From contig JAGRGQ010000001.1 of assembly GCA_020445405.1 (NCBI GenBank), positions 62,001-126,000 on the forward strand: a stretch of DNA of 64,000 nt, in the 5' to 3' direction. Position 1 is the stretch's first letter. Every line of letters starts with the position of its first letter. Below are positions 1 through 64,000 of this stretch, in pieces. A program made the position numbers and the translations under genes. This DNA comes from Gammaproteobacteria bacterium (GTDB lineage: Bacteria; Pseudomonadota; Gammaproteobacteria; Chromatiales; Chromatiaceae). The notes below the pieces were generated by a model that was not told the origin of the DNA, made no database searches, and worked only from the letters and a program-made list of their open reading frames with translations.

Positions 1-434
1 TCCTCCCCTTTGGCATAGCGATTCGCACGAACACGGCGTTCTCCCACAAGATAGAGAATCAGATGAAGCCGATTGTGCAACTGTTCGCGCCGATCTTTTT
101 CGTAACCGTCGGTTTGTCTCTGGATCTGAGGGCAATCGACTGGAGTTCGGGATTTTTCTGGTTGCTCTCCCTCACCCTGGTGATCGTCGCTATCTGTACC
201 AAGTTCACCGGTGCGATGCTGATTTCAGAGCCTTTTCCACGCCGTTTTGTAATCGGAATGGCGATGGTGCCCCGTGGCGAGGTCGGTCTTATCTTCGCTG
301 GCCTTGGCGCTGCCGCCGGCATTTTTGCCAGCAACGTTTATACAGCACTGATTATGGTTATCACCTACACTACACTGCTTTCCCCTTTCTGGATAAAGCT
401 GTACTACCGGAAATTCGGCAAGTATTTCGTCTGA
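1..434 (+). CDS. Cation/proton antiporter (Kef/CPA2 type), C-terminal fragment
   Basis: The reading frame is open from base 3 to the stop at 434, so the gene starts outside the window and only about 143 C-terminal residues are seen. An ATG at 63 is internal. The fragment has about four hydrophobic segments and the sequence APIFFVTVGLSLDL, followed by GMAMVPRGEVGLIFAGLG. These resemble the late membrane segments of monovalent cation:proton antiporter-2 family proteins, where MxPRGEVGL-type motifs are typical. It ends soon after the last membrane helix, so no TrkA-type regulatory domain is attached here. It probably exchanges Na+ or K+ for protons at the inner membrane. Ion specificity cannot be read from this fragment. 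The FIST gene follows 64 bases downstream on the same strand. Confidence 0.8.
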   Translation, partial: LPFGIAIRTNTAFSHKIENQMKPIVQLFAPIFFVTVGLSLDLRAIDWSSGFFWLLSLTLVIVAICTKFTGAMLISEPFPRRFVIGMAMVPRGEVGLIFAGLGAAAGIFASNVYTALIMVITYTTLLSPFWIKLYYRKFGKYFV

Positions 435-498
435 CGGGGATGTCAGCCGCTTCGGTATCGCTCCATTCGACAGTGCGGAGATGCAAGGAGATGATTGA

Positions 499-1599
499 AT
501 GAAACAGTTCCTGATCGCCAGCAGCCAGGCTGCGGACGTAACGGCAATGGTGGCGGAGTGCCTGGAGCAGATCGGTCCGGTTCCCGGGGAGTTCAATCTT
601 GGATTTCTCTATGCCAGCGATCATCTGACGGACCGACTGCAGACGGTTCTTGATCTGCTGGCGGAGAAAGTGTCCGGTCTGCATTGGGTCGGCACGGTGG
701 GGATGGGCATCTGCACCGGCGCCCGGGAGATCTATGACCAGCCGGCGCTGACGCTGATGTTGGGCGATTTTCCGGTGAACAGCTTTCGCCTGCTGAGCGG
801 GTTCCAGGGCAACCTGGAACAGGCGGGCATTTCGGGAGATTTCAGTTTCGCACTGGTCCACGCCGATCCTTCCAATTCCCGGACAGTGGAGTGGTTGGAG
901 CGATTGGCGCGTGAGCCCGGTTTGAGTTTTATCAATGGCGGCCTCACCTCTTCCCACGGCGCCAATCCACAGATCGCGGACGGACTGGCTGGTGCGGGTG
1001 TCTCCGGTGTCGTTTTCGACAGCAGCGTTCAGGTAATCACCGATCACACCCAGGGCTGCATGCCTATCGGCGGCAAACACCGGATAACCGAGGCCAGGAA
1101 AAACATCGCCATTACACTGGATTATGAACCGGCGCTGGAAGTGCTGAAACGGGACGTTGGGGAGGTGTTGAGTAAAGATTTGACCAGACTGGGTGGGTAT
1201 ATTTTCGCAGCTATTCCGATTCAGGGATCGGATACCGGGGATTATCTGGTGCGTAATCTGATCGGAATCGACCCGGAGCAGAATCTGGTGGCGGTAGGTG
1301 ATCTGTTGGAAACGAGGCAGCAGCTGATGTTTTGTCGCCGCGACGGCAACAGCGCGCAGGAAGATATGAAACGAATGCTTGAGCGCTTGCGCAGGAGAGT
1401 GGCTGACCGGACCATTCGCGGGGGAATCTATATCTCCTGTCTTGGCCGGGGGCGATATCAGTTTGGGGAAAACTCTGAAGAGTTGAAACTGATTCGGCAG
1501 CAGCTCGGTAATTTCCCGCTGGTCGGCTATTTTGCCAACGGCGAAATCTACAACGGTCGTCTCTACGGGTATACCGGGGTACTCTCTCTGTTTCTATAG
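499..1599 (+). CDS. FIST N/C domain signal-transduction protein
   Basis: This 366-residue soluble protein matches the FIST layout: an N-terminal FIST domain (roughly residues 25-220) and a FIST C domain (roughly 225-350). Supporting stretches are HWVGTVGMGICTGAREIYDQP near residue 75, PLVGYFANGEIY near the C-terminus and the sequence SCLGRG at about residue 314. FIST proteins are proposed small-ligand (possibly amino-acid) sensor modules, sometimes fused to signalling domains. Here the module stands alone, with no kinase or chemoreceptor next to it. There is no signal peptide, so it should be cytoplasmic. The ATG at 499 follows GCAAGGAGATGATTGA, which gives a good ribosome binding site. Family assignment is confident; the ligand is unknown. 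Confidence 0.85.
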   Translation: MKQFLIASSQAADVTAMVAECLEQIGPVPGEFNLGFLYASDHLTDRLQTVLDLLAEKVSGLHWVGTVGMGICTGAREIYDQPALTLMLGDFPVNSFRLLSGFQGNLEQAGISGDFSFALVHADPSNSRTVEWLERLAREPGLSFINGGLTSSHGANPQIADGLAGAGVSGVVFDSSVQVITDHTQGCMPIGGKHRITEARKNIAITLDYEPALEVLKRDVGEVLSKDLTRLGGYIFAAIPIQGSDTGDYLVRNLIGIDPEQNLVAVGDLLETRQQLMFCRRDGNSAQEDMKRMLERLRRRVADRTIRGGIYISCLGRGRYQFGENSEELKLIRQQLGNFPLVGYFANGEIYNGRLYGYTGVLSLFL

Positions 1600-1646
1600 G
1601 CGTTTGCCAGCCCGACAGATGCCGCGCCACTCCGGCCGCGCTTCCC

Positions 1647-3116
1647 TCAGGTACCGCAAAAGGTCTGTCTTACCAGTTGGTCGGGGCGGGGCGGGGCGGC
1701 GTAATACGCGTCGCGCTGGTGGTGGTCGTAAGGTTGTGCCAGTCGATCGACGAGATCGTGGAACGGTGCGAAATCCTGCCGTATGACCGCCGCCTCGATC
1801 GCTGCCTGAACCAGGTGGTTGCGCGCGATGCAGGCCGGATTGACCGAGAGCATCTCTGCCCGACGCGTGGCACTGTCGCCGGAGTCCGCGGCGAGCCGTT
1901 GGCGCCATCGGCTCAGCCAGGGCGTGAATGCCTGCGGCAGTTCGAACAGGCCGGCCAGGCCCGATGCGGTTTCCCGATCTGCGTCCGCCAGTTCCGACAA
2001 GCACCTGAAGGTGAGCGTGAAATCGCTTTCCTGTTCCGCCATGATATCCAGCAGATCCTGAATAAGCATCGCATCATCGCGCGCGCTTTCGGCGAGTCCC
2101 AGTTTTCGGCGCATCCCCTGCAGGTAAGCGTTCTGATACAGCTGCGGAAAGCTGTCGATCGAATCCTGCGCCAATGCCAGTGCCTTGTCCGGGTCCCGAT
2201 CCAGCAGCGGCAGCAGTACCTGAGCCAAACCGGCCAGGTTCCAGTGGGCAATACCGGGCTGGTTGTTGTAGGCATAGCGACCGTGGTGATCGATGGAACT
2301 GAATACCGCTGCCGGATCGAAGGCGTCCATGAAGGCGCATGGACCGTAGTCGATGGTCTCTCCGGAGACCAGCATGTTGTCGGTGTTCATCACGCCGTGA
2401 ATGAATCCCACAAGCTGCCAGCTGGCTATGAGCCGGGCCTGCTGCGCAATCACGTTCTCGAGCAGTGCCAGGTATGGGTTGTCCGCCAGTGACACTTCCG
2501 GATAATGGCGTTGGATCACATGATCCGCCAGCAGCCGGACCGCATCCAGATCCTGACTGGACGCGAAGAATTGGAATGTACCGATTCGAATATGACTTTG
2601 CGCCACCCGCACCAACACACCACCCGGTTCAGCTCCCTCCCGCATCACCCACTCACCGCTGGTAACCGCAGCCAGCACTCTGGAGCTGGGGATGCCCAGT
2701 GCAGCCATTGCCTCGCTGACGATATATTCACGTAGAACCGGACCGAGTGGAGCACGCCCGTCGCCGTTGCGGGAGTAGGGTGTTCGACCGCTGCCCTTGA
2801 GCTGAATGTCGTAACGCACACCGTCTGCACCGATGACCTCGCCCAGCAGAATAGCGCGCCCATCTCCCAGTTGGGGGCTCCATCCGCCAAACTGGTAGCC
2901 GGCGTAAACCGTGGCGATTGGATCCGCGCCTGCGGGGATTCGATTGCCGGCAATCACGGCAACTCCCTCCGCGGATTGCAGCCAGTCTGGATCGATCCGC
3001 AGATGCCGTGCGAGTGCACTGTTTACGCGAATAAGGCCGGGCGCCGCCACCGGTGTCGGGTGCAGCCGGGTATAAAACCGTGGTGGAAGTCGTGCGTAGC
3101 TGTTATCGAAGTGCAT
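1647..3116 (-). CDS. selO: Protein adenylyltransferase SelO (YdiU family)
   Basis: SelO is a pseudokinase-fold enzyme that transfers AMP to protein hydroxyl side chains and is linked to redox stress. The 489-residue product matches the family length (about 480). Family landmarks are YAGYQFGGWSPQLGDGRA (about residues 70-87), IQLKGSGRTPYSRNGDGRA (about 103-121) and HGVMNTDNML followed by IDYGPCAFMD, which carry the metal-binding residues. The C-terminus reads FCGT, so a cysteine occupies the antepenultimate position where some homologues have selenocysteine. The frame stays open upstream to 3251, but similarity to the family (MHFDNSYARLPPRFY) begins at the ATG at 3116, which I take as the start. 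It converges with the FIST gene. Confidence 0.9.
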   Translation of the reverse strand: MHFDNSYARLPPRFYTRLHPTPVAAPGLIRVNSALARHLRIDPDWLQSAEGVAVIAGNRIPAGADPIATVYAGYQFGGWSPQLGDGRAILLGEVIGADGVRYDIQLKGSGRTPYSRNGDGRAPLGPVLREYIVSEAMAALGIPSSRVLAAVTSGEWVMREGAEPGGVLVRVAQSHIRIGTFQFFASSQDLDAVRLLADHVIQRHYPEVSLADNPYLALLENVIAQQARLIASWQLVGFIHGVMNTDNMLVSGETIDYGPCAFMDAFDPAAVFSSIDHHGRYAYNNQPGIAHWNLAGLAQVLLPLLDRDPDKALALAQDSIDSFPQLYQNAYLQGMRRKLGLAESARDDAMLIQDLLDIMAEQESDFTLTFRCLSELADADRETASGLAGLFELPQAFTPWLSRWRQRLAADSGDSATRRAEMLSVNPACIARNHLVQAAIEAAVIRQDFAPFHDLVDRLAQPYDHHQRDAYYAAPPRPDQLVRQTFCGT

Positions 3117-3709
3117 GCGTAGATTTCGGTGCCTGTGCGCCCTGAACAATGGGTTAAGCTGCATTCTGCAGGTATGGATTTTATTACATGGGAAAATTGT
3201 AAAAAACTGCACTCTCGCTGACGAATTGCCTGGCGCCAGGGAGGTTGCCACTGTACGCTCCTGCGCGACAGTTCGCCAAAGTCATCCGCCAAGGTCGTGA
3301 ACACTCCACCGTAGCCGGTGGCTTCGGGTTACGGCTGGCAGCCGGATCGATCCGCCGTTCGGTCGATGAACTTCCTCTCCCGCACAGGGAGAGGGCGCTT
3401 TTACGATACCCTCCTGAAGGAGAGGGAACTCCTTTTTCTGCATCGGGGTGAATTATTCTGAATCTCTTCCCCTGCATCCTTATCCATCGCCTAAAGGCGG
3501 AGAGTTTACGGATCCTCTATTGGAGATTATGAAATAATATACATATTAATCAAGCATATAATGTTTTAATATAAAGTACTATGTCACCAGTTGATCTCTG
3601 CTTGAACTCTGTCATGTTTCCATGCCGCACCGTGTCGGAATAAGGAATTTTGACAAATCGTCCGCTGGCGGATGGAAGATAAACGAAAAGAGAGATCCGC
3701 GGCGGCCCC
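3117..3709. other. Non-coding gap between selO and the reductase gene
   Basis: This gap of almost 600 bases has no convincing gene. It contains the selO promoter side, a perfect 8-base inverted repeat at 3374-3394 (listed separately) and an AT-rich stretch at about 3525-3590. Short frames across 3245-3477 are interrupted, have no family resemblance and are treated as noise. Confidence 0.6.
3374..3394. repeat. Perfect 8-bp hairpin (CCTCTCCC-N5-GGGAGAGG)
   Basis: Arms at 3374-3381 and 3387-3394 are exact reverse complements around a 5-base loop. A weaker CTCC/GGAG repeat follows about 30 bases on. No T-run follows on either strand, so it is not an obvious intrinsic terminator. It resembles a dispersed intergenic palindrome, but no second full copy is present in the window. 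Confidence 0.45.
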
Positions 3710-4597
3710 TCAGCAATCGGATTTTCTGAATAATCTGATCAGTGCGCTGTGGTCGAGAGCACCGTCCCCACTGTCGATCAGCGTCTGATAAAGTCCCATG
3801 TTGAGCCGGGTTGCCGGCAGCGAGAGACCCAGGCCGGCAGCGAGGTCGAGCGCCTGGCGCAGGTCCTTGTGTTGCGTGGTGACCTTGCCGCCCGGCGTGA
3901 AATTCCCGTCTATCATCCGCTGACCGTGGACTTCCAGTATGCGGGACGCGGCAAATCCGCCCAACAGTGCCTGGCGCACCCTGGCCGGATCGACACCCGC
4001 GCTTTCCGCCAGCGCCAGCGCCTCGGCCACCGCACCGATATTGAGCCCGACGATGATCTGATTCGCTGCCTTGGCGACCTGTCCGGCGCCCACAGCGCCG
4101 ACATGCGTGAAAGTTTTTCCAAGAACTTCGAACAACGGCCGGGCACGCTCGATGGCTGACTTCTCCCCACCGGCCATGATGGCGAGGCTGGCGTCGCGTG
4201 CGCCGATCTCTCCTCCGGAAACCGGCGCATCGATGAAATCGGCACCTGCCTGCTGCAGGCGACCGGCAAATTCTCGTGTCGCGGCCACGGCGCTGGTCCC
4301 CATGTCGATTACCAGAGTGCCCGGCCGCAACCCGCCCGCAAGGCCGTCCGAGCCGAAAAGCACCTGCTCCACAGCCGGGGTGTCTGACACCATCAAAACA
4401 ACGATATCCGTCCGGCGCGCAACCCCGGCAGGGTTGTCGGCAGCCTCAATGCCATCCCGTACCAGCTGCCCGACCACCGCACGGCTGCGGTTGTGAACTG
4501 TCATTCGGGCTCCCGCCCGGTGCAGATTGAGGCACATGGGCCGCCCCATCAGGCCCAGTCCGATAAATCCGATACTATAATCCGAGAGCGGTTTCAT
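3710..4597 (-). CDS. NAD(P)-dependent beta-hydroxyacid dehydrogenase, tartronate-semialdehyde reductase type
   Basis: This 295-residue protein belongs to the 3-hydroxyisobutyrate dehydrogenase/2-hydroxy-3-oxopropionate reductase family. The dinucleotide-binding loop is GFIGLGLMGRPM at residues 10-21, the substrate-binding DAPVSGG lies near 122-128, and the family lysine is in GQVAKAANQI near 175. It sits 139 bases downstream of malate synthase G on the same strand and near a D-2-hydroxyacid dehydrogenase, which points to glyoxylate/glycerate metabolism. That context favours reduction of tartronate semialdehyde to glycerate over 3-hydroxyisobutyrate oxidation. A methylmalonate-semialdehyde dehydrogenase 9 kb away leaves the second role possible. 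No glyoxylate carboligase is in the window. Confidence 0.85.
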   Translation of the reverse strand: MKPLSDYSIGFIGLGLMGRPMCLNLHRAGARMTVHNRSRAVVGQLVRDGIEAADNPAGVARRTDIVVLMVSDTPAVEQVLFGSDGLAGGLRPGTLVIDMGTSAVAATREFAGRLQQAGADFIDAPVSGGEIGARDASLAIMAGGEKSAIERARPLFEVLGKTFTHVGAVGAGQVAKAANQIIVGLNIGAVAEALALAESAGVDPARVRQALLGGFAASRILEVHGQRMIDGNFTPGGKVTTQHKDLRQALDLAAGLGLSLPATRLNMGLYQTLIDSGDGALDHSALIRLFRKSDC

Positions 4598-4736
4598 GGC
4601 TGATGTTTATCCGTGTTTCGTTCTTTTTGTCCGCCGTCCTTAAACAGGTTTCCCGTCATTCCGGTCGCTGCCGCGATTATGGGGGATTGTCTTATCGCGC
4701 CCGGCTTCCAACAGAGGCCGCTGAATCAATGAAAGC

Positions 4737-6908
4737 TCAATCGGATGCCTTCATCTGGCGCCGCCTTGCGTGCAGCAGCGGTTCAGTATACCCATTGGGC
4801 TGCTGCGTGCCCTTAAACACCAGATCGCAGGCAGCCTGGAAAGCCAGGCTGCGGTCGAAACGCGAGGACATGTCGAGGTAATCGGGATCTCCGGCATTTT
4901 GTCGATCCACCATCGCCGACATCCGCTTCAGCGTCTCCAGAACCTGGGATTCACTGCATACACCGTGGCAGAGCCAGTTGGCGATGTGCTGACTGGAGAT
5001 GCGCAGCGTGGCGCGGTCCTCCATCAGTCCGATGTTGTTGATATCCGGCACCGTCGAGCAGCCTATGCCCTGTTCGACCCAGCGCACCACATACCCGAGG
5101 ATGCCCTGGGCATTGTTATCCAGCTCCTGTTGGATCTCTTCTGCAGTCAGCCTGCGGTCGCCCATAAGCGGTATGGTCAATATATCGTCGATGCTGGCTG
5201 GATGGCGCTGTGCCAGTTCGTCCTGGCGCGCCGCCACGTCCACCAGATGGTAGTGCATTGCATGCAGCGTGGCAGCCGTCGGAGAGGGCACCCAGGCAGT
5301 ATTGGCGCCGGCAAGTGGATGACCGATTTTGGCTTCCATCATCGCGCGCATCTCATTGGGCATCGGCCACATGCCCTTGCCTATCTGCGCCCTGCCCTTG
5401 AGACCGCAGGCAAGACCGATATCCACGTTCGAGTCTTCGTAGGCTTTGATCCAGGCTTCCTCTTTCATGGCGCTCTTGCGCACCATCGGACCGGCCTGCA
5501 TGCTGGTGTGTATTTCATCGCCGGTGCGGTCGAGAAAACCGGTATTGATGAACACTATTCTTTCTCTGGCGGCACGGATGCACTGTTTGAGGTTGATGCT
5601 GGTGCGGCGCTCCTCATCCATGATGCCCATTTTCAGAGTATTGCGCGGCAGACCCAGGGCGTCCTCTGTGCGGTCGAACAGTTCGCCGGTAAAAGCCACC
5701 TCATCAGGTCCGTGCATCTTCGGCTTGACCACGTAGACGCTGCCGCTCCGGCTGTTGCGCAACGGACCATTGCCCCGCAGGTCGTGCAGCGCTATCAGGC
5801 TGGTGACCAGACAGTCCAATATACCTTCGGGAACCTCTCTGCCGTTCCGATCGAGCACCGCGTCGCTAGTCATCAGATGGCCGACATGCCGCAGAAACAA
5901 CAGGCTGCGTCCGGGCAGGGTCAAAGTGCGGCCGTCCGGGGTGAGGTAGTCGCGGTCCGGATTCAGCCGCCGCTCGATGGTCTTTCCGGCTTTCTCCAAT
6001 GTTGCGGTCAGGTCGCCCCGCATCAGCCCGAGCCAGTTGCTGTAGGCCAGAACCTTGTCCGCCGCATCGACCGTTGCCACGGAATCCTCACAATCCTGGA
6101 TAGTGGTGACCGCGGCCTCCATCAGCACATCCTTCACTCCGGCAGGGTGGTATTTCCCGGTCGGGTGGGCGGCGTCGATCTGCAGCTCGATATGCAGACC
6201 GTGATTGCGCAGCAGTACCGCCCCCGGCGCGTTCGGATCGCCCCGGTAGCCGACAAAGCCCTCTGCCCGCTGCAGCCCGGTTTCGCTGCCATCCTCCAGG
6301 GTCAAACGCAGTGCGTTGTCAATCACGGCATAGCGCGCCACATGGGCGTGTCCCGAGTGCCGCAACGGCAGCGTCCGATCGAGAAAATCCATGGCGTAGC
6401 CGACCACCTTCGCCGCGCGTGCCGGATTGAAACCGGCGCTCCTTTGCGCGCCATCCGCTTCCGCGATCACATCGGTGCCGTAGAGGGCATCGTAGAGGCT
6501 GCCCCAGCGTGCGTTGGCCGCGTTCAATGCATATCGGGCGATGGTTATCGGCACTACCAGTTGCGGTCCCGCAACTTCGGCGATTTCCGGGTCGACATTG
6601 GAAGTGCCGATCTGAAAATCCTCTCCCGGTGGCAGCAGATATCCGATCTTCTGCAGAAACTGTTTGTACGCAGCCTGGTCGAACGGCTGGCCGATGTGCC
6701 TGCGATGCCAGGCGTCGATACTGGCCTGTAATTCGTCTCGTTGCGCAAGCAACGCCCTGTTTTTAGGACCCAGTTCATCGAGGATACGCGCAAATGCCGC
6801 CCAGAAGGCGTCGTTATCGATGCCGGTGCCCGGAATCACCCGATCGGCGACGAAGCGGTACAGAACCGCGGCGACCTGGAGGCTTCCCGCCTGAATGCGT
6901 TGTGTCAT
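4737..6908 (-). CDS. glcB: Malate synthase G
   Basis: Malate synthase G condenses glyoxylate with acetyl-CoA to give malate in the cytoplasm. At 723 residues the product has the full length of isoform G (about 720-730). Conserved stretches include [18 protein letters not shown] (about 267-284), [16 protein letters not shown] with its arginine cluster, [13 protein letters not shown], and [17 protein letters not shown] in the TIM-barrel core. The ATG at 6908 gives a normal N-terminus ([13 protein letters not shown]). The gene is divergent from the hydroxyacid dehydrogenase, and the 253-base spacer between them should hold both promoters. The long open frame on the opposite strand is an antisense artefact. 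Confidence 0.95.
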
Positions 6909-7161
6909 CTTTGATGCCTCTTCAGTTTCTAGGATTGACGGAACTTATCGCGGTTTGATCTCTATTCCGGACGGAGACCGCATTGCCTCAAACGAGTGTA
7001 ACCTGTGAAATATCGAACCTTTTTAGTATAGTGCCTGAATATGGAATCGTCTGTAACGGACATTGGACGATGCATGGTGATGCGGCCGCTCCCGCGTGTC
7101 GCGCTCCATGCTGACAGCGATGACAGAAGAGCCCTTTCACCAGCCTGGAGCAAAAATTCCG

Positions 7162-8127
7162 ATGAGTGACAAACCCGTTGTGCTGGTTACCAGAAAGCTT
7201 CCGGCGGCTGTGGAGGAGCGTCTTCAGCGGGATTATGATGCCCGTCTTAATGGCAGCGACCGGATCTACCGCAGCGACGAGCTGATCGAATTGGCAAAAG
7301 GTGCCGATGCCATCGTGCCGTGCCACACGGAAAAGCTTAACGCCGATGTGATCGCACGCCTGCCGGATAGCATCCGCGCCATTACCAGTTTCTCGGTTGG
7401 ATTCGATCATATCGACCTGCCGGCGGCAAAAGCGCGGGGAATCATTGTGACCAATACACCCGAAGTGCTGAGCGATGCAACTGCGGAGATCGCCATGCTG
7501 CTGCTGCTCGGCGCGGCTCGTCGGGCATACGAGGGCGAGCAGCAGATACGCAGCGACAGCTGGAGCGACTGGAGTGCAACCTACCAGCTCGGTCTGCAGG
7601 TCAGCGGCAAGCGCCTGGGTATTGTCGGTATGGGCCGGGTGGGGCAGATCATGGCCCGGCGGGCGCGCGGCTTCGACATGCAGATTCACTATTATAACCG
7701 CAGCAGGCTCCCGCCCGATCTTGAACTCGGGGCGCGCTATCATAACGCCGTGGAATCGCTGTTGCCGCATTGCGATTTTCTCTCGATACACTGTCCGGCA
7801 ACGCCGGAGACCCGTCATCTGCTGAACGCTGAACGCATTGCGCTGCTGCCGGACGACGCGGTGGTGGTGAATACCGCGCGCGGTGCGGTGGTTGACGACG
7901 ATGCGCTGATCGCCGCGCTGCGCTCCGGCAAGCTGTTCGCGGCCGGTCTTGACGTATTCAATGATGAACCGCGTATTCACCCCGGTTACCGCGAGCTGAA
8001 GAACACCTTCCTGTTGCCGCACATCGGCAGCGCGACGCGCGAAACCCGGGATGCGATGGGGTTTCGTGCGCTGGATAATCTCGATGCCATCATGGCCGGC
8101 AGGGAGCCACGCGACCGGCTGGTCTGA
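7162..8127 (+). CDS. D-2-hydroxyacid dehydrogenase (glyoxylate/hydroxypyruvate reductase-like)
   Basis: This 321-residue member of the D-isomer specific 2-hydroxyacid dehydrogenase family has the NAD(P) loop GIVGMGRVGQ near residues 154-163, the catalytic-arginine motif NTARGAVVDDDAL near 237-249, and the acid-histidine pair region DEPRIHPGYRELKNTFLLPHIG, in which the active-site His lies in PHIGSATRET. The family reduces glyoxylate or hydroxypyruvate to glycolate or D-glycerate. The neighbouring malate synthase G and tartronate-semialdehyde-type reductase support that role. The open frame reaches back to 7096, but the family N-terminus (MSDKPVVLVTRK) starts at the ATG at 7162, behind a GGAG ribosome site at 7147-7150. 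Confidence 0.88.
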   Translation: MSDKPVVLVTRKLPAAVEERLQRDYDARLNGSDRIYRSDELIELAKGADAIVPCHTEKLNADVIARLPDSIRAITSFSVGFDHIDLPAAKARGIIVTNTPEVLSDATAEIAMLLLLGAARRAYEGEQQIRSDSWSDWSATYQLGLQVSGKRLGIVGMGRVGQIMARRARGFDMQIHYYNRSRLPPDLELGARYHNAVESLLPHCDFLSIHCPATPETRHLLNAERIALLPDDAVVVNTARGAVVDDDALIAALRSGKLFAAGLDVFNDEPRIHPGYRELKNTFLLPHIGSATRETRDAMGFRALDNLDAIMAGREPRDRLV

Positions 8128-8362
8128 TCGGCGACCGGGGCTGTGATTGCGCCGTATTTGCTTTCCCGGTCATATCCGGATCCGGTCTAGCGCGCGGTAG
8201 TGTTCCGATGCGCATGGTTTCCCTCCGCGAGCGCCATCTCTGGTTTTTTCCGTTGATTTTTTGACCTCTGTCATTCGCCGGGCGCAGTTCCAGCGCATTT
8301 CCAGACTAGAATTAATTTAGCGGAAGGGGTTGTTCTTGAAGGAAAATGACGGAGGAAGCGAG

Positions 8363-8788
8363 ATGAAAGCGTTTAAAACCGGAGCTCTCCTGCTGGGTGC
8401 CGCATTGATGACAACCGCGATGACGGCAGCCACAGCAGACGATGTCGGTAAACGGGAGTACAGCAATAACTGTGTTGCCTGCCATGGCGTATCAGGTAAG
8501 GGCGACGGCCCTTATGCGGGAATAATCAGCACCAAGATAGCCGATCTGACCATGCTGCAAAAAGCAAACGGCGGTGTATTTCCGTTCAACCGGGTCTACG
8601 AGATGATCGATGGCAGGGAGGCGGTGCCGGCACATGGTTCCCGTGACATGCCGATCTGGGGAAACGAGTACAACGACAAGGCTGCCGAGTATTACATGGA
8701 TTACCCGCGTGAATTCAATACCGCCGGCTTCATTCGCGGCCGGATTCTCGCGCTGGTGAATTACATTTACGAGTTGCAGGAGAAATAG
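8363..8788 (+). CDS. Periplasmic monohaem c-type cytochrome
   Basis: The 141-residue product has a Sec signal peptide (about residues 1-25, cleaved near ATA-DD) and one haem-binding CVACH motif at residues 37-41. A probable distal Met ligand lies in SRDMPIWGNEY near residue 101. This is a class I cytochrome c domain acting as a periplasmic electron carrier or a subunit of a dehydrogenase. No oxidase or dehydrogenase partner is adjacent. The ATG at 8363 is preceded by a strong ACGGAGGA ribosome site; the frame extends to 8330 but that would disrupt the signal peptide. About 235 bases of non-coding DNA separate it from the hydroxyacid dehydrogenase, so it is probably transcribed separately. Confidence 0.88.
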   Translation: MKAFKTGALLLGAALMTTAMTAATADDVGKREYSNNCVACHGVSGKGDGPYAGIISTKIADLTMLQKANGGVFPFNRVYEMIDGREAVPAHGSRDMPIWGNEYNDKAAEYYMDYPREFNTAGFIRGRILALVNYIYELQEK

Positions 8789-8789
8789 A

Positions 8790-8951
8790 TCAGCGTTTAG
8801 CGCGCAGCGCCTGCAGGAAGTCGTAGATAGCGAGCGCCGAGACCAGCGTGATGACAATGATAAGGTCGATGTCGGGTACGAATGCGGCAACGACAGCAAG
8901 CGAGGCAATCATCAGCGCAACTGCGATGAAGGCCATTATCTTGTCGGACAT
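8790..8951 (-). CDS. 53-residue two-helix membrane peptide at the end of the TRAP-amidase operon
   Basis: An ATG at 8951 preceded by AGAGAGGA opens a 54-codon frame ending at a TGA at 8790. The peptide begins MSDKIMAFIAVALMIASLAVV, continues through PDIDLIIVITLVSALAIY and ends in the basic tail QALRAKR. This gives two predicted membrane helices joined by a short acidic turn. It starts 23 bases downstream of the amidase stop, on the same strand, so it looks like the last gene of the dctP-dctQ-dctM-amidase unit. I do not recognise a family. The good ribosome site, uninterrupted hydrophobic pattern and operon position argue that it is real. It may assist the TRAP permease, but that is only positional inference. 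Confidence 0.65.
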   Translation of the reverse strand: MSDKIMAFIAVALMIASLAVVAAFVPDIDLIIVITLVSALAIYDFLQALRAKR

Positions 8952-8974
8952 ATCGGTATCCTCTCTATTCAGGT

Positions 8975-10324
8975 TCAGTCTGCCGCTGCAAGCGTATTCA
9001 CCAGCCAGCGGGCGGTGCGCAACAGGCGTCCGTCATCGTTGCGTGCTGCCACCAGCTGTACGCCGATCGGCAGGCCGGACGCGCCGGTGAGCAGCGGTAG
9101 TGTAACCGCCGGGACCCCGGTCAGAGACCAGAGTACGTTGAACGCGGCGCTGCCGGTGCTGTGCAGTCCCGACGGCGCCTCACCTGGCGCGGCCGGCGTG
9201 ATAATCGCGTCGTAGCGCTGAAATATCTCTTCCAGTCCGGCGTAGAGGGTGTTGCGCCAGTCCATCGCGCCCAGATATTCCGTTGCTGTAATCAATCTGC
9301 CCGCTTCCACGGCCGCGCGGGTCTCGGCAGCCAGCAGTGCGGAGTCCCGGTCGTAGTAGTGACGCAGGTTGTGCGCTATCTCCGCCAGCATGATGCGGCG
9401 GTGAGCCGCTGCACCCTCGGCGAATACGGCCGGCAGCTCGAACTCGTCGCATAGATTCCCGAGTGCCCCGACCAGTTCGCTGAACCCCTCGGCGCAGTCC
9501 GCTTCAATGCTTTGCCAGGCCCCGGTCCTGATAAACGCCAGTTGCGGTGTAGCCGGCGGATCGGTGGACGCGGTTTCGAGCAGTCTTGGTGCCGCCATCG
9601 GGACCGTGTCCGGATCGGCCGGATCCTGTCCAGCCAGGGCGTCCGCGAGCAGTGCGGCATCCTCGATGGTACGGGCGAAAGTACCGACCGTGTCCAGATG
9701 GCGCGACGTGCGCAGCACACCCGTGCGCGGGATCAGCCCGAAAGTGGGCTTGAAACCGACCACGCCGCAATACGAGGCCGGCCGGATCACCGAGCCGCCG
9801 GTCTGGGTACCGACCGCAAATGGCACCATGCCGCAGGCGACGGCCGCGGCGGAGCCGGATGAGGAGCCGCCGGGCGTGTGCTCCGGATTATGCGGATTGT
9901 GCGTTTTGGCCGGGGCGAGATAGGCGCATTCGGTGGTCACGGTCTTGCCCGGAATGACGGCGCCAGCTGCCCGCAGACGCGCCACCAGCCAGGCATCGTC
10001 GGCGGGTCTGCGTCCCGCATCCATGCGCGTGCCGTTTTCGGTCGGGAGATCCCCGGTATCCATGATGTCCTTGATACCCACCGGCAGGCCGTGCAGCGGT
10101 CCGAGCGCCCCCCCGGTCTGACGATATCGGTCAAGCGTCCCGGCGCGGGTCAGTGCCAGATCCTCGTCTATACAGTTCCAGGCCTGTACCACCGGCTCGC
10201 GTGCGGCAATCCGCTGCAGGCATGCTCTGGTCAGATCAACCGCGCTGAGCGCACCGCTGGCCAGCAGTTCGCGCGCCGCCAGCGCGGTCAGATCCGCAAA
10301 GTCGCTCATCCTGTCAGTGCCCAT
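8975..10324 (-). CDS. Amidase signature family hydrolase
   Basis: The 449-residue product carries the Ser-cisSer-Lys catalytic set of the amidase signature family. The lysine is K85 in GIKDIMDTGD, the glycine/serine-rich signature GGSSSGSAAAVACG lies at about 152-165, and the nucleophile region TQTGGSVIRPAS has the serine at about 178. Such enzymes hydrolyse carboxamides or act as GatA. No gatB or gatC is nearby, and the gene follows a TRAP importer, so a catabolic amidase acting on the imported compound is more likely. The start at 10324 overlaps the end of dctM; a second ATG at 10309, just past the dctM stop, is an equally good start. Translational coupling with dctM is likely. Confidence 0.88.
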   Translation of the reverse strand: MGTDRMSDFADLTALAARELLASGALSAVDLTRACLQRIAAREPVVQAWNCIDEDLALTRAGTLDRYRQTGGALGPLHGLPVGIKDIMDTGDLPTENGTRMDAGRRPADDAWLVARLRAAGAVIPGKTVTTECAYLAPAKTHNPHNPEHTPGGSSSGSAAAVACGMVPFAVGTQTGGSVIRPASYCGVVGFKPTFGLIPRTGVLRTSRHLDTVGTFARTIEDAALLADALAGQDPADPDTVPMAAPRLLETASTDPPATPQLAFIRTGAWQSIEADCAEGFSELVGALGNLCDEFELPAVFAEGAAAHRRIMLAEIAHNLRHYYDRDSALLAAETRAAVEAGRLITATEYLGAMDWRNTLYAGLEEIFQRYDAIITPAAPGEAPSGLHSTGSAAFNVLWSLTGVPAVTLPLLTGASGLPIGVQLVAARNDDGRLLRTARWLVNTLAAAD

Positions 10325-11735
10325 AGACCTGATCAGGCAGCCAGAATGCGATCTGCGGGAAGTTGTAGAGGATGATCATGGCAAATACCACCATCGCCAG
10401 GAAGGGATAGTTTCCCTTGAAGATCTGGTTCAGCTGCACATGCGGCGGCGCTATACCTTTGAGATAATACGCCGACATCGCCATCGGCGGCGTTAAAAAC
10501 GAGGTCTGCAGATTGAGCGCGACCAGGATGCCGAAGAACAGCGGATCAATGCCGAAGTGAGGCAGCAATGGCAGAAAGATCGGCACGAAGATGATGATGA
10601 TCTCGGACCATTCGAGCGGCCAGCCCAGCAGAAAGATGATCAACTGCGCCATCAACAGAAATGCAATGGGCGAGATATCCAGTCCGGTGACGAATTCACT
10701 GATAATCTGCTCGCCGCCGAGATAGGAGAATACCGACGAAAAGGTCCAGGAACCGACGAACAGCCAGCAGACCATTGCCGTGGTGCGCAGCGTCAGGTAG
10801 ACAGATTCACGCAGCCGCTGCCAGGTGAAGGCACGGTAGGCGAAGGTGAGCAGCAATCCTCCGAGCGCGCCCACAGCCGCAGCCTCCGAAGGCGTCGCGA
10901 GACCGAACAGGATCGCCCCAAGCACCGCCAGAATCAGAAACGCGAGCGGAAGAAATGAGGTCAACAACTGCCACATGATCTGCAGAGTCGAGTAGCTGCC
11001 GACCTCCTCCCGGGTCGGCTTGGGAGCAAGCTTCGGCTGCAGCGTCGAACGTGTGATGACATAGATCACATACAGACCGGCGAGCAGCAGGCCGGGAAAG
11101 AGTGCGCCGGCGTAGAGTTTGACGATCGATACACCGGATGCCGCTGCGTAAACGATCAGCATGATCGACGGCGGAATCAGGATTCCCAAAGTGCCGCCGG
11201 CACAGATGACTCCGGCGGCGAGGCTGGTGTCATAGCGGGCCTTCAGCATCGCCGGAAACGCCAGCAGCCCCATCAGCGTCACCACCGCGCCGACGATGCC
11301 GGTTGCGGTGGCGAACAGAGTGCAGGTGATCAGCGCCGCCACCGCCATCGAGCCCGGCAGATGGCGGGCCGCAATATTCAGAGTATGGAACAGGCGGGCG
11401 ACGATGTTGGCGCGTTCGACGATGTAGCCCATGAACAGGAACAGCGGCACCGCTGTCAGCACATCGTTGGCCATCACCGAATAGGTCTGGTTGACGAACA
11501 GGTCGAAGATGCGGTTATTGAACAGACCTTCTATCCACAGCTGTATTTGTGTCAGCTGGTCAGCATCCACCTTGACCGCGCGATGATAAGCACGCCACAT
11601 CCGGTCAGGATCGAAGTAGGCGTAGTAGCCAAAGCCTATTCCCATCGCCATCAGGGTGAAGGCAATCGGGAATCCGAGCAGGATGATGAACAGGAAGATG
11701 GCCAGCATGGCCAGCGCGACAACAGGATCGGACAT
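10314..11735 (-). CDS. dctM: TRAP transporter large permease subunit (DctM)
   Basis: This 473-residue, highly hydrophobic protein has about 12 membrane segments and begins with the family pattern FIILLGFPIAFTLMAMG. It is the ion-coupled translocation subunit of a tripartite ATP-independent periplasmic importer. Family features include ALITCTLFATATGIVGAVVTLMG and ICAGGTLGILIPPSIMLIVYA in the first half and LQTSFLTPPMAMSAYYLKG near the end. The length is slightly above the usual 425-450 because of an extended loop (about residues 40-80, containing DPDRMWRAYHRAVKVDAD), which is common in the TakP/mannitol-type TRAP branch. It starts 3 bases after dctQ and overlaps the amidase gene. Confidence 0.93.
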   Translation of the reverse strand: MSDPVVALAMLAIFLFIILLGFPIAFTLMAMGIGFGYYAYFDPDRMWRAYHRAVKVDADQLTQIQLWIEGLFNNRIFDLFVNQTYSVMANDVLTAVPLFLFMGYIVERANIVARLFHTLNIAARHLPGSMAVAALITCTLFATATGIVGAVVTLMGLLAFPAMLKARYDTSLAAGVICAGGTLGILIPPSIMLIVYAAASGVSIVKLYAGALFPGLLLAGLYVIYVITRSTLQPKLAPKPTREEVGSYSTLQIMWQLLTSFLPLAFLILAVLGAILFGLATPSEAAAVGALGGLLLTFAYRAFTWQRLRESVYLTLRTTAMVCWLFVGSWTFSSVFSYLGGEQIISEFVTGLDISPIAFLLMAQLIIFLLGWPLEWSEIIIIFVPIFLPLLPHFGIDPLFFGILVALNLQTSFLTPPMAMSAYYLKGIAPPHVQLNQIFKGNYPFLAMVVFAMIILYNFPQIAFWLPDQVYGH

Positions 11736-11738
11736 GGC

Positions 11739-12407
11739 TCAGCTCCGCTGCTCGTCAGAATTATCTTGATTCAGATCTTGGTACTCCTGCTTCAGCCCGC
11801 GCCCATCATCGCGTGAGACATCTGAGACAAAGTGACCGCCTTCCTGTTCACGCTTCTCGCGGGCCAGCCGCACTTCGGTCTCCTCGATGTCCTCGGCTGT
11901 CTCCACCCACTCGCCGGTGCGTACGCAGATGATGCAGCGGAACACCTGGGCTATACCCTGCAGGAAAAGCAGAATCCCTGCTGCAACGATCACGGTCTTG
12001 AATTGAAATACCGGTATTCCGGCGGGGCTGTTGACGCTGACTTCGAGATAGCGCCAGGAGCGCTCAGCGTATTTCCAGCCGGAGATGATCAGCGCCAGCA
12101 CGCCGGGAAAAAAGAACAGAAAGTAGAGCACCAGTTCCACGCGTGCCTGGGTTCGCGGCTGCCACAGCCGGTAGATGAAGTCGCCGCGCACATGGCCGCC
12201 GCGCGACAGCGTATAGGCACCGCCCATCATGAACAGCGTGCCGTAGGTGATGTAGGAGAGATCGAAGGCCCAACTGGTTGGTGAATTGAAACCATAGCGC
12301 ACCACAACCTCGTAGCCCACACCAATGGCCATGACCATGATCAGCCAGGCGAAGGCCTTGCCGAACCAGGCCGACAGGCGATCCGCGAATTCGATATAGC
12401 GAAGCAT
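11739..12407 (-). CDS. dctQ: TRAP transporter small permease subunit (DctQ)
   Basis: The 222-residue product has four hydrophobic segments (about 17-37, 55-75, 93-115 and 135-158) as expected for the DctQ subunit that stabilises DctM. The sequence DLSYITYGTLFMMGGAYTLSRGGHVRGD contains the conserved GHVRGD-type loop. A charged tail of about 55 residues after the last helix (rich in E, R, D and Q) is longer than usual. I place the start at the ATG at 12407, which has AAGGAAAAG upstream. The longer frame to 12452 would run into a strong hairpin. The gene follows dctP after about 100 bases that contain that hairpin. Confidence 0.88.
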   Translation of the reverse strand: MLRYIEFADRLSAWFGKAFAWLIMVMAIGVGYEVVVRYGFNSPTSWAFDLSYITYGTLFMMGGAYTLSRGGHVRGDFIYRLWQPRTQARVELVLYFLFFFPGVLALIISGWKYAERSWRYLEVSVNSPAGIPVFQFKTVIVAAGILLFLQGIAQVFRCIICVRTGEWVETAEDIEETEVRLAREKREQEGGHFVSDVSRDDGRGLKQEYQDLNQDNSDEQRS

Positions 12408-12446
12408 CCGCTTTTCCTTGGAATCGAGTTGATGAGCGTTATCCGC

Positions 12447-12485
12447 AAGCACGCGGCGGCATCCCCGCGATGCCGCCGCGTGCTT
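12447..12485 (-). promoter_or_regulatory. Perfect 17-bp hairpin between dctP and dctQ
   Basis: Bases 12447-12463 and 12469-12485 are exact reverse complements around a 5-base loop, a very stable GC-rich stem. It begins 20 bases after the dctP stop and ends about 40 bases before the dctQ start. No T-run follows on the minus strand, so full termination is unlikely. Position and strength fit an mRNA 3'-end stabiliser or partial attenuator giving more binding protein than permease. Confidence 0.75.
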
Positions 12486-12504
12486 CAGGTACCCGCTTGT
12501 CGGA

Positions 12505-13662
12505 TCAGAGCTTCAGCTTGCCCGGGAAGTAGTGGTTGTACGCGAGGGCATAGTCCGGCGCGTTCATCAGTTCGTAGAACACGACGCGGTCGACCCAGGC
12601 ACGCTGGCTGTCGAGCACCTTCTTCATGTAGGGATCCTTCTCCAGCTCGGGAATGAGCTGATCCCATGCTTTCAGCTGGGCATCAAGGATATCCTTGGAG
12701 GTGCGCTCGACATTGACGCCGCTGTCCTTCTGCAGCTTCAGCAGGTCGGCGGAGTAGTTGTCCATCGCATTGGCGGTGTTGGCGGTGCTGGCCGCCTCCA
12801 CGCCGTACTGCAGTATTGCCTTCAGGTCGTCGTCGAGATCGTCGAAAAAGTCCTTGTTGAACAGGAATTCGAAGCTCTCGCTGGCCTGGTGATAGGAGGA
12901 GAGGTAGTAGTACTTGGCAACATCCTGCGCGCCGAAGCGCATGTCCGACGACGGGTTGTTGAACTCGAACGCATCGATCACGCCGCGCTCCATCGCGGGT
13001 ACGATCTCGCCGCCAGGCAGCTGCGCGACGCTCATACCGAGCTTCTGCATCAGGTCGGCCGCCAGTCCCACGGTGCGGTACTTGAATCCCTGCAGCTCGG
13101 AGGCTTTGGTGACCGGCTTCTTGAACCAGCCGAACGGCTGCGCGAACATCGGGAAGCCATAGAAGCCATACACGTTCAGTCCCATGATATCCTGGGTCAG
13201 TTCACGGTACAGCTCCTTGCCGCCGCCCTGGTAGAACCAGGAGAGCATCGTGGTCGCGCTGCCGCCGAACACCGGACCGGTGCCGAACAGCGAGGCTGCC
13301 TTGTGCTTGCCGTACCAATATACCGCTACAGTATGCGATGCATCGATCAGGCCGTCATTGACCGCGTCCATCACCTGGAACGCCTTGACCACGGCACCGG
13401 CCGGAAGCAGATCGATTTTCAGGCGCCCGCCCGACATTCTCTCCACGCGCTCGACGTACTGGCGCGCGAAATCCATCCAGATGTCAGACGAAGGCCAGGA
13501 GGTCTGCATCTTGATTACTTTTGGTGCCCCCAAAACGATTGCCGGTGCACCCATTGTACCGGCAGCCGCGACCGCCAGGCTCCCTTTCAGGAACCTGCGT
13601 CGACTGCTGTTTTGGGCCGGATCCTCCGAAACACCCGAGGTGGTCGGTTTTTCATCTCTCAT
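12505..13662 (-). CDS. dctP: TRAP transporter periplasmic substrate-binding protein (DctP)
   Basis: The 385-residue product is the solute receptor of the importer encoded with dctQ and dctM. A twin-arginine type signal is visible: SSRRRFLKGSLAVAAAG around residues 19-35, followed by APAIVLG. The mature part starts IKMQTSWPSSDIWMDFAR and contains GGEIVPAMERGVIDAFEFNNPSSD, typical of the branch that includes the 2-oxoacid binder TakP and calcium-lactate/mannitol-type receptors. The conserved arginine region is KYRTVG. This suggests a carboxylate or 2-oxo/hydroxy acid ligand, though the adjacent amidase might mean an amide derivative. The ATG at 13662 follows a clear GGAGGA ribosome site. Confidence 0.92.
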   Translation of the reverse strand: MRDEKPTTSGVSEDPAQNSSRRRFLKGSLAVAAAGTMGAPAIVLGAPKVIKMQTSWPSSDIWMDFARQYVERVERMSGGRLKIDLLPAGAVVKAFQVMDAVNDGLIDASHTVAVYWYGKHKAASLFGTGPVFGGSATTMLSWFYQGGGKELYRELTQDIMGLNVYGFYGFPMFAQPFGWFKKPVTKASELQGFKYRTVGLAADLMQKLGMSVAQLPGGEIVPAMERGVIDAFEFNNPSSDMRFGAQDVAKYYYLSSYHQASESFEFLFNKDFFDDLDDDLKAILQYGVEAASTANTANAMDNYSADLLKLQKDSGVNVERTSKDILDAQLKAWDQLIPELEKDPYMKKVLDSQRAWVDRVVFYELMNAPDYALAYNHYFPGKLKL

Positions 13663-13740
13663 TATTGTTCCTCCTGGTTTTGGTCTCTTATGACTTACAA
13701 CTCTGCTGATATGTCTGCAGTGGCAGTATTACGACGATGT

Positions 13741-13770
13741 TTTCGATACCCCGGTTGATCTGTATCGAAA
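13741..13770. promoter_or_regulatory. Perfect 9-bp dyad upstream of dctP (operator candidate)
   Basis: TTTCGATAC at 13741-13749 and GTATCGAAA at 13762-13770 are exact reverse complements with a 12-base spacer. The dyad is about 80-110 bases upstream of the dctP start, in the gap between mmsA and the TRAP genes. Position and symmetry fit a dimeric regulator site. No regulator gene is adjacent. Confidence 0.5.
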
Positions 13771-13926
13771 GATTGCACGTACATACCCAACTGTACATTA
13801 TGTCGGGCATTCTTCAAATTATTTGCCCATAGACACTGCGTTATTTGCGCTGACCCGAAGTGTGTCGGCCGATAATATGGGATATAACAATAGTTTTTTA
13901 ACAATTGGTTACAATAATTTTCTAAT

Positions 13927-15426
13927 CTATTTCATCACTGGCATGTGAAAATCCGCACCGGTTCTTATTCCGGTGGGCCAGCGCGAGGTGACGGTTTTCA
14001 GTCTGGTGTAAAAACGGATCCCCTCCATGCCGTGAACATGGACATCGCCGAACAGCGAGCGCTTCCAGCCGCCGAAACTGTGGAAGGCCATGGGTACCGG
14101 AATCGGCACGTTGATCCCCACCATACCCGCCTGAACGCGCGCTGCATAACTGCGCGCGGTGTCCCCGTCGCGGGTGAAGATAGCGGTGCCGTTGCCGTAC
14201 TCGTGATCGTTGACCAGCTTGAGCGCGGTTTCAAAGTCGGGGGTCCGCACAATGACCAGCACCGGCCCGAATATCTCTTCGCGGTAGATTCGCATATTCC
14301 GGGTTACCTTGTCGAACAGACAGCCGCCGAGGAAGAATCCGCCCTCGTTGCCGGCTATACTCGGGTGGCGGCCATCTAACAGCAGTTCCGCGCCCTCCTG
14401 CACGCCCAGATCCACGTAGCTGCTCACCTTCTGCAGATGCTCGCGGGTCACCAGCGGGCCCATCTCCGCGGTCGGGTCCGTGGCCGGACCCACCCGCAGA
14501 TTGGCCACTCTGGGTTGCAGCCGTTCTGCCAGCGCGTCGGCCACTTGATCACCGACCGCAACCGCGACCGATATTGCCATGCAGCGCTCCCCCGCGGAAC
14601 CGTAGGCTGCCCCCATCAGCGCATCGGCAGCCTGCTCCAGATCGGCGTCGGGCATGATCACCATATGGTTTTTTGCGCCGCCCAGGGCCTGTACCCGCTT
14701 GCCCCGGCTGCTGGCGGTCCGGTGGATATACTCGGCAACGGGTGTGGATCCGACGAAGCTGACCGCGTTGACCTGCGCATGGGTGAGCAGCGCATCCACC
14801 GCTTCCCGGTCGCCGTTCACCACATTCATGACGCCGTCCGGCAAGCCGGCCTCGGTTAGCAGTTCGGCCAGCCGGAGGGCGGTTGACGGTACCTTCTCCG
14901 AGACCTTGAGCACAAAGCTGTTACCGCATACGATGGCCAGTGGAAACATCCACATGGGTACCATTGCGGGAAAGTTGAACGGCGTGATGCCGGCGCATAC
15001 GCCGAGTGGCTGGCGCACTGAGTGGCTGTCCACGTCGCGGCCGACATTTTCGGAAAAAGCGCCTTTCAGCAGGTGGGGGGCGCCACAGGCGAACTCCACC
15101 ACCTCCAGACCCCGCAGAACCGAACCGCGGGCGTCGCTCAGTACCTTGCCGTGCTCTGACGAGACCAGTCCGGCGAGTTCATCCAGATGCCCTTCAAGCA
15201 GCTCCCTGAAACGAAACATCACTCTGGCGCGCTGGAGTGGCGGGGTATCGCGCCAGGCCGGAAAGGCTTTCGCGGCCGCCTCTACCGCCAGGGCTGCTTC
15301 GCTGGCTGAGGCGAGGGGTATACGTGCCGTTACAGCGCCGGTGGCCGGATTGAAAACGTCCCCAAAGCGTCCACTGACGCCTTCGACCTTTTGCCCGTTG
15401 ATGAAGTGGCGCAGTGTCTTGGTCAT
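13927..15426 (-). CDS. mmsA: CoA-acylating methylmalonate-semialdehyde dehydrogenase
   Basis: MmsA oxidatively decarboxylates methylmalonate semialdehyde (and malonate semialdehyde) to propionyl-CoA (acetyl-CoA) with NAD+ and CoA, in valine, inositol and beta-alanine breakdown. The 499-residue product matches the family: SEHGKVLSDARGSVLRGLEVVEFACG (about 90-115), ITPFNFPAMVPMWMFP, SFVGSTPVAEYIH, and the catalytic cysteine in GSAGERCMAIS (about residue 285). The typical catalytic glutamate of hydrolytic aldehyde dehydrogenases is replaced in ALGGAKNHMV, as expected for CoA-acylating members. The gene lies 265 bases upstream of dctP on the same strand. Its propionyl-CoA product could connect with the methylmalonyl-CoA decarboxylase at 21.6 kb. 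Confidence 0.93.
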   Translation of the reverse strand: MTKTLRHFINGQKVEGVSGRFGDVFNPATGAVTARIPLASASEAALAVEAAAKAFPAWRDTPPLQRARVMFRFRELLEGHLDELAGLVSSEHGKVLSDARGSVLRGLEVVEFACGAPHLLKGAFSENVGRDVDSHSVRQPLGVCAGITPFNFPAMVPMWMFPLAIVCGNSFVLKVSEKVPSTALRLAELLTEAGLPDGVMNVVNGDREAVDALLTHAQVNAVSFVGSTPVAEYIHRTASSRGKRVQALGGAKNHMVIMPDADLEQAADALMGAAYGSAGERCMAISVAVAVGDQVADALAERLQPRVANLRVGPATDPTAEMGPLVTREHLQKVSSYVDLGVQEGAELLLDGRHPSIAGNEGGFFLGGCLFDKVTRNMRIYREEIFGPVLVIVRTPDFETALKLVNDHEYGNGTAIFTRDGDTARSYAARVQAGMVGINVPIPVPMAFHSFGGWKRSLFGDVHVHGMEGIRFYTRLKTVTSRWPTGIRTGADFHMPVMK

Positions 15427-15917
15427 TGCATTGTCCTCATCGATACTGTCACGGTTCGGAACCGTTCACAGGTCTCACCTGTAGCGCAGCCGCAGTTCAG
15501 GTCCTGTCTTACAATCCCCCGCGGCCGCGAACGAGGCGGTTTCGACGGATGGCGTGACACGGCGTACGCGGTGCAGCCGATGCTACATCAACGAAGCGCA
15601 ACAAAGCCAGGAGCCAAAACCGGCTCTGCTCCAAGGAGTTGCAGCCGCAATGCATCCCAGCTGTGTTGCACCGCTTGGCGCGCCCTGTCGGCACCCATTC
15701 CGGACAGCAACGCGGTTCGCGGGGGATTATGAGACAGCTTCCTTCATATGGGAACCCGGGGATGTTGTTTTTCTCCGGGATGATGCGTCTTTCAAAGCCC
15801 ATCTGATACCAGGCAGTCGCAACAGTCGTGGCTCTCCGCGGCGTAGACGCCATTGGATTGAAGCCAAAAAAAAGCCTCCGTCTGAGCGGCGGAGGCGTGC
15901 ATGCTGAGGATAACGGA
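15427..15917. other. Non-coding gap upstream of mmsA
   Basis: No convincing gene is seen in these 490 bases. Frames on both strands lack family resemblance and a ribosome site. A short dyad CGGTT-CGG-AACCG at about 15450-15462 lies 25-35 bases upstream of mmsA and could be an operator. The right end holds the terminator of the Cache-domain gene. Confidence 0.55.
15866..15896 (-). terminator. Rho-independent terminator of the Cache-domain gene
   Basis: Read on the minus strand, a 7-bp perfect stem (GCCTCCG/CGGAGGC, arms 15890-15896 and 15874-15880, 9-base loop) is followed directly by eight U residues (A-run at 15866-15873 on the plus strand). It lies just downstream of the gene ending at 15918. 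Confidence 0.85.
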
Positions 15918-16367
15918 TTACTTGTACGCGCCGACGCCGCAGAAGAAACCCTGATTATTCTTAATGATGTAGCTGGTCTTTTTCCTGACTTCATCTGAAC
16001 CGGGATAAGGCCAGTTGTAGTCAACCCAGCCTTCGCCTGCGCCAGAGGCGACTTTTATCATATCCTGAAACAGAAAATCGCCGTATTTGTTGAATTCCTT
16101 CAGATTCTTGCCGACGAGTTCGGGTTTTACCGCGTGCGAGAGCATGTTTCCGTCAAGATCCATACAAAAAACATACAGATCCTTTTCCATGAATCCTCCG
16201 TCTTTCGCGGAAAAAACCGCGAATGCACTCTCGCCCTGACTGTTTACCAGGGAAGCGGCCTTTTGGCTCATGGCCATGGCTTCGTCAGGAGTGCCCATCT
16301 CCGCCGCCGCAGCACCCAGGCTGGCGGTCAGCATCAGAGTCCCGATTACTGAAATATATCTGTTCAC
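15918..16367 (-). CDS. Secreted single-Cache domain protein
   Basis: The 149-residue product has a Sec signal peptide (residues 1-22, ending GAAAAE) and one small Cache sensory domain. The pattern FSAKDGGFMEKDLYVFCMDLDGNMLSHAVKPELVGKNL followed by GEGWVDYNWPYPG is typical of stand-alone sCache proteins. Cache domains bind small molecules such as carboxylates, usually as the extracytoplasmic part of receptors; here no membrane anchor or signalling domain follows. It may act as a periplasmic ligand-binding protein. The gene is monocistronic, ending in a clear terminator. Confidence 0.8.
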   Translation of the reverse strand: MNRYISVIGTLMLTASLGAAAAEMGTPDEAMAMSQKAASLVNSQGESAFAVFSAKDGGFMEKDLYVFCMDLDGNMLSHAVKPELVGKNLKEFNKYGDFLFQDMIKVASGAGEGWVDYNWPYPGSDEVRKKTSYIIKNNQGFFCGVGAYK

Positions 16368-16573
16368 TGTGTCCTGTCTCCTCGATTGATTTATGGTGTC
16401 GTTCTACAGCTGAGCGAACAATAGCCTAACTGATCGCCTCCTAACAATGCTCCGTAGATCCGACTGCCAGGATTGTCGTTCGGATCACATTACCGCTGCA
16501 AAGCGAGCATGGGTCGGTGTCGGTGCCTGCGCGCCGCAGTGGCATCTGAAGCAATACGGGGCTCGACGAGGTG

Positions 16574-16930
16574 TCACAGCCGTCTGAAGAGCTGGCCGAG
16601 ACGTTCGCCCAGCCGTCGGTACTGTTGAATCAAATTATCGTACTCATGGCGATCAGCCCTGTTCTGCGTGTCGCTGTATGGCTCGATACCTCTGCCTTCC
16701 CTGCATCGGCGACCGCAGATTGTGGATAAGCTCATAACCGCATCGGATAATGCTATAACATAGACGTCCAGCGCGAAGGCGAACTCGCGACTCACCGTAT
16801 TCGCCATCTCCACTTCGTCTTCCCTCTCTATGACGGATCTTATATCTGCGAGCTGATCGCATAGCTGAACCAGATCGGATTCATATTGACAGTAATCCGG
16901 CTTGACTCGTTTCCAGAAACTGATTTTCAT
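16574..16930 (-). CDS. Hypothetical protein, helical
   Basis: I do not recognise this protein. From an ATG at 16930 it has 118 residues with a charged N-terminus (MKISFWKRVKPDY), a likely helical acidic stretch (QLADIRSVIEREDEVEMAN), a more hydrophobic segment (FALDVYVIALSDAVMSL) and a basic amphipathic C-terminus (YRRLGERLGQLFRRL). The frame extends to 17026 without a better start. No strong ribosome site is present. The coding potential is plausible, but there is no neighbour on which to hang a function. Confidence 0.45.
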   Translation of the reverse strand: MKISFWKRVKPDYCQYESDLVQLCDQLADIRSVIEREDEVEMANTVSREFAFALDVYVIALSDAVMSLSTICGRRCREGRGIEPYSDTQNRADRHEYDNLIQQYRRLGERLGQLFRRL

Positions 16931-17187
16931 CTGTGTAATCGAACAGGCGAATACCGCAGAATGAATGGTGGCATACCTGTTATGGATACTCGATGCCCGG
17001 TGGGCCAACGTAACGAGACTGATCATCGAATTGCTATCCTTCTGTCAGCAACGCTTCGAGCTTCGCGGGCCTGCTGATCGGGGTGTTCGAAATAGGGGCA
17101 AATTCAATTACCGGAAACATTCGGGTAATTGGATTATAGATAGTCCTTCAGTCCAGGATAGACAGGAGTGGGTCAATCAAAACAGAT

Positions 17188-17676
17188 TTATTCGGGAGAT
17201 TCCAGGCCAAACCGGCGTTTACCCAGGAGCCGGATCTGTGTTTCGTCGATCTCGATTGTCAGCCGGTCTCCATAGGAGAGCCCGTTGATGGGGTAGGTGA
17301 GAATCTCCAGAATCTCAGGTGCCTGAAAATGCTCTGGTTTGGTCTCCGGATGGGGGTAGTAGATCAGGCCGTCCAATCGGGTTCCATCCGCCGGCAACAG
17401 CCTGCAGTCGAAAAACGAAAAGTCCTCCGCTGCCGCTTTGTCCGTCCATCGAACACCGGAGAACCGATAACGCGGCCGTTGCACCTGGTACAGAAGCGGG
17501 GCGATGGAGAGATTTATGGTACCGGAGTAGAAACGTTCCAGGTTCAAACCGAGACGATGGAATACCGGTTTTTGCAGCGCGATGGTGCCTGCGGGAAAAC
17601 GGGAGTCGCGGTTGGCTCCTGATGCGACGCCGTATCCATGCATCACTGTGCCCCGAACTTTGGTCCAATTCGTCAT
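17188..17676 (-). CDS. Small protein with possible CTP-dependent riboflavin-kinase-like fold
   Basis: From the ATG at 17676 the product has 162 residues. It opens KVRGTVMHGYGVASG, continues with PVFHRLGLNLERFYSGTINLSIAP and ends with a beta-rich stretch (GLSYGDRLTIEIDETQIRLLG). The combination of an N-terminal glycine-rich G-x-G loop and a later PGTLN-like segment (SGTINLSI) resembles the archaeal CTP-dependent riboflavin kinase family (DUF120 barrel). I suggest this only as a fold-level likeness. The gene begins 7 bases after the PHB-depolymerase-like gene on the same strand, so the two are probably co-transcribed. The function is unknown. Confidence 0.55.
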   Translation of the reverse strand: MTNWTKVRGTVMHGYGVASGANRDSRFPAGTIALQKPVFHRLGLNLERFYSGTINLSIAPLLYQVQRPRYRFSGVRWTDKAAAEDFSFFDCRLLPADGTRLDGLIYYPHPETKPEHFQAPEILEILTYPINGLSYGDRLTIEIDETQIRLLGKRRFGLESPE

Positions 17677-17683
17677 GCTTCGT

Positions 17684-19213
17684 TTAAGGCGTGGCCGCCG
17701 GCGCTCCTGAACAGACACCCACCTGGAATCCATCTCTGTCCCGGTACAGCGCAGTCTCTGAAAACAGGTTCCACAATCCCATGAAATCCCAGGATCCCTT
17801 GGCGAAAGTGAGCCCAAACCATAGGTTTGCCCGACCCTTGCTGACGTGCGTGACATTGTCACTGAAATAGGGGTCGCAGGCAGGTGGCGCGGAGCGGGTG
17901 ACAATAGTCGCTGTATTTGAATCCAACGCTTCGCCGGTGCTGGATACAGGTCGCAGACGGTAATGGTAGGTCATATCCGGAGAGAGCCCCGGATCGACGT
18001 AACTGCTGCCGGTTTCCGGCGTATCCGTGATACGCCGGAACAGACCGTCCGCATCCGCGGCCCGGTAGAGATGGTAACCCGATGCCTGGCTGCCGCCACT
18101 CCAGACCAGGGATACCGATCCGGCGGTGGAGTCGATTGCGGAGAGTACCGGTGGTTTGTCGATCGATTCAGGTGCGGAAGCGCTGTAATCTGTTGCGAGC
18201 TGGTCAAGCATGCTGCGAACGGCTTTAATCTGCGCACCAGTGCGATATGCGAAATCCGCGCCGGAATAGCCCCACCAATCCCAGCACCCCTGGGGATTTA
18301 ACGGACTCAGATGGGTCGCCTGTGTCTGTGGGTAGAGAATGATGATTCTGTTGTTGTCCGCCCACCGGTTATAGCCTGCATACCGATAAAACTTGTCTTC
18401 GACCTCTCCCGCATACTGGCGGCATCCATGAAATGCGATATGCACCCGGCAAGGCTCCCCCTCGGAACAGGATTTCGGGACATAAAGATAGCCCTCCCTG
18501 GCCATGCCTGACCGGTCATTGTCGCCGGAAATGTATGCTGTCTGATCGAAGGGGAGAATGGTACCGCCGGGGTCGTTTACAGGCGGTGCCAGTCCCCCGT
18601 GAATGTGTTGCAACATCAACCCGGCCCCATCGTAATCGCAATCGTTTATAAACGCACCCCCGGTCAGCTGGCATTCGTTACCGTAAACCAGAGTGATCAT
18701 GGCATGACCCGCGGGCAGTGTGTTTTGGTAAAAGATATGTGTGGAGGGGACAAAGTGCAGAAAATAGTCATACAGGCTATTCATGACCGATTGTCTGACA
18801 ACGCCATCGTTATATCCGGAAAACAGCCAGATCCGCTGCCGGCGAATGTTGTCCAACGGGGCGATTCTGGCGTCGGCGGCAGCGGATTCGGTTTCGGTGA
18901 TGGCGTTCCGGGGATCCGGCCGGCCCTGCATGCAGAGCCCAAGCGCGGTGCCGACTCCCCCGGCTCCGCAGCGATACGGACCCCCGGCAAACACCCCAAT
19001 TCCGGTGACTATATCCGAATGGGCAATTGCAAACTGGACCGCCATGTAAGCACCTGAAGAGATGCCGGAGACGGAAGTCTCTCTTATATCGACGTTGTAA
19101 CCGGCAAGCGGACTGGCTGAGGAGGCTGCTGCAACCAGAAGGCAGAGCAGAAATCCCATCAGCTGACTGATACGAGGCTGAATGTTTGTGGCTGTGCCTG
19201 CAGTCTCAATCAT
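17684..19213 (-). CDS. Secreted PHB-depolymerase-like esterase with fibronectin type III domain
   Basis: The 509-residue product has a hydrophobic signal segment (MGFLLCLLVAAASSASP, about residues 19-35), then an alpha/beta-hydrolase domain with the lipase-type box SGISSGAYMAVQF near residue 50. Later come AFHGCRQYAGEVEDKFYRYAGYNRWAD and GCWDWWGYSG, typical of extracellular polyhydroxybutyrate depolymerase family esterases. An FN3 domain follows (about 365-450, containing SVSLVWSGGSQASGYHLYRA), then a C-terminal DNVTHVSKGRANLWFGL module seen at the end of related proteins. It probably hydrolyses a polyester or other ester outside the cytoplasm. The frame is open to 19567, but the upstream part has no coding character. 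The ATG at 19213 is chosen, with 19159 as an alternative. Confidence 0.85.
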   Translation of the reverse strand: MIETAGTATNIQPRISQLMGFLLCLLVAAASSASPLAGYNVDIRETSVSGISSGAYMAVQFAIAHSDIVTGIGVFAGGPYRCGAGGVGTALGLCMQGRPDPRNAITETESAAADARIAPLDNIRRQRIWLFSGYNDGVVRQSVMNSLYDYFLHFVPSTHIFYQNTLPAGHAMITLVYGNECQLTGGAFINDCDYDGAGLMLQHIHGGLAPPVNDPGGTILPFDQTAYISGDNDRSGMAREGYLYVPKSCSEGEPCRVHIAFHGCRQYAGEVEDKFYRYAGYNRWADNNRIIILYPQTQATHLSPLNPQGCWDWWGYSGADFAYRTGAQIKAVRSMLDQLATDYSASAPESIDKPPVLSAIDSTAGSVSLVWSGGSQASGYHLYRAADADGLFRRITDTPETGSSYVDPGLSPDMTYHYRLRPVSSTGEALDSNTATIVTRSAPPACDPYFSDNVTHVSKGRANLWFGLTFAKGSWDFMGLWNLFSETALYRDRDGFQVGVCSGAPAATP

Positions 19214-19561
19214 CTTCTGAATACTATGTACGGAAATGCGATGTTCTAATAAATCCCGGTCGTCCCGGTGGATGCTGGAATGGCGGACAAAATCAGTTAC
19301 CGGATGCCGAAGTATCGATGCCGGATAGCAAGGATATGAGAGACTGCGCACAGGCACAAATCGTGAAACCCGATACTTCCAGCCGACAACTGTCCGCGCT
19401 TCATTCCCTAGTATCTCAGGCTCAATTTCCGAGCGGTACACTCTGGCATTTTTCCGGTCGCCGGAATACCATAACCTTACTGACAATCGCTTGAAAATTG
19501 TTTCTGGCTTGCCTATCGGTAAATCGGCGGGGTAAAGACAATCCGTACAGGCAGCAACTCC
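19214..19561. other. Gap between the divergent esterase and ABC genes
   Basis: About 350 bases separate the esterase start from the GTG start of the ABC ATPase. Frames here are short or are the non-coding extension of the esterase frame. The spacer should carry the two divergent promoters. I see no convincing dyad. Confidence 0.5.
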
Positions 19562-20488
19562 GTGCAACCGATAATTTCAATAAAAAATCTCTCAAAAACA
19601 TACGCTTCCGGACATCAGGCGCTTCAGGATGTGAGTCTGGATATCGCCGAAGGAGAGATACTCGCACTACTCGGGCCTAATGGTGCCGGTAAGACGACAT
19701 TAATCTCGATAATTTGCGGCATAGTCACTCCCAGCGCGGGGCGTGTTACGGTTGCGGGTTTCGATATTATCGACGATTTCAGGCAAACGCGGGAAATGAT
19801 CGGACTGGTTCCGCAGGAACTCACGCTTGGCGCATTCGATACGGTCTGGAATACCGTCAGTTTCAGCCGGGGGCTGTTCGGGAAAAGACCCAATCCTGAA
19901 TTTCTCCGCCAGCTGCTGCGTCAACTGGCGTTGTTCGAGAAGAGAGAGAGCGAACTGATGACGCTGTCCGGTGGGATGAAACGCCGTGTCCTGATCGCGA
20001 AAGCGCTGGCGCATGAGCCGAAGATCCTGTTTCTGGATGAACCGACGGCCGGTGTCGATGTGGAATTGCGCAAGGAGATGTGGCGCATAGTCGAAAGATT
20101 ACGGACGGCAGGTGTCACGATTATATTGACCACGCACTATATCGAAGAGGCTGAGGAGATCGCCGACCGTGTCGGTGTAATCAACGAAGGCAGATTACTG
20201 CTGGTAGACGATAAGAGATCGCTGATGCATGAGTTGGGCAAGAAGCAACTGGAGATTGAGCTCAAGGAGCGGATAGATATCATGCCGGCGAACCTGGTTG
20301 ACTGGAATCTGGAGCTGTCCGCTGACGGCAGACAGTTAACCTACACTTACGATACTCAGGCACGGACTACAGGCATTACGATGCTGCTGCAGGCGATTGG
20401 CGACGCCGGGCTGTCGTTGAAAGACCTCAAATCCAAACAGAGTTCACTCGAGGAGATTTTTGTCGATCTGGTAAATCTGAAACCATGA
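19562..20488 (+). CDS. ABC-2 type transporter ATP-binding protein
   Basis: This 308-residue ATPase powers the membrane partner encoded directly downstream. It shows Walker [10 protein letters not shown] at residues 38-46, a Q-loop in LVPQELTL, the signature LSGGMKRRV near 137, Walker [13 protein letters not shown] and the switch histidine in [13 protein letters not shown]-terminal extension of about 80 residues follows, as in YadG/DrrA-like exporters. The start is a GTG at 19562, whose N-terminus ([14 protein letters not shown]) agrees with the family. The stop overlaps the next gene by 4 bases (ATGA), so the two are translationally coupled. The substrate is unknown. Confidence 0.92.
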
Positions 20489-21246
20489 ATTATCATGCGA
20501 TCAAAGTGATCTACAAGTTCGAGATGCTGCGCGCCTGGAATACTTTCCTGCAGACTATCGCAAGTCCGGTAATCTCCACTTCGCTCTATTTTGTGGTTTT
20601 CGGTTCAGCGATTGGATCAAGAATTCAACAGGTTGAGGGTGTCAGCTACGGCGCTTTTATCGTACCGGGTCTGATGATGCTTTCGCTTTTGACGCAGAGT
20701 ATTTCCAACGCATCGTTCGGAATCTACTTCCCGCGGTTTACCGGTACCATATATGAAGTGCTCTCGGCACCGATCTCCTTCTTCGAGATACTCCTGGGTT
20801 ATGTGGGAGCGGCTGCCAGCAAATCCCTGATCATTGGCGGAATTATCCTGTTTACCGCCGGTTTTTTCGTGGATCTGTCGATTGCACATCCCGTCTGGAT
20901 GCTGGCTTTTCTGGTTCTTACCTCTATTACGTTCAGTCTTCTCGGATTTATCATAGGCATATGGGCCGACAACTTCGAGAAGCTGCAGCTCATTCCGTTA
21001 CTGGTGATCACGCCGCTGGTTTTCCTCGGCGGCAGCTTTTACTCGGTCGGCATGCTTCCTCCGGCATGGCAAACGGTGACGCTTTTCAATCCGGTTTTAT
21101 ACCTGATCAGTGGTTTCCGGTGGAGTTTCTTTGAGGTATCGGATGTCAGCGTTGGATTGAGCCTGTTCATGATTCTGCTTTTTTTGACCATCTGCATCGC
21201 TATCGTCTGGTGGATGTTCAGAACGGGTTATCGCCTGAAACAGTGA
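20485..21246 (+). CDS. ABC-2 type transporter permease
   Basis: The 253-residue protein has six hydrophobic segments typical of ABC-2 permeases (YadH-like). It opens with a short amphipathic stretch ([20 protein letters not shown]) and later contains the family stretch [25 protein letters not shown] (about residues 171-195), in which [10 protein letters not shown] precedes the last helices. With the ATPase at 19562 it forms a two-gene exporter of an unidentified, probably hydrophobic or polysaccharide-like compound. The ATG at 20485 overlaps the upstream stop. Confidence 0.92.
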
Positions 21247-21608
21247 TCCACTGAACTGGCGGTGGTTATATGCACTCTCTTCGGAGCCGGGTCCGGCGTG
21301 ACAAGCCAACGACCGGTCGAGCGGTTGGACAGGCAAGCCGTTGCTGGCGTGGATGTTACCGAGCCGGAGCAACGCGACGGATGATTAATTTTCTATGCCG
21401 GGATGGTGGTAATACTGGTTAAATATTTCTTGTCGACAATAGTTATGATATTCATACTATAAATCTGTTATTCTCTGCCCCTAGTTTTGTTTATAAGAAC
21501 ATTTGTAGTCAGAGAATAACGATAATTCTGTATTCGCTAAACCTGGAACAGAGTGCAACTGCATGCGGATCATCTGCCCGGCCATAGGACAAATAAACAG
21601 GGGGGATA
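21247..21608. promoter_or_regulatory. Regulatory region upstream of the methylmalonyl-CoA decarboxylase operon
   Basis: This 360-base AT-rich spacer contains two notable symmetries. TTGTCGACAA at 21430-21439 is a perfect 10-base palindrome. GTTATTCTCTG at 21467-21477 and CAGAGAATAAC at 21510-21520 are exact 11-base reverse complements with a 32-base loop. A loose sigma-70-like pair, TTGTCG (21430) and CATACT (21453), overlaps the first palindrome. The second dyad begins about 140 bases before the start codon and may form a leader hairpin or an operator pair. I cannot tell which. Confidence 0.45.
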
Positions 21609-23162
21609 ATGACGGTTTCTAGAGAGTTGCTTCGCGATCTGCGCGAGCGGCGCAGGGTAGTGCACGAGGGCGGTGGCCGTGATAAGGCCGAGGCGCGGCA
21701 TAAAAAAGGGCAACTGACCGCCAGGGAACGCATTGCCATTCTGTTCCAGGAAGGCACCTTTCAGGAGATTGGGCGCCTGATAACCCATCGTGCGCGTGGT
21801 TTCGGCATGGCCGACAAGGTCATCCCCGCAGACGGCATTGTGGTCGGAACCGGCTTCGTGGACGGTCGCCAGGTCGCCACTTTCAGCCAGGACTTCACCG
21901 TTTCCGCCGGTACGCTGGGCCAGATGCATGCGGAAAAAATGGTCAGCGTGATGCAGTATGCGCTGAAGATGGGCGTGCCACTGATCGCATTCAAGGATTC
22001 AGGCGGCGCACGTATTCAGGAGGGTGTCGATGCGCTTTCCGGCTATGGACGGGTTTTCTACCACAATGTTCTCCTTTCCGGCGTAGTTCCGCAGATCGCC
22101 ATTATTGCGGGTCCCTGTGCCGGCGGTGCCGCCTATTCTCCGGCGCTGATGGATTTCACCATCATGACCAGGGAAAACGCTTACATGTTTATCACCGGGC
22201 CGCAGGTGATCAAGGCGGTGACCGGGCGCAATGTCTCCATGGATGAGGTAGGTTCCTCGTCCGTCCATGCCAGTGTCTCGGGTAATGCCCATTTTGTGGC
22301 GGAAGATGATCAACATGCCGTCGAGCTGGCCCGCAAACTGTTGAGTTTTCTTCCGGCCAACAACACCGAAGATCCTCCGCACCGTCCGTTCGAGGATATG
22401 GATCTGGGTGATGATGGGGAGATGGAGCTTCTGATACCGGAGGATGCGTCAGCCCCTATGGATGTTCGTCTGATTATCGACCGGCTTGTCGATGATGGCG
22501 ACTTCATGGAGGTTCATGCCGGCTGGGCGCAGAATATTATCGTTGGCTTTGCCCGGGTGGAAGGTATCGTAATAGGTTTGATCGCCAATAATCCGAATGT
22601 CAAAGCCGGCGCGCTGGACATCGATGCTTCCGACAAGGCGGCCAAGTTTATCCGCGTCTGCAACGTGTTCAATGTTCCGCTTGTGACCCTGGTCGACGTA
22701 CCGGGATTTCTTCCGGGAATAGATCAGGAACGGGGCGGTATCATTCGCCATGGCGCGAAAATGCTGTTTGCCTATGCCTCCGCGACGGTGCCCAAAATCA
22801 CCCTTATCCTGCGCAAGGCATATGGCGGCTCCTATCTGGCTATGTGTTCCCAGGAGATGGGTGCGGATTTCGTCTATGCCTGGCCGACGGCTCAGATTGC
22901 GGTGATGGGGGCGGAAGGAGCGGTTAATATTCTCTACAGCAAGGAGATCAAGGCGGCCAAAGACCCGAAAGCGATGGCCGCAGAACTCACGGAACAGTAT
23001 AAGCAAGAGGTGGCGTCGCCTTATCTGGCCGCATCCAAGGGTTACATCACCGATGTCATAGAGCCAGCGGAAACACGCTCTACTCTGGCACTGTCTTTGC
23101 GTAAAACATTATCCAAGCGGGAGCTGAGGCCGCCTAAGAAACACGGTGATATTCCGCTCTAA
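21609..23162 (+). CDS. mmdA: Methylmalonyl-CoA decarboxylase alpha subunit (carboxyltransferase)
   Basis: The 517-residue carboxyltransferase has two crotonase-fold halves. Acyl-CoA-binding features are KDSGGARIQEGVDALSGYGRVFYHN and PCAGGAAYSPALMDFTIM in the N-half, and DVPGFLPGIDQERGGIIRHGAKMLFAYA and RKAYGGSYLAMCSQEMGADF in the C-half. On sequence alone it could be a propionyl-CoA carboxylase beta chain. The operon decides: it is followed by a small membrane subunit, a biotin carrier and an OadB/MmdB-type membrane decarboxylase, and no biotin carboxylase is present. That set is the sodium-pumping methylmalonyl-CoA decarboxylase. A glutaconyl-CoA enzyme would have a longer alpha subunit. The start at 21609 has a GGGGGGA ribosome site. 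Confidence 0.9.
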   Translation: MTVSRELLRDLRERRRVVHEGGGRDKAEARHKKGQLTARERIAILFQEGTFQEIGRLITHRARGFGMADKVIPADGIVVGTGFVDGRQVATFSQDFTVSAGTLGQMHAEKMVSVMQYALKMGVPLIAFKDSGGARIQEGVDALSGYGRVFYHNVLLSGVVPQIAIIAGPCAGGAAYSPALMDFTIMTRENAYMFITGPQVIKAVTGRNVSMDEVGSSSVHASVSGNAHFVAEDDQHAVELARKLLSFLPANNTEDPPHRPFEDMDLGDDGEMELLIPEDASAPMDVRLIIDRLVDDGDFMEVHAGWAQNIIVGFARVEGIVIGLIANNPNVKAGALDIDASDKAAKFIRVCNVFNVPLVTLVDVPGFLPGIDQERGGIIRHGAKMLFAYASATVPKITLILRKAYGGSYLAMCSQEMGADFVYAWPTAQIAVMGAEGAVNILYSKEIKAAKDPKAMAAELTEQYKQEVASPYLAASKGYITDVIEPAETRSTLALSLRKTLSKRELRPPKKHGDIPL

Positions 23163-23190
23163 AAGATGTCTGCGGGGAGAGACACGCTAA

Positions 23191-23520
23191 ATGACAGATC
23201 TCATCATCAAGTCCCTGGGCATGTATGGACTGACTATTGTCATCTCCATGCTCTCTGCCTGCCTGATCAAATTGATCGTGGTGGTTATCGCCAAATCGGA
23301 AGACAGAAGAAAGCAGGCCAGAATCAAGGCGGAGAAGGTGCCGGAGCCTGCGCTTACCGGTGACGTGGACGCCAGCCATGTGGCTGCGATTTCTGCTGCA
23401 GTTTTTGCCGTGCTGGGCAGTCACCGCATAGTTCATATCGAAGGGGCAAGACAGACACCCAGCTGGGCTGTGGAGGGGAAACTGCAGCATCACACTTCAC
23501 ACAATGTTCGACGAACTTAA
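23191..23520 (+). CDS. Sodium-pump decarboxylase small membrane subunit (OadG/MmdD-like)
   Basis: The 109-residue product has one N-terminal membrane helix (about residues 8-33, GMYGLTIVISMLSACLIKLIVVVIA) followed by a charged linker and a hydrophilic tail (residues 35-109). This is the organisation of the gamma subunit of oxaloacetate decarboxylase and delta subunit of methylmalonyl-CoA decarboxylase, which hold the complex together. Residues AAISAAVFAVLGSHRIVHIEG match the common C-terminal part of that family. It lies between the alpha subunit (28 bases upstream) and the biotin carrier (83 bases downstream). The ribosome site is GGGGAGAG. Confidence 0.85.
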   Translation: MTDLIIKSLGMYGLTIVISMLSACLIKLIVVVIAKSEDRRKQARIKAEKVPEPALTGDVDASHVAAISAAVFAVLGSHRIVHIEGARQTPSWAVEGKLQHHTSHNVRRT

Positions 23521-23603
23521 TACCGGCACTTAATAACGAATTCAGCTTGATACAATGGCAGTAAACCATTGCGCAGAGTTTCAGGGGGTCAGACAGACGA
23601 ATT

Positions 23604-23990
23604 ATGGAAAGGAAATTTAAAGTTACCGTGGATGGCAAGCCCTACGAAGTCATCGTCGAGGATGTTTCGGAAGTGGGCACCAATTTATATCCATCACCGG
23701 GGCTGAGGGCCAATATAGTCACCACTGCACCCGCCGCGGCCGCAGCAACTGCCGCACCGGCAAACGCTGCAACAGGCGCCGATGAACTGCCCAGTCCGCT
23801 GTCGGGCGTGATTGTTGAAATCGCTGTCAGTCCCGGCATGTCCGTCGCAAAAGGCGACAAGGTCATTGTTGTGGAGGCGATGAAGATGAAGACGATGGTA
23901 AGCGCCCACAAATCAGGCAAGATCTCCTCTATCGCAGTTGCCGTCGGTGACGGCGTGGAAGCAGGCCAGGCTTTGATGGTTATCGCGTAG
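23604..23990 (+). CDS. mmdC: Biotin carrier subunit of the sodium-pump decarboxylase
   Basis: The 128-residue product has an N-terminal stretch typical of biotin-attachment subunits (MERKFKVTVDGKPYEVIVEDV), an alanine/threonine/proline-rich linker (about 38-60) and a C-terminal biotinyl domain. The biotinylated lysine is K94 in VVEAMKMKTMV, with the usual PLSGVI and GDGVEAGQALMVI flanks. It accepts the carboxyl group from the alpha subunit and carries it to the membrane beta subunit. The linker lets the domain swing between the two. It ends 19 bases before the beta-subunit start. Confidence 0.93.
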   Translation: MERKFKVTVDGKPYEVIVEDVSEVGTNLYPSPGLRANIVTTAPAAAAATAAPANAATGADELPSPLSGVIVEIAVSPGMSVAKGDKVIVVEAMKMKTMVSAHKSGKISSIAVAVGDGVEAGQALMVIA

Positions 23991-24009
23991 GTCACCGAAG
24001 GCGGAATCC

Positions 24010-25212
24010 ATGGATATCAATTTTCTGAATATTTTCCAGGGCCTGGCGACGCTGTCCGATTCAGAGCCGAAAATCATGATCGGGCGCATCTTTCTGATGT
24101 TTCTGGGCATGCTGCTGATATATCTTGGAAGAAAAGGCATTTTGGAAGCGCTGCTGATGATACCGATGGGCCTGGGTATGGCAACGGTCAACGCCGCCGT
24201 GCTGTTTCTGGATGACGGCCGTAAGGGCACCCTTTTTCTGGATCCCCTGATCAATAACAGCGAACAGTTGATAACCATGCTGCAGATTGACTGGCTGCAG
24301 CCAATTTACACTTTTACTTTTTCCAATGGCTTGATTGCATGTCTGGTGTTCATGGGTATTGGCGTCCTGCTGGACGTGGGTTTCGTCATGGCAAGACCCT
24401 TCACCTCCATGTTCATCGCGCTTTGCGCGGAGATCGGCACCGTCATCACGCTGCCGTTGGCCGTATGGATGGGTCTGCCAGTCGCGGATGCGGCCGCCAC
24501 AGCCACTATCGGCGGTGCGGACGGGCCAATGATACTGTTCACGGCGTTGATTTTGTCCAAAGACCTGTTTGTGCCTATCACCGTAGTTGCCTATCTCTAC
24601 CTGGGACTGACTTACGGCGGCTATCCCTGGTTGATTAAACTGATGGTGCCGCGTCATATACGCGGCATGAAAATGCCGGTGGAGAAGACCCGGGAAATCT
24701 CGTCGACGGAAAAGTTGGTTTTCGCCGTGATCGCCAACGTGATTCTATGTCTGTTGTTCCCGGTGGCGGCACCCCTGTTTTTCTCTCTCTTTATCGGTGT
24801 GATCATTCGAGAAAGCGGAATGGTCAAGTTTGCCGAAACTTTCTCTGGCCCGATCCTTTACGGGGCCACTTTCTTTCTCGGCCTTTTGCTTGGCATCCTG
24901 TGCGAAGCCAGTACCATTCTGAGCCCGGACGTGCTGACTCTTCTGATCCTGGGAATCGTGGCGCTGACGTTTTCCGGTATCGGCGGATTGCTGGGCGGAT
25001 GGGTTTTATATTTCGTAACCGGCAAAAAGTTTAATCCGGTAATTGGAATTGCCGGGGTCAGTTGTGTGCCCACCTGCGCCAAGGTGGCGCAAAAATCGGT
25101 TGCTGAGGTGACTCCCGACGCTGTGGTGTTGCCGCATGCACTTGGGGCCAGTATTTCAGGCGTTATCACATCGGCAATTTTTGCCGGTGTGCTGATTACA
25201 CTGGTCAGATAG
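24010..25212 (+). CDS. mmdB: Sodium-pumping decarboxylase beta subunit (OadB/MmdB)
   Basis: The 400-residue protein has about ten membrane segments. It decarboxylates carboxybiotin and couples this to Na+ export. Signature stretches are ATIGGADGPMILFTALILSKDLF (about 160-182), whose aspartate is the key sodium-site residue in the family, and the C-terminal region GVSCVPTCAKVAQKSVAEVTPDAVVLPHALGASISGVITSAI. The length fits MmdB/GcdB/OadB. As the last gene of the four-gene operon it makes the complex complete: the cell can turn (S)-methylmalonyl-CoA into propionyl-CoA and store the energy as a sodium gradient. It converges with the polyprenyl sugar transferase. Confidence 0.95.
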   Translation: MDINFLNIFQGLATLSDSEPKIMIGRIFLMFLGMLLIYLGRKGILEALLMIPMGLGMATVNAAVLFLDDGRKGTLFLDPLINNSEQLITMLQIDWLQPIYTFTFSNGLIACLVFMGIGVLLDVGFVMARPFTSMFIALCAEIGTVITLPLAVWMGLPVADAAATATIGGADGPMILFTALILSKDLFVPITVVAYLYLGLTYGGYPWLIKLMVPRHIRGMKMPVEKTREISSTEKLVFAVIANVILCLLFPVAAPLFFSLFIGVIIRESGMVKFAETFSGPILYGATFFLGLLLGILCEASTILSPDVLTLLILGIVALTFSGIGGLLGGWVLYFVTGKKFNPVIGIAGVSCVPTCAKVAQKSVAEVTPDAVVLPHALGASISGVITSAIFAGVLITLVR

Positions 25213-25280
25213 GTCTCTTTTCCGGCGTGCAGCTGGCCTGCGGAAATGAAAACCATCGAACGGTTGCAAGGGTATTTTTA

Positions 25281-25305
25281 CGGTTTTCTGTCCCGCTGAA
25301 AACCG
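25281..25305. repeat. 8-bp hairpin in the convergent gap (possible terminator)
   Basis: CGGTTTTC (25281-25288) and GAAAACCG (25298-25305) are exact reverse complements around 9 bases. The hairpin lies 69 bases after mmdB and 113 bases after the convergent sugar-transferase gene. No T-run follows on either strand, so a termination role is only possible. Confidence 0.35.
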
Positions 25306-25417
25306 GGGAAGTGTGCAGCGACACCATCGCACCGGTTATGGAGCGACAAACTCTGGAGTTTCCTTGCCGGACAGAGAGTGACTCTCCCCGAACCAGCGTC
25401 AGTGAAATTCAGTTGAT

Positions 25418-26845
25418 TCAATACGCGTTTCTACTGAACAGAGCGAACAGTGTCCGCACCATAATGCTGAGGTCAAACGCAATTGACCAGTTGTTGATAT
25501 ATTCGAGATCGCTCTGAACCCGCTTCTCCATCTGCGACAGCTCCTTGGTTTCACCGCGATAACCCCGAACCTGAGCGAGACCTGTAATTCCGGGCTTGAT
25601 GCGGTGGCGGGTAAGGTAGTCGGAGATGCGTTTTGAATACTCGACGTTGTGCTGAACGGCATGAGGCCTCGGGCCGACCAGCGACATCTGTCCCGTCAGC
25701 ACATTCAGCAGCTGCGGAAGCTCATCGATGCTGGTTCGTCTTATAAAACGTCCGACTCTGGTTACTCTGGGGTCATCGCGGGTGGCCTGCTCGACCTTGT
25801 CGCTGTCTGACGGCTGCAAGTGCATACTGCGAAACTTCCAAATCTTGAATTCACGGCCGTCCCAGCCGGTCCTGGCCTGACGAAAAAACACCGGTCCCGG
25901 TGATTCGAGTTTAATGGCGATAGCAGTGATCAGGAAAATCGGACTGAGCAGGATGATCGCGATTGTAGCAATTACCTTATCTTCAATGGCTTTGCTCAGC
26001 AGGTGGGTTCCGATGAGCGGGGTCTCCGACAGTGTAAGAATCGGTATTCCGGCCAGTTCCTTCACACTGTGATTTATCAGGTTGAGTGCAAAGATATTCG
26101 GTGCCCAGTGAATGTTCACGTTGGTATCCAGCAGGTCATGGTAGATATCTTTGATCAATGGGGACGCATCGAGGGGGACAGCGATATACACCGTCCGGAT
26201 CTGATGTGCCTGAATCAATTTGCCAATTTCTTCGAGCTTTCCCATCACCGGGATATGATCCGTGTTCGCTTCAGTTGTCGGTTCGCCATTGAGCGTAATG
26301 GCGCCCAATACAACCTCATTCAACCAGGGATTGCTGTTGATCCGGTCAAAAATATGGTTAGCGAGTTCACCGGTGCCGACCACCAGCGCTTTGACCTGTT
26401 CCTGCCGTGCCAGATTGACACGCTGCAGATATCGGAAACCGACATGGCCCGCGACCTGTACCAGGAATCCGAGGACATAGAGCAGGGTGACAATGACGCG
26501 GGAGTAAAGATCTGTACTCTTGGTAAGAAATGCCAGCAGAAACAGCAGGAAAAACGCAATACTCCAGGCCTTCCCCAGCGTCAACAGCTTTTTGGTCATA
26601 CCGCCGTGCAACCGGTAGATGCCAAACCGGTCATAAACCACAGCCATCAGACCAAGCAGCGTAATCGCCAGGATGATGTATTGAGTCGTTAAAGCGTCCT
26701 GGTATATGTAGCTGAGCGATACGGTCAGGATGATGACCAGTAACCCGTCAAGCAGTGCCTGAAACGCATTTGACAGGCTATTGCGGCGCTGTAGCAGGGA
26801 ACGTGTCCGGGATTGATTCTTTAACAACTTTGAACCTGTTTTCAA
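25418..26845 (-). CDS. Undecaprenyl-phosphate sugar phosphotransferase (WcaJ-type)
   Basis: The 475-residue protein starts exopolysaccharide repeat-unit synthesis by moving a sugar-1-phosphate (often glucose) to undecaprenyl phosphate. It has four N-terminal membrane helices (about residues 28-145), a CoA-binding-like Rossmann domain with VVGTGELANHIFDRI (about 163-177), and a C-terminal bacterial sugar transferase domain. That domain contains KLESPGPVFFRQARTGWDGREFKIWKFRSM (about 312-341), RRTSIDELPQLLNVLTGQMSLVGPRPH and KPGITGLAQVRGYRGET. These are the expected catalytic motifs. It is divergent from the rest of the locus, with a 483-base spacer. The product of its opening reaction should feed the export genes that follow. 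Confidence 0.92.
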   Translation of the reverse strand: MKTGSKLLKNQSRTRSLLQRRNSLSNAFQALLDGLLVIILTVSLSYIYQDALTTQYIILAITLLGLMAVVYDRFGIYRLHGGMTKKLLTLGKAWSIAFFLLFLLAFLTKSTDLYSRVIVTLLYVLGFLVQVAGHVGFRYLQRVNLARQEQVKALVVGTGELANHIFDRINSNPWLNEVVLGAITLNGEPTTEANTDHIPVMGKLEEIGKLIQAHQIRTVYIAVPLDASPLIKDIYHDLLDTNVNIHWAPNIFALNLINHSVKELAGIPILTLSETPLIGTHLLSKAIEDKVIATIAIILLSPIFLITAIAIKLESPGPVFFRQARTGWDGREFKIWKFRSMHLQPSDSDKVEQATRDDPRVTRVGRFIRRTSIDELPQLLNVLTGQMSLVGPRPHAVQHNVEYSKRISDYLTRHRIKPGITGLAQVRGYRGETKELSQMEKRVQSDLEYINNWSIAFDLSIMVRTLFALFSRNAY

Positions 26846-27328
26846 TGAACTGTCTATGCTCTGTATTGCTGAATAGCGGCACCATCGGCTATTACCTGGA
26901 GTGAATCTGTACCAAATACAGCACTCATACTGGAGCGGCGGGGATTATATTCTAAATTGCATCATCCACCCTACACCGCACAACCATTTTTACGTCCCGT
27001 ACGGATTCAAGTCTGCGTAGAGCGACTGAAAACACCCGGTCTACATTTCGTTCAGATAGAAAATTGCGGTCATGTGTCAATTTTACAACGCTTAACGGAA
27101 ACGTGACATTGATCGCTTATTCTTAAGATATTTCTTCTCTAATATATGGTCTAAGATTTAAGCTGAAAATAGCTGTAGTGCTGGACTATATGCCGGGCCA
27201 ATGATAAATATTCTTCGTTTTATCAGTGTAGTAGGGTTTTAGGCATGGTTCCGGAATAGTTAATAATCCCACGCAAAATTTATAACAGCGGTCAGGAAGC
27301 CAGTTCAAATAAGAATGAGGAACAGAAA
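26846..27328. other. Long AT-rich spacer between divergent exopolysaccharide genes
   Basis: These 483 bases contain no open frame of interest. They should hold the promoters for the sugar transferase and the VPLPA-CTERM gene. I searched for sigma-54 GG-N10-GC patterns and found no good one. TTAACGGAAAC at about 27093 recurs in the leader of the alpha/beta hydrolase gene at 37303, but the meaning is unclear. Confidence 0.5.
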
Positions 27329-27973
27329 ATGTTACTAACTTTCAAGCACATGGTGATGATGGGCATGTTGTGCCTGGTGCCGGTTACAGGCGCGCAGGCG
27401 GCGAGTGTCGATTTCCTGAACATCAATACCCCAGATGCGCTCGTCGGCGCGGGTTTCGGGGTTCAGACGGTCAATGAAAATACACTGAACGTCGACGTGT
27501 CGCTTTTCCAGGTAAACGCCAGCGCTACGACCCCTAGCCCTGTTGATGCAATGTTCGATACCATCTCCTTCAATATTGTCGCGCATGCGGGTTACTTCAT
27601 CGATAGGATCAAATTCAGCGAGGGACTTACCGCTTCCGTTGTGGGCGAGGGGCTGGCCATTGCCGATGGCAGTCTGTCGGTGAACGGCTTTGTAAAAGGC
27701 TTGGGAAAACACATATACGGTGCCGGTGATGGCGGAATGGTGACCTTATCGACTTTTCTGGATCAATCCCAATTCGGACAGGTGACCAGCGCCACGGTGA
27801 CAATCACCAACAGCCTGGTGGCGCTCTCAACGGGCGGCGTCGCAGCGATAGTCAAAGATTTCACCTCGTTGGAAGTCGAAACCCTCAGCCAGGTCCCGAT
27901 ACCTGCCGCTGTCTGGCTGTTTGGTTCCGTACTGGTAGGTTTTGTGGCTTTCAGCCGTCGCCGACTCTGCTGA
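27329..27973 (+). CDS. VPLPA-CTERM (PEP-CTERM-like) sorting-domain protein
   Basis: The 214-residue secreted protein has a signal peptide (MLLTFKHMVMMGMLCLVPVTGAQA, residues 1-24), a beta-rich central region rich in S, T, V and N, and a C-terminal sorting signal. That signal is VPIPAAVWLFGSVLVGFVAF followed by the basic cluster SRRRLC. It matches the VPLPA variant of the exosortase recognition tail: short motif, membrane helix, basic end. Such proteins are processed by an exosortase and placed on the cell surface or in the biofilm matrix. The gene sits at the head of the export cluster, but no exosortase is in the window. The ribosome site is GAGGAA. Confidence 0.85.
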   Translation: MLLTFKHMVMMGMLCLVPVTGAQAASVDFLNINTPDALVGAGFGVQTVNENTLNVDVSLFQVNASATTPSPVDAMFDTISFNIVAHAGYFIDRIKFSEGLTASVVGEGLAIADGSLSVNGFVKGLGKHIYGAGDGGMVTLSTFLDQSQFGQVTSATVTITNSLVALSTGGVAAIVKDFTSLEVETLSQVPIPAAVWLFGSVLVGFVAFSRRRLC

Positions 27974-28156
27974 CTAGCAGCAACTCAAGCCACGCCACGA
28001 TTCAATACGAAAATCAACGGGTTGATGTTACAGTCGGCGCAGCCGTTTTATTTTCCCCGATTAAAGAATTAAACTATTTGGCCGATAGCAGTGGAACACA
28101 TCCATCTTCGGAGGGATAATCCCTCCGTTTTCAGCCATCCAGGGAAATAGTGATTA

Positions 28157-28717
28157 ATGAATAGATCTGCGCTCCGTTTCAATACCCTTATCCTGTTATT
28201 TACCATTCTGGTTCTGGCCGGAGCTGCAACCGCCGATAGCTATAAGCTTCAGCCCGGTGATATTCTTGAGGTTTCAGTCTGGAAAGAGCCTGATCTGGAA
28301 AGGGACGTGCTGGTAACGCCGGATGGCACAATCGCCTTTCCGCTGGTGGGAGGTGTCGAAGCCGGCAAGATGTCGGTAGAGCAACTCTCCAGAGAAATCG
28401 CCGCCAAACTGGAAAAATACATCCCTGATCCGGTGGTAACCGTCAGCCTGAAGCAGATGCTGGGCAACCGCATCTATATCCTGGGTAAAGTCAACAAACC
28501 GGGGGAATTCGTCATCAACAGAAATGTTGATGTGCTTCAGGCACTGAGTATGGCCGGTGGTCTGAATCCGTTTGCAGATGGCGATGCCATCCAGATTCTC
28601 AGGCGCCTCCAGGATGGTAGCCAGACTTCCACACGCTTCTCTTTCAGCGCGGTGGAGAAGGGTGATCTGAAGCAAAACAGGATTTTACTTCCCGGTGATG
28701 TCATACTTGTACCCTGA
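28157..28717 (+). CDS. Polysaccharide export protein (Wza-like, PEP-CTERM-locus type)
   Basis: The 186-residue product has a signal peptide (about residues 1-27), a poly-export domain (YKLQPGDILEVSVWKEPDLERDVLVTPDGTIAFPLVGGVEAGKMSVEQLS, about 29-78) and one SLBB domain (GNRIYILGKVNKPGEFVI, about 111-128). It is half the length of Wza, lacking the second SLBB repeat and the outer-membrane helix. There is no lipobox cysteine. Short proteins of this type form the periplasmic part of export channels in exosortase-linked exopolysaccharide loci. It precedes the outer-membrane barrel gene by 55 bases. Confidence 0.92.
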   Translation: MNRSALRFNTLILLFTILVLAGAATADSYKLQPGDILEVSVWKEPDLERDVLVTPDGTIAFPLVGGVEAGKMSVEQLSREIAAKLEKYIPDPVVTVSLKQMLGNRIYILGKVNKPGEFVINRNVDVLQALSMAGGLNPFADGDAIQILRRLQDGSQTSTRFSFSAVEKGDLKQNRILLPGDVILVP

Positions 28718-28772
28718 CACAACAGCATCGACAGATTGACGTTGGGAACTACGATACTCATCCAGGCGGGTC

Positions 28773-29987
28773 ATGATGGCAATTAATCGGTTCAAGTTGG
28801 CGGCGGTGTTGCTTTGCAGCTTTTTCCCCGTAGCGGCTTCGGCTGAAAAGTGGTATTGGGAACCCGTGTTCAGGGCGCGCACAGGTTACGATGACAATAT
28901 CAGGCTGGAACCCTCCGACGAAGAATCAGCATTCAACTATCACCTGTCTGGGGATGCCAGGTTCGGATTCAGAACCGAGGTAAGCGACGTCAAGTTCCAG
29001 ACGCTGCTCGCCACCCATCAATATAACGGGTTGAGCGACCTGGATTATAACGAGGCCCTGTTCGGGGTGGATGCCAGTCTGCGCCATGACCTCGATACCT
29101 TTGGTATTGACGCCAGTATTCACAGGGACTCGTCCAGAACCAGCGAGTTGAGCACCACCGGCTCCGTCGACACCAGCATTCCCCGAATCAGGACGTACCT
29201 CAGCCCCAGTTGGAGCCGTAAGTTATCGGAAACCAGCCAGTTACAACTGCATTACGCCTACACCGATGTCAACTATATAAACAAATCGGGCTCTGCTACC
29301 AGCTCTGGTACCAATCTGACCGATTACCGCTATCAAACTGCCGATATCGGACTGATCCGGAAGCTGTCGGAAAAAACCGATTTGCAGACGTTTCTGCTTG
29401 GCAGTCGCTACAAGGCCAGTGGTGTCTATTCGAAGTCTGAGAGCATCGGATTCCAGGTTGGGCTGGCCCACCGATTCAGCGAAACATTCAGCGCTTCCGC
29501 TGCGCTGGGACTCAACTATATCGATACATTATTTCTCAACTCCAACAGGGTAAAGGATGAAGAGAATGATATTGCGCCGCTGGTTTCGATCAGTTTCGAC
29601 AAGACTTGGGAGAGAATGAGCCTGAACGGCTCGTTGACCACTTCCTCATCACCGGGCGGTGAGGGCAGGATGCTGAGCAGAAACAGCGTTGCGCTGGATT
29701 TCAAGCGCAAACTTAGCGAACGGCTCAACTTTGCATTGAACACCAGCTACACCCGGAATGAGACGGCGGGAGGGGTTACGGTTTCCGGGGATACACGCAC
29801 TTATTTCGCCATCGAACCCCGCTTGAGCTGGAAGGCCTCCCGTTGGTGGACCATATCCGGAAGCTATCGCTACCGCGCACAGGAGTATACCGAGAGCGAT
29901 AGCGGTGTGGCGGAATCCAATGCGGTCTATATCGGCGTCGAATATGTCTGGCCGCGTCCCTCCTATGCGCGCTGGATGGAGCTGTAA
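28773..29987 (+). CDS. Outer-membrane beta-barrel protein of the exopolysaccharide locus
   Basis: The 404-residue product has a signal peptide (about residues 1-24, ending SAEKW) and alternating polar/hydrophobic strands throughout, with repeated aromatic ends (GYDDNIRLEPSDEES, LHYAYTDVNYIN, ISGSYRYRAQEYTES). The composition and the DDNI motif after the signal resemble the outer-membrane proteins of exosortase-associated EPS loci (a TIGR03016-like family). It could be the outer-membrane export pore or a surface attachment barrel, compensating for the short export protein upstream. It ends in WMEL rather than the usual C-terminal phenylalanine. Starts at 28773 and 28776 are both possible. Confidence 0.75.
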   Translation: MMAINRFKLAAVLLCSFFPVAASAEKWYWEPVFRARTGYDDNIRLEPSDEESAFNYHLSGDARFGFRTEVSDVKFQTLLATHQYNGLSDLDYNEALFGVDASLRHDLDTFGIDASIHRDSSRTSELSTTGSVDTSIPRIRTYLSPSWSRKLSETSQLQLHYAYTDVNYINKSGSATSSGTNLTDYRYQTADIGLIRKLSEKTDLQTFLLGSRYKASGVYSKSESIGFQVGLAHRFSETFSASAALGLNYIDTLFLNSNRVKDEENDIAPLVSISFDKTWERMSLNGSLTTSSSPGGEGRMLSRNSVALDFKRKLSERLNFALNTSYTRNETAGGVTVSGDTRTYFAIEPRLSWKASRWWTISGSYRYRAQEYTESDSGVAESNAVYIGVEYVWPRPSYARWMEL

Positions 29988-30166
29988 AGATATTCTGCCC
30001 ATCGCCGCTATGTTGAAAGAAGCGCATCGGGATTCTGATTTACTTTAATGCTTCGAACTCCAGTAGACCAAGATTGCGGGCGGTCAGGCCAGAATAGCAG
30101 ATTCAGCCGATTCCAATGCTGGTTAATGGTTTGTTGTACTAACATTATTAGATTGTCGGGTGGACA

Positions 30167-31927
30167 ATGGAAGAAGATGTAAAAGGGCTGGGTGAATATC
30201 TGGAGATACTGGACAGGCGCAAGAAGCAGTTTTTCGTGCCTGCGCTGATAATCCTGCTGGCCAGCGTCGGCCTGGCATTCGGATTGCCATCCATCTACAG
30301 GTCGGAAGCGACCATTCTAATCGAACAACAGGAGATTCCCGACGACCTGGTGCGTTCCACCGTCACCTCTTTTGCCGGTGAACGTATACAGATTATCAGT
30401 CAGCGGGTGATGACAACCCAGAACCTGAGCCGGATCATCGAAGAGTACGGTCTCTACGAGGACGAGCGCAGATCCAAAAGTATGAGTGTACTGGTCGAGG
30501 AGATGCGTGAACAGATCGATCTCGAGATGATCAGCGCCGATGTTGTGGATCCCCGCAGTGGCCGGCCCACCACCGCCACCATCGCCTTCAAGGTTGCCTT
30601 TAGCGGTGAGGGGCCGCGGTTGACCCAGAAGGTCGCCAACGATCTGGTGTCGCTGTATCTTGATGAAAACATGAAACAGCGAACAGCGCATGCGGTCGAG
30701 ACTTCCAGTTTCTTGACCGAAGAGGCGGACAAACTTCAGCAACAGATATCTGGACTGGAAGCGAAGCTGGCTGAATTCAAAGAAAATAATATAAATACGC
30801 TGCCCAATCTGCAGCAGCTCAATATTCAGTTGATGGAACGCACGGAACGGGACCTCAAAGACAAGCAACAACAGATACGCACACTTGAAGAGCGCAGAAT
30901 CTACCTGCAGTCGGAATTGGCGCAGATGAATCCAACCAGCAAGCTCTACGACTCGGACGGCAGCCGCGTTCTCAGTTCCGAGGATCGCCTGCAGGCGTTG
31001 GAGAGTCAATACATCAGTCTCTCGGCCCGCTACTCTTCCAATCATCCTGACCTGATTAAGATGGAGAAGGAGATCGCCGCACTCAAAAAAGAGACGGGGG
31101 CAGTTGGAAACGTAAATGAGATCCGCCGTAAGCTGACAGATATGAAATCGCAAATGGCGGTGCTGCGGGACAGATACTCGAGTGAACATCCCGATGTAAA
31201 GAGCTTGCAGCGGACCATCGATATCAATGAAAAATTGCTGCGGGAAGCCAAAAGCAGTAAGCGGCCAAGTCGACGCCAGCCCGGAAGCGGGGAGGCGGAC
31301 AATCCAGCCTATATTCAGCTGCAGGCTCAGCTCAAAGCAGCTAATTCGGAACTGCACTCGCTGCATGAATCCGTGTTGGAAATCGAAGCTAAACTCGCGG
31401 ACTACGAGAACCGCCTGCTGAAAAGCCCTCAGGTGGAAAGGGAATACCTTGACCTGACACGCGAATACGAAAACTCACTGGCCAAGTATCAGGAGGTGAA
31501 GGCGAAACAGTTCCAGGCGGAACTGGCCGAGTCGCTGGAACGGGAGAGCAAGGGTGAGCGTTTCTCTTTAATCGAGCCCCCACAACTGCCGGAGGAGCCG
31601 GACAAGCCAAACCGCATCGCCATTTTCTTTCTCGGGTTTGTCTTCTCATTGGCTGGTGGCTTCGGCACTGTGGCGGTGGCGGAAAGCATGAGCGAAGCCA
31701 TACGCAGTCCAAAGGCATTGATGGCGATCACCAATGCGCCTCCAATGATCGTTATTCCCTATATTGAGATAGCCGCCGACCGCAGCCGCAGGCGGTACCA
31801 GGTGGCGGGTTTGATAGTAGTGGCTATGATTGTCGCTGTAGGGGTGGTCGTCCTGTTCCACAACTTCTTTATGCCTTTGGACGTAGCCTGGTATGTTATA
31901 CAGCGCCGTCTCGGCTTTGACGTCTGA
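30167..31927 (+). CDS. Chain-length determinant protein (Wzz/GumC-like)
   Basis: The 586-residue inner-membrane protein has a first membrane helix at about 20-40, a periplasmic part with long coiled coils (about 175-240 and 330-480, e.g. EEADKLQQQISGLEAKLAEFKENN) and a GNVR-like end (LLKSPQVEREYLDLTREYENSLAKYQEVKAKQ). This is followed by a proline-rich EPPQLPEEPDKPNR and a second helix (about 488-512). A third helix near 545-567 lies beyond the usual end. It controls polymer length and works with the ATPase encoded 18 bases downstream. No cytoplasmic kinase domain is fused. Confidence 0.9.
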   Translation: MEEDVKGLGEYLEILDRRKKQFFVPALIILLASVGLAFGLPSIYRSEATILIEQQEIPDDLVRSTVTSFAGERIQIISQRVMTTQNLSRIIEEYGLYEDERRSKSMSVLVEEMREQIDLEMISADVVDPRSGRPTTATIAFKVAFSGEGPRLTQKVANDLVSLYLDENMKQRTAHAVETSSFLTEEADKLQQQISGLEAKLAEFKENNINTLPNLQQLNIQLMERTERDLKDKQQQIRTLEERRIYLQSELAQMNPTSKLYDSDGSRVLSSEDRLQALESQYISLSARYSSNHPDLIKMEKEIAALKKETGAVGNVNEIRRKLTDMKSQMAVLRDRYSSEHPDVKSLQRTIDINEKLLREAKSSKRPSRRQPGSGEADNPAYIQLQAQLKAANSELHSLHESVLEIEAKLADYENRLLKSPQVEREYLDLTREYENSLAKYQEVKAKQFQAELAESLERESKGERFSLIEPPQLPEEPDKPNRIAIFFLGFVFSLAGGFGTVAVAESMSEAIRSPKALMAITNAPPMIVIPYIEIAADRSRRRYQVAGLIVVAMIVAVGVVVLFHNFFMPLDVAWYVIQRRLGFDV

Positions 31928-31945
31928 TCCGGGGGAGACGCGGCA

Positions 31946-33010
31946 ATGGAAAGAATCAAAAAGGCACTGGAACGGGCTCGGGAACTGAGGCCTGAGCAGG
32001 CTGACAGCCCTCTGAAAAAGATGCGGGAAGCAGCATCGCGGACCGAACCCGTTCAATCCGACCAGATGTCCGCCAATGTTGCCAAGGTGCAACCGGATAC
32101 CTCTTCGGCTCCTCCGCCCGAAAGCCCTGTCTTGAAGCCGGAACAGGTGGCAGCTCTTGTAGAACCGGTTGCGCGCTCACCGCTGCCGTCGGAGAGCGTG
32201 CAGTCTGGCGCGTCGGGAACAGCCAGGGAGAGTGTCGATGCTCCCGAAAGAGACAAGTTCGTAAAGAGGCCCAAAGGGAGTGCTTCCCATCAGAAATCCG
32301 CTGTTGCCAGCAAAATCGAATACACCCAGACCCGCAGCGTTGAGATTTCCGCGGACCTGCTGGAATCGAATCGTGTGATTGCGGGAATCAAGGATCATCC
32401 TCAATCGGATCTTTTTCGTGTATTGCGAACCAAAATCCTGCACCGGATGCGGGTGGATAAAATCAATTCTCTGGCGATTACCAGCCCCACCAAGGGGGCA
32501 GGTAAATCGATGGTTGCCGCCAACCTCGCAGTAAGCCTGGCGATGGAAGCCAACCAAACGGTGATTCTGGTCGATCTGGATCTGCGGAAACCGGCCATCA
32601 GCCGGTACTTTGGATTCGATGCACAGCAGGGCGTATCGGACTATCTGCTGGAGGGCGCGGAGTTGCCGGGGCTCCTGTTTCAGCCGGGAATCGACCGCCT
32701 GGTTATTCTGCCGGCGGGTAATCCGGTGCCGCAATCGTCCGAGCTGCTTTCCACTCCGCGTATGGCGCATCTGGTGGAGGATATCACCAATCGCTACGCC
32801 ACGCGCATTGTCGTGTTTGATCTGCCGCCGCTGTTGCATCTGGATGATGCACTGATATTTCTGCCCCAGGTAAAATCGAGTTTGCTGGTGGTGGAGGAGG
32901 GGGTGAATACGCCTGCGGAGATAGAGCAGAGTCTCTTGTTACTGGAGAAGTCAAACATGCTGGGCACGGTGTACAATAAAGCCCGCTTGGCCAGGCAATT
33001 ACCGTACTGA
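31946..33010 (+). CDS. CpsD/CapB-family ATPase (BY-kinase-like) of the exopolysaccharide locus
   Basis: The 354-residue protein starts with a basic amphipathic helix (MERIKKALERARELRP), then a low-complexity Ser/Pro/Glu-rich linker to about residue 120, then a MinD/CpsD-type ATPase domain. Walker A is SPTKGAGKSMVAANLA (about 173-188), Walker A' VILVDLDLRKP and Walker B VVFDLPPLL. The C-terminus (ARLARQLPY) lacks the tyrosine cluster that classical BY-kinases autophosphorylate, having one terminal Tyr only. This fits the exosortase-associated tyrosine-kinase-like proteins, whose signalling may differ. It should partner with the chain-length protein upstream. The ribosome site is GGGGGAGA. Confidence 0.88.
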   Translation: MERIKKALERARELRPEQADSPLKKMREAASRTEPVQSDQMSANVAKVQPDTSSAPPPESPVLKPEQVAALVEPVARSPLPSESVQSGASGTARESVDAPERDKFVKRPKGSASHQKSAVASKIEYTQTRSVEISADLLESNRVIAGIKDHPQSDLFRVLRTKILHRMRVDKINSLAITSPTKGAGKSMVAANLAVSLAMEANQTVILVDLDLRKPAISRYFGFDAQQGVSDYLLEGAELPGLLFQPGIDRLVILPAGNPVPQSSELLSTPRMAHLVEDITNRYATRIVVFDLPPLLHLDDALIFLPQVKSSLLVVEEGVNTPAEIEQSLLLLEKSNMLGTVYNKARLARQLPY

Positions 33011-33108
33011 TTTAAATCAGCTTTAGACAATTGACTGGTTAACCGTACTTAAAAACAGTCGGTCTCCGATGACGGAGGCGAAGATTTTCCGCTGATTGGT
33101 CGCTACTG

Positions 33109-34854
33109 ATGGAATCCAGAAATCCCGATAATCCCGATGGCGTCCTGCTGATCGATGAAGAGCATGCGGAAGCGCTGAAAAGACGCTCTTTTGGTTTTAA
33201 ATCCATTACCCTCAACAAGCGCCAGTTATGCGATCTGGAGCTGTTGTTGTGCGGCGGTTTCAAGCCGCTGCAGAGCTTTCTCGATAAAGCATCCTACAAC
33301 AGCGTAGTAGAGAATCTGCGGCTGCCTGATGGCCAATTGTGGCCGATTCCGATAGTGCTCGACGTGGATGCGGCGTTCGTGGAATCCCTCGAACCCGGGG
33401 ATCAGATTGCGCTGCGCGATGCGGAAGGATTCATGCCAGCTGTGCTGACCTTCAGCGAAAGCTGGCAGCCGGACAAACGACGCGAAGCCATAGCCGTGTA
33501 CGGTACCGATTCCAGTGACCATCCGGGGGTGAACTATCTCTACAATGAAACCGGAAACACCTACATCTCCGGTGCACTGGGGGGCATTCATATGCTCCGG
33601 CATCACGATTTTGAGACCCTCTGGAACACTCCGGAGGAGATGCACCGTCTGTTTGACAAGATGGGCTGGCGGCGGGTGGTGGCGTTTCAGACCAGCAGTC
33701 CCATGCACCGTCTGCATCGGGAGATGATCCTGAGTGTGGCAAAAAAACACGAAGCCCACATTCTGCTGCACCCGACCGTCGGTGTCAGCAAACCCGGAGA
33801 TTTGCGCTACTACGCCCGGGTCCACTGCTACGAAGCGATTCGCCGGCACTTCCCTTTGAATATGGCAGCGCTCTCTCTGTTGCCGCTGGCGATGCGCATG
33901 GCAGGCCCGAGAGAGGCTTTGTGGCATGCGATAGTCAATCAGAATTACGGGTGCACCCATTTCATTCTCGGTCCACACCACGCATCTCCGCCAAGGCAGC
34001 CGTCGGTGGCTAACGGCAGTGAAAGCCGGCAGGAGGGATCCCAATTCTACTCTACCTATGCAGCCCAGCAACTTGTAAAAAAGTATGCCGACGACCTTGA
34101 CATTGAAATAGTCGAGGTTGATGAGTGGAAATACGTTCCGGAAAAAGAACGTTTTCTTTCTCAGCGCGAACTCGACGCTGAGGGTCTGACCGGTATCGAC
34201 TACGATAATCCCGATCTGAAACAGGCGTTGACGCAGGGGAGGGAGATACCGGCGTGGTACAGTTATCCAAGCGTGCTTGACGAACTGCGCAAAGTCTATC
34301 CACCGCGAAGCAGACAGGGATTTACCCTGTTCTTCACCGGGCTTTCCGGTTCAGGCAAATCCACTGTTGCGAGAATGCTCTACGCCAAACTGATTGAAGC
34401 CGGAGACCGGCCGGTATCGTTGCTGGATGGGGATGTTGTGCGGCGGAATCTTTCATCCGAACTCGGATTTTCCAAAGCGCATCGCGACATCAATATTCGC
34501 CGCATCGGATTTGTTGCCGGAGAGATAACAAAGAACGGTGGAGTGGCCATCTGCGCACCTATTGCACCCTATCGTGAAACCCGCCGTGCGGTACGCGAAC
34601 TGATTGAGGATCACGGCGCCTTTATCGAGATTCATGTATCCACTCCGCTGGAGGTGTGCGAGGCGCGGGATCGGAAAGGCCTTTATGCGAAAGCCAGAAA
34701 AGGGATTATCCCGGACTTCACCGGTATCAGCGATCCCTACGACGTACCTGCGTGCCCGGAATTGAGACTCGATACCAGCACACTCACCCCCGCGCAGGCG
34801 GTGCAGGAGGTACTGCTGTATCTTTTCAAAGAGGGTTTTATCGATGAGAGCTGA
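33109..34854 (+). CDS. Fused ATP sulfurylase-like/adenylylsulfate kinase protein with altered sulfurylase motifs
   Basis: The 581-residue protein joins an ATP-sulfurylase domain (about 15-390) to an APS kinase domain (about 402-578). The kinase part looks intact: P-loop GLSGSGKST at 410-418, LDGDVVRRNLSSELGFS, NIRRIGFVAGE and EARDRKGLYAKARKGIIPDFTGISDPY. The sulfurylase part keeps overall similarity and HRLH at 200-203. However, the normally invariant Q-[TL]-R-N motif reads QTSS (194-197), and the nucleotide-binding GRDxAG reads GPHHAS (288-293), followed by an unusual polar insertion. Sulfurylase activity is therefore doubtful. The position in a polysaccharide locus suggests a role in making PAPS for sulfation, but no sulfotransferase is seen nearby. 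Confidence 0.85.
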   Translation: MESRNPDNPDGVLLIDEEHAEALKRRSFGFKSITLNKRQLCDLELLLCGGFKPLQSFLDKASYNSVVENLRLPDGQLWPIPIVLDVDAAFVESLEPGDQIALRDAEGFMPAVLTFSESWQPDKRREAIAVYGTDSSDHPGVNYLYNETGNTYISGALGGIHMLRHHDFETLWNTPEEMHRLFDKMGWRRVVAFQTSSPMHRLHREMILSVAKKHEAHILLHPTVGVSKPGDLRYYARVHCYEAIRRHFPLNMAALSLLPLAMRMAGPREALWHAIVNQNYGCTHFILGPHHASPPRQPSVANGSESRQEGSQFYSTYAAQQLVKKYADDLDIEIVEVDEWKYVPEKERFLSQRELDAEGLTGIDYDNPDLKQALTQGREIPAWYSYPSVLDELRKVYPPRSRQGFTLFFTGLSGSGKSTVARMLYAKLIEAGDRPVSLLDGDVVRRNLSSELGFSKAHRDINIRRIGFVAGEITKNGGVAICAPIAPYRETRRAVRELIEDHGAFIEIHVSTPLEVCEARDRKGLYAKARKGIIPDFTGISDPYDVPACPELRLDTSTLTPAQAVQEVLLYLFKEGFIDES

Positions 34855-34857
34855 ACA

Positions 34858-35739
34858 TTGAGAGGCATTATTCTGGCAGGAGGTTCAGGTACGCGGTTAT
34901 ACCCCCTCACCAAGGCAGTCAGCAAACAGCTGATGCCTGTCTATGATAAACCGATGATCTATTATCCGCTCTCGACACTGATGCTGGCGGGAATACGCGA
35001 GATTCTGATCATATCCACGCCCGATGATTTGCCGCAGTACCGGAAACTGCTGGATGACGGAAGTCAGTTCGGCCTGCGGCTCGAATATGCCGAGCAGCCA
35101 CGACCCGAGGGGTTGGCTCAGGCGTTCATTATCGGACGCGAGTTCATAGGCGGTGAGAGTTGCTGCCTGATTCTCGGTGACAATATCTTTTACGGATACG
35201 GTCTTGGCACCAATCTGTCCAATGCGGTGAGGCGGGAGAACGGCGCCAGCGTGTTCGCCTACAGAGTGAGCGATCCTGGACGTTATGGTGTGGTCGATTT
35301 CGATACCAGGGGTCAGGCGGTATCGATCGAAGAGAAACCAGAAAAGCCGAAATCCAACTATGCGGTCACCGGACTCTATTTCTACGACAACCGGGTCGTG
35401 GATGTTGCCGCCGCTTTGCAGCCCTCGGCACGCGGCGAGTTGGAGATCACCGACGTCAACAACAAATATCTGGCATGGGGGGATCTACATGTCGAGATTC
35501 TCAGTCGGGGCACTGCCTGGCTGGATACCGGAACCCATCAGTCGTTGCTGCAGGCGTCGACATTTATCGAAACCGTCGAGCAGCGGCAGGGCCTTAAGAT
35601 CTCCTGCGTGGAGGAGATAGCCTACCGCAAGGGCTATATAGATGCGGCCCAGCTGGAGCGTCTCGGCAGGGAACTGGAAAAGAACGACTATGGACGTTAC
35701 CTGCTGAATCTCCTGGAACAGGAGCGGGAGCGCCTTTGA
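34858..35739 (+). CDS. rfbA: Glucose-1-phosphate thymidylyltransferase
   Basis: RfbA makes dTDP-glucose from dTTP and glucose-1-phosphate, the first step of dTDP-L-rhamnose synthesis. The 293-residue product has the nucleotide-binding [31 protein letters not shown] (residues 3-33), [13 protein letters not shown] (about 82-94) and LGDNIFYG (about 107-114), all typical. The start is a TTG at 34858 whose N-terminus (MRGIILAGG) matches the family exactly. The only nearby upstream ATG runs into the TGA at once. The gene begins 3 bases after the sulfurylase/kinase stop and overlaps rfbC by 4 bases. Confidence 0.95.
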
Positions 35740-36296
35740 AGATCAGCACCACCGCGATCCCGCAGGTGGTTGTAGTCGAACCGGATGTGTTTGGCGACGC
35801 GCGCGGATATTTTCTTGAGACCTGGCATGCGCTCCGCTACGCGAAAGCGGGTCTGGATACCCAATTTGTGCAGGACAACCGTTCCCGCTCCCGCTACGGG
35901 GTGCTGCGCGGACTCCACTACCAGCTTAACCAACCCCAGGGTAAGCTGGTAAGCGTCTCTCATGGCCGGGTATTCGACGTGGCGGTGGATATCCGTCGCG
36001 GTTCGCCCTGGTTCGGCCGCTGGGTCGGTGCGGAGTTAAGCGATATCAATCACAAGCAGCTCTACATCCCTCCAGGTTTCGCCCACGGGTTCTGTGTGCT
36101 CAGCGAGATGGCTGATTTTTCCTATAAGTGCACTGAATTTTATGCCCCTGACGATGAGCACGGCATCCTCTGGAACGATCCTGATATCGCCATTGCATGG
36201 CCGGGTGGTGACTTCCAGGTTTCGGAAAAAGATGCCGGCAACAAACGGCTCAAAGAGATGGGTGAGTTGCTGCCCGTCTATCGAGCGGCCAGATGA
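35736..36296 (+). CDS. rfbC: dTDP-4-dehydrorhamnose 3,5-epimerase
   Basis: RfbC epimerises dTDP-4-keto-6-deoxyglucose on the way to dTDP-L-rhamnose. The 186-residue cupin-fold product contains [11 protein letters not shown] (about 22-32), [20 protein letters not shown] (about 47-66) with the catalytic histidine, and [15 protein letters not shown] (about 110-124). The start is another TTG, at 35736, overlapping the rfbA stop (TTGA), with GGAGCGGGAG just upstream. Its stop overlaps the rfbD start by 4 bases (ATGA). Translational coupling across all three rfb genes is therefore likely. Confidence 0.95.
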
Positions 36297-37171
36297 AACT
36301 TCTGGTGACCGGTGCCTCCGGACAGCTGGGACGGGAGGTAGCCGCCCTGCTGGGTGACGAGCACCATCAAGTTGTTGCGGTCGATCGCGCTGCCCTGGAT
36401 TTCTCCTTCCCCGACAGGGTTGCCCAGGGTATTGCACAGGAGTGTGCGGACTGGGTCATCAATTGTGCCGCCTACACCGGGGTCGACAGAGCCGAACAGG
36501 AGCGCGATGCCGCGTTTCTGGTTAACCGGGACGGCGCGCTGGCGGTGGCCGAAGGGGTAAAAAGCTATGGCGGTCGTCTGCTTCAGATCTCCACGGATTT
36601 TATTTTTGACGGCGGGCAGTCTACGCCTTACACAGAGGAGGATGAAGCCAGTCCACTAAGTGCATACGGTCGTTCCAAATGGGAAGGCGAAAAAGCCGTT
36701 CTACAGTGCATGCCTGATGCTGTCATACTGCGCACGGCATGGGTTTATGGAGTGCACGGCAACAATTTCGTCAAGACCATGCTTCGGTTGGCTGCGGAGC
36801 GCGAAGAGCTCGGGGTGGTGGATGACCAGATCGGTACGCCGAGCTGGACCTTCGATATCGCACGCGCTGTCCAGGCGCTGATAGCCGCTGATGCGTCCGG
36901 AATCTATCACTTCACCAACGAAGGGGTTGCCTCCTGGTTCGATTTTGCCAGCGAGATCCTCAACACTGCCAGCGAACTCGGATGCCCGGTCAGAACGAAA
37001 CGGGTAAGGCCCATTCCCACCAGCGACTATCCGACTCCCGCGGTACGGCCCGCGTATTCAGTATTGAGCAAGTGCAAAATCCGTGGCCTGCTGGACTACA
37101 ATATCCCGCATTGGCGGACCAGCCTTAACGCGATGCTGAGGCAACTGCTTTTAGGTGATGGGTCCGGGTAA
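36293..37171 (+). CDS. rfbD: dTDP-4-dehydrorhamnose reductase
   Basis: RfbD makes dTDP-L-rhamnose with NAD(P)H. The 292-residue short-chain dehydrogenase/extended family protein has VTGASGQLGREVA (residues 4-16), NCAAYTGVDRAEQE (about 58-71), the catalytic STDFIFDG...YTEEDEASPLSAYGRSKWEGE (Y-x3-K) and TAWVYGVHGNNFVKTMLRLA. All are standard for the family. The dehydratase RfbB that should act between RfbA and RfbC is not in this cluster and must be encoded elsewhere if the pathway works. Confidence 0.95.
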   Translation: MKLLVTGASGQLGREVAALLGDEHHQVVAVDRAALDFSFPDRVAQGIAQECADWVINCAAYTGVDRAEQERDAAFLVNRDGALAVAEGVKSYGGRLLQISTDFIFDGGQSTPYTEEDEASPLSAYGRSKWEGEKAVLQCMPDAVILRTAWVYGVHGNNFVKTMLRLAAEREELGVVDDQIGTPSWTFDIARAVQALIAADASGIYHFTNEGVASWFDFASEILNTASELGCPVRTKRVRPIPTSDYPTPAVRPAYSVLSKCKIRGLLDYNIPHWRTSLNAMLRQLLLGDGSG

Positions 37172-37314
37172 CGATTCCGTAACTGGCAGCAAATATTATT
37201 ACCGTGGCTGTATTTTGCCTCGCCGCGCCGTGGAGCGTGATCGGACTACAGAATAATTCATATGATAGCCATATAACCGTATAATATTGTTATAGTTTTT
37301 TAACGGAAACAACA

Positions 37315-38229
37315 ATGCCGTACAGATGCCAAACAGCGCAGCAGGAGAGAGGTCGCAAACGGGTGCTGACCAAGCTTGGTTTGATGCCCTATATTGAGCG
37401 TTGCGAAGTCATGGAATTTGGAGAACTGCCGCTTCATTGCGAACTCTATCAATATGCTCCCGAAGCTCCCACGATAATTTTCATTCCAGGTATAGGCACC
37501 TATAGCCAGCTTTACTGTGAATTACTGTCGCGCATGAGCGATCAGGGATTTAACCTCGTTTCCATCGACATTCGCGGTCATGGCTGTTCGGGCGGGCGGC
37601 GTGGCGGTTACAAAGTGAGCGAAGTGGTTGCAGATGTTCGGCAGTTGCTCGACCGGTTACAGCAGCGCTTTGATGGCCCTTTCGGGCTTTTTGGCTGCTC
37701 TTTGGGCGCAAGACTCGGACTGGCCGTTGCTGAACAGGAAAATCGTATCGTAGCACTGCTGTGTCACACGCTGTTTCTGGCGGAGATGCCTCCGGACATC
37801 TGGCATTTGATGGGCTGGAACAGCCTCTATTTCAGCAATCTTTTCACACCCCAGCTGAAAATAAATCTTCGGCTGTTCGTGGATATTGACAATTTGTTGA
37901 AAAATAATCCGATGAGTAAGTATGCCGACCGGGACCCGCTATTGGTATGGGACTATCCGGTCTACACGCTGCATAGTACCTATTCCTACCCCAGTACGAT
38001 TCTCAGAGAGGCACTGCCGGTAAATTCGGCAGCCATTATTATCGGCGGCAGGGACGAGGTCATCAGTCTGCATTATACTCGAAATCTAATTAAAAAAAGC
38101 GTACAAGAATTTGATTTAATTGTAATTGATGAAGGAAACCACATGTTGCCGTTCAATCATGTCGATGACACGCTGCAAGCCAGCTGCGCATGGTTCCACA
38201 GCGCTTTCAAAAAGCACAGCGCTGCATAA
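37315..38229 (+). CDS. Alpha/beta hydrolase (monoacylglycerol-lipase-like)
   Basis: The 304-residue cytoplasmic protein has an alpha/beta-hydrolase core: oxyanion region FIPGIGTYSQLY (about 60-71), DIRGHGCSGGRRGGY (about 83-97), nucleophile elbow GLFGCSLGARLGLAVAE (Ser in GCSLG, about 121-137), a likely acid in IIGGRDEVISLHYTR, and a histidine in DEGNHMLPF. This is the serine aminopeptidase S33/lysophospholipase-like family. The substrate is unknown. It stands after a 143-base gap from rfbD and converges with the EptA-like gene. The start at 37315 could instead be the ATG at 37384. Confidence 0.8.
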   Translation: MPYRCQTAQQERGRKRVLTKLGLMPYIERCEVMEFGELPLHCELYQYAPEAPTIIFIPGIGTYSQLYCELLSRMSDQGFNLVSIDIRGHGCSGGRRGGYKVSEVVADVRQLLDRLQQRFDGPFGLFGCSLGARLGLAVAEQENRIVALLCHTLFLAEMPPDIWHLMGWNSLYFSNLFTPQLKINLRLFVDIDNLLKNNPMSKYADRDPLLVWDYPVYTLHSTYSYPSTILREALPVNSAAIIIGGRDEVISLHYTRNLIKKSVQEFDLIVIDEGNHMLPFNHVDDTLQASCAWFHSAFKKHSAA

Positions 38230-38335
38230 TGGTCGATATGTGTTTTGTAGTCTGAGGGGCGTACGCAACGCAGCTCAAAAGTCAATTGGCAACGGACCGT
38301 TACCGGATAATCGACATGCGGTGATGGGGGGCCAA

Positions 38336-39934
38336 TCAAAGCAGTTTTGGAACCCGGATAATGTCCATTTCTGCCTTGTAGACCGAGGTCTCAACCTCCA
38401 GCAGACCCAAAATAGTGTGGAACAGGTTGTCGTGCGAATATTTTTTTCCGATGCTGTTCCGCAGATTGCTGACATTCACGACGTCGTTATTCGCTCCAAA
38501 CCACATAATGGCAGGAATGTGGCGCTGGGTTTCGGGTGCCAAAGCGTAGGGTAGTCCATGCAGGTAGAGTCCGCCTTCACCCAGAGATTCGCCGTGGTCG
38601 CTGACATAGATCAAGCCGGTCTCGAATCCATCGTCGTTCGATTTCAATAAAGCGATTACCTTGGATAAGAAGTAGTCTGTATACAGGATTGCGTTATCGT
38701 ACGCGTTATCGATCTCCTGTTTACTGCAATCCTCCAGCTGGTTGGTTTTGCAGGCCGGCGTGAACTTCTCAAACGATGGGGGATAACGTTTGTAGTAGGC
38801 TGGCCCATGATTGCCCATCTGGTGCAGCACGATGAAAATATCGCCGGTTGGGTGCTTGTCAATATACGCCTGCAACCCGTCGAGCATCCCTTCGTCCCGG
38901 CATTCAGTATCGCATACCGGATTGATTTTGGCCGATTTGTAGCTTTCATAGGGTACACGCAGCGCCACCCCTTTTGACGAGGAGTTATTCTCTCTCCAGA
39001 GTACGTTTACCCCGGTATGCTGCAAAATATCGAGTATATTCTCGACTGATGCGGCTTTGGACTCGGTATAATCAGCGCGCCCGTAAATGGAAAATATGCA
39101 AGGTACCGAAGATGCAGTGGAAGTGCCGCAGGACCAGAAATTCTTAAAACTGATTACGTTTTCCAGCTTGAGAAGCGGGTTTGTCTCGCGGGCATAACCA
39201 TTCAAAGAGAAGCGGTCATACCTGGCCGTCTCTCCAAGCACGAAAATGATCAGTTCCCGGTGACCGTCAGTGGCCGCTATCCTCGCATCCTCACCGATTC
39301 GTTTTATCGGACCCTGCTCCTGTTCCATGATTCCGGCCACATACTTGACGGAGGCGTAAATATAGGTGGTCGGATTGGTATAGTAGCGCAGTGGCTTGTG
39401 CTCCCGGATAAAGGAGGCGTAGTGACTGCCAAACGCAAAAACCATGGCTGCAGAGACGGCCAGTGTCGGGATCACGAGTTTCATTCTGGCGACGAGTGCG
39501 GACCGGAGGGGACGGGTTTGAAACGACAAGCGCCGGACGACAAGCGCGGGCAGGACACCAAGCAGCAAAAAATAGATGATCAGTTTGACCGTTATCAGAT
39601 CAAGGACTTCGTTCGTATCGGTCATGACCATATTCTGGATCATGCCGTCGTCAATGATCACATGATAGCTATCCATAAAATAAGCGGTCACGGATGTAAT
39701 AAGAACCAGGGGTATCACAACCGGTTTAAGCGTGCGGCGGTAACAGACCAGCGAGAGGAGCAGGATAAACACACAGGTGAGTACCGTGGCGATCGAGATG
39801 AAGAAAAACGCATTCGGCAGGGAGAGCGGATAGACCTGTGAAACGTTGGTAAAAAACGTCAGGTTGTAAAGACCGGTAAACAAGACAGCGATGAGAATGA
39901 TCGCTCTTTCCACCGAAATTGTAGCACTGTTCAT
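38336..39934 (-). CDS. EptA-type lipid A phosphoethanolamine transferase
   Basis: The 532-residue inner-membrane enzyme has five N-terminal helices (about 10-180) and a periplasmic alkaline-phosphatase-fold domain. Zinc and nucleophile features are visible: FVLGETARYDRFSLNGY (metal Glu), SCGTSTASSVPCIFSIYGR (nucleophile Thr), HQMGNHGPAYYKRYP and YVSDHGESLGEGGLYLHG (Asp-His ligands). These match EptA/MCR-family enzymes that add phosphoethanolamine to lipid A and often lower sensitivity to cationic peptides. Another surface glycan could be the acceptor, given the location next to the exopolysaccharide genes. The gene is separate, converging with the alpha/beta hydrolase. Confidence 0.9.
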   Translation of the reverse strand: MNSATISVERAIILIAVLFTGLYNLTFFTNVSQVYPLSLPNAFFFISIATVLTCVFILLLSLVCYRRTLKPVVIPLVLITSVTAYFMDSYHVIIDDGMIQNMVMTDTNEVLDLITVKLIIYFLLLGVLPALVVRRLSFQTRPLRSALVARMKLVIPTLAVSAAMVFAFGSHYASFIREHKPLRYYTNPTTYIYASVKYVAGIMEQEQGPIKRIGEDARIAATDGHRELIIFVLGETARYDRFSLNGYARETNPLLKLENVISFKNFWSCGTSTASSVPCIFSIYGRADYTESKAASVENILDILQHTGVNVLWRENNSSSKGVALRVPYESYKSAKINPVCDTECRDEGMLDGLQAYIDKHPTGDIFIVLHQMGNHGPAYYKRYPPSFEKFTPACKTNQLEDCSKQEIDNAYDNAILYTDYFLSKVIALLKSNDDGFETGLIYVSDHGESLGEGGLYLHGLPYALAPETQRHIPAIMWFGANNDVVNVSNLRNSIGKKYSHDNLFHTILGLLEVETSVYKAEMDIIRVPKLL

Positions 39935-40075
39935 TTACTGCTTTTTCTCATTTGCTGGGGGTAGAGGTTTACCGAAAACTACTGACAGAAAGGCTTCGGG
40001 CGGGACAGAGTAACTGCTCAAGCAGCATAAATTCCATACTGTTTGGTGACATGTTAAAGCCGTTTTCCGGAGTGG

Positions 40076-41491
40076 TCAGGATTTGTTTCCCGAGTGCAGG
40101 TAGTCGCTGTCGGCATGTTCCTCGTCTATTCCGTATCTCTTCAACTTACGCCATAACGAGACGCGATCTATGCCCAGAATCTTTGCCGTCCGGGTACGGT
40201 TGTCACCACAACTTGCGAGTACATACCGAATATAGTCAGCTTCCCGTTCAACCAGTGTCGGCAGACGCCGTCCCGCCTTTTCGCGCACGATATGTACCGC
40301 ATGCTCTGAAAGTGTGGCTGGGAGACTGGCCATGGTGAGTAAATTCTCCCGCGCCAGAACCACCCCGCGTTCGATGATATTTTCCAACTCGCGAATATTA
40401 CCCGGATAGTGATAATCAAGCAGCGCAATCATTGCCGCAGGATCGATATCATCCACTGCACGGCCCATGCGCAATGCATGCTTTTGCAGAAAATGGTACG
40501 CCAGCAGCGGGATATCGCCCCGCCGTTGGGCCAGTGACGGCAGGCGCAGTCCAACCACGTCAAGACGGTAGTATAGATCCTGGCGGAAACGTCCGGCCTC
40601 GACCGCTTCGCGCAAATCCTGGTGCGTGGCTGCTATCAACCGGATATCGACAGGGTTCGTTTTTATCGCCCCGAGCCGTTGGACCTCCCTTTCCTGGACG
40701 ACCCTCAGCAGCTTTACCTGCATTCTCAGAGACATCTCCGCAATCTCATCCAGGAACAGCGTACCACCGTCTGTCGCCTCGATCAGTCCAATGCGTGATT
40801 CGTTGGCACCGGTATAGGCACCTTTCTCATGGCCAAAAAGCTCATTTGCAAGAAGTTCCTCCTGCAGCGCGCCGCAATTGACGGCCTGAAAGGTTTTATC
40901 TTTTCGACTGCTCTGATCGTGAATCAAACGAGCCAGCAGTTCCTTGCCGGTTCCACTCTCTCCAGTTATCAGGACGTTGGTATCGGTGGGTGCGACTTGT
41001 TGCGCCATCTCCAGAAGTCGCCGCATGACGGCATCCTGTGTGATAATGGCCGAACCACCCTGGCCGGTTGTCAGCTGACTCTTCAACTGCCGGTTTTCCC
41101 GTTTCAGCTGGACCATTTGCAGGGCATTACGCACGACCTCGCGTACCTCGTCCAGACGGAAAGGTTTGGCAATATAATGAAACGCTCCCGATTTCATCGC
41201 ATTTACAGCAGAATTCAGAGTGGCGTAGCCTGTGATCAGAATTACCGCAGTGTCCGGGCTGGCTGCTTTGGCACGTTCGAGTATCGCCATGCCATCCACC
41301 TGCTCCATACGCAAATCGGATAGAATGACATCGAATCGGTTGAGCTCCATCGCCTCTATTGCACCGATACCGGTCGTCCGCGTCGTGACTTCGTACCCCT
41401 CTTTCCGACAGACATGAGCCAGATTTTCCACAGCGGTCGCTTCGTCGTCGACGATCAGTATGCTGCCTGTACCGGTTCGGAGATCAAACAC
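40076..41491 (-). CDS. Sigma-54-dependent response regulator (NtrC family)
   Basis: The 471-residue activator has a receiver domain (phosphoacceptor D59 in VILSDLRMEQVDG), an AAA+ domain with Walker A GESGTGKELL (about 175-184), the sigma-54 contact loop GAYTGA (a normal variant of GAFTGA) and LFLDEIAEMSLRMQ, and a Fis-type helix-turn-helix (NRTRTAKILGIDRVSLWRKLKRYG). It should activate sigma-54 promoters after phosphorylation by the kinase encoded just upstream (4 bases apart). Likely targets are the divergent SLC13 transporter gene at 43391 and possibly the phosphate carrier at 47454, both preceded by sigma-54-like elements. Confidence 0.93.
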   Translation of the reverse strand: MFDLRTGTGSILIVDDEATAVENLAHVCRKEGYEVTTRTTGIGAIEAMELNRFDVILSDLRMEQVDGMAILERAKAASPDTAVILITGYATLNSAVNAMKSGAFHYIAKPFRLDEVREVVRNALQMVQLKRENRQLKSQLTTGQGGSAIITQDAVMRRLLEMAQQVAPTDTNVLITGESGTGKELLARLIHDQSSRKDKTFQAVNCGALQEELLANELFGHEKGAYTGANESRIGLIEATDGGTLFLDEIAEMSLRMQVKLLRVVQEREVQRLGAIKTNPVDIRLIAATHQDLREAVEAGRFRQDLYYRLDVVGLRLPSLAQRRGDIPLLAYHFLQKHALRMGRAVDDIDPAAMIALLDYHYPGNIRELENIIERGVVLARENLLTMASLPATLSEHAVHIVREKAGRRLPTLVEREADYIRYVLASCGDNRTRTAKILGIDRVSLWRKLKRYGIDEEHADSDYLHSGNKS

Positions 41492-41495
41492 TTCA

Positions 41496-42977
41496 CTATT
41501 CCCTGCAGGGGAGCAAAATTATTACCTGAGTTCCTTTTCCCGGCCGAGAACTGATCGCCAGGCAGCCATCGTGTTCGCTCACGATCTCCTGGACTATGTA
41601 CAAACCCAGCCCAACGCCATGCCCCGGTTCTCCTGTGGTGAAGAAGGGATCGAAAACTTTGGGAAGCTGTTCAGCCGGTATACCGGGCCCATCATCGGCA
41701 ACCAGTATCTCGATGTATAGTCCATTGTAATCGGTGATGAACCTGAGGTCTCCCGCCACTTCGGCCCCATCCGGAAATACCGCAGGGGACGGTTCGCGTA
41801 ACCTGGCCTGGATCTGCAACTGAACGCCCCGACCGCCGGCATTGAGAGCATTCTGAATCAGGTTGATAAACAGCTGCTGCATACGTTGTTTATCCACATC
41901 TATGCTGAGCTCCTTGGGGATGTTGATTTTCAGATTTGCCGAATGGAGCTGTAGCGTCTGTCCGATAATGATCTGCGTCTCCTTGATAAGTTCCCGCAGT
42001 CTCAGCGGGCTCTTCTGAAAGATGTTGCGGCTGCCGAAATCGAGGAGTGTCCGGACGATATTGCGGCCGCGCTCGGTTTCACTGTCGATCTGTTTCAACC
42101 AGGTGTAGAGCTGCTCCTGATCCGCTTCCGTAAGCTCCTCCATCAGCAGCTGGCAGGAAGATGAGATATTGGACAGTGGATTATTAAGCTCATGCGCCAC
42201 ACCGGAAGCCAGTATTCCCAGTGATGCCAGCTTCTCGGATTGCAGCATGCGCTTCTGACGGCTCTTCAGCTCGTTGAGCATGCGGTTGAACGCATCGGTG
42301 AAGGCGACAAACTCACGGTCACCCGACGGCGGATTCAGGTGATTGAACTGTCCTTTGGCGATTGGCATCAGATTAGACTCCAGCTGCTTCAGCGGAGTCA
42401 CTGCCGCACGTTTGAGCTGACGTCCAACGATGTAAATGGAAAGTCCTATCATAAAAAGCGAGATGAACAAAAACCACTGTGATTCCCGAACCATCTTCTC
42501 CAGCATACGATGCTCCCGAAAAGACAGCGATTCGACGTCGGTATAGATTTTGTGACCCAGCGCTCGTATGCTGTTTTGACGTGCATCCCGTTCTGTTTCC
42601 GCTGCATCCTGCCAACGACTCAGGCTGTCGCGGTAGGCAGTTAAGCCGTGAATTAAATCCGATGAATCGGATTCGCTTAAAAGTGCTTTGAGCAAGGCAA
42701 TATTCTCATGCAGGATCTCACGCGCCAGCGAAGCCTGTTCGTCGGCCCTGGCGAGCGCGTCGAAGTCTGCATAGAGCAACAGGTTTTTTTCTTCACGCCG
42801 CATTTCCAGGACTGCATTTCTCAAGTCGGCGATCACCTCTCCCTCGGTCACCTGCCGTTCAAGCAGCAGAAGTCCCGAAAACGCTATTATACCAAGCGCC
42901 AGTGTACTGATAACCAGCGTAATATATGCACTTGTGATTTTGCCCCGTAAACTGTTCAGATCGAAGAGGGTAGTCAT
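41496..42977 (-). CDS. Membrane sensor histidine kinase partnered with the sigma-54 regulator
   Basis: The 493-residue kinase has one helix at 15-39, a periplasmic four-helix-bundle-like sensor (about 40-165, EMRREEKNLLLYADFDALARADEQ), a second helix at 167-184, a HAMP linker, the dimerisation helix with H262 in SGVAHELNNPLSN, and an ATPase domain (N-box FINLIQNALNAGG, G-boxes DDGPGIP and GHGVGLGLYIVQEI). The helical sensor looks like ligand-binding TarH or four-helix modules rather than PAS or Cache. It forms an operon with the response regulator and is divergent from the SLC13 gene. Confidence 0.92.
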   Translation of the reverse strand: MTTLFDLNSLRGKITSAYITLVISTLALGIIAFSGLLLLERQVTEGEVIADLRNAVLEMRREEKNLLLYADFDALARADEQASLAREILHENIALLKALLSESDSSDLIHGLTAYRDSLSRWQDAAETERDARQNSIRALGHKIYTDVESLSFREHRMLEKMVRESQWFLFISLFMIGLSIYIVGRQLKRAAVTPLKQLESNLMPIAKGQFNHLNPPSGDREFVAFTDAFNRMLNELKSRQKRMLQSEKLASLGILASGVAHELNNPLSNISSSCQLLMEELTEADQEQLYTWLKQIDSETERGRNIVRTLLDFGSRNIFQKSPLRLRELIKETQIIIGQTLQLHSANLKINIPKELSIDVDKQRMQQLFINLIQNALNAGGRGVQLQIQARLREPSPAVFPDGAEVAGDLRFITDYNGLYIEILVADDGPGIPAEQLPKVFDPFFTTGEPGHGVGLGLYIVQEIVSEHDGCLAISSRPGKGTQVIILLPCRE

Positions 42978-43390
42978 ACTAAAACGCTGTCATCTGTTGT
43001 ATATTGCAGTAGTTTAATTGTGGTTTTAACTACGGTACGTTTCCAACGGCCTATACGGAAACACCATGTTATTTTGTTTCAAATTGCAACGAATTTGTCT
43101 TTATAATGTAAAATTAATCTCGGTAAAACAACAACTAAGAAAAATTTTGCGTTGGCTCATATAACGTATAAAATATAAGTTTAGTGTAATATAATTGATT
43201 ACAATCGAAAAAAATCACCCTGAATTTTACAAGTATACAAACCTGGCTTGTCCAGCGGAGCACAGGTGGGCCGGTCGTCTGTAAATGAAAAAATGTTTGT
43301 GAGGGATACGGCAGGCGGGCGTTTTGCAAAGGTGTACATTGTCTTGATCGATAGAGACCAATCAAAAGATCTTTTAAATTGAGAGAAGTA
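42978..43390. promoter_or_regulatory. Divergent control region between kinase and SLC13 genes
   Basis: This 413-base AT-rich region carries two dyads: GTTTCC (43039-43044) with GGAAAC (43057-43062), and CAAATT-GCAACG-AATTTG (43080-43097), whose arms are perfect. They lie 215-275 bases upstream of the sigma-54-like promoter at 43313, a normal enhancer distance. The 12-mer CAAATTGCAACG recurs at 47760 upstream of the phosphate carrier. I infer response-regulator binding sites. Confidence 0.55.
43313..43329 (+). promoter_or_regulatory. Sigma-54-like promoter of the SLC13 gene
   Basis: The sequence AGGCGGGCGTTTTGCAA has the required GG-N10-GC spacing (GG at 43314, GC at 43326) and a full TTTTGCA minus-12 element; the minus-24 element is weaker than consensus. 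Transcription would start near 43338, about 50 bases before the start codon. A sigma-54 activator gene lies across the divergent region. Confidence 0.6.
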
Positions 43391-45364
43391 ATGAATACGG
43401 TTGTAGAAGAAAAAACACGCGCTGTCATACCGAAGCAGTTTATAGCGGCACTGCTGTTTGCCGTGCTTGCCCTCTACCTTGCATCGGTTGTTCCCACTGT
43501 TGAAATGGCCTGGGTGAGCGGGCTGCTGATTCTGACCATCTATCTGTTCGCGTTCGAAATAGTGGGAGTGGATGTCGCGGCCACCACCATTATGATAATG
43601 CTTGGGCTCTCTTCGCTGCTGGCGCCTCTGATGGGGCTGGAACACGGACTGGTGGACAACAAGCATCTGTTCGACGGCTTCTCTTCCAACGCGGTTATCT
43701 CCATTATCGCGGTGATGATCATTGGCGCGGGGCTGGACAAGACGGGTATCATGAGCAAGGTCGCAGCTTTCATTCTCAGAATCGGCGGCACCACGGAGGG
43801 CCGGATTATTCCGATTATCTCCGCCACAGTGGGTTTTATATCCTCTTTCATGCAGAATGTGGGCGCCGCCGCGCTGTTCCTGCCGGTTGTCTCACGCATC
43901 TCCGCCCGCTCCGGTCTTCCCATGTCGCGCCTGCTGATGCCAATGGGTTTTACCGCCATTCTGGGCGGCACGATGACGATGGTCGGGTCCAGTCCGCTCA
44001 TCCTGCTCAATGACCTGATACTGACCTCCAACCGGGCGTTGCCGGCTGACCAGCAGATGGAGGTATGGGGTCTTTTCTCCGTCACTCCGGTGGGTCTGGC
44101 GCTGGTTGTAACCGGAATCATCTACTTTGTGCTGGCGGGGCGGTTCGTGTTGCCGGAGACAAAAAGCGAAAGCAGTACCAGCGGCACGGACACGTTGGAG
44201 TATGTCCAGAACCTCTACGGCCTGCAGCCAAGGCTTATCGAGATCGTTGTTCCGGAAGAGAGCGAACTCGTCGGGCGGTTGCTGGGAGAGATAGAAAGCA
44301 CCTACAGCATCCGTGCAATCGGGGTTAAACGCCGCGGTGAAGAGAGCATGGTGGGACCTGGATCGGTTGCATACGACACCGAGATCGAGGGCGGTATGGT
44401 GCTCGGCGTTGTGGCAACGAACATCCATATTGAAACCCTGATCAGCAAATACAATCTGAAGAAGCGCTCCCAGCTGAGAAGCTTCTCGGAATCCCTGGCT
44501 CCGAACAAGGCGGGCATCGCCGAGGTCGTTATCCCCCCGGGGTCAAAGCTCATCGGCAAGAGCGCGCGTGAAATCTGGCTGCGAAAAACTTACGGGCTGA
44601 GCCTGATTGGACTGCACCGGGACGGGGAGACGCTTCGCAGTGGAGAGAATATCCGGAGTATGCCGTTCCACGCGGGCGACACCCTGGTGGTGCACACGAC
44701 CTGGTTGAATCTCGCCCGTCTTGAAAAAGACCGGAACTTTGTCGTCGTCACCACGGAATATCCGCGTGAAGAGGAGCTGCGCCCTCACAAAATCAAACCG
44801 GCGGCGCTGTTTTTTGCCATCGCGCTGTTCATGGTGCTGTTTACCGATATCCGCCTCTCCGTCGCGCTGCTGACCGGTGCGATGGGTATGGTGCTCTCCG
44901 GCGTGCTGAATATTGAGGAGGCTTACGATGCCGTCAGCTGGAAGACCGTTTTTCTGCTCGCCTCCCTGATCCCTCTGGGACTCGCAGTGGAGACAACCGG
45001 TACCGCAAAGTGGATTGCGGAGCAGGTGCTTTCCGTGGTCGGTCAGGCACCGGGCTGGGTGATCCAGGCTTCAGTAGCGGTGCTGGCCACCTTCTTCACG
45101 CTGGTCATGTCGAATGTCGGCGCGACGGTTCTGCTGGTTCCGCTGGCCGTCAATATTGCCATCGGAGTGGGAGCGGACCCGGCGGTCTATGCCCTGACAG
45201 TGGCTCTTGCCACATCCAACTCGTTTCTGATACCCACACACCAGGTCAATGCGCTGATTATGGGTCCGGCTGGCTACCGGGTGCCCGATTTTCTGCGTGC
45301 CGGCAGTGTTATGACGCTGTTGTTTCTGGTGGTGCTGTTGCTGATGATGAATCTGATCTTTTAA
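43391..45364 (+). CDS. SLC13-type anion transporter with TrkA-C (RCK_C) domains
   Basis: The 657-residue membrane protein has about 11 hydrophobic segments split by a cytoplasmic region (about 260-450) with two TrkA-C-like domains (RLIEIVVPEESELVGRLLGEIESTYSIRAIGVKRRGE and AEVVIPPGSKLIGKSAREIWLRKTYGLSLIGLHRDG). The membrane halves show SSFMQNVGAAALFLP and VMSNVGATVLLVPLAVN, the repeated SNT/NVG ion-site motifs of the divalent anion/Na+ symporter superfamily. The substrate may be sulfate, phosphate or dicarboxylate. The ATG at 43391 with GAGAGAAG upstream is preferred to a TTG at 43379. The divergent two-component system probably controls it. Confidence 0.9.
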   Translation: MNTVVEEKTRAVIPKQFIAALLFAVLALYLASVVPTVEMAWVSGLLILTIYLFAFEIVGVDVAATTIMIMLGLSSLLAPLMGLEHGLVDNKHLFDGFSSNAVISIIAVMIIGAGLDKTGIMSKVAAFILRIGGTTEGRIIPIISATVGFISSFMQNVGAAALFLPVVSRISARSGLPMSRLLMPMGFTAILGGTMTMVGSSPLILLNDLILTSNRALPADQQMEVWGLFSVTPVGLALVVTGIIYFVLAGRFVLPETKSESSTSGTDTLEYVQNLYGLQPRLIEIVVPEESELVGRLLGEIESTYSIRAIGVKRRGEESMVGPGSVAYDTEIEGGMVLGVVATNIHIETLISKYNLKKRSQLRSFSESLAPNKAGIAEVVIPPGSKLIGKSAREIWLRKTYGLSLIGLHRDGETLRSGENIRSMPFHAGDTLVVHTTWLNLARLEKDRNFVVVTTEYPREEELRPHKIKPAALFFAIALFMVLFTDIRLSVALLTGAMGMVLSGVLNIEEAYDAVSWKTVFLLASLIPLGLAVETTGTAKWIAEQVLSVVGQAPGWVIQASVAVLATFFTLVMSNVGATVLLVPLAVNIAIGVGADPAVYALTVALATSNSFLIPTHQVNALIMGPAGYRVPDFLRAGSVMTLLFLVVLLLMMNLIF

Positions 45365-45556
45365 GAACCTGACGCATTCCGTGTGCCTGGATCTATGGAT
45401 TCTGACTATTGGTCACAACCCGAAAGCCCGCATGCCTGCAATTCGCGTTCAGCTCGCTTCAACTGCCCAACGGTCAATAGTGGGCGAGCCGGCATCAAAT
45501 AGGGCGCGGCCGCTAAATGTCGACATACGGGAATGGACGGGGTAGCGCTGCTGTTG

Positions 45557-45591
45557 CATGCCTCAGATGTACTCTGCCCATCTGAGACATG
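45557..45591. terminator. Imperfect 14-bp hairpin in convergent gap
   Basis: GCATGCCTCAGATG and CATCTGAGACATGC are reverse complements with one mismatch; the inner 8-bp arms (45562-45569, 45579-45586) are perfect. It lies between the convergent SLC13 and PhoU-like genes. No T-run follows, so this is a candidate (possibly Rho-dependent or bidirectional) terminator. Confidence 0.4.
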
Positions 45592-45643
45592 CTCCGTTGC
45601 TGCATGCGCCGGTCAGGGAGTGACCAAGCCGCGGATATTATAC

Positions 45644-46342
45644 TCAGGAGATCTTCACTATTATGTCATGCAGCCTGTCAGCCGCTCTCGCGATGCGGTC
45701 GGCGCCGTTGGAGAGATGACGGTAAACCTCACGACGTTTGAACATATCGACAACGGCCAGCATCGCCTGTGCTTTTGCGCCGGGTTCATCGGCATCGAGC
45801 TTGGACACCATCTCGTCTACATTGAACAGATCCGCCAGGGCGCGGCGATAGATCTTTTCGATGTTGCGCTCCGACTTGCGTGCCGCAGCCGCGTTTTCCT
45901 CCGCCTGTGCCGGATTTTCGGTCAGCCTGTTAAATCCCTGCTGCAGCGCCTGAGCGGCATTTTTATACTCAACCGCCATCTCCAGCATGAATTTGTCGGG
46001 CGTCAGGCCCAGCACCTCCAGTTCGCGTGTGGTTGTCTTGGCGTAGTTCATGCCCATATCCAGGGTAACAATGGCCCGGTAGATATCCTCCCGGTCCATC
46101 GGTGTGGCGAAGGCGCGATTCAGGACATCGATGTTGCGGGCCTTGAGCTCGTCCCCACGCTTTTCAATCTGCCGGACCGCCAACCCCTTCTCTTCGCTGC
46201 CATCCTCCATATACTGGACGAGGGCCTCCATCGCCTCCACCAGCACATCGCACTGTTCGTTCATCAGGCCGTAAAAGTCAGGCATTACGGGGAATACCCG
46301 GTCAACCAGCTTGGTAATCATCGAGTTGGAACTACCGCTCAT
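45644..46342 (-). CDS. PhoU-like DUF47 protein, partner of the PiT transporter
   Basis: The 232-residue all-helical protein belongs to the DUF47/PhoU-related family (MITKLVDRVFPVMPDFYGLMNEQC start; FATPMDREDIYRAIVTLDMG in the middle). It has the metal-binding acidic helices typical of PhoU-fold proteins. Such proteins are usually encoded with PiT transporters and modulate their activity. Here the gene follows the PiT gene by 74 bases on the same strand, the reverse of the more common order. The protein has no membrane segment. Confidence 0.9.
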   Translation of the reverse strand: MSGSSNSMITKLVDRVFPVMPDFYGLMNEQCDVLVEAMEALVQYMEDGSEEKGLAVRQIEKRGDELKARNIDVLNRAFATPMDREDIYRAIVTLDMGMNYAKTTTRELEVLGLTPDKFMLEMAVEYKNAAQALQQGFNRLTENPAQAEENAAAARKSERNIEKIYRRALADLFNVDEMVSKLDADEPGAKAQAMLAVVDMFKRREVYRHLSNGADRIARAADRLHDIIVKIS

Positions 46343-46416
46343 CTTTTTGTCTCCATATGTTCAGAATTGTGAATAAAAGCAGCGTCAGGCAATGTTGATG
46401 CCTGGACGTAAATTTC

Positions 46417-47454
46417 TTATGCCACCCCAACCACCTTGAGCAGAAGAGAGGCTAAGACCGCAACGGTCCCGGCACCGGGGATGGTGATGATCCAGGTGCT
46501 TACGATCTCCTTGGCTTTGGCCCAGCGTACCGCCTTCGGCCGCTCCGACGCGCCAATGCCCATAATCGAAGAGCTGACCACGTGGGTGGTGGATACCGGA
46601 GCGCCGATCATGGAGGCGCCGAAGATCACGGACGCGGAGGTCAACTGGGCATCGAAGGCGTGCAGTGGCCGCACCTTGTAAATTCCGAATCCCACGGTTC
46701 GCACGATGCGCCAGCCGCCGGACATGATGCCCAGCGTGATTGCGGTGGCGCAGGAGAGGACCACCCAGAATGGCACCTTGAACTCGGGGATAAAGCCGCC
46801 CAACAGCAGTACCAGTGTGATGATACCCATACTCTTCTGCGCGTCGTTGGCACCGTGCGAGAAGGCGAGACCGGCCGAGGTGACGAACTGCACCTGCCGC
46901 AGGTACGTGTTGACCACCGGCTTGGCGGCGCGCAGGAAGAAACTCATCAGCCGGTGGATGATGAATCCGGCCCAGAAGCCGATTATCGGAGAGATGATGA
47001 GCGCCAGCAGTACTTTGGTGACACCGGTGAAATGACCCTGGCCGAGTTCCTGGAAGCCCCATACCACATGGTCTGCACCAGCCGAGACGATGACCGCGCC
47101 GGCAAGACCACCCACCAGCGCATGAGAGGAGGAGGAGGGTATGCCGAACCACCAGGTGGCCAGGTTCCAGAATATCGCACCGAAAATGCCGCACAACAGT
47201 ATCGCTATCGAGGGGAGCGCCTCAAGATCACCGATCTGCACGAATTTTCCGATCGTATTGGCCACCGCCGTTCCACCGAGCATGGGGCCAAGAAATTCGA
47301 ATACCGCAACAATGATCACGGCCTGAACCGGTGTCATCGCACGCGAAGCGATAACGGTGGCAATAATATTGGATGCGTCGTGAAAGCCGTTGGTGTAGTC
47401 GAAGATCAGAACAATGATAACGGCAACAACTGCCAGTGTGAGGATGATATCCAT
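46417..47454 (-). CDS. PiT-family inorganic phosphate transporter
   Basis: The 345-residue protein has about ten membrane segments and the two inverted PiT signatures: FDYTNGFHDASNIIATVIASRAMTP (about 17-41) and SHGANDAQKSMGIITLVLLLGG. The first contains the GFHDxxN and the second the GANDxxK motif that form the phosphate/ion site. It imports phosphate (or metal-phosphate) with a cation. The frame extends to 47541, but homology begins at the ATG at 47454 (MDIILTLAVVAVIIVLIF), about 100 bases downstream of a sigma-54-like element. A PhoU-like partner follows. Confidence 0.92.
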   Translation of the reverse strand: MDIILTLAVVAVIIVLIFDYTNGFHDASNIIATVIASRAMTPVQAVIIVAVFEFLGPMLGGTAVANTIGKFVQIGDLEALPSIAILLCGIFGAIFWNLATWWFGIPSSSSHALVGGLAGAVIVSAGADHVVWGFQELGQGHFTGVTKVLLALIISPIIGFWAGFIIHRLMSFFLRAAKPVVNTYLRQVQFVTSAGLAFSHGANDAQKSMGIITLVLLLGGFIPEFKVPFWVVLSCATAITLGIMSGGWRIVRTVGFGIYKVRPLHAFDAQLTSASVIFGASMIGAPVSTTHVVSSSIMGIGASERPKAVRWAKAKEIVSTWIITIPGAGTVAVLASLLLKVVGVA

Positions 47455-47559
47455 AGGTTTAGAGAATCTCGATAATTTTTTGTTATGGTGTGCGTTGGTT
47501 GAAACTGCCCACCGAACGGATTTAATGGTGAGCCCATTCAAGCTACCGGCGTTTTATGT

Positions 47560-47575
47560 ATCAAATACCGTGCCA
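47560..47575 (-). promoter_or_regulatory. Sigma-54-like promoter of the PiT gene
   Basis: Read on the minus strand, TGGCACGGTATTTGAT has a perfect minus-24 element (TGGCACG) and the right spacing, but the minus-12 dinucleotide is GA instead of GC (TTGAT). The start of transcription would be near 47548, about 95 bases before the ATG at 47454. Function is plausible but the minus-12 flaw lowers confidence. Confidence 0.45.
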
Positions 47576-47641
47576 GTAACTCTATTCCTTTTTACTTCTT
47601 GTTATGTAAATAAAAATTGTTTATCCCCCGAATCGTTATCT

Positions 47642-47771
47642 CGTTGCAATATTCAACGTTTTTGGTCCTTTTGCAACTTACCTGTCATCTATAATACACA
47701 AAAATTACATATTTTAAATCGGCCTCAGTCATGGTGTTGCGAATAGTAATCAAATGATGCAAATTGCAACG
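47642..47771. promoter_or_regulatory. Pair of CAAATTGCAACG-type sites upstream of PiT
   Basis: CAAATTGCAACG at 47760-47771 is identical to the core of the dyad at 43080-43091. CGTTGCAATATT at 47642-47653 is a reverse-oriented relative (ten of twelve bases). They lie about 70-200 bases upstream of the sigma-54-like element, an enhancer-like position. Confidence 0.5.
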
Positions 47772-48217
47772 TATTTATACTTATTTTTTATATTGGTTTT
47801 TCGTACAATCGGATATGACAATCCTTCCAGTTGTGCCGAGCAGTGAAATGAATGGAGCTGCACCTTCCGGACCTGACCGGGCCTGGTCACTACCCGGTAG
47901 CCCGGGACTCAAAACGGGACAACACTCCGCACCAACCCATACAGGCTGTCGGACAGTGGTGAAATCGAGCCGGATCACCGGATCGCGACTTCAGCGCTGG
48001 ACATGGCTGACGCGGCAAGCGCGGGAAACCGTACCAGAGTCACTGCGTTGGCCGCGACCTTGCGGAAGTATAGTAGAAGCGCTCCAGATTTTTAGAATGG
48101 CCGGATTTTCGAAACCTGTGTGGTATCTGTCATCCCGAATGGTTTTGAGTGAGCTGGTCGACGTAACGGGGATGCGGTCTTCACCGCCCGACAGATTGAC
48201 CCGGTGTGCGGTTATGC

Positions 48218-48763
48218 TCAGAAATTCGGCGGCGTGCAGACGCTGACGATTTCACACTCCTCGGTGCCGGGGTTGCGGAAGCGGTGTGGTGTGTCGCTCT
48301 CAAAATAGTAAGCATCGCCCGCTCTGAGTACTGCAATTTCGTCACCCACCGTGACTTCGATCTCCCCGTGGATGACGATGCCGCCCTCTTCGCCCTGATG
48401 GACGAGCATTAACTCTCCGGTATCGCCATTGGGTGGATAATACTCGCGCAGGATCTGTAGTTTCCGCTTTTTGACGTCGCCTCCAACCTGGAAAAACCGC
48501 ATATTTCCAAAGCTGTGTTCGGTAAACTCGTCGGCGCGAAAAAACTGTTTGTGACGCGGATATTTTTCATCGTCGAAAAACTCGCCCAGGGTCATGGCGA
48601 CAGCCTCCAGCAGCCGTTTCAGCAGGGATACCGAAGGACTTATTTTGTTTTGTTCAATCAGCGAGATGGTGCCGTTGCTGACCTCCGCAAGCTGCGCAAG
48701 CTTGCGCTGGGAGAGACCCTTTTTTTTTCGGGCATTTTTTAGGCGGGTTCCAACGTCCATCAA
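48218..48763 (-). CDS. XRE-family regulator with C-terminal cupin (PuuR-like)
   Basis: The 181-residue protein joins an N-terminal helix-turn-helix (about 6-60, GLSQRKLAQLAEVSNGTISLIEQNKISPSVSLLKRLLEA) to a C-terminal cupin (about 110-178, MLVHQGEEGGIVIHGEIEVTVGDEIAVLRAGDAYYFESDTPHRFRN). This is the layout of PuuR and related regulators of amine, amino-acid or polyamine catabolism, in which the cupin senses the ligand. A near-palindromic site lies 43 bases upstream of its start, suggesting autoregulation. Similar sequences lie before the TAXI importer and the decarboxylase/gabDT block. A second ATG at 48760 is also possible. Confidence 0.9.
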   Translation of the reverse strand: MMDVGTRLKNARKKKGLSQRKLAQLAEVSNGTISLIEQNKISPSVSLLKRLLEAVAMTLGEFFDDEKYPRHKQFFRADEFTEHSFGNMRFFQVGGDVKKRKLQILREYYPPNGDTGELMLVHQGEEGGIVIHGEIEVTVGDEIAVLRAGDAYYFESDTPHRFRNPGTEECEIVSVCTPPNF

Positions 48764-48805
48764 GACACCTTTCTGTTTTCAGGCTCATGAGTGGCATGAA
48801 CAGAT

Positions 48806-48827
48806 GTTTGGCATATTAAACTATGCC
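48806..48827. promoter_or_regulatory. Operator-like site of the XRE regulator, copy 1
   Basis: The sequence GTTTGGCATATTAAACTATGCC contains the exact palindrome arms GGCATA and TATGCC around TTAAAC. It lies 43 bases upstream of the XRE-cupin gene. Closely related sequences occur at 49013, 61527 and, reversed, at 61730. Confidence 0.65.
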
Positions 48828-49012
48828 TCCGGAGCGAGTATAGGCATGGTTTGGAGTCCAAATCAATTACGTCGCTATTTATGCTGTCTGCCAATTTAAG
48901 TAAAACCCAATATATTACAATTCAAATAGGTGTGCAGCAGAGGGCCGGTTGCGGAATTTTGTCTCGTTAAATCACTCTCCCGGTATCCGGCCTGTGACGA
49001 TTCAGAAATTTA

Positions 49013-49035
49013 TTGTTCAATATTTTAAACTATGC
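49013..49035. promoter_or_regulatory. Operator-like site, copy 2, upstream of TAXI importer
   Basis: TTGTTCAATATTTTAAACTATGC shares TAAACTATGC and the A/T-rich CAATATT core with the other copies. It lies about 200 bases upstream of the first TAXI gene and may overlap its promoter. Confidence 0.5.
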
Positions 49036-49233
49036 TAGAGTCAGGTCGTCATTTTTCGGGGAGTAGGTATTTCGAATACTGACCAAAGCCGGTTTCGATA
49101 GCCAATCCAGTGCCGGACTTTTCGTCGCTGTCGAGTCGTGGCAGTAAAATTAAAGACGGACCAGAACCATCCTGGTCTCCACCGTCAATTTTCTAATGAG
49201 TAAAGTCTTATAGAGAAAGAGGAGTATAAACGC

Positions 49234-50199
49234 ATGAAATTACGCATCATCCCCATGCTTGCTTCATTAGCGCTCTGCGGCCTGTCATTTACCGCAGCAG
49301 CAGAAGATAAATACGTCACCATCGGGACCGGTGGTCAGACCGGCGTCTACTACGTAGTCGGTCAATCCATCTGCCGGCTGGTCAACAGGGATACCGCCAA
49401 GACCGGCATCAAATGTACCGCACCCTCCACCGGCGGCTCGGTGGCCAACCTGAACGCAATCAAAGCCGGCGATCAGAACATGGGTGTGGCGCAGTCGGAT
49501 CAGCAGTACAACGCCTACAAAGGGGAGGGCGCATTCAAGGAAGCCGGCCCGTGGGCCGATCTGCGCGCCGTGTTCGGCGTACACCCCGAGGTGTTCACCG
49601 TCGTTGCCCGCGCCGATTCCGGCATCAAGGCTTTTGACGATCTGAAGGGCAAGCGGGTCAATATCGGCAACCCGGGTTCCGGCCAGCGTGCCACCATGGA
49701 CGCGGTGATGCAAGCCAAGGGTTGGACCAATGCCGACTTTCAGCTTGCATCCGAGCTGAAGTCCGCTGAGCAGGCGCAGGCGCTGTGCGACAACAAGATC
49801 GACGCCATGGTGTTCGTGGTCGGTCACCCCAGCGGCTCGATTCAGGAGGCCACCACCTCCTGCGATACCATCATCGTGCCGGTCACCGGCGCCGAAGTGG
49901 ACGCACTGGTCGAATCCAAACCCTACTACGCCAAGTCCAGCATCAAGGGCGGCGTTTATAAAGGTTCGGATACCGATGTGGAGTCGTTCGGCGTGGTTGC
50001 CACTTTCGTCTCCTCCACCGCTTCCGACAACGAGACCATCTATCAGGTGGTCAAGGCAGTGTTCGACAACTTCGGCCGTTTCAAGAAGCTGCATCCTGCG
50101 TTCGAGAATCTGAAAGAAGAGAACATGCTCAAAGATGGTCTGAGTGCCCCACTGCACGATGGCGCAGTGAAATATTATAAAGAAAAAGGCTGGATGTAA
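49234..50199 (+). CDS. TAXI-family TRAP solute-binding protein, first copy
   Basis: The 321-residue periplasmic receptor has a signal peptide (MKLRIIPMLASLALCGLSFTAAAED) and the TAXI signature: VTIGTGGQTGVYYVVGQSICRLVN near residue 30, followed by GGSVANLNAIKAGDQNMGVAQSD. It contains GKRVNIGNPGSGQRATMDAVMQAKGW at about 146-171. It delivers an unidentified ligand to the fused permease at 51307. TAXI ligands known in other bacteria include glutamate-like and other carboxylates. The gene is followed by a strong hairpin and a second, related receptor gene. The ribosome site is AAAGAGGAG. Confidence 0.92.
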   Translation: MKLRIIPMLASLALCGLSFTAAAEDKYVTIGTGGQTGVYYVVGQSICRLVNRDTAKTGIKCTAPSTGGSVANLNAIKAGDQNMGVAQSDQQYNAYKGEGAFKEAGPWADLRAVFGVHPEVFTVVARADSGIKAFDDLKGKRVNIGNPGSGQRATMDAVMQAKGWTNADFQLASELKSAEQAQALCDNKIDAMVFVVGHPSGSIQEATTSCDTIIVPVTGAEVDALVESKPYYAKSSIKGGVYKGSDTDVESFGVVATFVSSTASDNETIYQVVKAVFDNFGRFKKLHPAFENLKEENMLKDGLSAPLHDGAVKYYKEKGWM

Positions 50200-50211
50200 G
50201 CGTAGTGCCAA

Positions 50212-50235
50212 CAGGCCGGCCAACCGGCCGGCCTG
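50212..50235 (+). promoter_or_regulatory. Perfect 10-bp GC hairpin between the two TAXI genes
   Basis: CAGGCCGGCC and GGCCGGCCTG are exact reverse complements around AACC, starting 13 bases after the first receptor stop. There is no T-run. As with the hairpin after dctP, it probably protects the receptor mRNA or partly stops transcription, favouring the first binding protein. Confidence 0.7.
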
Positions 50236-50294
50236 GTTCGTTCCGTCTGCTGGTCCGATAAAAATTCAAAGCTATGCATGGTTGGAGGAGTCCT

Positions 50295-51254
50295 ATGAAC
50301 ATCAGAGGATTATTGGCCGCAGTTTTCCTGCTGAATGGATTTTCGCTTGCGGCTGCCGCCGAAGTTTCCATTGGTACCGGCAGTCAGGCTGGCGTCTATT
50401 ATCAGGCCGGGCGGTCCATCTGCCGGCTTATCAACAACACCACCGCTCAGCATGGCGTCTCTTGTGTGGCGCACCTCTCCAATGGCTCAGTCAGTAATCT
50501 CAACGATGTTCGCAGTGGCGAACTCGATCTGGGCATCGTCCAGTCGGATACCCAGTACTACGCTGAGAAGGGTTCCAGGATTTTCAATGACCCGAGTCCG
50601 GATCAGGAGTTGCGCGCGCTGTTTTCACTGCACAGTGAACCCTTCACGCTGGTGGTACGTCAGGATGCACGCATCAATCGCCTGCAGGATCTGGTAGGCA
50701 AACGGGTCAATCTCGGCAATCCCGGTTCCGGGCAACGCGCCACGATGGAAGTGGTCATGGAGGCGATGGGCTGGAATAAGCGCACCTTTTCACTGGCAAA
50801 CGAGCTGCCCGCCTGGCAGCAGTCGATGGCACTCTGCCACGACCGGGTGCAGGCGATGGTCTACACGGTTGGTCATCCCAATCAATCGGTTGCCAAGGCC
50901 GCTTCTCTGTGTGGTGCAAAAATCGCCGAAGTGAGCGGGCCGGAGATCGACCGTCTGGTCAATGACCACTCCTTTTATGTCCACGCCATCATTCCCGGTG
51001 GGCTGTACCCGGCGAATCCGGACCCGGTAAAGACCTTTGGCGTCAATGCGACCGTTGTCGCCTCCAGCAAGCTGGACCCCGACCTGGTTTACACGGTGGT
51101 CAAGACGCTGTTCGAAAACCTCGATACTTTCAAAGCGATGCATCCTGCTTTTGCCACGCTTGAAAAATCGAAGATGATCGAGGAGGGTCTGAGCGCACCA
51201 CTGCATGAAGGCGCGCGCCGCTACTACCTGGAACAGGGGCTGATTGCCAAATGA
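50295..51254 (+). CDS. TAXI-family TRAP solute-binding protein, second copy
   Basis: The 319-residue protein is a diverged duplicate of the upstream receptor. The shared blocks are VSIGTGSQAGVYYQAGRSICRLINN, GSVSNLNDVRSGELDLGIVQSD, GKRVNLGNPGSGQRATMEVVMEAMGW and LSAPLHEGARRYYLEQG. It has a signal peptide (residues 1-21, ending AAAAE). The start is the ATG at 50295 with GGAGGA seven bases upstream. Two receptors serving one permease may widen the substrate range. Confidence 0.92.
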   Translation: MNIRGLLAAVFLLNGFSLAAAAEVSIGTGSQAGVYYQAGRSICRLINNTTAQHGVSCVAHLSNGSVSNLNDVRSGELDLGIVQSDTQYYAEKGSRIFNDPSPDQELRALFSLHSEPFTLVVRQDARINRLQDLVGKRVNLGNPGSGQRATMEVVMEAMGWNKRTFSLANELPAWQQSMALCHDRVQAMVYTVGHPNQSVAKAASLCGAKIAEVSGPEIDRLVNDHSFYVHAIIPGGLYPANPDPVKTFGVNATVVASSKLDPDLVYTVVKTLFENLDTFKAMHPAFATLEKSKMIEEGLSAPLHEGARRYYLEQGLIAK

Positions 51255-51306
51255 GTGTCAAATTTGTCTCTAAAGATATTGCTGATTGGGTAAGAAAGGG
51301 GGATCA

Positions 51307-53913
51307 ATGACCACAGAAAACAATACCGGTCAAGCAGTGAAAAGTCAGGCGGATGATCTTCAGGATCTGGTAGCGCAGTCCGACACCGGTGCGCGCACAC
51401 CGCCCGGAATTGCCGGCAAGATTATTCTGACCACGGCGGCATTCTGGTCGCTGTTCCAGCTCTGGATCGCTTCGCCGCTGCCCTTTATCGTCGGCTTCGG
51501 TGTATTCAACGATACCGAGACCCGTTCGATTCACCTGGCCATCGCGATATTTCTCACTTTTCTCGCTTACCCGCCCGGTAAGAATTCTCCACGCGACTAC
51601 ATTCCCATACAGGATTGGGTGATGGCGATAGTCGCGGCTTTCTGTACCGGCTATCTGTTTCTCTTCTACCAGCAGTTGTCGGAGCGGCCGGCGGCACCGA
51701 TTACCATGGACATCGCGGTTGCCTGTGTCGGCATGCTGTTGCTGCTGGAAGCCACCCGCAGGGCGCTTGGTCCGCCGCTGATGATTGTCGCGTCAGTATT
51801 CCTCGTATACACCTTCGCGGGACCCTATATGCCGTCGATGATCGCCCATAAGGGCGCGACCCTCTCCGCCATAGCCAATCATCAGTGGATCTCGACCGAG
51901 GGTGTGTTCGGCATTGCCCTCGGGGTATCGACCAGCTTCGTGTTCCTGTTCGTGCTGTTCGGCGCGCTGCTGGACAAGGCGGGTGCCGGCAACTACTTCA
52001 TCAAGGTTGCGTTTTCGCTGATGGGCCACATGCGCGGCGGCCCGGCCAAGGCCGCGGTCGTCTCCTCGGCGATGACCGGTTTGATCTCCGGTTCCAGTAT
52101 CGCGAACGTGGTCACGACCGGCACCTTCACGATACCGCTGATGAAGCGGGTCGGTTTCACTTCGGAGAAAGCCGGTGCAGTCGAGGTGGGGTCCAGCGTC
52201 AACGGTCAGATCATGCCGCCGGTAATGGGTGCGGCGGCCTTTCTGATGGTTGAGTACGTCGGCATCTCGTATGTCGAGGTGATTAAATCCGCCATCGTGC
52301 CGGCAACCATCTCCTACATCGCGCTGGTCTATATCGTCCATCTGGAGGCGCTGAAGGCCAACATGAAGGGGCTGCCGCGGGCGGTCGAACCCAAACCCTG
52401 GGTCCAGCGTCTGCTGGGTATCCTGTTTGGCTTCATTCTCACCGGCGTGATCGCCATGGCCGTCTATTATGGCGTGGGGTGGATGAAACCGGCGTTCGGC
52501 GACGCCGCAAGCTGGATCATTGCCATCCTGCTGACCGTCATCTATGTCGGTCTGGCCTATTTCGGTTCACGTTATCCGGAACTCGAACTGGATGATCCGA
52601 ATTCGCCTGTCACGACGCTGCCGGCGCCCGGTCCCACGGTCAAATCCGGACTGCACTATCTGCTGCCGGTGGTGGTGCTGGTCTGGTGTTTGATGGTCGA
52701 GCGGCTTTCGCCCGGGCTGTCCGCGTTCTGGGCTTCGGTTTTGATGATCTTCATTCTGGTGACCCAGCGCGCGCTGAAGGCGGTGTTCCGAGGGGACAAG
52801 GATATCGGGCAACAGCTCCAGCTGGGCTTCAGGGATTTCATCGACGGATTGATCGCCGGTGCCCGCAACATGATCGGCATCGGTATCGCTACATCCACCG
52901 CCGGCATCATCGTAGGCGCGGTCTCCCAGACCGGCGTGGGTGCGGTGCTGGCCGATATGGTGGAGGCGCTCTCGTTCGGGAACATCCTGATGATTCTGAT
53001 CCTCACCGCCGTTCTCAGTCTGATCCTCGGCATGGGACTGCCCACCACGGCCAACTATATCGTCGTCTCCTCGCTGCTGGCGCCGGTCATCGTCCAGCTG
53101 GGCACCGACAACGGCCTGATCGTGCCGCTGATCGCGGTGCACATGTTCGTATTCTATTTCGGCATCATGGCGGACGTGACGCCACCGGTGGGGCTGGCAT
53201 CCTTCGCTGCTGCGGCGATTTCCGGCGGTGACCCGATGCGAACCGGTTTTCAGGCATTTTTCTACAGCCTGAGAACCGCGGCACTGCCGTTTCTGTTCAT
53301 CTTCAACACGGATCTGCTGCTGATCAACGTCGACTGGGCGCACGGTGTCTTCATCTTCATTGTCGCAACCGTCGCGATGTTGATTTTCGCTGCCGCCACG
53401 CAGGGCTTCATGATCGCCAAAAGTTACCGTTATGAATCCCTGCTGCTGCTGCTGATCGCGTTCACGCTGTTCCGGCCGGGATTCTGGATGGACCGCCTGA
53501 TCGCGCCGTTCGAAGACGTCGACGCGACGCAAATTGCCCAGGTCGTCGGGAAAATGCCGGTGGGCGATGAACTGCGATTGCGTATACTGGGACAGGATTC
53601 GGTCGGCAACCCGCGGGAATTCACGGCTTTGCTGCCCATCGTCGAGGGTGCCACCGGTGAAGAGAGACTGAAGGCGGCTGGCGTGGTCACGGCGGACAGG
53701 GATGGAAAAGTCGTCATCGATAACGTGGATTTCGGCTCCCCTGCCCAGAAAGCCGGGCTCGATTGGGATCAGGTGGTGCTGCTTGTGCGCTCGCCGGTTG
53801 ACCAGCCGTGGAAGGAGTTGATGTACATACCCGCTCTTCTGCTGTTAGGGTTGATATATGTCATGCAACGCAAACGGCGGGCTGCGTTTGAAGCCGCTGA
53901 AGCCACAAACTGA
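51307..53913 (+). CDS. TRAP transporter fused permease (DctQ-DctM, TAXI type) with DUF3394 tail
   Basis: The 868-residue membrane protein fuses the small and large TRAP permease subunits, as usual for TAXI systems. The N-terminal part has about four helices (residues 35-170). The DctM part (about 190-730) contains GLISGSSIANVVTTGTFTIPLMKRVG, GSSVNGQIMPPVMGAAAFLMVEYVG, LGMGLPTTANYIVVSSLLAPV and FYFGIMADVTPPVGLASFAAAAISG. The C-terminal 150 residues form a DUF3394-type extension with a PDZ-like end (NVDFGSPAQKAGLDWDQVVLLV) between two further helices. The start at 51307 has GGGGGA upstream. It is preceded by two receptor genes and followed by a UspA gene after 12 bases. Confidence 0.93.
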   Translation: MTTENNTGQAVKSQADDLQDLVAQSDTGARTPPGIAGKIILTTAAFWSLFQLWIASPLPFIVGFGVFNDTETRSIHLAIAIFLTFLAYPPGKNSPRDYIPIQDWVMAIVAAFCTGYLFLFYQQLSERPAAPITMDIAVACVGMLLLLEATRRALGPPLMIVASVFLVYTFAGPYMPSMIAHKGATLSAIANHQWISTEGVFGIALGVSTSFVFLFVLFGALLDKAGAGNYFIKVAFSLMGHMRGGPAKAAVVSSAMTGLISGSSIANVVTTGTFTIPLMKRVGFTSEKAGAVEVGSSVNGQIMPPVMGAAAFLMVEYVGISYVEVIKSAIVPATISYIALVYIVHLEALKANMKGLPRAVEPKPWVQRLLGILFGFILTGVIAMAVYYGVGWMKPAFGDAASWIIAILLTVIYVGLAYFGSRYPELELDDPNSPVTTLPAPGPTVKSGLHYLLPVVVLVWCLMVERLSPGLSAFWASVLMIFILVTQRALKAVFRGDKDIGQQLQLGFRDFIDGLIAGARNMIGIGIATSTAGIIVGAVSQTGVGAVLADMVEALSFGNILMILILTAVLSLILGMGLPTTANYIVVSSLLAPVIVQLGTDNGLIVPLIAVHMFVFYFGIMADVTPPVGLASFAAAAISGGDPMRTGFQAFFYSLRTAALPFLFIFNTDLLLINVDWAHGVFIFIVATVAMLIFAAATQGFMIAKSYRYESLLLLLIAFTLFRPGFWMDRLIAPFEDVDATQIAQVVGKMPVGDELRLRILGQDSVGNPREFTALLPIVEGATGEERLKAAGVVTADRDGKVVIDNVDFGSPAQKAGLDWDQVVLLVRSPVDQPWKELMYIPALLLLGLIYVMQRKRRAAFEAAEATN

Positions 53914-53925
53914 CGGAGAGCAAAC

Positions 53926-54351
53926 ATGTTCAAGGATATTCTGATCCCGATTAATACCAGTGACAAGGCGACCTGGGAGAATCCGGTCAAGACCGGTATA
54001 GAACTGGCGCAGGCCACCGGGGCGACACTGCACGTGATGACGGTGTTTCCCCGTTTCGATTACCCGGTGGTGGAGAGTTTTTTCCCGGTCGATTTCGAGG
54101 AGAAAGCCCACGCCAAGGCGAATGAGGAGCTGCATAAGTTCGTGGCGGAAAATTTTCCCAAGGGGCTCAAGATCCAGACCATCATGGCGGTGGGCTCGGT
54201 GTACGAGGAGATTCTTGCTACGGCGGAAAAGATCAAGTGCGACTTGATCATCATGAGCCGCAAAGGCAGATTGAGACGGCATTTCAACCTCGGTTCAAAC
54301 GTCAACCGGGTGATCCACCACGCCACCACCTCGGTGCTGGTATTGGAGTGA
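53926..54351 (+). CDS. Universal stress protein (UspA family)
   Basis: The 141-residue UspA-fold protein begins MFKDILIPINTSDKA and ends with the nucleotide-binding region MSRKGRLRRHFNLGSNVNRVIHHATTSVLVLE. That region has the glycine-spaced ATP motif in a slightly altered form. UspA proteins encoded directly after TRAP permeases (for example TeaD of the ectoine system) bind ATP and modulate the transporter. The 12-base gap to the permease supports that role here. Confidence 0.92.
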   Translation: MFKDILIPINTSDKATWENPVKTGIELAQATGATLHVMTVFPRFDYPVVESFFPVDFEEKAHAKANEELHKFVAENFPKGLKIQTIMAVGSVYEEILATAEKIKCDLIIMSRKGRLRRHFNLGSNVNRVIHHATTSVLVLE

Positions 54352-54614
54352 CCCTTGGTGCAGGCGAAATTGTCACGCCGGCTCGGCAGGCAGCGTGTTC
54401 AGGCAACTGCCCAGTGGTTGCAGCAACGCTTTCAGACAGTGATGGCGGCAACGTGCGGTTTGGGTGATGATCCGGGGTGCGGGAGGTCATCGGCTTTGGT
54501 GCAGTGGAGAATACAGGGGGGTGAGCAGTTCCGCGTTCTAGCAATCGGGATGTTTAGGTAAAATCCAGTATTTGGCTTTCAGTTGTAATCGAACAGAACT
54601 TCAGGAGTAAAAAA

Positions 54615-55556
54615 ATGACCCCTTTCGCCATTGCCGGTATCCAGATGCGCGTTTCCGCCTCCCATGAAAATATCCCGGCCATGGCACACAAGCTGGATAT
54701 CACCATGACCCGGTTTCCCTGGGTACAGATGGTGATGTTCAGCGAACTGGCGGCATTCGGTCCGCTTCCCGGGCACGCGCAGACGCTTCCCGGCCCGGCC
54801 GAAGCCGCATTTCAGGAGATGGCGGCAAAGCATAAAGTCTGGCTGCTTCCCGGTTCGATGTTCGAGGATGCCGGGGACCGTATCTACAACACGGCGCCGG
54901 TCATCGATCCGGATGGCCGGGTGATCAGCCGTTATCGCAAAATGTTCCCGTTTCAGCCGTATGAAAATCACGTCGCTTCCGGCACCGAATTTAGCGTTTT
55001 CGATGTGCCGGGGATTGGCCGGTTCGGTGTATCGATCTGCTATGACATGTGGTTTCCGGAAACTTCACGCACGCTGGTATCGATGGGTGCGGAAGTGATC
55101 CTGCACCCTACCATGACCGATACCATCGACCGCGACGTGGAACTCTCCATCGCCAGAGCCACCGCGGTAACCAATCAATGCTACTTCTTCGACATCAACG
55201 GTGTGGGTGACGGCGGCGTCGGCTCCTCGATTATCGTAGGCCCGGCCGGTTATATCATTCACCAGGCAGGCGGTGGAGAGGAGACCATCCCGGTGGAGAT
55301 CAATCTGGGAAGGGTGCGGCGCGAACGGGCCATGGGTATCCGCAGTCTGGGGCAACCTCTGAAAAGTTTCCGCGACCGGCCCGTGGAGTTCCCCGCCTAC
55401 CAGAGAAGCGAGCAGTCAGAGGCATACCTGAAAAGTCTCGGGCCGCTGGTCAAACCTCATCGCGGCTCGCTGGCAGGCATGAAAAGCCAGCAGCCGGCGC
55501 CGCAGGAGTTGGATTCGCTGCCGCCAAATCAGACAGCGGGTTTCGTGGGCGGATAA
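54615..55556 (+). CDS. Carbon-nitrogen hydrolase (nitrilase superfamily amidase)
   Basis: The 313-residue enzyme has the Glu-Lys-Cys triad: E44 in FSELAAFG, K109 in SRYRKMFPF and C142 in VSICYDMWFPE. The enzyme superfamily hydrolyses amides, carbamoyl groups or nitriles. Length and lack of a signal peptide favour a cytoplasmic amidase such as N-carbamoylputrescine-amidase-like members, but the C-terminal 50 residues (after RSLGQPLKSFRDRP) are not typical of that group. It lies 263 bases after the UspA gene, and its stop is 4 bases from the end of the convergent C45 gene. The ribosome site is TTCAGGAG. Confidence 0.9.
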   Translation: MTPFAIAGIQMRVSASHENIPAMAHKLDITMTRFPWVQMVMFSELAAFGPLPGHAQTLPGPAEAAFQEMAAKHKVWLLPGSMFEDAGDRIYNTAPVIDPDGRVISRYRKMFPFQPYENHVASGTEFSVFDVPGIGRFGVSICYDMWFPETSRTLVSMGAEVILHPTMTDTIDRDVELSIARATAVTNQCYFFDINGVGDGGVGSSIIVGPAGYIIHQAGGGEETIPVEINLGRVRRERAMGIRSLGQPLKSFRDRPVEFPAYQRSEQSEAYLKSLGPLVKPHRGSLAGMKSQQPAPQELDSLPPNQTAGFVGG

Positions 55557-55560
55557 CTCT

Positions 55561-56559
55561 TCAGTGCAGCAGTTCCAGTGCGTCCGGCACATGCGGGAAC
55601 TGCACGCTGCGTGTACCCTCGACAAAAGCCCGCAGCGACATAAACCAGGAGTCGTGGGGCCAGAGATAGGTCAACTCCAGGGAGTGGGGGTTGTAAACCG
55701 CTGTGTAGAGGGTGCCGAAACCGCGCCGGTACGCGTCTGAGTGCAGCGGAGGGCGCAGAAACGCCCGAATCATTCGGTGGGAATCATCCCGGTACCTTTT
55801 CAGGTATAACTGAAGCGCCTGTTCCCTCTCCAGCGTGGCGGTGGCCCGGGCATGCTGATGCCACTCCACCTCCTGCTGGTGATTCGTGGTGAAAGCGACA
55901 TCCTGCACCAGCGGCTTGCGGTCAGGCGCGATAAAAACGGTCTTGAAAACCCCGCTTCGATCCAGGACGGTGACATTGTAGGACATGTGCGTCGGGACGT
56001 GCGAAAGCACTTCGACCGACTCCTTCGCTGTGGTGCAGAACTCGAGGATATAGCGCAGCAGCAGGGGTACACCGAAGCCTTTGCCAACGGTCCGCCGACC
56101 GCCAAAACTCAGCGAGAGCACGAGCCCGTCCTCGTTCATGCCATCGACCAGACCCCAGAGACAATCACCGGTGCCCACGACGATGCGGCCGTTCCATGCA
56201 GAGTGGAAAACGGTACCTTCAAACAGTTGGGGACTGTAATCATAGTTGCGTATCAACAGCGGCGGCGGACCGCTCCAGACAGCCTGCGAGCACCCGCGCA
56301 TATAGGCCGGGGGGCGGTAGAGGGACAAAAACCGGGCGGCTATATCGCTGCCGCCCGCCAACTCCACCAGCCGCTCATAGGTTGGCAGCAGTTCCGGCAT
56401 GTGCTTCGCCAGCGCCCGCCGCGAACTCAGATAGAGCGGCCGTTCGGTCACCCCCTCGCTCAGGAACCAGCGTCTGTAAGCGGACCAGTGGTAGCGGAAC
56501 AGCGATTGCCATTTAGGGCCCGGCAGCGGTTCTGAGATTGCCTGGATGAGTCGTTCCAT
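55561..56559 (-). CDS. C45-family Ntn hydrolase/acyltransferase
   Basis: The 332-residue protein resembles acyl-CoA:6-aminopenicillanic acid acyltransferase-like (C45) enzymes. The presumed autocatalytic cysteine is C90 in MRGCSQAVW, preceded by RPPAY. Following features are LIRNYDYSP, GLVDGMNEDGLVLSLSFGG and THMSYNVTVLD, all usual in the family. Ntn hydrolases of this type cleave themselves before the cysteine and then hydrolyse or form amide bonds. Relatives act on N-acyl compounds. It follows the ATP-grasp gene on the minus strand, with a strong hairpin between. Confidence 0.85.
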   Translation of the reverse strand: MERLIQAISEPLPGPKWQSLFRYHWSAYRRWFLSEGVTERPLYLSSRRALAKHMPELLPTYERLVELAGGSDIAARFLSLYRPPAYMRGCSQAVWSGPPPLLIRNYDYSPQLFEGTVFHSAWNGRIVVGTGDCLWGLVDGMNEDGLVLSLSFGGRRTVGKGFGVPLLLRYILEFCTTAKESVEVLSHVPTHMSYNVTVLDRSGVFKTVFIAPDRKPLVQDVAFTTNHQQEVEWHQHARATATLEREQALQLYLKRYRDDSHRMIRAFLRPPLHSDAYRRGFGTLYTAVYNPHSLELTYLWPHDSWFMSLRAFVEGTRSVQFPHVPDALELLH

Positions 56560-56610
56560 AGTCTCTGCTAGTCGTTTTGCGCTGCGGCCGGTTAAAGGGC
56601 GGCCTCAACC

Positions 56611-56650
56611 GGTGGATGTTTTCCGCTGTTTTCAGAGAAAAACATCCACC
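56611..56650 (-). promoter_or_regulatory. Perfect 12-bp hairpin between ATP-grasp and C45 genes
   Basis: GGTGGATGTTTT (56611-56622) and AAAACATCCACC (56639-56650) are exact reverse complements with a 16-base loop. It begins 23 bases downstream of the ATP-grasp stop. It lacks a trailing T-run and may be an attenuator or a 3'-end stabiliser. Confidence 0.6.
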
Positions 56651-56672
56651 ACCGTTATCCCGGCAGTGCCGG

Positions 56673-58124
56673 TTACAGGATTTTGAATGCGCCTGCTTCC
56701 GGTACCGGTGCAGCTGACGGCAGAGGCTTCGCCCGATAATAGGAGACGATGCCGTTGATCCAGTCGCGTGCCCGGTTGTTGAGCACGAACTCGTTGGTCA
56801 TGGAACGGCCACGCAGAATAAGGATACCGAGATCGGCGCCTTCGTAGCGGTAGTCGTCGGCGCCGGTGATGCGCAGAAAGAAGGCCTCCTGCTCATTGCT
56901 GACCGCGCGGCGGTGGTAGTCGAACCGGTTAAAGCTTACGCTCTTGTCCTCATTCATCCTCCAGATGCCGGTCGAAGGCGAGTCAGTGACAATATCGACG
57001 TTATCCTCGGTGTATTTGATCACCAGCTGACACCAGCTGTCGATATAATCCGGGTCCGACCAGCGCGCATTCAGATCCTCCACGTCGAATTCGAAGTCGG
57101 CACCGGAGAACTCCAGCAGGTGAAACAGAAACAGCGGCGCATCGGCGTGGGCAAAAGCGGCATGGTTGGTCATCGAGCTGGCGCCGGTCACGCGCGGGTT
57201 CAGCTCCCCCAGGTAGATTTCGCCGGTGTCGGTATCGATCAGATAGTCCAGGTCGAAGTAGCCGCGGTAGCCCTCCTTGCGCAGCTGCTCGCCAAACTGG
57301 AAGGTGTAATCTCTTGCCTTGTCGCGGATCTCCTGGGTGAAGGCGCCGGGAAAGATCTCGTTGCCGCACCAGCCGCCGCGATAGGGAGTCAGCTCTTTGG
57401 CACCCACCACTTCGGTCAGCAGGGGGCCGACGATGGTTCCCTGCTTGGTGGTGCATGCCTCAAGGGTCGAACCGCGGCAGTTCAATCGTTTCATGATCTT
57501 CACCTCCGGATCCGGCGTGATCTGATCCGCGTATTTGTCCCAGTCCGCTTCGCTGGAGATGAAAAAGGTGGTATGGCCCGAATCGCCGAAAGCGGTTTGA
57601 ATCACCACGTCGTTACTCAGACTGTGCTGTTCGCAGATCTGTTGCAGATGGGCCCAGCTCTCCACCTTGGAGAGGGCGTTGGGGGCGCTCGGCACGCCGG
57701 CCTTGTTGCCGATGCGCACCGTCTCCATCTTGTTGTCGCAGCGTGCACGCAGGCTGGCGGGCGGGAACCAGATCTCGATGCCCAGCTCCTTGCACAGCGC
57801 TTCGGTCCGTTCGTCGAACATCAGGAACACCGCGACCGGGTCGGGTCCGAAGCTGTTGATGTAATCGATGACCTCTTTATGCTCGAGCAGGTAGTTGTTG
57901 ATATCCTCGATGCTCTCGAACTCGGGATGCGCGATCTCCGTCGGCACGAATACATTGGGGTGAGCGCCGTCGTAACAATCGACATAGCTGATGTAATGGA
58001 AGTTTTTCACCCATTCGTCTATGCCCAGCAGATTGAAATTGGTGGCGCTGATAAAGAAGATCGGGCGCTCATTGCGATGGAAGAAGCGTCGAATGTCGGA
58101 TATGCCTGTCAATTTTCTTTTCAT
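56673..58124 (-). CDS. ATP-grasp ligase (biotin-carboxylase-like fold)
   Basis: The 483-residue protein has ATP-grasp features: RCDNKMETVRIGNKAGVPSAPN (about 130-150), VIQTAFGDSGHTTFFISS (about 172-190), RGYFDLDYLID and the metal-binding IYLGELNPRVTGASSMTNHAAFAHADAPLFLFHLLEF (E-x-N-P-R, about 312-348). The last 120 residues form an extra domain of unknown kind. ATP-grasp enzymes make amide or ester bonds through an acyl phosphate. No biotin-carrier domain is present, so this is more likely an amino-acid or peptide ligase than a carboxylase. The start at 58124 has GAGGAG upstream; the frame runs to 58247. Partners are probably the neighbouring decarboxylase and C45 genes. Confidence 0.8.
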   Translation of the reverse strand: MKRKLTGISDIRRFFHRNERPIFFISATNFNLLGIDEWVKNFHYISYVDCYDGAHPNVFVPTEIAHPEFESIEDINNYLLEHKEVIDYINSFGPDPVAVFLMFDERTEALCKELGIEIWFPPASLRARCDNKMETVRIGNKAGVPSAPNALSKVESWAHLQQICEQHSLSNDVVIQTAFGDSGHTTFFISSEADWDKYADQITPDPEVKIMKRLNCRGSTLEACTTKQGTIVGPLLTEVVGAKELTPYRGGWCGNEIFPGAFTQEIRDKARDYTFQFGEQLRKEGYRGYFDLDYLIDTDTGEIYLGELNPRVTGASSMTNHAAFAHADAPLFLFHLLEFSGADFEFDVEDLNARWSDPDYIDSWCQLVIKYTEDNVDIVTDSPSTGIWRMNEDKSVSFNRFDYHRRAVSNEQEAFFLRITGADDYRYEGADLGILILRGRSMTNEFVLNNRARDWINGIVSYYRAKPLPSAAPVPEAGAFKIL

Positions 58125-58288
58125 GCTGAATTGCTCCTCGCTTTGTTGATGGCGGAGTGGGCTGCTGTCCTTTGACTCCGGTTGCCGCCGGAAACCGAGT
58201 TTTGACAGGAGGCGTTTCAGCAGCCACCGGAAATCCAAAAAAATCATCTATTGATTAACATCACACTTCAGTGTATGAGCCGCAACAC

Positions 58289-58319
58289 CCTCTCCCGGAA
58301 AACAGATCTGTCGGAGAGG
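58289..58319 (-). repeat. Hairpin between decarboxylase and ATP-grasp genes
   Basis: CCTCTCC (58289-58295) and GGAGAGG (58313-58319) form a 7-bp stem with a 17-base loop, about 23 bases after the decarboxylase stop. There is no T-run. It may uncouple the two genes to some degree. Confidence 0.35.
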
Positions 58320-58341
58320 TGAACAAGACGCCGGTCGGGCA

Positions 58342-61287
58342 TTATTCAGAGATCTGCGGAATATCCTCGTTCTTCGCCTGTGCAGCAGACGCGGATGCGG
58401 CCGTATCTCTGTTCTTCGATTTCTTGACCTTGGACTTTTTACTTTTCTGCTCCTGCTCCTCCTCCACGATCTCGGCTATCTCACTGACTGATTCGGCATT
58501 CTTGACTTCCCGCAGTGCATCTTCGGTAAATACGGACAGGCCCAGCGCGGGACGGTAGCCGTGAATCTCCTTGACGTCCAGAGCCAGCATGAAGGTCAGA
58601 ATCTCGTCGCTGATGACCTGTCCCGGTACCATGATTGGAAAGCCGGGGGGGTAGGGGATGACGAAGGTGGTGGAGACCATGACGCGTCCCTCTTTCATGG
58701 CGCGCTGCATCTCACCGTTGTCGATTCTCAGAAATTCGCACAGGCTGTCATTCTGTCCCATAAAGTAGGCAGTCCGAATATCACCTTCCGGTGTATCACC
58801 CGATACGGAACGGTGAAAGGAGGGGTGGAACCTGCTGAAATCCGGCAGCGGCGGCAGGTCGTGGGTCAGCGACTTGATGCGCCGTTGCAATATCCGGTTT
58901 TCCGCTGCACTGTTCTCCTCGCGCTGCCACTCCAGCTCACGGGCAATTCCCAGCAGGCCCTCGATCAGATAGGCTATGGAGCTGCGCGAGGTGCCGATGT
59001 TGGTCATGAACAGCACCGAGTTGCGCGACGTTTTGTTGATCTGAATACCATATTTGTTCATCAGGTATTCGTTCTTGAAAGTATCGCCATCGACGCCGGT
59101 CTTACCCAGGAACATGGTCACCCGGCTGGGATCGATAACGAACTCGTCACGCTCGTACAGCCAGGCATCCTCCATCCGGCACCAGCCGGCTTCAGGATCG
59201 TAGTAGCTCTTGATACCCGAGGGGCGGTACTGTTCCGGGATCAGCGCCTCGGTTCCCAGAATATCGAAATATTTGTTCAACAGCGGCTGATTCTTGATCT
59301 GCTCGCGCAGCGCCAATGCCGTCTCCACCTGCTTGTTCACCAGCTCATACCCTTCCAGTTCAACCTGTCGCCGGCCCAGGTCGAGCGAAGCGAGGATCTG
59401 ATAGTTGGGAGAGGTTGAGGTGTGGGTCATGTAGGCTTCGTGGAACGGGGCCTCGACCTTCTGCCGGAAATCCTGGTCGTAAATATGGATCATCGATCCC
59501 TGCCGCAGTGCGGTCAGTGTCTTGTGCGTCGAGTGCGTGGCATAGACGCGAACCCTTGTCGTCTCTGGATCGGGCAGCATATGGACATTCAGCCAGGCTT
59601 CGGGATCGCCAGGGTCGAGCTCCCGGGTTCGCTTCAGATAGGCCTGGTATTCGGCGTGATACTCAGGCGTACGAAATTTGCGGCGCAGTTTGCGTGCGCA
59701 GTACATGCCGGTTCTGGTGCGGTAGACGGGGTTGAACGCAGCAAACGCAAACCAGGCTTCGTCCCACAGGAATACCAGATCCGGCTTGATCGCCAGGCAC
59801 TCCTCCATAACCCGCTCCACGTCGTAGACGATGCCGTCAAAGGTGCAGTTGGTCAGCAGCAGCATCTTGACCTTGTGCAGGCGGCCGCTCGCCTTGTATT
59901 TCAGCAGCAGGCTTTTTATCTCGCGCAGCGGCACGCCGCCGTACATCGAGTACTCGTGCAGCGGATAGGCGTCCAGATAGGCTACTTCGGCGCCCGCCAG
60001 CACCATGCCATAGTGGTGCGACTTGTGGCAGTCCCGGTCGACCAGCACGATGTCCCCCGGATTCACCAGTGCCTGCACCACGATTTTATTCGCGGTGGAG
60101 GTGCCGTTGGTGACGAAGAAGGTGTTGCGGGCACCAAAGGCGCGGGCAGCCAGCTCCTGTGCCTTCTTCAGCGGACCGGTCGGCTGCAGCAGCGAATCCA
60201 GACCGCCTGAGGTGGCCGAGGTTTCTGCCATGAAAATGTTGAGCCCGTAAAACTCCAGCATGTCGCGGATCCAGTGGGAACACATCAACGATTTGGCACG
60301 CGAGATCGGCATCGCGTGAAATACGCCCATGGGTTGCCGGCTGTACTTCTTGAGCGCGGAGAAAAACGGGGTTTCGAATCGCCTGTTGATACCTCGCACG
60401 ATATTCAGATGGCGTTCCACATAATCGGTCTCACGGTAGAAGATACGGCGGAAGCTCTCGTTGTCCTGCGCGGCATAGGTCTCCACCGCCATGTTGGTGA
60501 TCAGATAGAGATCCAGTTCGGGACGCAGTTCCGCGATCACGCGCCCGAGGATTACGCTGAGATCGGTGGAGGTGACATTTTCGACATCGACATTGCTGAT
60601 AGTGCTCAGGTAGCGCTGGAAGAGTCCCAGCTCTCTTTTTGATTTATAACGAAAACCCGATCGGAGGATGCATGCCTGGATGTTGGGATTGACCAGTACC
60701 GCGGCGATCGCATCCTGGAAACTCGGCACCACGATCACGTCGTAGGTGAACTCATCTTCCGGACGTTGCACACTACGGAACGAACTGCGGATCACCGCCT
60801 CCTCCTTCGCGGAGAGATCATCCACCACCAGCAGCTCGAAGTAGGGGCGGGTTTGCGTCATCGTGGTATCCAGATGAAGCTCCAGCACCTCCTTTTCCTG
60901 GTCTTTCTCTTCGCCGTCGATCTGCCCCCGGCTCAAGTGAATCTGGCGGTTGCGGTAAACATCGCTGGAGAGGGCGCGTGAAATCCGGCCAACCGCACGT
61001 GACAACAGGCCAAAATCCTTTTCCGCCAGCAGCCGCCACAACAGCCGGAAATCCTCTTTTGATGGAAAAGCGGTGTAGTCTTCCACCTGCTCCAGGGTAT
61101 ACATCGCAGCTTTGGCATCGGCAATCAGCGACGTGGTTTCCGCGCCCGTGGCCTGCTTTTCGCTCAGCTTTACCGTCATGCGATGAAGCTTGATCCAGGT
61201 GTCAGAGCGCAGGTAAGAGATGCGATGATAAAAGTTGAGGGCTGCGTATTCTGCGGCGCTGGTCGTTGCAACTGGTTGATCGGACAT
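58342..61287 (-). CDS. Long Orn/Lys/Arg decarboxylase-family PLP enzyme
   Basis: The 981-residue protein contains a PLP-dependent fold-type I decarboxylase core (about 330-720). Its features are FVTNGTSTANKIVVQALVNPGD, DRDCHKSHHYGMVL, DLVFLWDEAWFAF (PLP-ring Asp) and YATHSTHKTLTALRQGSMIH (Schiff-base Lys). A receiver-like wing domain (about 130-320) and a helical N-terminal segment (about 1-110) precede it. Inducible Orn/Lys/Arg decarboxylases are about 710-755 residues, so this one carries over 200 extra, including a lysine-rich low-complexity tail (SKKSKVKKSKNRD). The substrate may be an amino acid such as arginine, lysine or ornithine, giving an amine. The ATG at 61287 with AAGGA upstream is preferred to a TTG at 61293. 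Confidence 0.88.
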   Translation of the reverse strand: MSDQPVATTSAAEYAALNFYHRISYLRSDTWIKLHRMTVKLSEKQATGAETTSLIADAKAAMYTLEQVEDYTAFPSKEDFRLLWRLLAEKDFGLLSRAVGRISRALSSDVYRNRQIHLSRGQIDGEEKDQEKEVLELHLDTTMTQTRPYFELLVVDDLSAKEEAVIRSSFRSVQRPEDEFTYDVIVVPSFQDAIAAVLVNPNIQACILRSGFRYKSKRELGLFQRYLSTISNVDVENVTSTDLSVILGRVIAELRPELDLYLITNMAVETYAAQDNESFRRIFYRETDYVERHLNIVRGINRRFETPFFSALKKYSRQPMGVFHAMPISRAKSLMCSHWIRDMLEFYGLNIFMAETSATSGGLDSLLQPTGPLKKAQELAARAFGARNTFFVTNGTSTANKIVVQALVNPGDIVLVDRDCHKSHHYGMVLAGAEVAYLDAYPLHEYSMYGGVPLREIKSLLLKYKASGRLHKVKMLLLTNCTFDGIVYDVERVMEECLAIKPDLVFLWDEAWFAFAAFNPVYRTRTGMYCARKLRRKFRTPEYHAEYQAYLKRTRELDPGDPEAWLNVHMLPDPETTRVRVYATHSTHKTLTALRQGSMIHIYDQDFRQKVEAPFHEAYMTHTSTSPNYQILASLDLGRRQVELEGYELVNKQVETALALREQIKNQPLLNKYFDILGTEALIPEQYRPSGIKSYYDPEAGWCRMEDAWLYERDEFVIDPSRVTMFLGKTGVDGDTFKNEYLMNKYGIQINKTSRNSVLFMTNIGTSRSSIAYLIEGLLGIARELEWQREENSAAENRILQRRIKSLTHDLPPLPDFSRFHPSFHRSVSGDTPEGDIRTAYFMGQNDSLCEFLRIDNGEMQRAMKEGRVMVSTTFVIPYPPGFPIMVPGQVISDEILTFMLALDVKEIHGYRPALGLSVFTEDALREVKNAESVSEIAEIVEEEQEQKSKKSKVKKSKNRDTAASASAAQAKNEDIPQISE

Positions 61288-61526
61288 AAGCAATCCTTTT
61301 CGTTATTCGAAGTGGCGTGCCATCAGGTGCAGGATCAACGATGGCACAATGTTTGCGCACCCGTCTCAGGCTGTTGCGGGTTTCTATTGCACATTGTTAT
61401 GCGCAACGGCCGCGAGAGCCGGCGCTTGCAGTTGGCGTTTACAGCAACCTTGCTTTCGCAAACATCGATTCTTCCAGCAGGAGGTCCCTTAAAGAGTGCA
61501 AATGTTCGCGATGCACGATAGATAAT

Positions 61527-61547
61527 GTTTGACATATTAAACTATTC
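61527..61547. promoter_or_regulatory. Operator-like site, copy 3, upstream of decarboxylase
   Basis: GTTTGACATATTAAACTATTC is identical to the site at 48806 over CATATTAAACTAT and matches it at 19 of 21 positions. It lies 240 bases upstream of the decarboxylase gene and 368 bases upstream of gabD. Confidence 0.65.
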
Positions 61548-61729
61548 TTGTCAAGAAAGTCGAACCGGAGACGTCGGCTTTCCCGCTACCGTCAAACGCT
61601 GACCTAGATAAGTAGGTTCCAATATATTCATTATTAAAAGAGCGTATTTGCCCATCTGGTTTCTGCCTGTTCACGGCCCGGGTTGAGTGCATGTGGCAAC
61701 GCCTTTGAATATCCTTGCATAAACGACTT

Positions 61730-61747
61730 GTTTAGTATATTGAGCTT
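61730..61747. promoter_or_regulatory. Reversed operator-like site, copy 4, upstream of gabD
   Basis: TGTTTAGTATATTGAGCT, read on the minus strand, gives CTCAATATACTAAACA, which matches the CAATATTTTAAAC core at 49013 with two differences in that core. It lies about 170 bases upstream of the gabD start. It is weaker than the other copies. Confidence 0.35.
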
Positions 61748-61914
61748 TGTTAAGCTTCAGAGAGACCACAGACCTCTTTAATACAGCCGGAAATTCAGCA
61801 CCAGATGCAGCGCGTTCCGCACCCGGTTCCGGCACGGGCTTTTTCCCGACCGGCTGCGGCGTTGAGTGGCAAAGCCGTCGTCGCGGAACCGGAACTCAAA
61901 TCAGGTACAAGACC

Positions 61915-63379
61915 ATGCAGAATCTCAGAGACAATAGGTTGTTTCGTCAGCACTGCTACATCAACGGTGACTGGACGGATGCGGACAGCGGTGACACCAA
62001 GCCGGTGAGCAATCCGGCCGACGGCGGGGTGATCGGAACCGTGCCCAACTGTGGCGCGGACGAAACCCGCCGTGCGATCGGGGCGGCGCAGGCGGCGCTT
62101 GCCGGCTGGCGCGCACTGACCGCCAGGGAGCGCTCGGTGAAGATGCGCGCCTGGTACAACCTGATCATGGAAAACCAGGAGGATTTGGCGCGGATCATGA
62201 CCACGGAGCAGGGCAAGCCGCTGACCGAGGCACGCGGCGAGATCGCCTACGGCGCATCGTTCATCGAGTGGTTCTCCGAAGAGGCCAGAAGGGTCTACGG
62301 CGACGTGATTCCGACCCACCAGCCGGATAAGCGCATCGTTGTGATCAAGCAGCCGATCGGCGTCTGCGTGGCCATCACGCCATGGAATTTCCCCACCGCG
62401 ATGATCACGCGCAAGGCCGGCGCGGCACTGGCGGCCGGCTGTACCATGGTAATCAAGCCGGCGCTGGAGACCCCCTATTCCGCGCTGGCGTTGTGCGAAC
62501 TGGCGGAACGGGCGGGTATCCCGGCGGGCGTGCTTAACGTGGTCACCGGCAACTCCCGCGCCATCGGCGGTGAGATGACCTCCAACCCGATCGTGCGCAA
62601 GCTCAGCTTCACCGGTTCCACCGAGATCGGGAGGCTGCTGATGGAACAGTGCGCGGGTACAATCAAGAAGGTCTCGCTGGAGCTGGGCGGCAACGCACCG
62701 TTCATTGTGTTCGACGATGCCGATCTGGATGCGGCGGTCGAGGGCGCGCTGGCTTCCAAATATCGCAACAGCGGCCAGACCTGCGTCTGCGTCAACCGCT
62801 TTCTGGTGCACGACAGCGTCTATGACGAGTTCGCCCGCAAATTGTCGCTGGCGGTCAATGAGCGGCTCAAGGTCGGCAATGGCCTGGAAGAGGGTGTGGT
62901 GCAGGGGCCGCTGATCAACCAGGCAGCGGTGGAGAAGGTGGAGGCGCATATCGCCGATGCGGTGAGCAAGGGGGCCAAGGTGGCGGCCGGCGGTAGCCGG
63001 CATGTGCTGGGCGGGACTTTCTTCCAACCCACCGTGCTGACCGACGTACTGCCGGAGATGGCGGTGGCTTCGCGAGGAGACCTTCGGTCCATTGGCGCCG
63101 CTGTTCCGTTTCTCCACCGAACAGGAGGCTGTCGAGATGGCCAACGACACCGAGTTCGGTCTTGCCTCTTACTTTTACAGCCGTGATCTGGCCAGGGTCT
63201 GGCGCGTGGCGGAGGCGCTGGAATACGGCATGGTCGGGATCAACGCCGGCATCATCTCCAACGAGATCGCCCCGTTCGGCGGTGTCAAATCCTCCGGTAT
63301 TGGACGTGAGGGTTCCAAATACGGCGTAGAGGACTATCTGGAGATCAAATACATGTGTATCGGGGGTATCGACTCGTAA
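61915..63379 (+). pseudogene. gabD: NAD(P)-dependent succinate-semialdehyde dehydrogenase, interrupted by a +1 frameshift
   Basis: The first part (61915-63069) reads as a normal aldehyde dehydrogenase of the GabD type: ITPWNFPTAMITRKAGAALAAG, SFTGSTEIGRLLM, catalytic Glu in LELGGNAPF and catalytic Cys in NSGQTCVCVNR. At about 63069-63070 one extra T occurs (GCTTCGCGAGG instead of GCTCGCGAGG). After it the frame runs into a stop at 63186. Removing that T restores [15 protein letters not shown] and the rest of the enzyme to the TAA at 63379, for a total of 487 residues, the usual length. The break removes the C-terminal 100 residues. It may be a genuine lesion or a sequence error. The ATG at 61915 begins the family N-terminus. 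Confidence 0.9.
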
Positions 63380-64000
63380 TGAACGAATCAGTTCCCGGGC
63401 TTCAGCAAACCAATTCAGTTACCAACCAGGGTCAAGCCAAAATGACAACCAATTCCGATCTTCTCTCCCGGCGCAACCAGGCGGTGGCCCGGGGTGTGGC
63501 CAACATGCACAATCTGTTCGCGGATCACGCCGAAAATGCCGAGATCTGGGACGTGGAAGGGAAACGCTACATCGATTTTGCCGGCGGTATCGGGGTGCTC
63601 AACACCGGTCACCGGCACGCCAGGGTGATGGCGGCGGTGCAGGCGCAGATGGAGCGCTATACCCACACATGTTTTCAAGTGATGCCCTACGAGCCCTACG
63701 TGGCGCTGGCCGAGCGGCTCAATGCACTGGCACCAGGGGATGCACCGAAAAAATCGCTGTTCCTGACCACCGGCGCCGAGGCGGTGGAGAATGCGATCAA
63801 GATCGCGCGCGCTTATACCGGGCGTCCGGCGATCATCGCCTTCAATGGCGGTTATCACGGCCGCACCATGATGACGCTGGGCGTCACCGGAAAGGTGGTG
63901 CCCTACAAGGTTGGATTCGGTCCCTATCCGGCAGAGATATTCCATGCCCCTTTTCCTGTATCGGTACACGGCATCAGTATCGAGCAGTCGCTGGCCGCGC
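63379..64000 (+). CDS. gabT: 4-aminobutyrate aminotransferase, N-terminal part
   Basis: The frame opens at an ATG at 63379 that overlaps the gabD TAA by one base (TAATG) and runs to the window edge. An internal ATG at 63442 is more typical of the family start. The visible 207 residues show class-III aminotransferase features: IWDVEGKRYIDFAGGIGVLNTGHRHARV, YTHTCFQVMPYEPYVALAERLN, LTTGAEAVENAIKIARAYTGRPAIIAFNGGYHGRTMM and TGKVVPYKVGFGPYPAEIF. The last two include the PLP-binding region. It transfers the amino group of GABA (or a similar omega-amino acid) to 2-oxoglutarate, giving the semialdehyde used by GabD. Confidence 0.92.
   Translation, partial: MNESVPGLQQTNSVTNQGQAKMTTNSDLLSRRNQAVARGVANMHNLFADHAENAEIWDVEGKRYIDFAGGIGVLNTGHRHARVMAAVQAQMERYTHTCFQVMPYEPYVALAERLNALAPGDAPKKSLFLTTGAEAVENAIKIARAYTGRPAIIAFNGGYHGRTMMTLGVTGKVVPYKVGFGPYPAEIFHAPFPVSVHGISIEQSLAA

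Follow-up and report, generated by a model that had tools for sequence, protein, structure and literature searches.

The Thiobacillus denitrificans protein Tbd_0210 reportedly combines a sulfurylase-like domain that has lost catalytic residues with an active APS kinase. The paper on this protein, as its title is cited elsewhere (PMC13213808), describes a two-domain hexameric APS kinase without ATP sulfurylase activity. The Entamoeba histolytica APS kinase likewise consists of an inert sulfurylase-like domain fused to a working kinase (PMC13213808, PMC6715247). Removing the inert domain lowers kcat about 100-fold, and interdomain contacts raise kinase turnover (PMC13213808). The Penicillium enzyme (PDB 1i2d) has the same architecture and also one non-catalytic half, but it represents the reverse case: its sulfurylase is active, and its kinase-like half (GYMNSGKDA, LGD) is an inert allosteric domain (PMC13213808).

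We analyzed a 64,000-nucleotide stretch of a gammaproteobacterial genome (the window) that encodes a 581-residue fusion protein (33109–34854, forward strand). The protein contains a PUA-like N-terminal domain (Pfam accession PF14306, E 1e-42; residues 14–158, 33148–33582), an ATP-sulfurylase domain that is probably catalytically dead, judging by its motif losses (PF01747, 2.5e-69; residues 170–395, 33616–34293), and an intact APS kinase domain (PF01583, 1.8e-59; residues 403–555, 34315–34773). Pfam and NCBIfam models agree on the PUA, ATP-sulfurylase and APS kinase layout of bifunctional Sat-CysC proteins. Over residues 13–579 the protein scores 791 bits against NF004040, the NCBIfam model for bifunctional sulfate adenylyltransferase/adenylylsulfate kinase, which has a curated cut-off of 669. 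It also matches the solved structures 1i2d (E 5e-157), 2gks (Aquifex, 3e-145) and 3cr8 (Tbd_0210, 3e-145). An AlphaFold model built from 7 sequences (mean pLDDT 65, pTM 0.50) was too weak for judging the pocket; 1i2d, 2gks and 3cr8 were nonetheless its top-ranked Foldseek matches, at an rmsd of 8–9 Å.

The window protein probably works solely as an APS kinase, on a pseudo-sulfurylase scaffold, and would receive APS from a separate Sat and most likely make PAPS for a surface glycan. Although the ATP-sulfurylase fold persists in its N-terminal half, residues for holding sulfate and the alpha-phosphate are missing there, and this half would make no APS. This half may instead serve as an oligomerization or regulatory scaffold for the kinase half, which would convert APS to PAPS.

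We set the motif positions by aligning the window protein with 1i2d, 2gks and the yeast structure 1j70. The segment at 33688–33987 corresponds to codons 194–293 of the fusion gene. At its start, QTSS replaces QxRN (residues 194–197, 33688–33699), and at its end GPHHAS replaces GRDHA[G/S] (residues 288–293, 33970–33987). The alignment places these stretches on the QTRN and the GRDHAG or GRDHAS of the solved enzymes, bearing out two motif calls made earlier without database searches (the sequence-only reading). The final Ser of GPHHAS is unremarkable, since the Aquifex enzyme reads GRDHAS. A third altered motif, which that reading missed, is DNPDLK in place of SGTxxR (residues 366–371, 34204–34221). 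The reading had also noted a polar insertion behind the GRD position. A longer loop is indeed present there (residues 294–312, 33988–34044), with 17 residues (296–312) compared with 6–7 in canonical fusions, but the same loop spans 3–27 residues among altered-motif relatives and therefore varies in length too much to count as a defined insert. The kinase P-loop GLSGSGKST (residues 411–419, 34339–34365), the DGD motif (440–442, 34426–34434) and the NIRR motif (462–465, 34492–34503) were correctly described as intact. The fungal combination of active sulfurylase motifs with a degenerate kinase P-loop is not found in the window protein.

The contacts made by these motifs are described for the A. 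vinosum ATP sulfurylase. In its QxRN loop, Gln and Arg contact sulfate, and Thr, Arg and Asn contact the alpha-phosphate (PMC3779200). In its GRD loop, Gly, the main-chain oxygen of Arg, and His contact the ribose, and Ala contacts sulfate, while the SGTxxR Arg turns towards sulfate in a related structure (PMC3779200). By this comparison, QTSS and DNPDLK remove the anion-binding Arg, the alpha-phosphate Asn and the SGTxxR Arg from the window protein. Loss of the GRD Arg is not decisive by itself, since this residue reaches the ribose with its main-chain oxygen. The Gln, Thr, His and Ala contact positions are still present. The HxxH motif (H200/H203) is also kept, and the pocket retains His200, Lys228, Asp231, His291 and Ala292.

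We searched 194 family, 369 class and 398 phylum genomes for relatives and ran one scan of named contigs, the matches of which include a Sedimenticola MAG. The resulting set of 119 sequences comprises the window protein, three solved references and 115 full-length fusions; the Entamoeba enzyme is not in the tree. Sixty-six of the 119 sequences are canonical, with QTRN, GRDHA[G/S] and SGTxxR intact, and the proteobacterial canonical fusions are about 52–57% identical to the window protein. In a tree built with the motif columns taken out, 41 sequences including the window protein form one clade (SH-aLRT 99), mostly from Gammaproteobacteria. The QxRN Arg, present in 66/66 canonical fusions, is absent from 41/41 clade members. 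The GRD Arg, likewise found in 66/66 canonical fusions, is replaced by Pro in 38/41, giving a GP motif; the remaining three clade members carry GTE or GND. In HxxH, Gln or Glu takes the place of the second His in 27/41, and the alpha-phosphate-binding Asn position varies (K/N/Q/S/R). A private mutation and an assembly or sequencing error are both ruled out by identical departures in about 40 other genomes.

All ten kinase positions that we checked are invariant in 41/41 clade members. We also considered a different substrate for the kinase, for which the kinase motifs offer no support.

Clade members share near-fixed residues, including Pro289 (93%), Pro295 (93%), Ala236 (95%) and Tyr234 (88%). 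It is conceivable, if rather unlikely, that the altered pocket (GPxHAxPP, Tyr234, Ala236) took on a new ligand-binding role, for example as a sensor through which APS, PAPS or a sugar nucleotide controls the kinase. Such a protein would be the mirror image of the fungal enzyme, whose dead kinase half regulates its sulfurylase.

On the best tree, which implies four changes between canonical and altered states, another twelve altered fusions fall outside the window clade, among them T. denitrificans 3cr8. On this tree the 3cr8 group is separate from the window clade and more degenerate, but forcing all altered fusions into one clade is not rejected (AU test, p-AU 0.20). The 3cr8 protein has the same domain order as the window protein and aligns with it over residues 12–124 and 152–578. 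The residue losses differ: 3cr8 reads QARQPMHRAQ and GGEH where the window protein reads QTSSPMHRLH and GPHH. The 3cr8 protein thus retains the QxRN Arg and lacks its Asn, the second His and GRD.

The Entamoeba enzyme resembles the window protein in having a sulfurylase-like domain N-terminal to a kinase with intact motifs; unlike the window protein, it is eukaryotic, dimeric and shorter (477 aa). Two 2026 structures that the window protein matches (PDB 23vk and 23vl) are probably this enzyme. The Aquifex enzyme and the proteobacterial NF004040 fusions are full-length homologs with the architecture of the window protein, but these bifunctional fusions have intact QTRN, GRDHA[G/S] and SGTxxR motifs, and a separate sulfurylase is rare in their hosts. 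Enzymes that pair an altered sulfurylase-like domain with a working kinase have already been described in T. denitrificans and Entamoeba, and the window protein, as far as architecture and motif loss tell, joins them with a signature of its own. By analogy, it most likely works as these two enzymes do.

Most genomes of the clade encode a further sulfurylase. We found a second ATP-sulfurylase domain in 34 of the 37 clade genomes searched and CysD in one more (G764), for a total of 35/37. Neither another sulfurylase nor CysD was found in the other two of these 37 genomes, G186 (80% complete) and G508. The separate Sat was read in the window genome and 30 others, and QTRN and GRDHAG are intact in all 31. 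Hosts of GND-type and other altered fusions also carry a separate Sat or CysD. Few of the 42 canonical-fusion genomes have a second sulfurylase, and this is mostly another fusion; we read one standalone Sat (G314). Counted per protein in the tree and ignoring relatedness, another sulfurylase accompanies 48/50 altered and 3/23 canonical fusions (Fisher p 8.5e-13). Only two supported phylogenetically independent pairs bear on this link, which is therefore an association and not phylogenetic proof. In one genome (G423, contig C31, 24425–27146), a degenerate fusion adjoins a CysD gene, and a canonical fusion lies on another contig.

The kinase would obtain its APS from the canonical Sat encoded separately in the same genome, and in sulfur-oxidizing relatives possibly from AprBA as well. 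AprA exceeds the cut-off in 31/45 altered-fusion genomes and in 0/30 canonical-fusion genomes. AprA is also common in same-family relatives whatever their fusion, and lineage may explain the skew towards altered-fusion genomes. Our search of the window genome did not find AprA.

If the substitutions are tolerated, the sulfurylase half could be weakly or conditionally active, making the protein a slow bifunctional PAPS synthase. We regard this as improbable. Retention of His200, His203, Asp231, His291 and Ala292, GRD-loop backbone contacts that could survive, and a score that exceeds the curated bifunctional-family cut-off are consistent with residual activity. Against it, the QxRN Arg is invariant in the canonical fusions and in the 31 separate Sat proteins read, another sulfurylase is present in nearly all hosts, and 3cr8 is reported, in the title cited in PMC13213808, to lack sulfurylase activity despite retaining the QxRN Arg.

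Among pairs binned at a kinase identity of 0.7–0.8, mean identity in the sulfurylase domain is 0.525 within the clade, compared with 0.714 in canonical fusions. For the PUA domain in the same bin, the values are 0.559 and 0.561. Constraint has slackened specifically in the catalytic sulfurylase domain. The domain is still about 55% identical within the clade, and such conservation could reflect a retained or altered catalytic role.

One such role would be that of an adenylyltransferase for another oxyanion or acid, in which case the kinase would phosphorylate that activated compound. CysC homologs with other substrates are known in Campylobacter capsule synthesis, and the clade combines its own near-fixed residues with conserved parts of the pocket (HR, KPGD, GPRE and GxHA). 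We nevertheless consider this quite improbable: every APS-kinase residue checked is kept, the sulfurylase domain has a higher evolutionary rate than its counterpart in canonical fusions, the alpha-phosphate Asn position is variable, and the second catalytic His is gone in two thirds of the clade. That the fusion gene is decaying towards loss and its N-terminal half has no selected role is hardly credible: the sulfurylase domain does evolve faster and three related loci have an in-frame stop inside the match, but full-length open frames occur in about 40 genomes, the PUA domain is conserved as in canonical fusions, and clade-specific residues are fixed above 90%.

A pseudo-sulfurylase joined to a working APS kinase is thus the best-supported reading, given the motif losses, the faster-evolving domain, the separate intact Sat and the 3cr8 precedent. 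The sequence-only reading had proposed such a pseudoenzyme and, in addition, that it feeds PAPS to polysaccharide sulfation. This second part is not established: no sulfotransferase was recognized nearby, and two that lie in a glycan locus are on another contig.

The fusion gene lies in an exopolysaccharide locus, as the sequence-only reading had recognized. Upstream on the forward strand are genes for an XrtA-type polysaccharide export protein (Wza-like; TIGR03027, PF02563; 28157–28717), an XrtA-type chain-length determinant (Wzz-like; TIGR03007, 8e-77, just under the cut-off; 30167–31927) and an XrtA-type tyrosine autokinase (TIGR03018, 3e-53, under the cut-off; 31946–33010). A gene for an undecaprenyl-phosphate glucose phosphotransferase (TIGR03023, 476 bits; 25418–26845) is on the reverse strand. 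Downstream, starting 3 bp past the fusion, are forward-strand dTDP-rhamnose genes named from their translated sequences: rfbA, glucose-1-phosphate thymidylyltransferase (34858–35739); rfbC, dTDP-4-dehydrorhamnose epimerase (35736–36296); and rfbD, dTDP-4-dehydrorhamnose reductase (36293–37171). Six or seven other clade loci have same-cluster rhamnose genes close to the fusion, and fourteen have a nucleotide-sugar epimerase/dehydratase there.

We then looked for a second sat and for sulfotransferases in the window genome, as the sequence-only reading had suggested, and found both. The genome encodes a canonical Sat (L003) besides the fusion. Its assimilation cluster has CysC beside CysH, with CysJ nearby. 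PAPS from the fusion would most likely be used in surface glycan sulfation, because the fusion gene sits in an exopolysaccharide/dTDP-rhamnose operon while assimilation has its own CysC beside CysH. The genome has three sulfotransferase matches, none of them recognized among the open reading frames scanned around the fusion gene. Four other genomes (G315, G525, G273 and G330) have a sulfotransferase match within about 5 kb of the fusion.

Two of the three matches in the window genome belong to a glycan locus of contig C55 (L231, 22000–41000; genes at 7115–8041 on the reverse strand and 10252–11271 on the forward strand of the locus). This locus also holds glycosyltransferases (GT4), an O-antigen ligase, a lipid A acyltransferase and a heptosyltransferase-like gene, and its product is possibly a sulfated lipopolysaccharide. 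The third match (contig C253, 28440–29009, reverse strand) falls in a 627-aa open frame that also matches TPR models, including an XrtA-system TPR protein.

The window protein scores well above the NCBIfam bifunctional cut-off, so automatic annotation probably credits the protein and its relatives with a sulfurylase activity that they most likely lack, and metabolic models of sulfur bacteria would inherit such an error. APS kinases carrying an inert sulfurylase domain are known in few cases; the clade would extend this type to many genomes and offer a natural series in which to ask why a catalytically dead domain is retained. In addition, the fusion points to operons whose products may include sulfated exopolysaccharides.

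Other genes in the window include one for a 404-aa protein without a Pfam or NCBIfam match, encoded between the export and chain-length genes (28773–29987, forward strand). An EptA-type lipid A phosphoethanolamine transferase gene (NF028537, 647 bits; 38336–39934, reverse strand) adjoins genes for a sigma-54-type response regulator and a histidine kinase (40076–42977). The segment at 21609–25212 (forward strand) encodes a carboxyl transferase and a sodium-pumping decarboxylase beta subunit, close to malonate/methylmalonyl-CoA decarboxylase systems.
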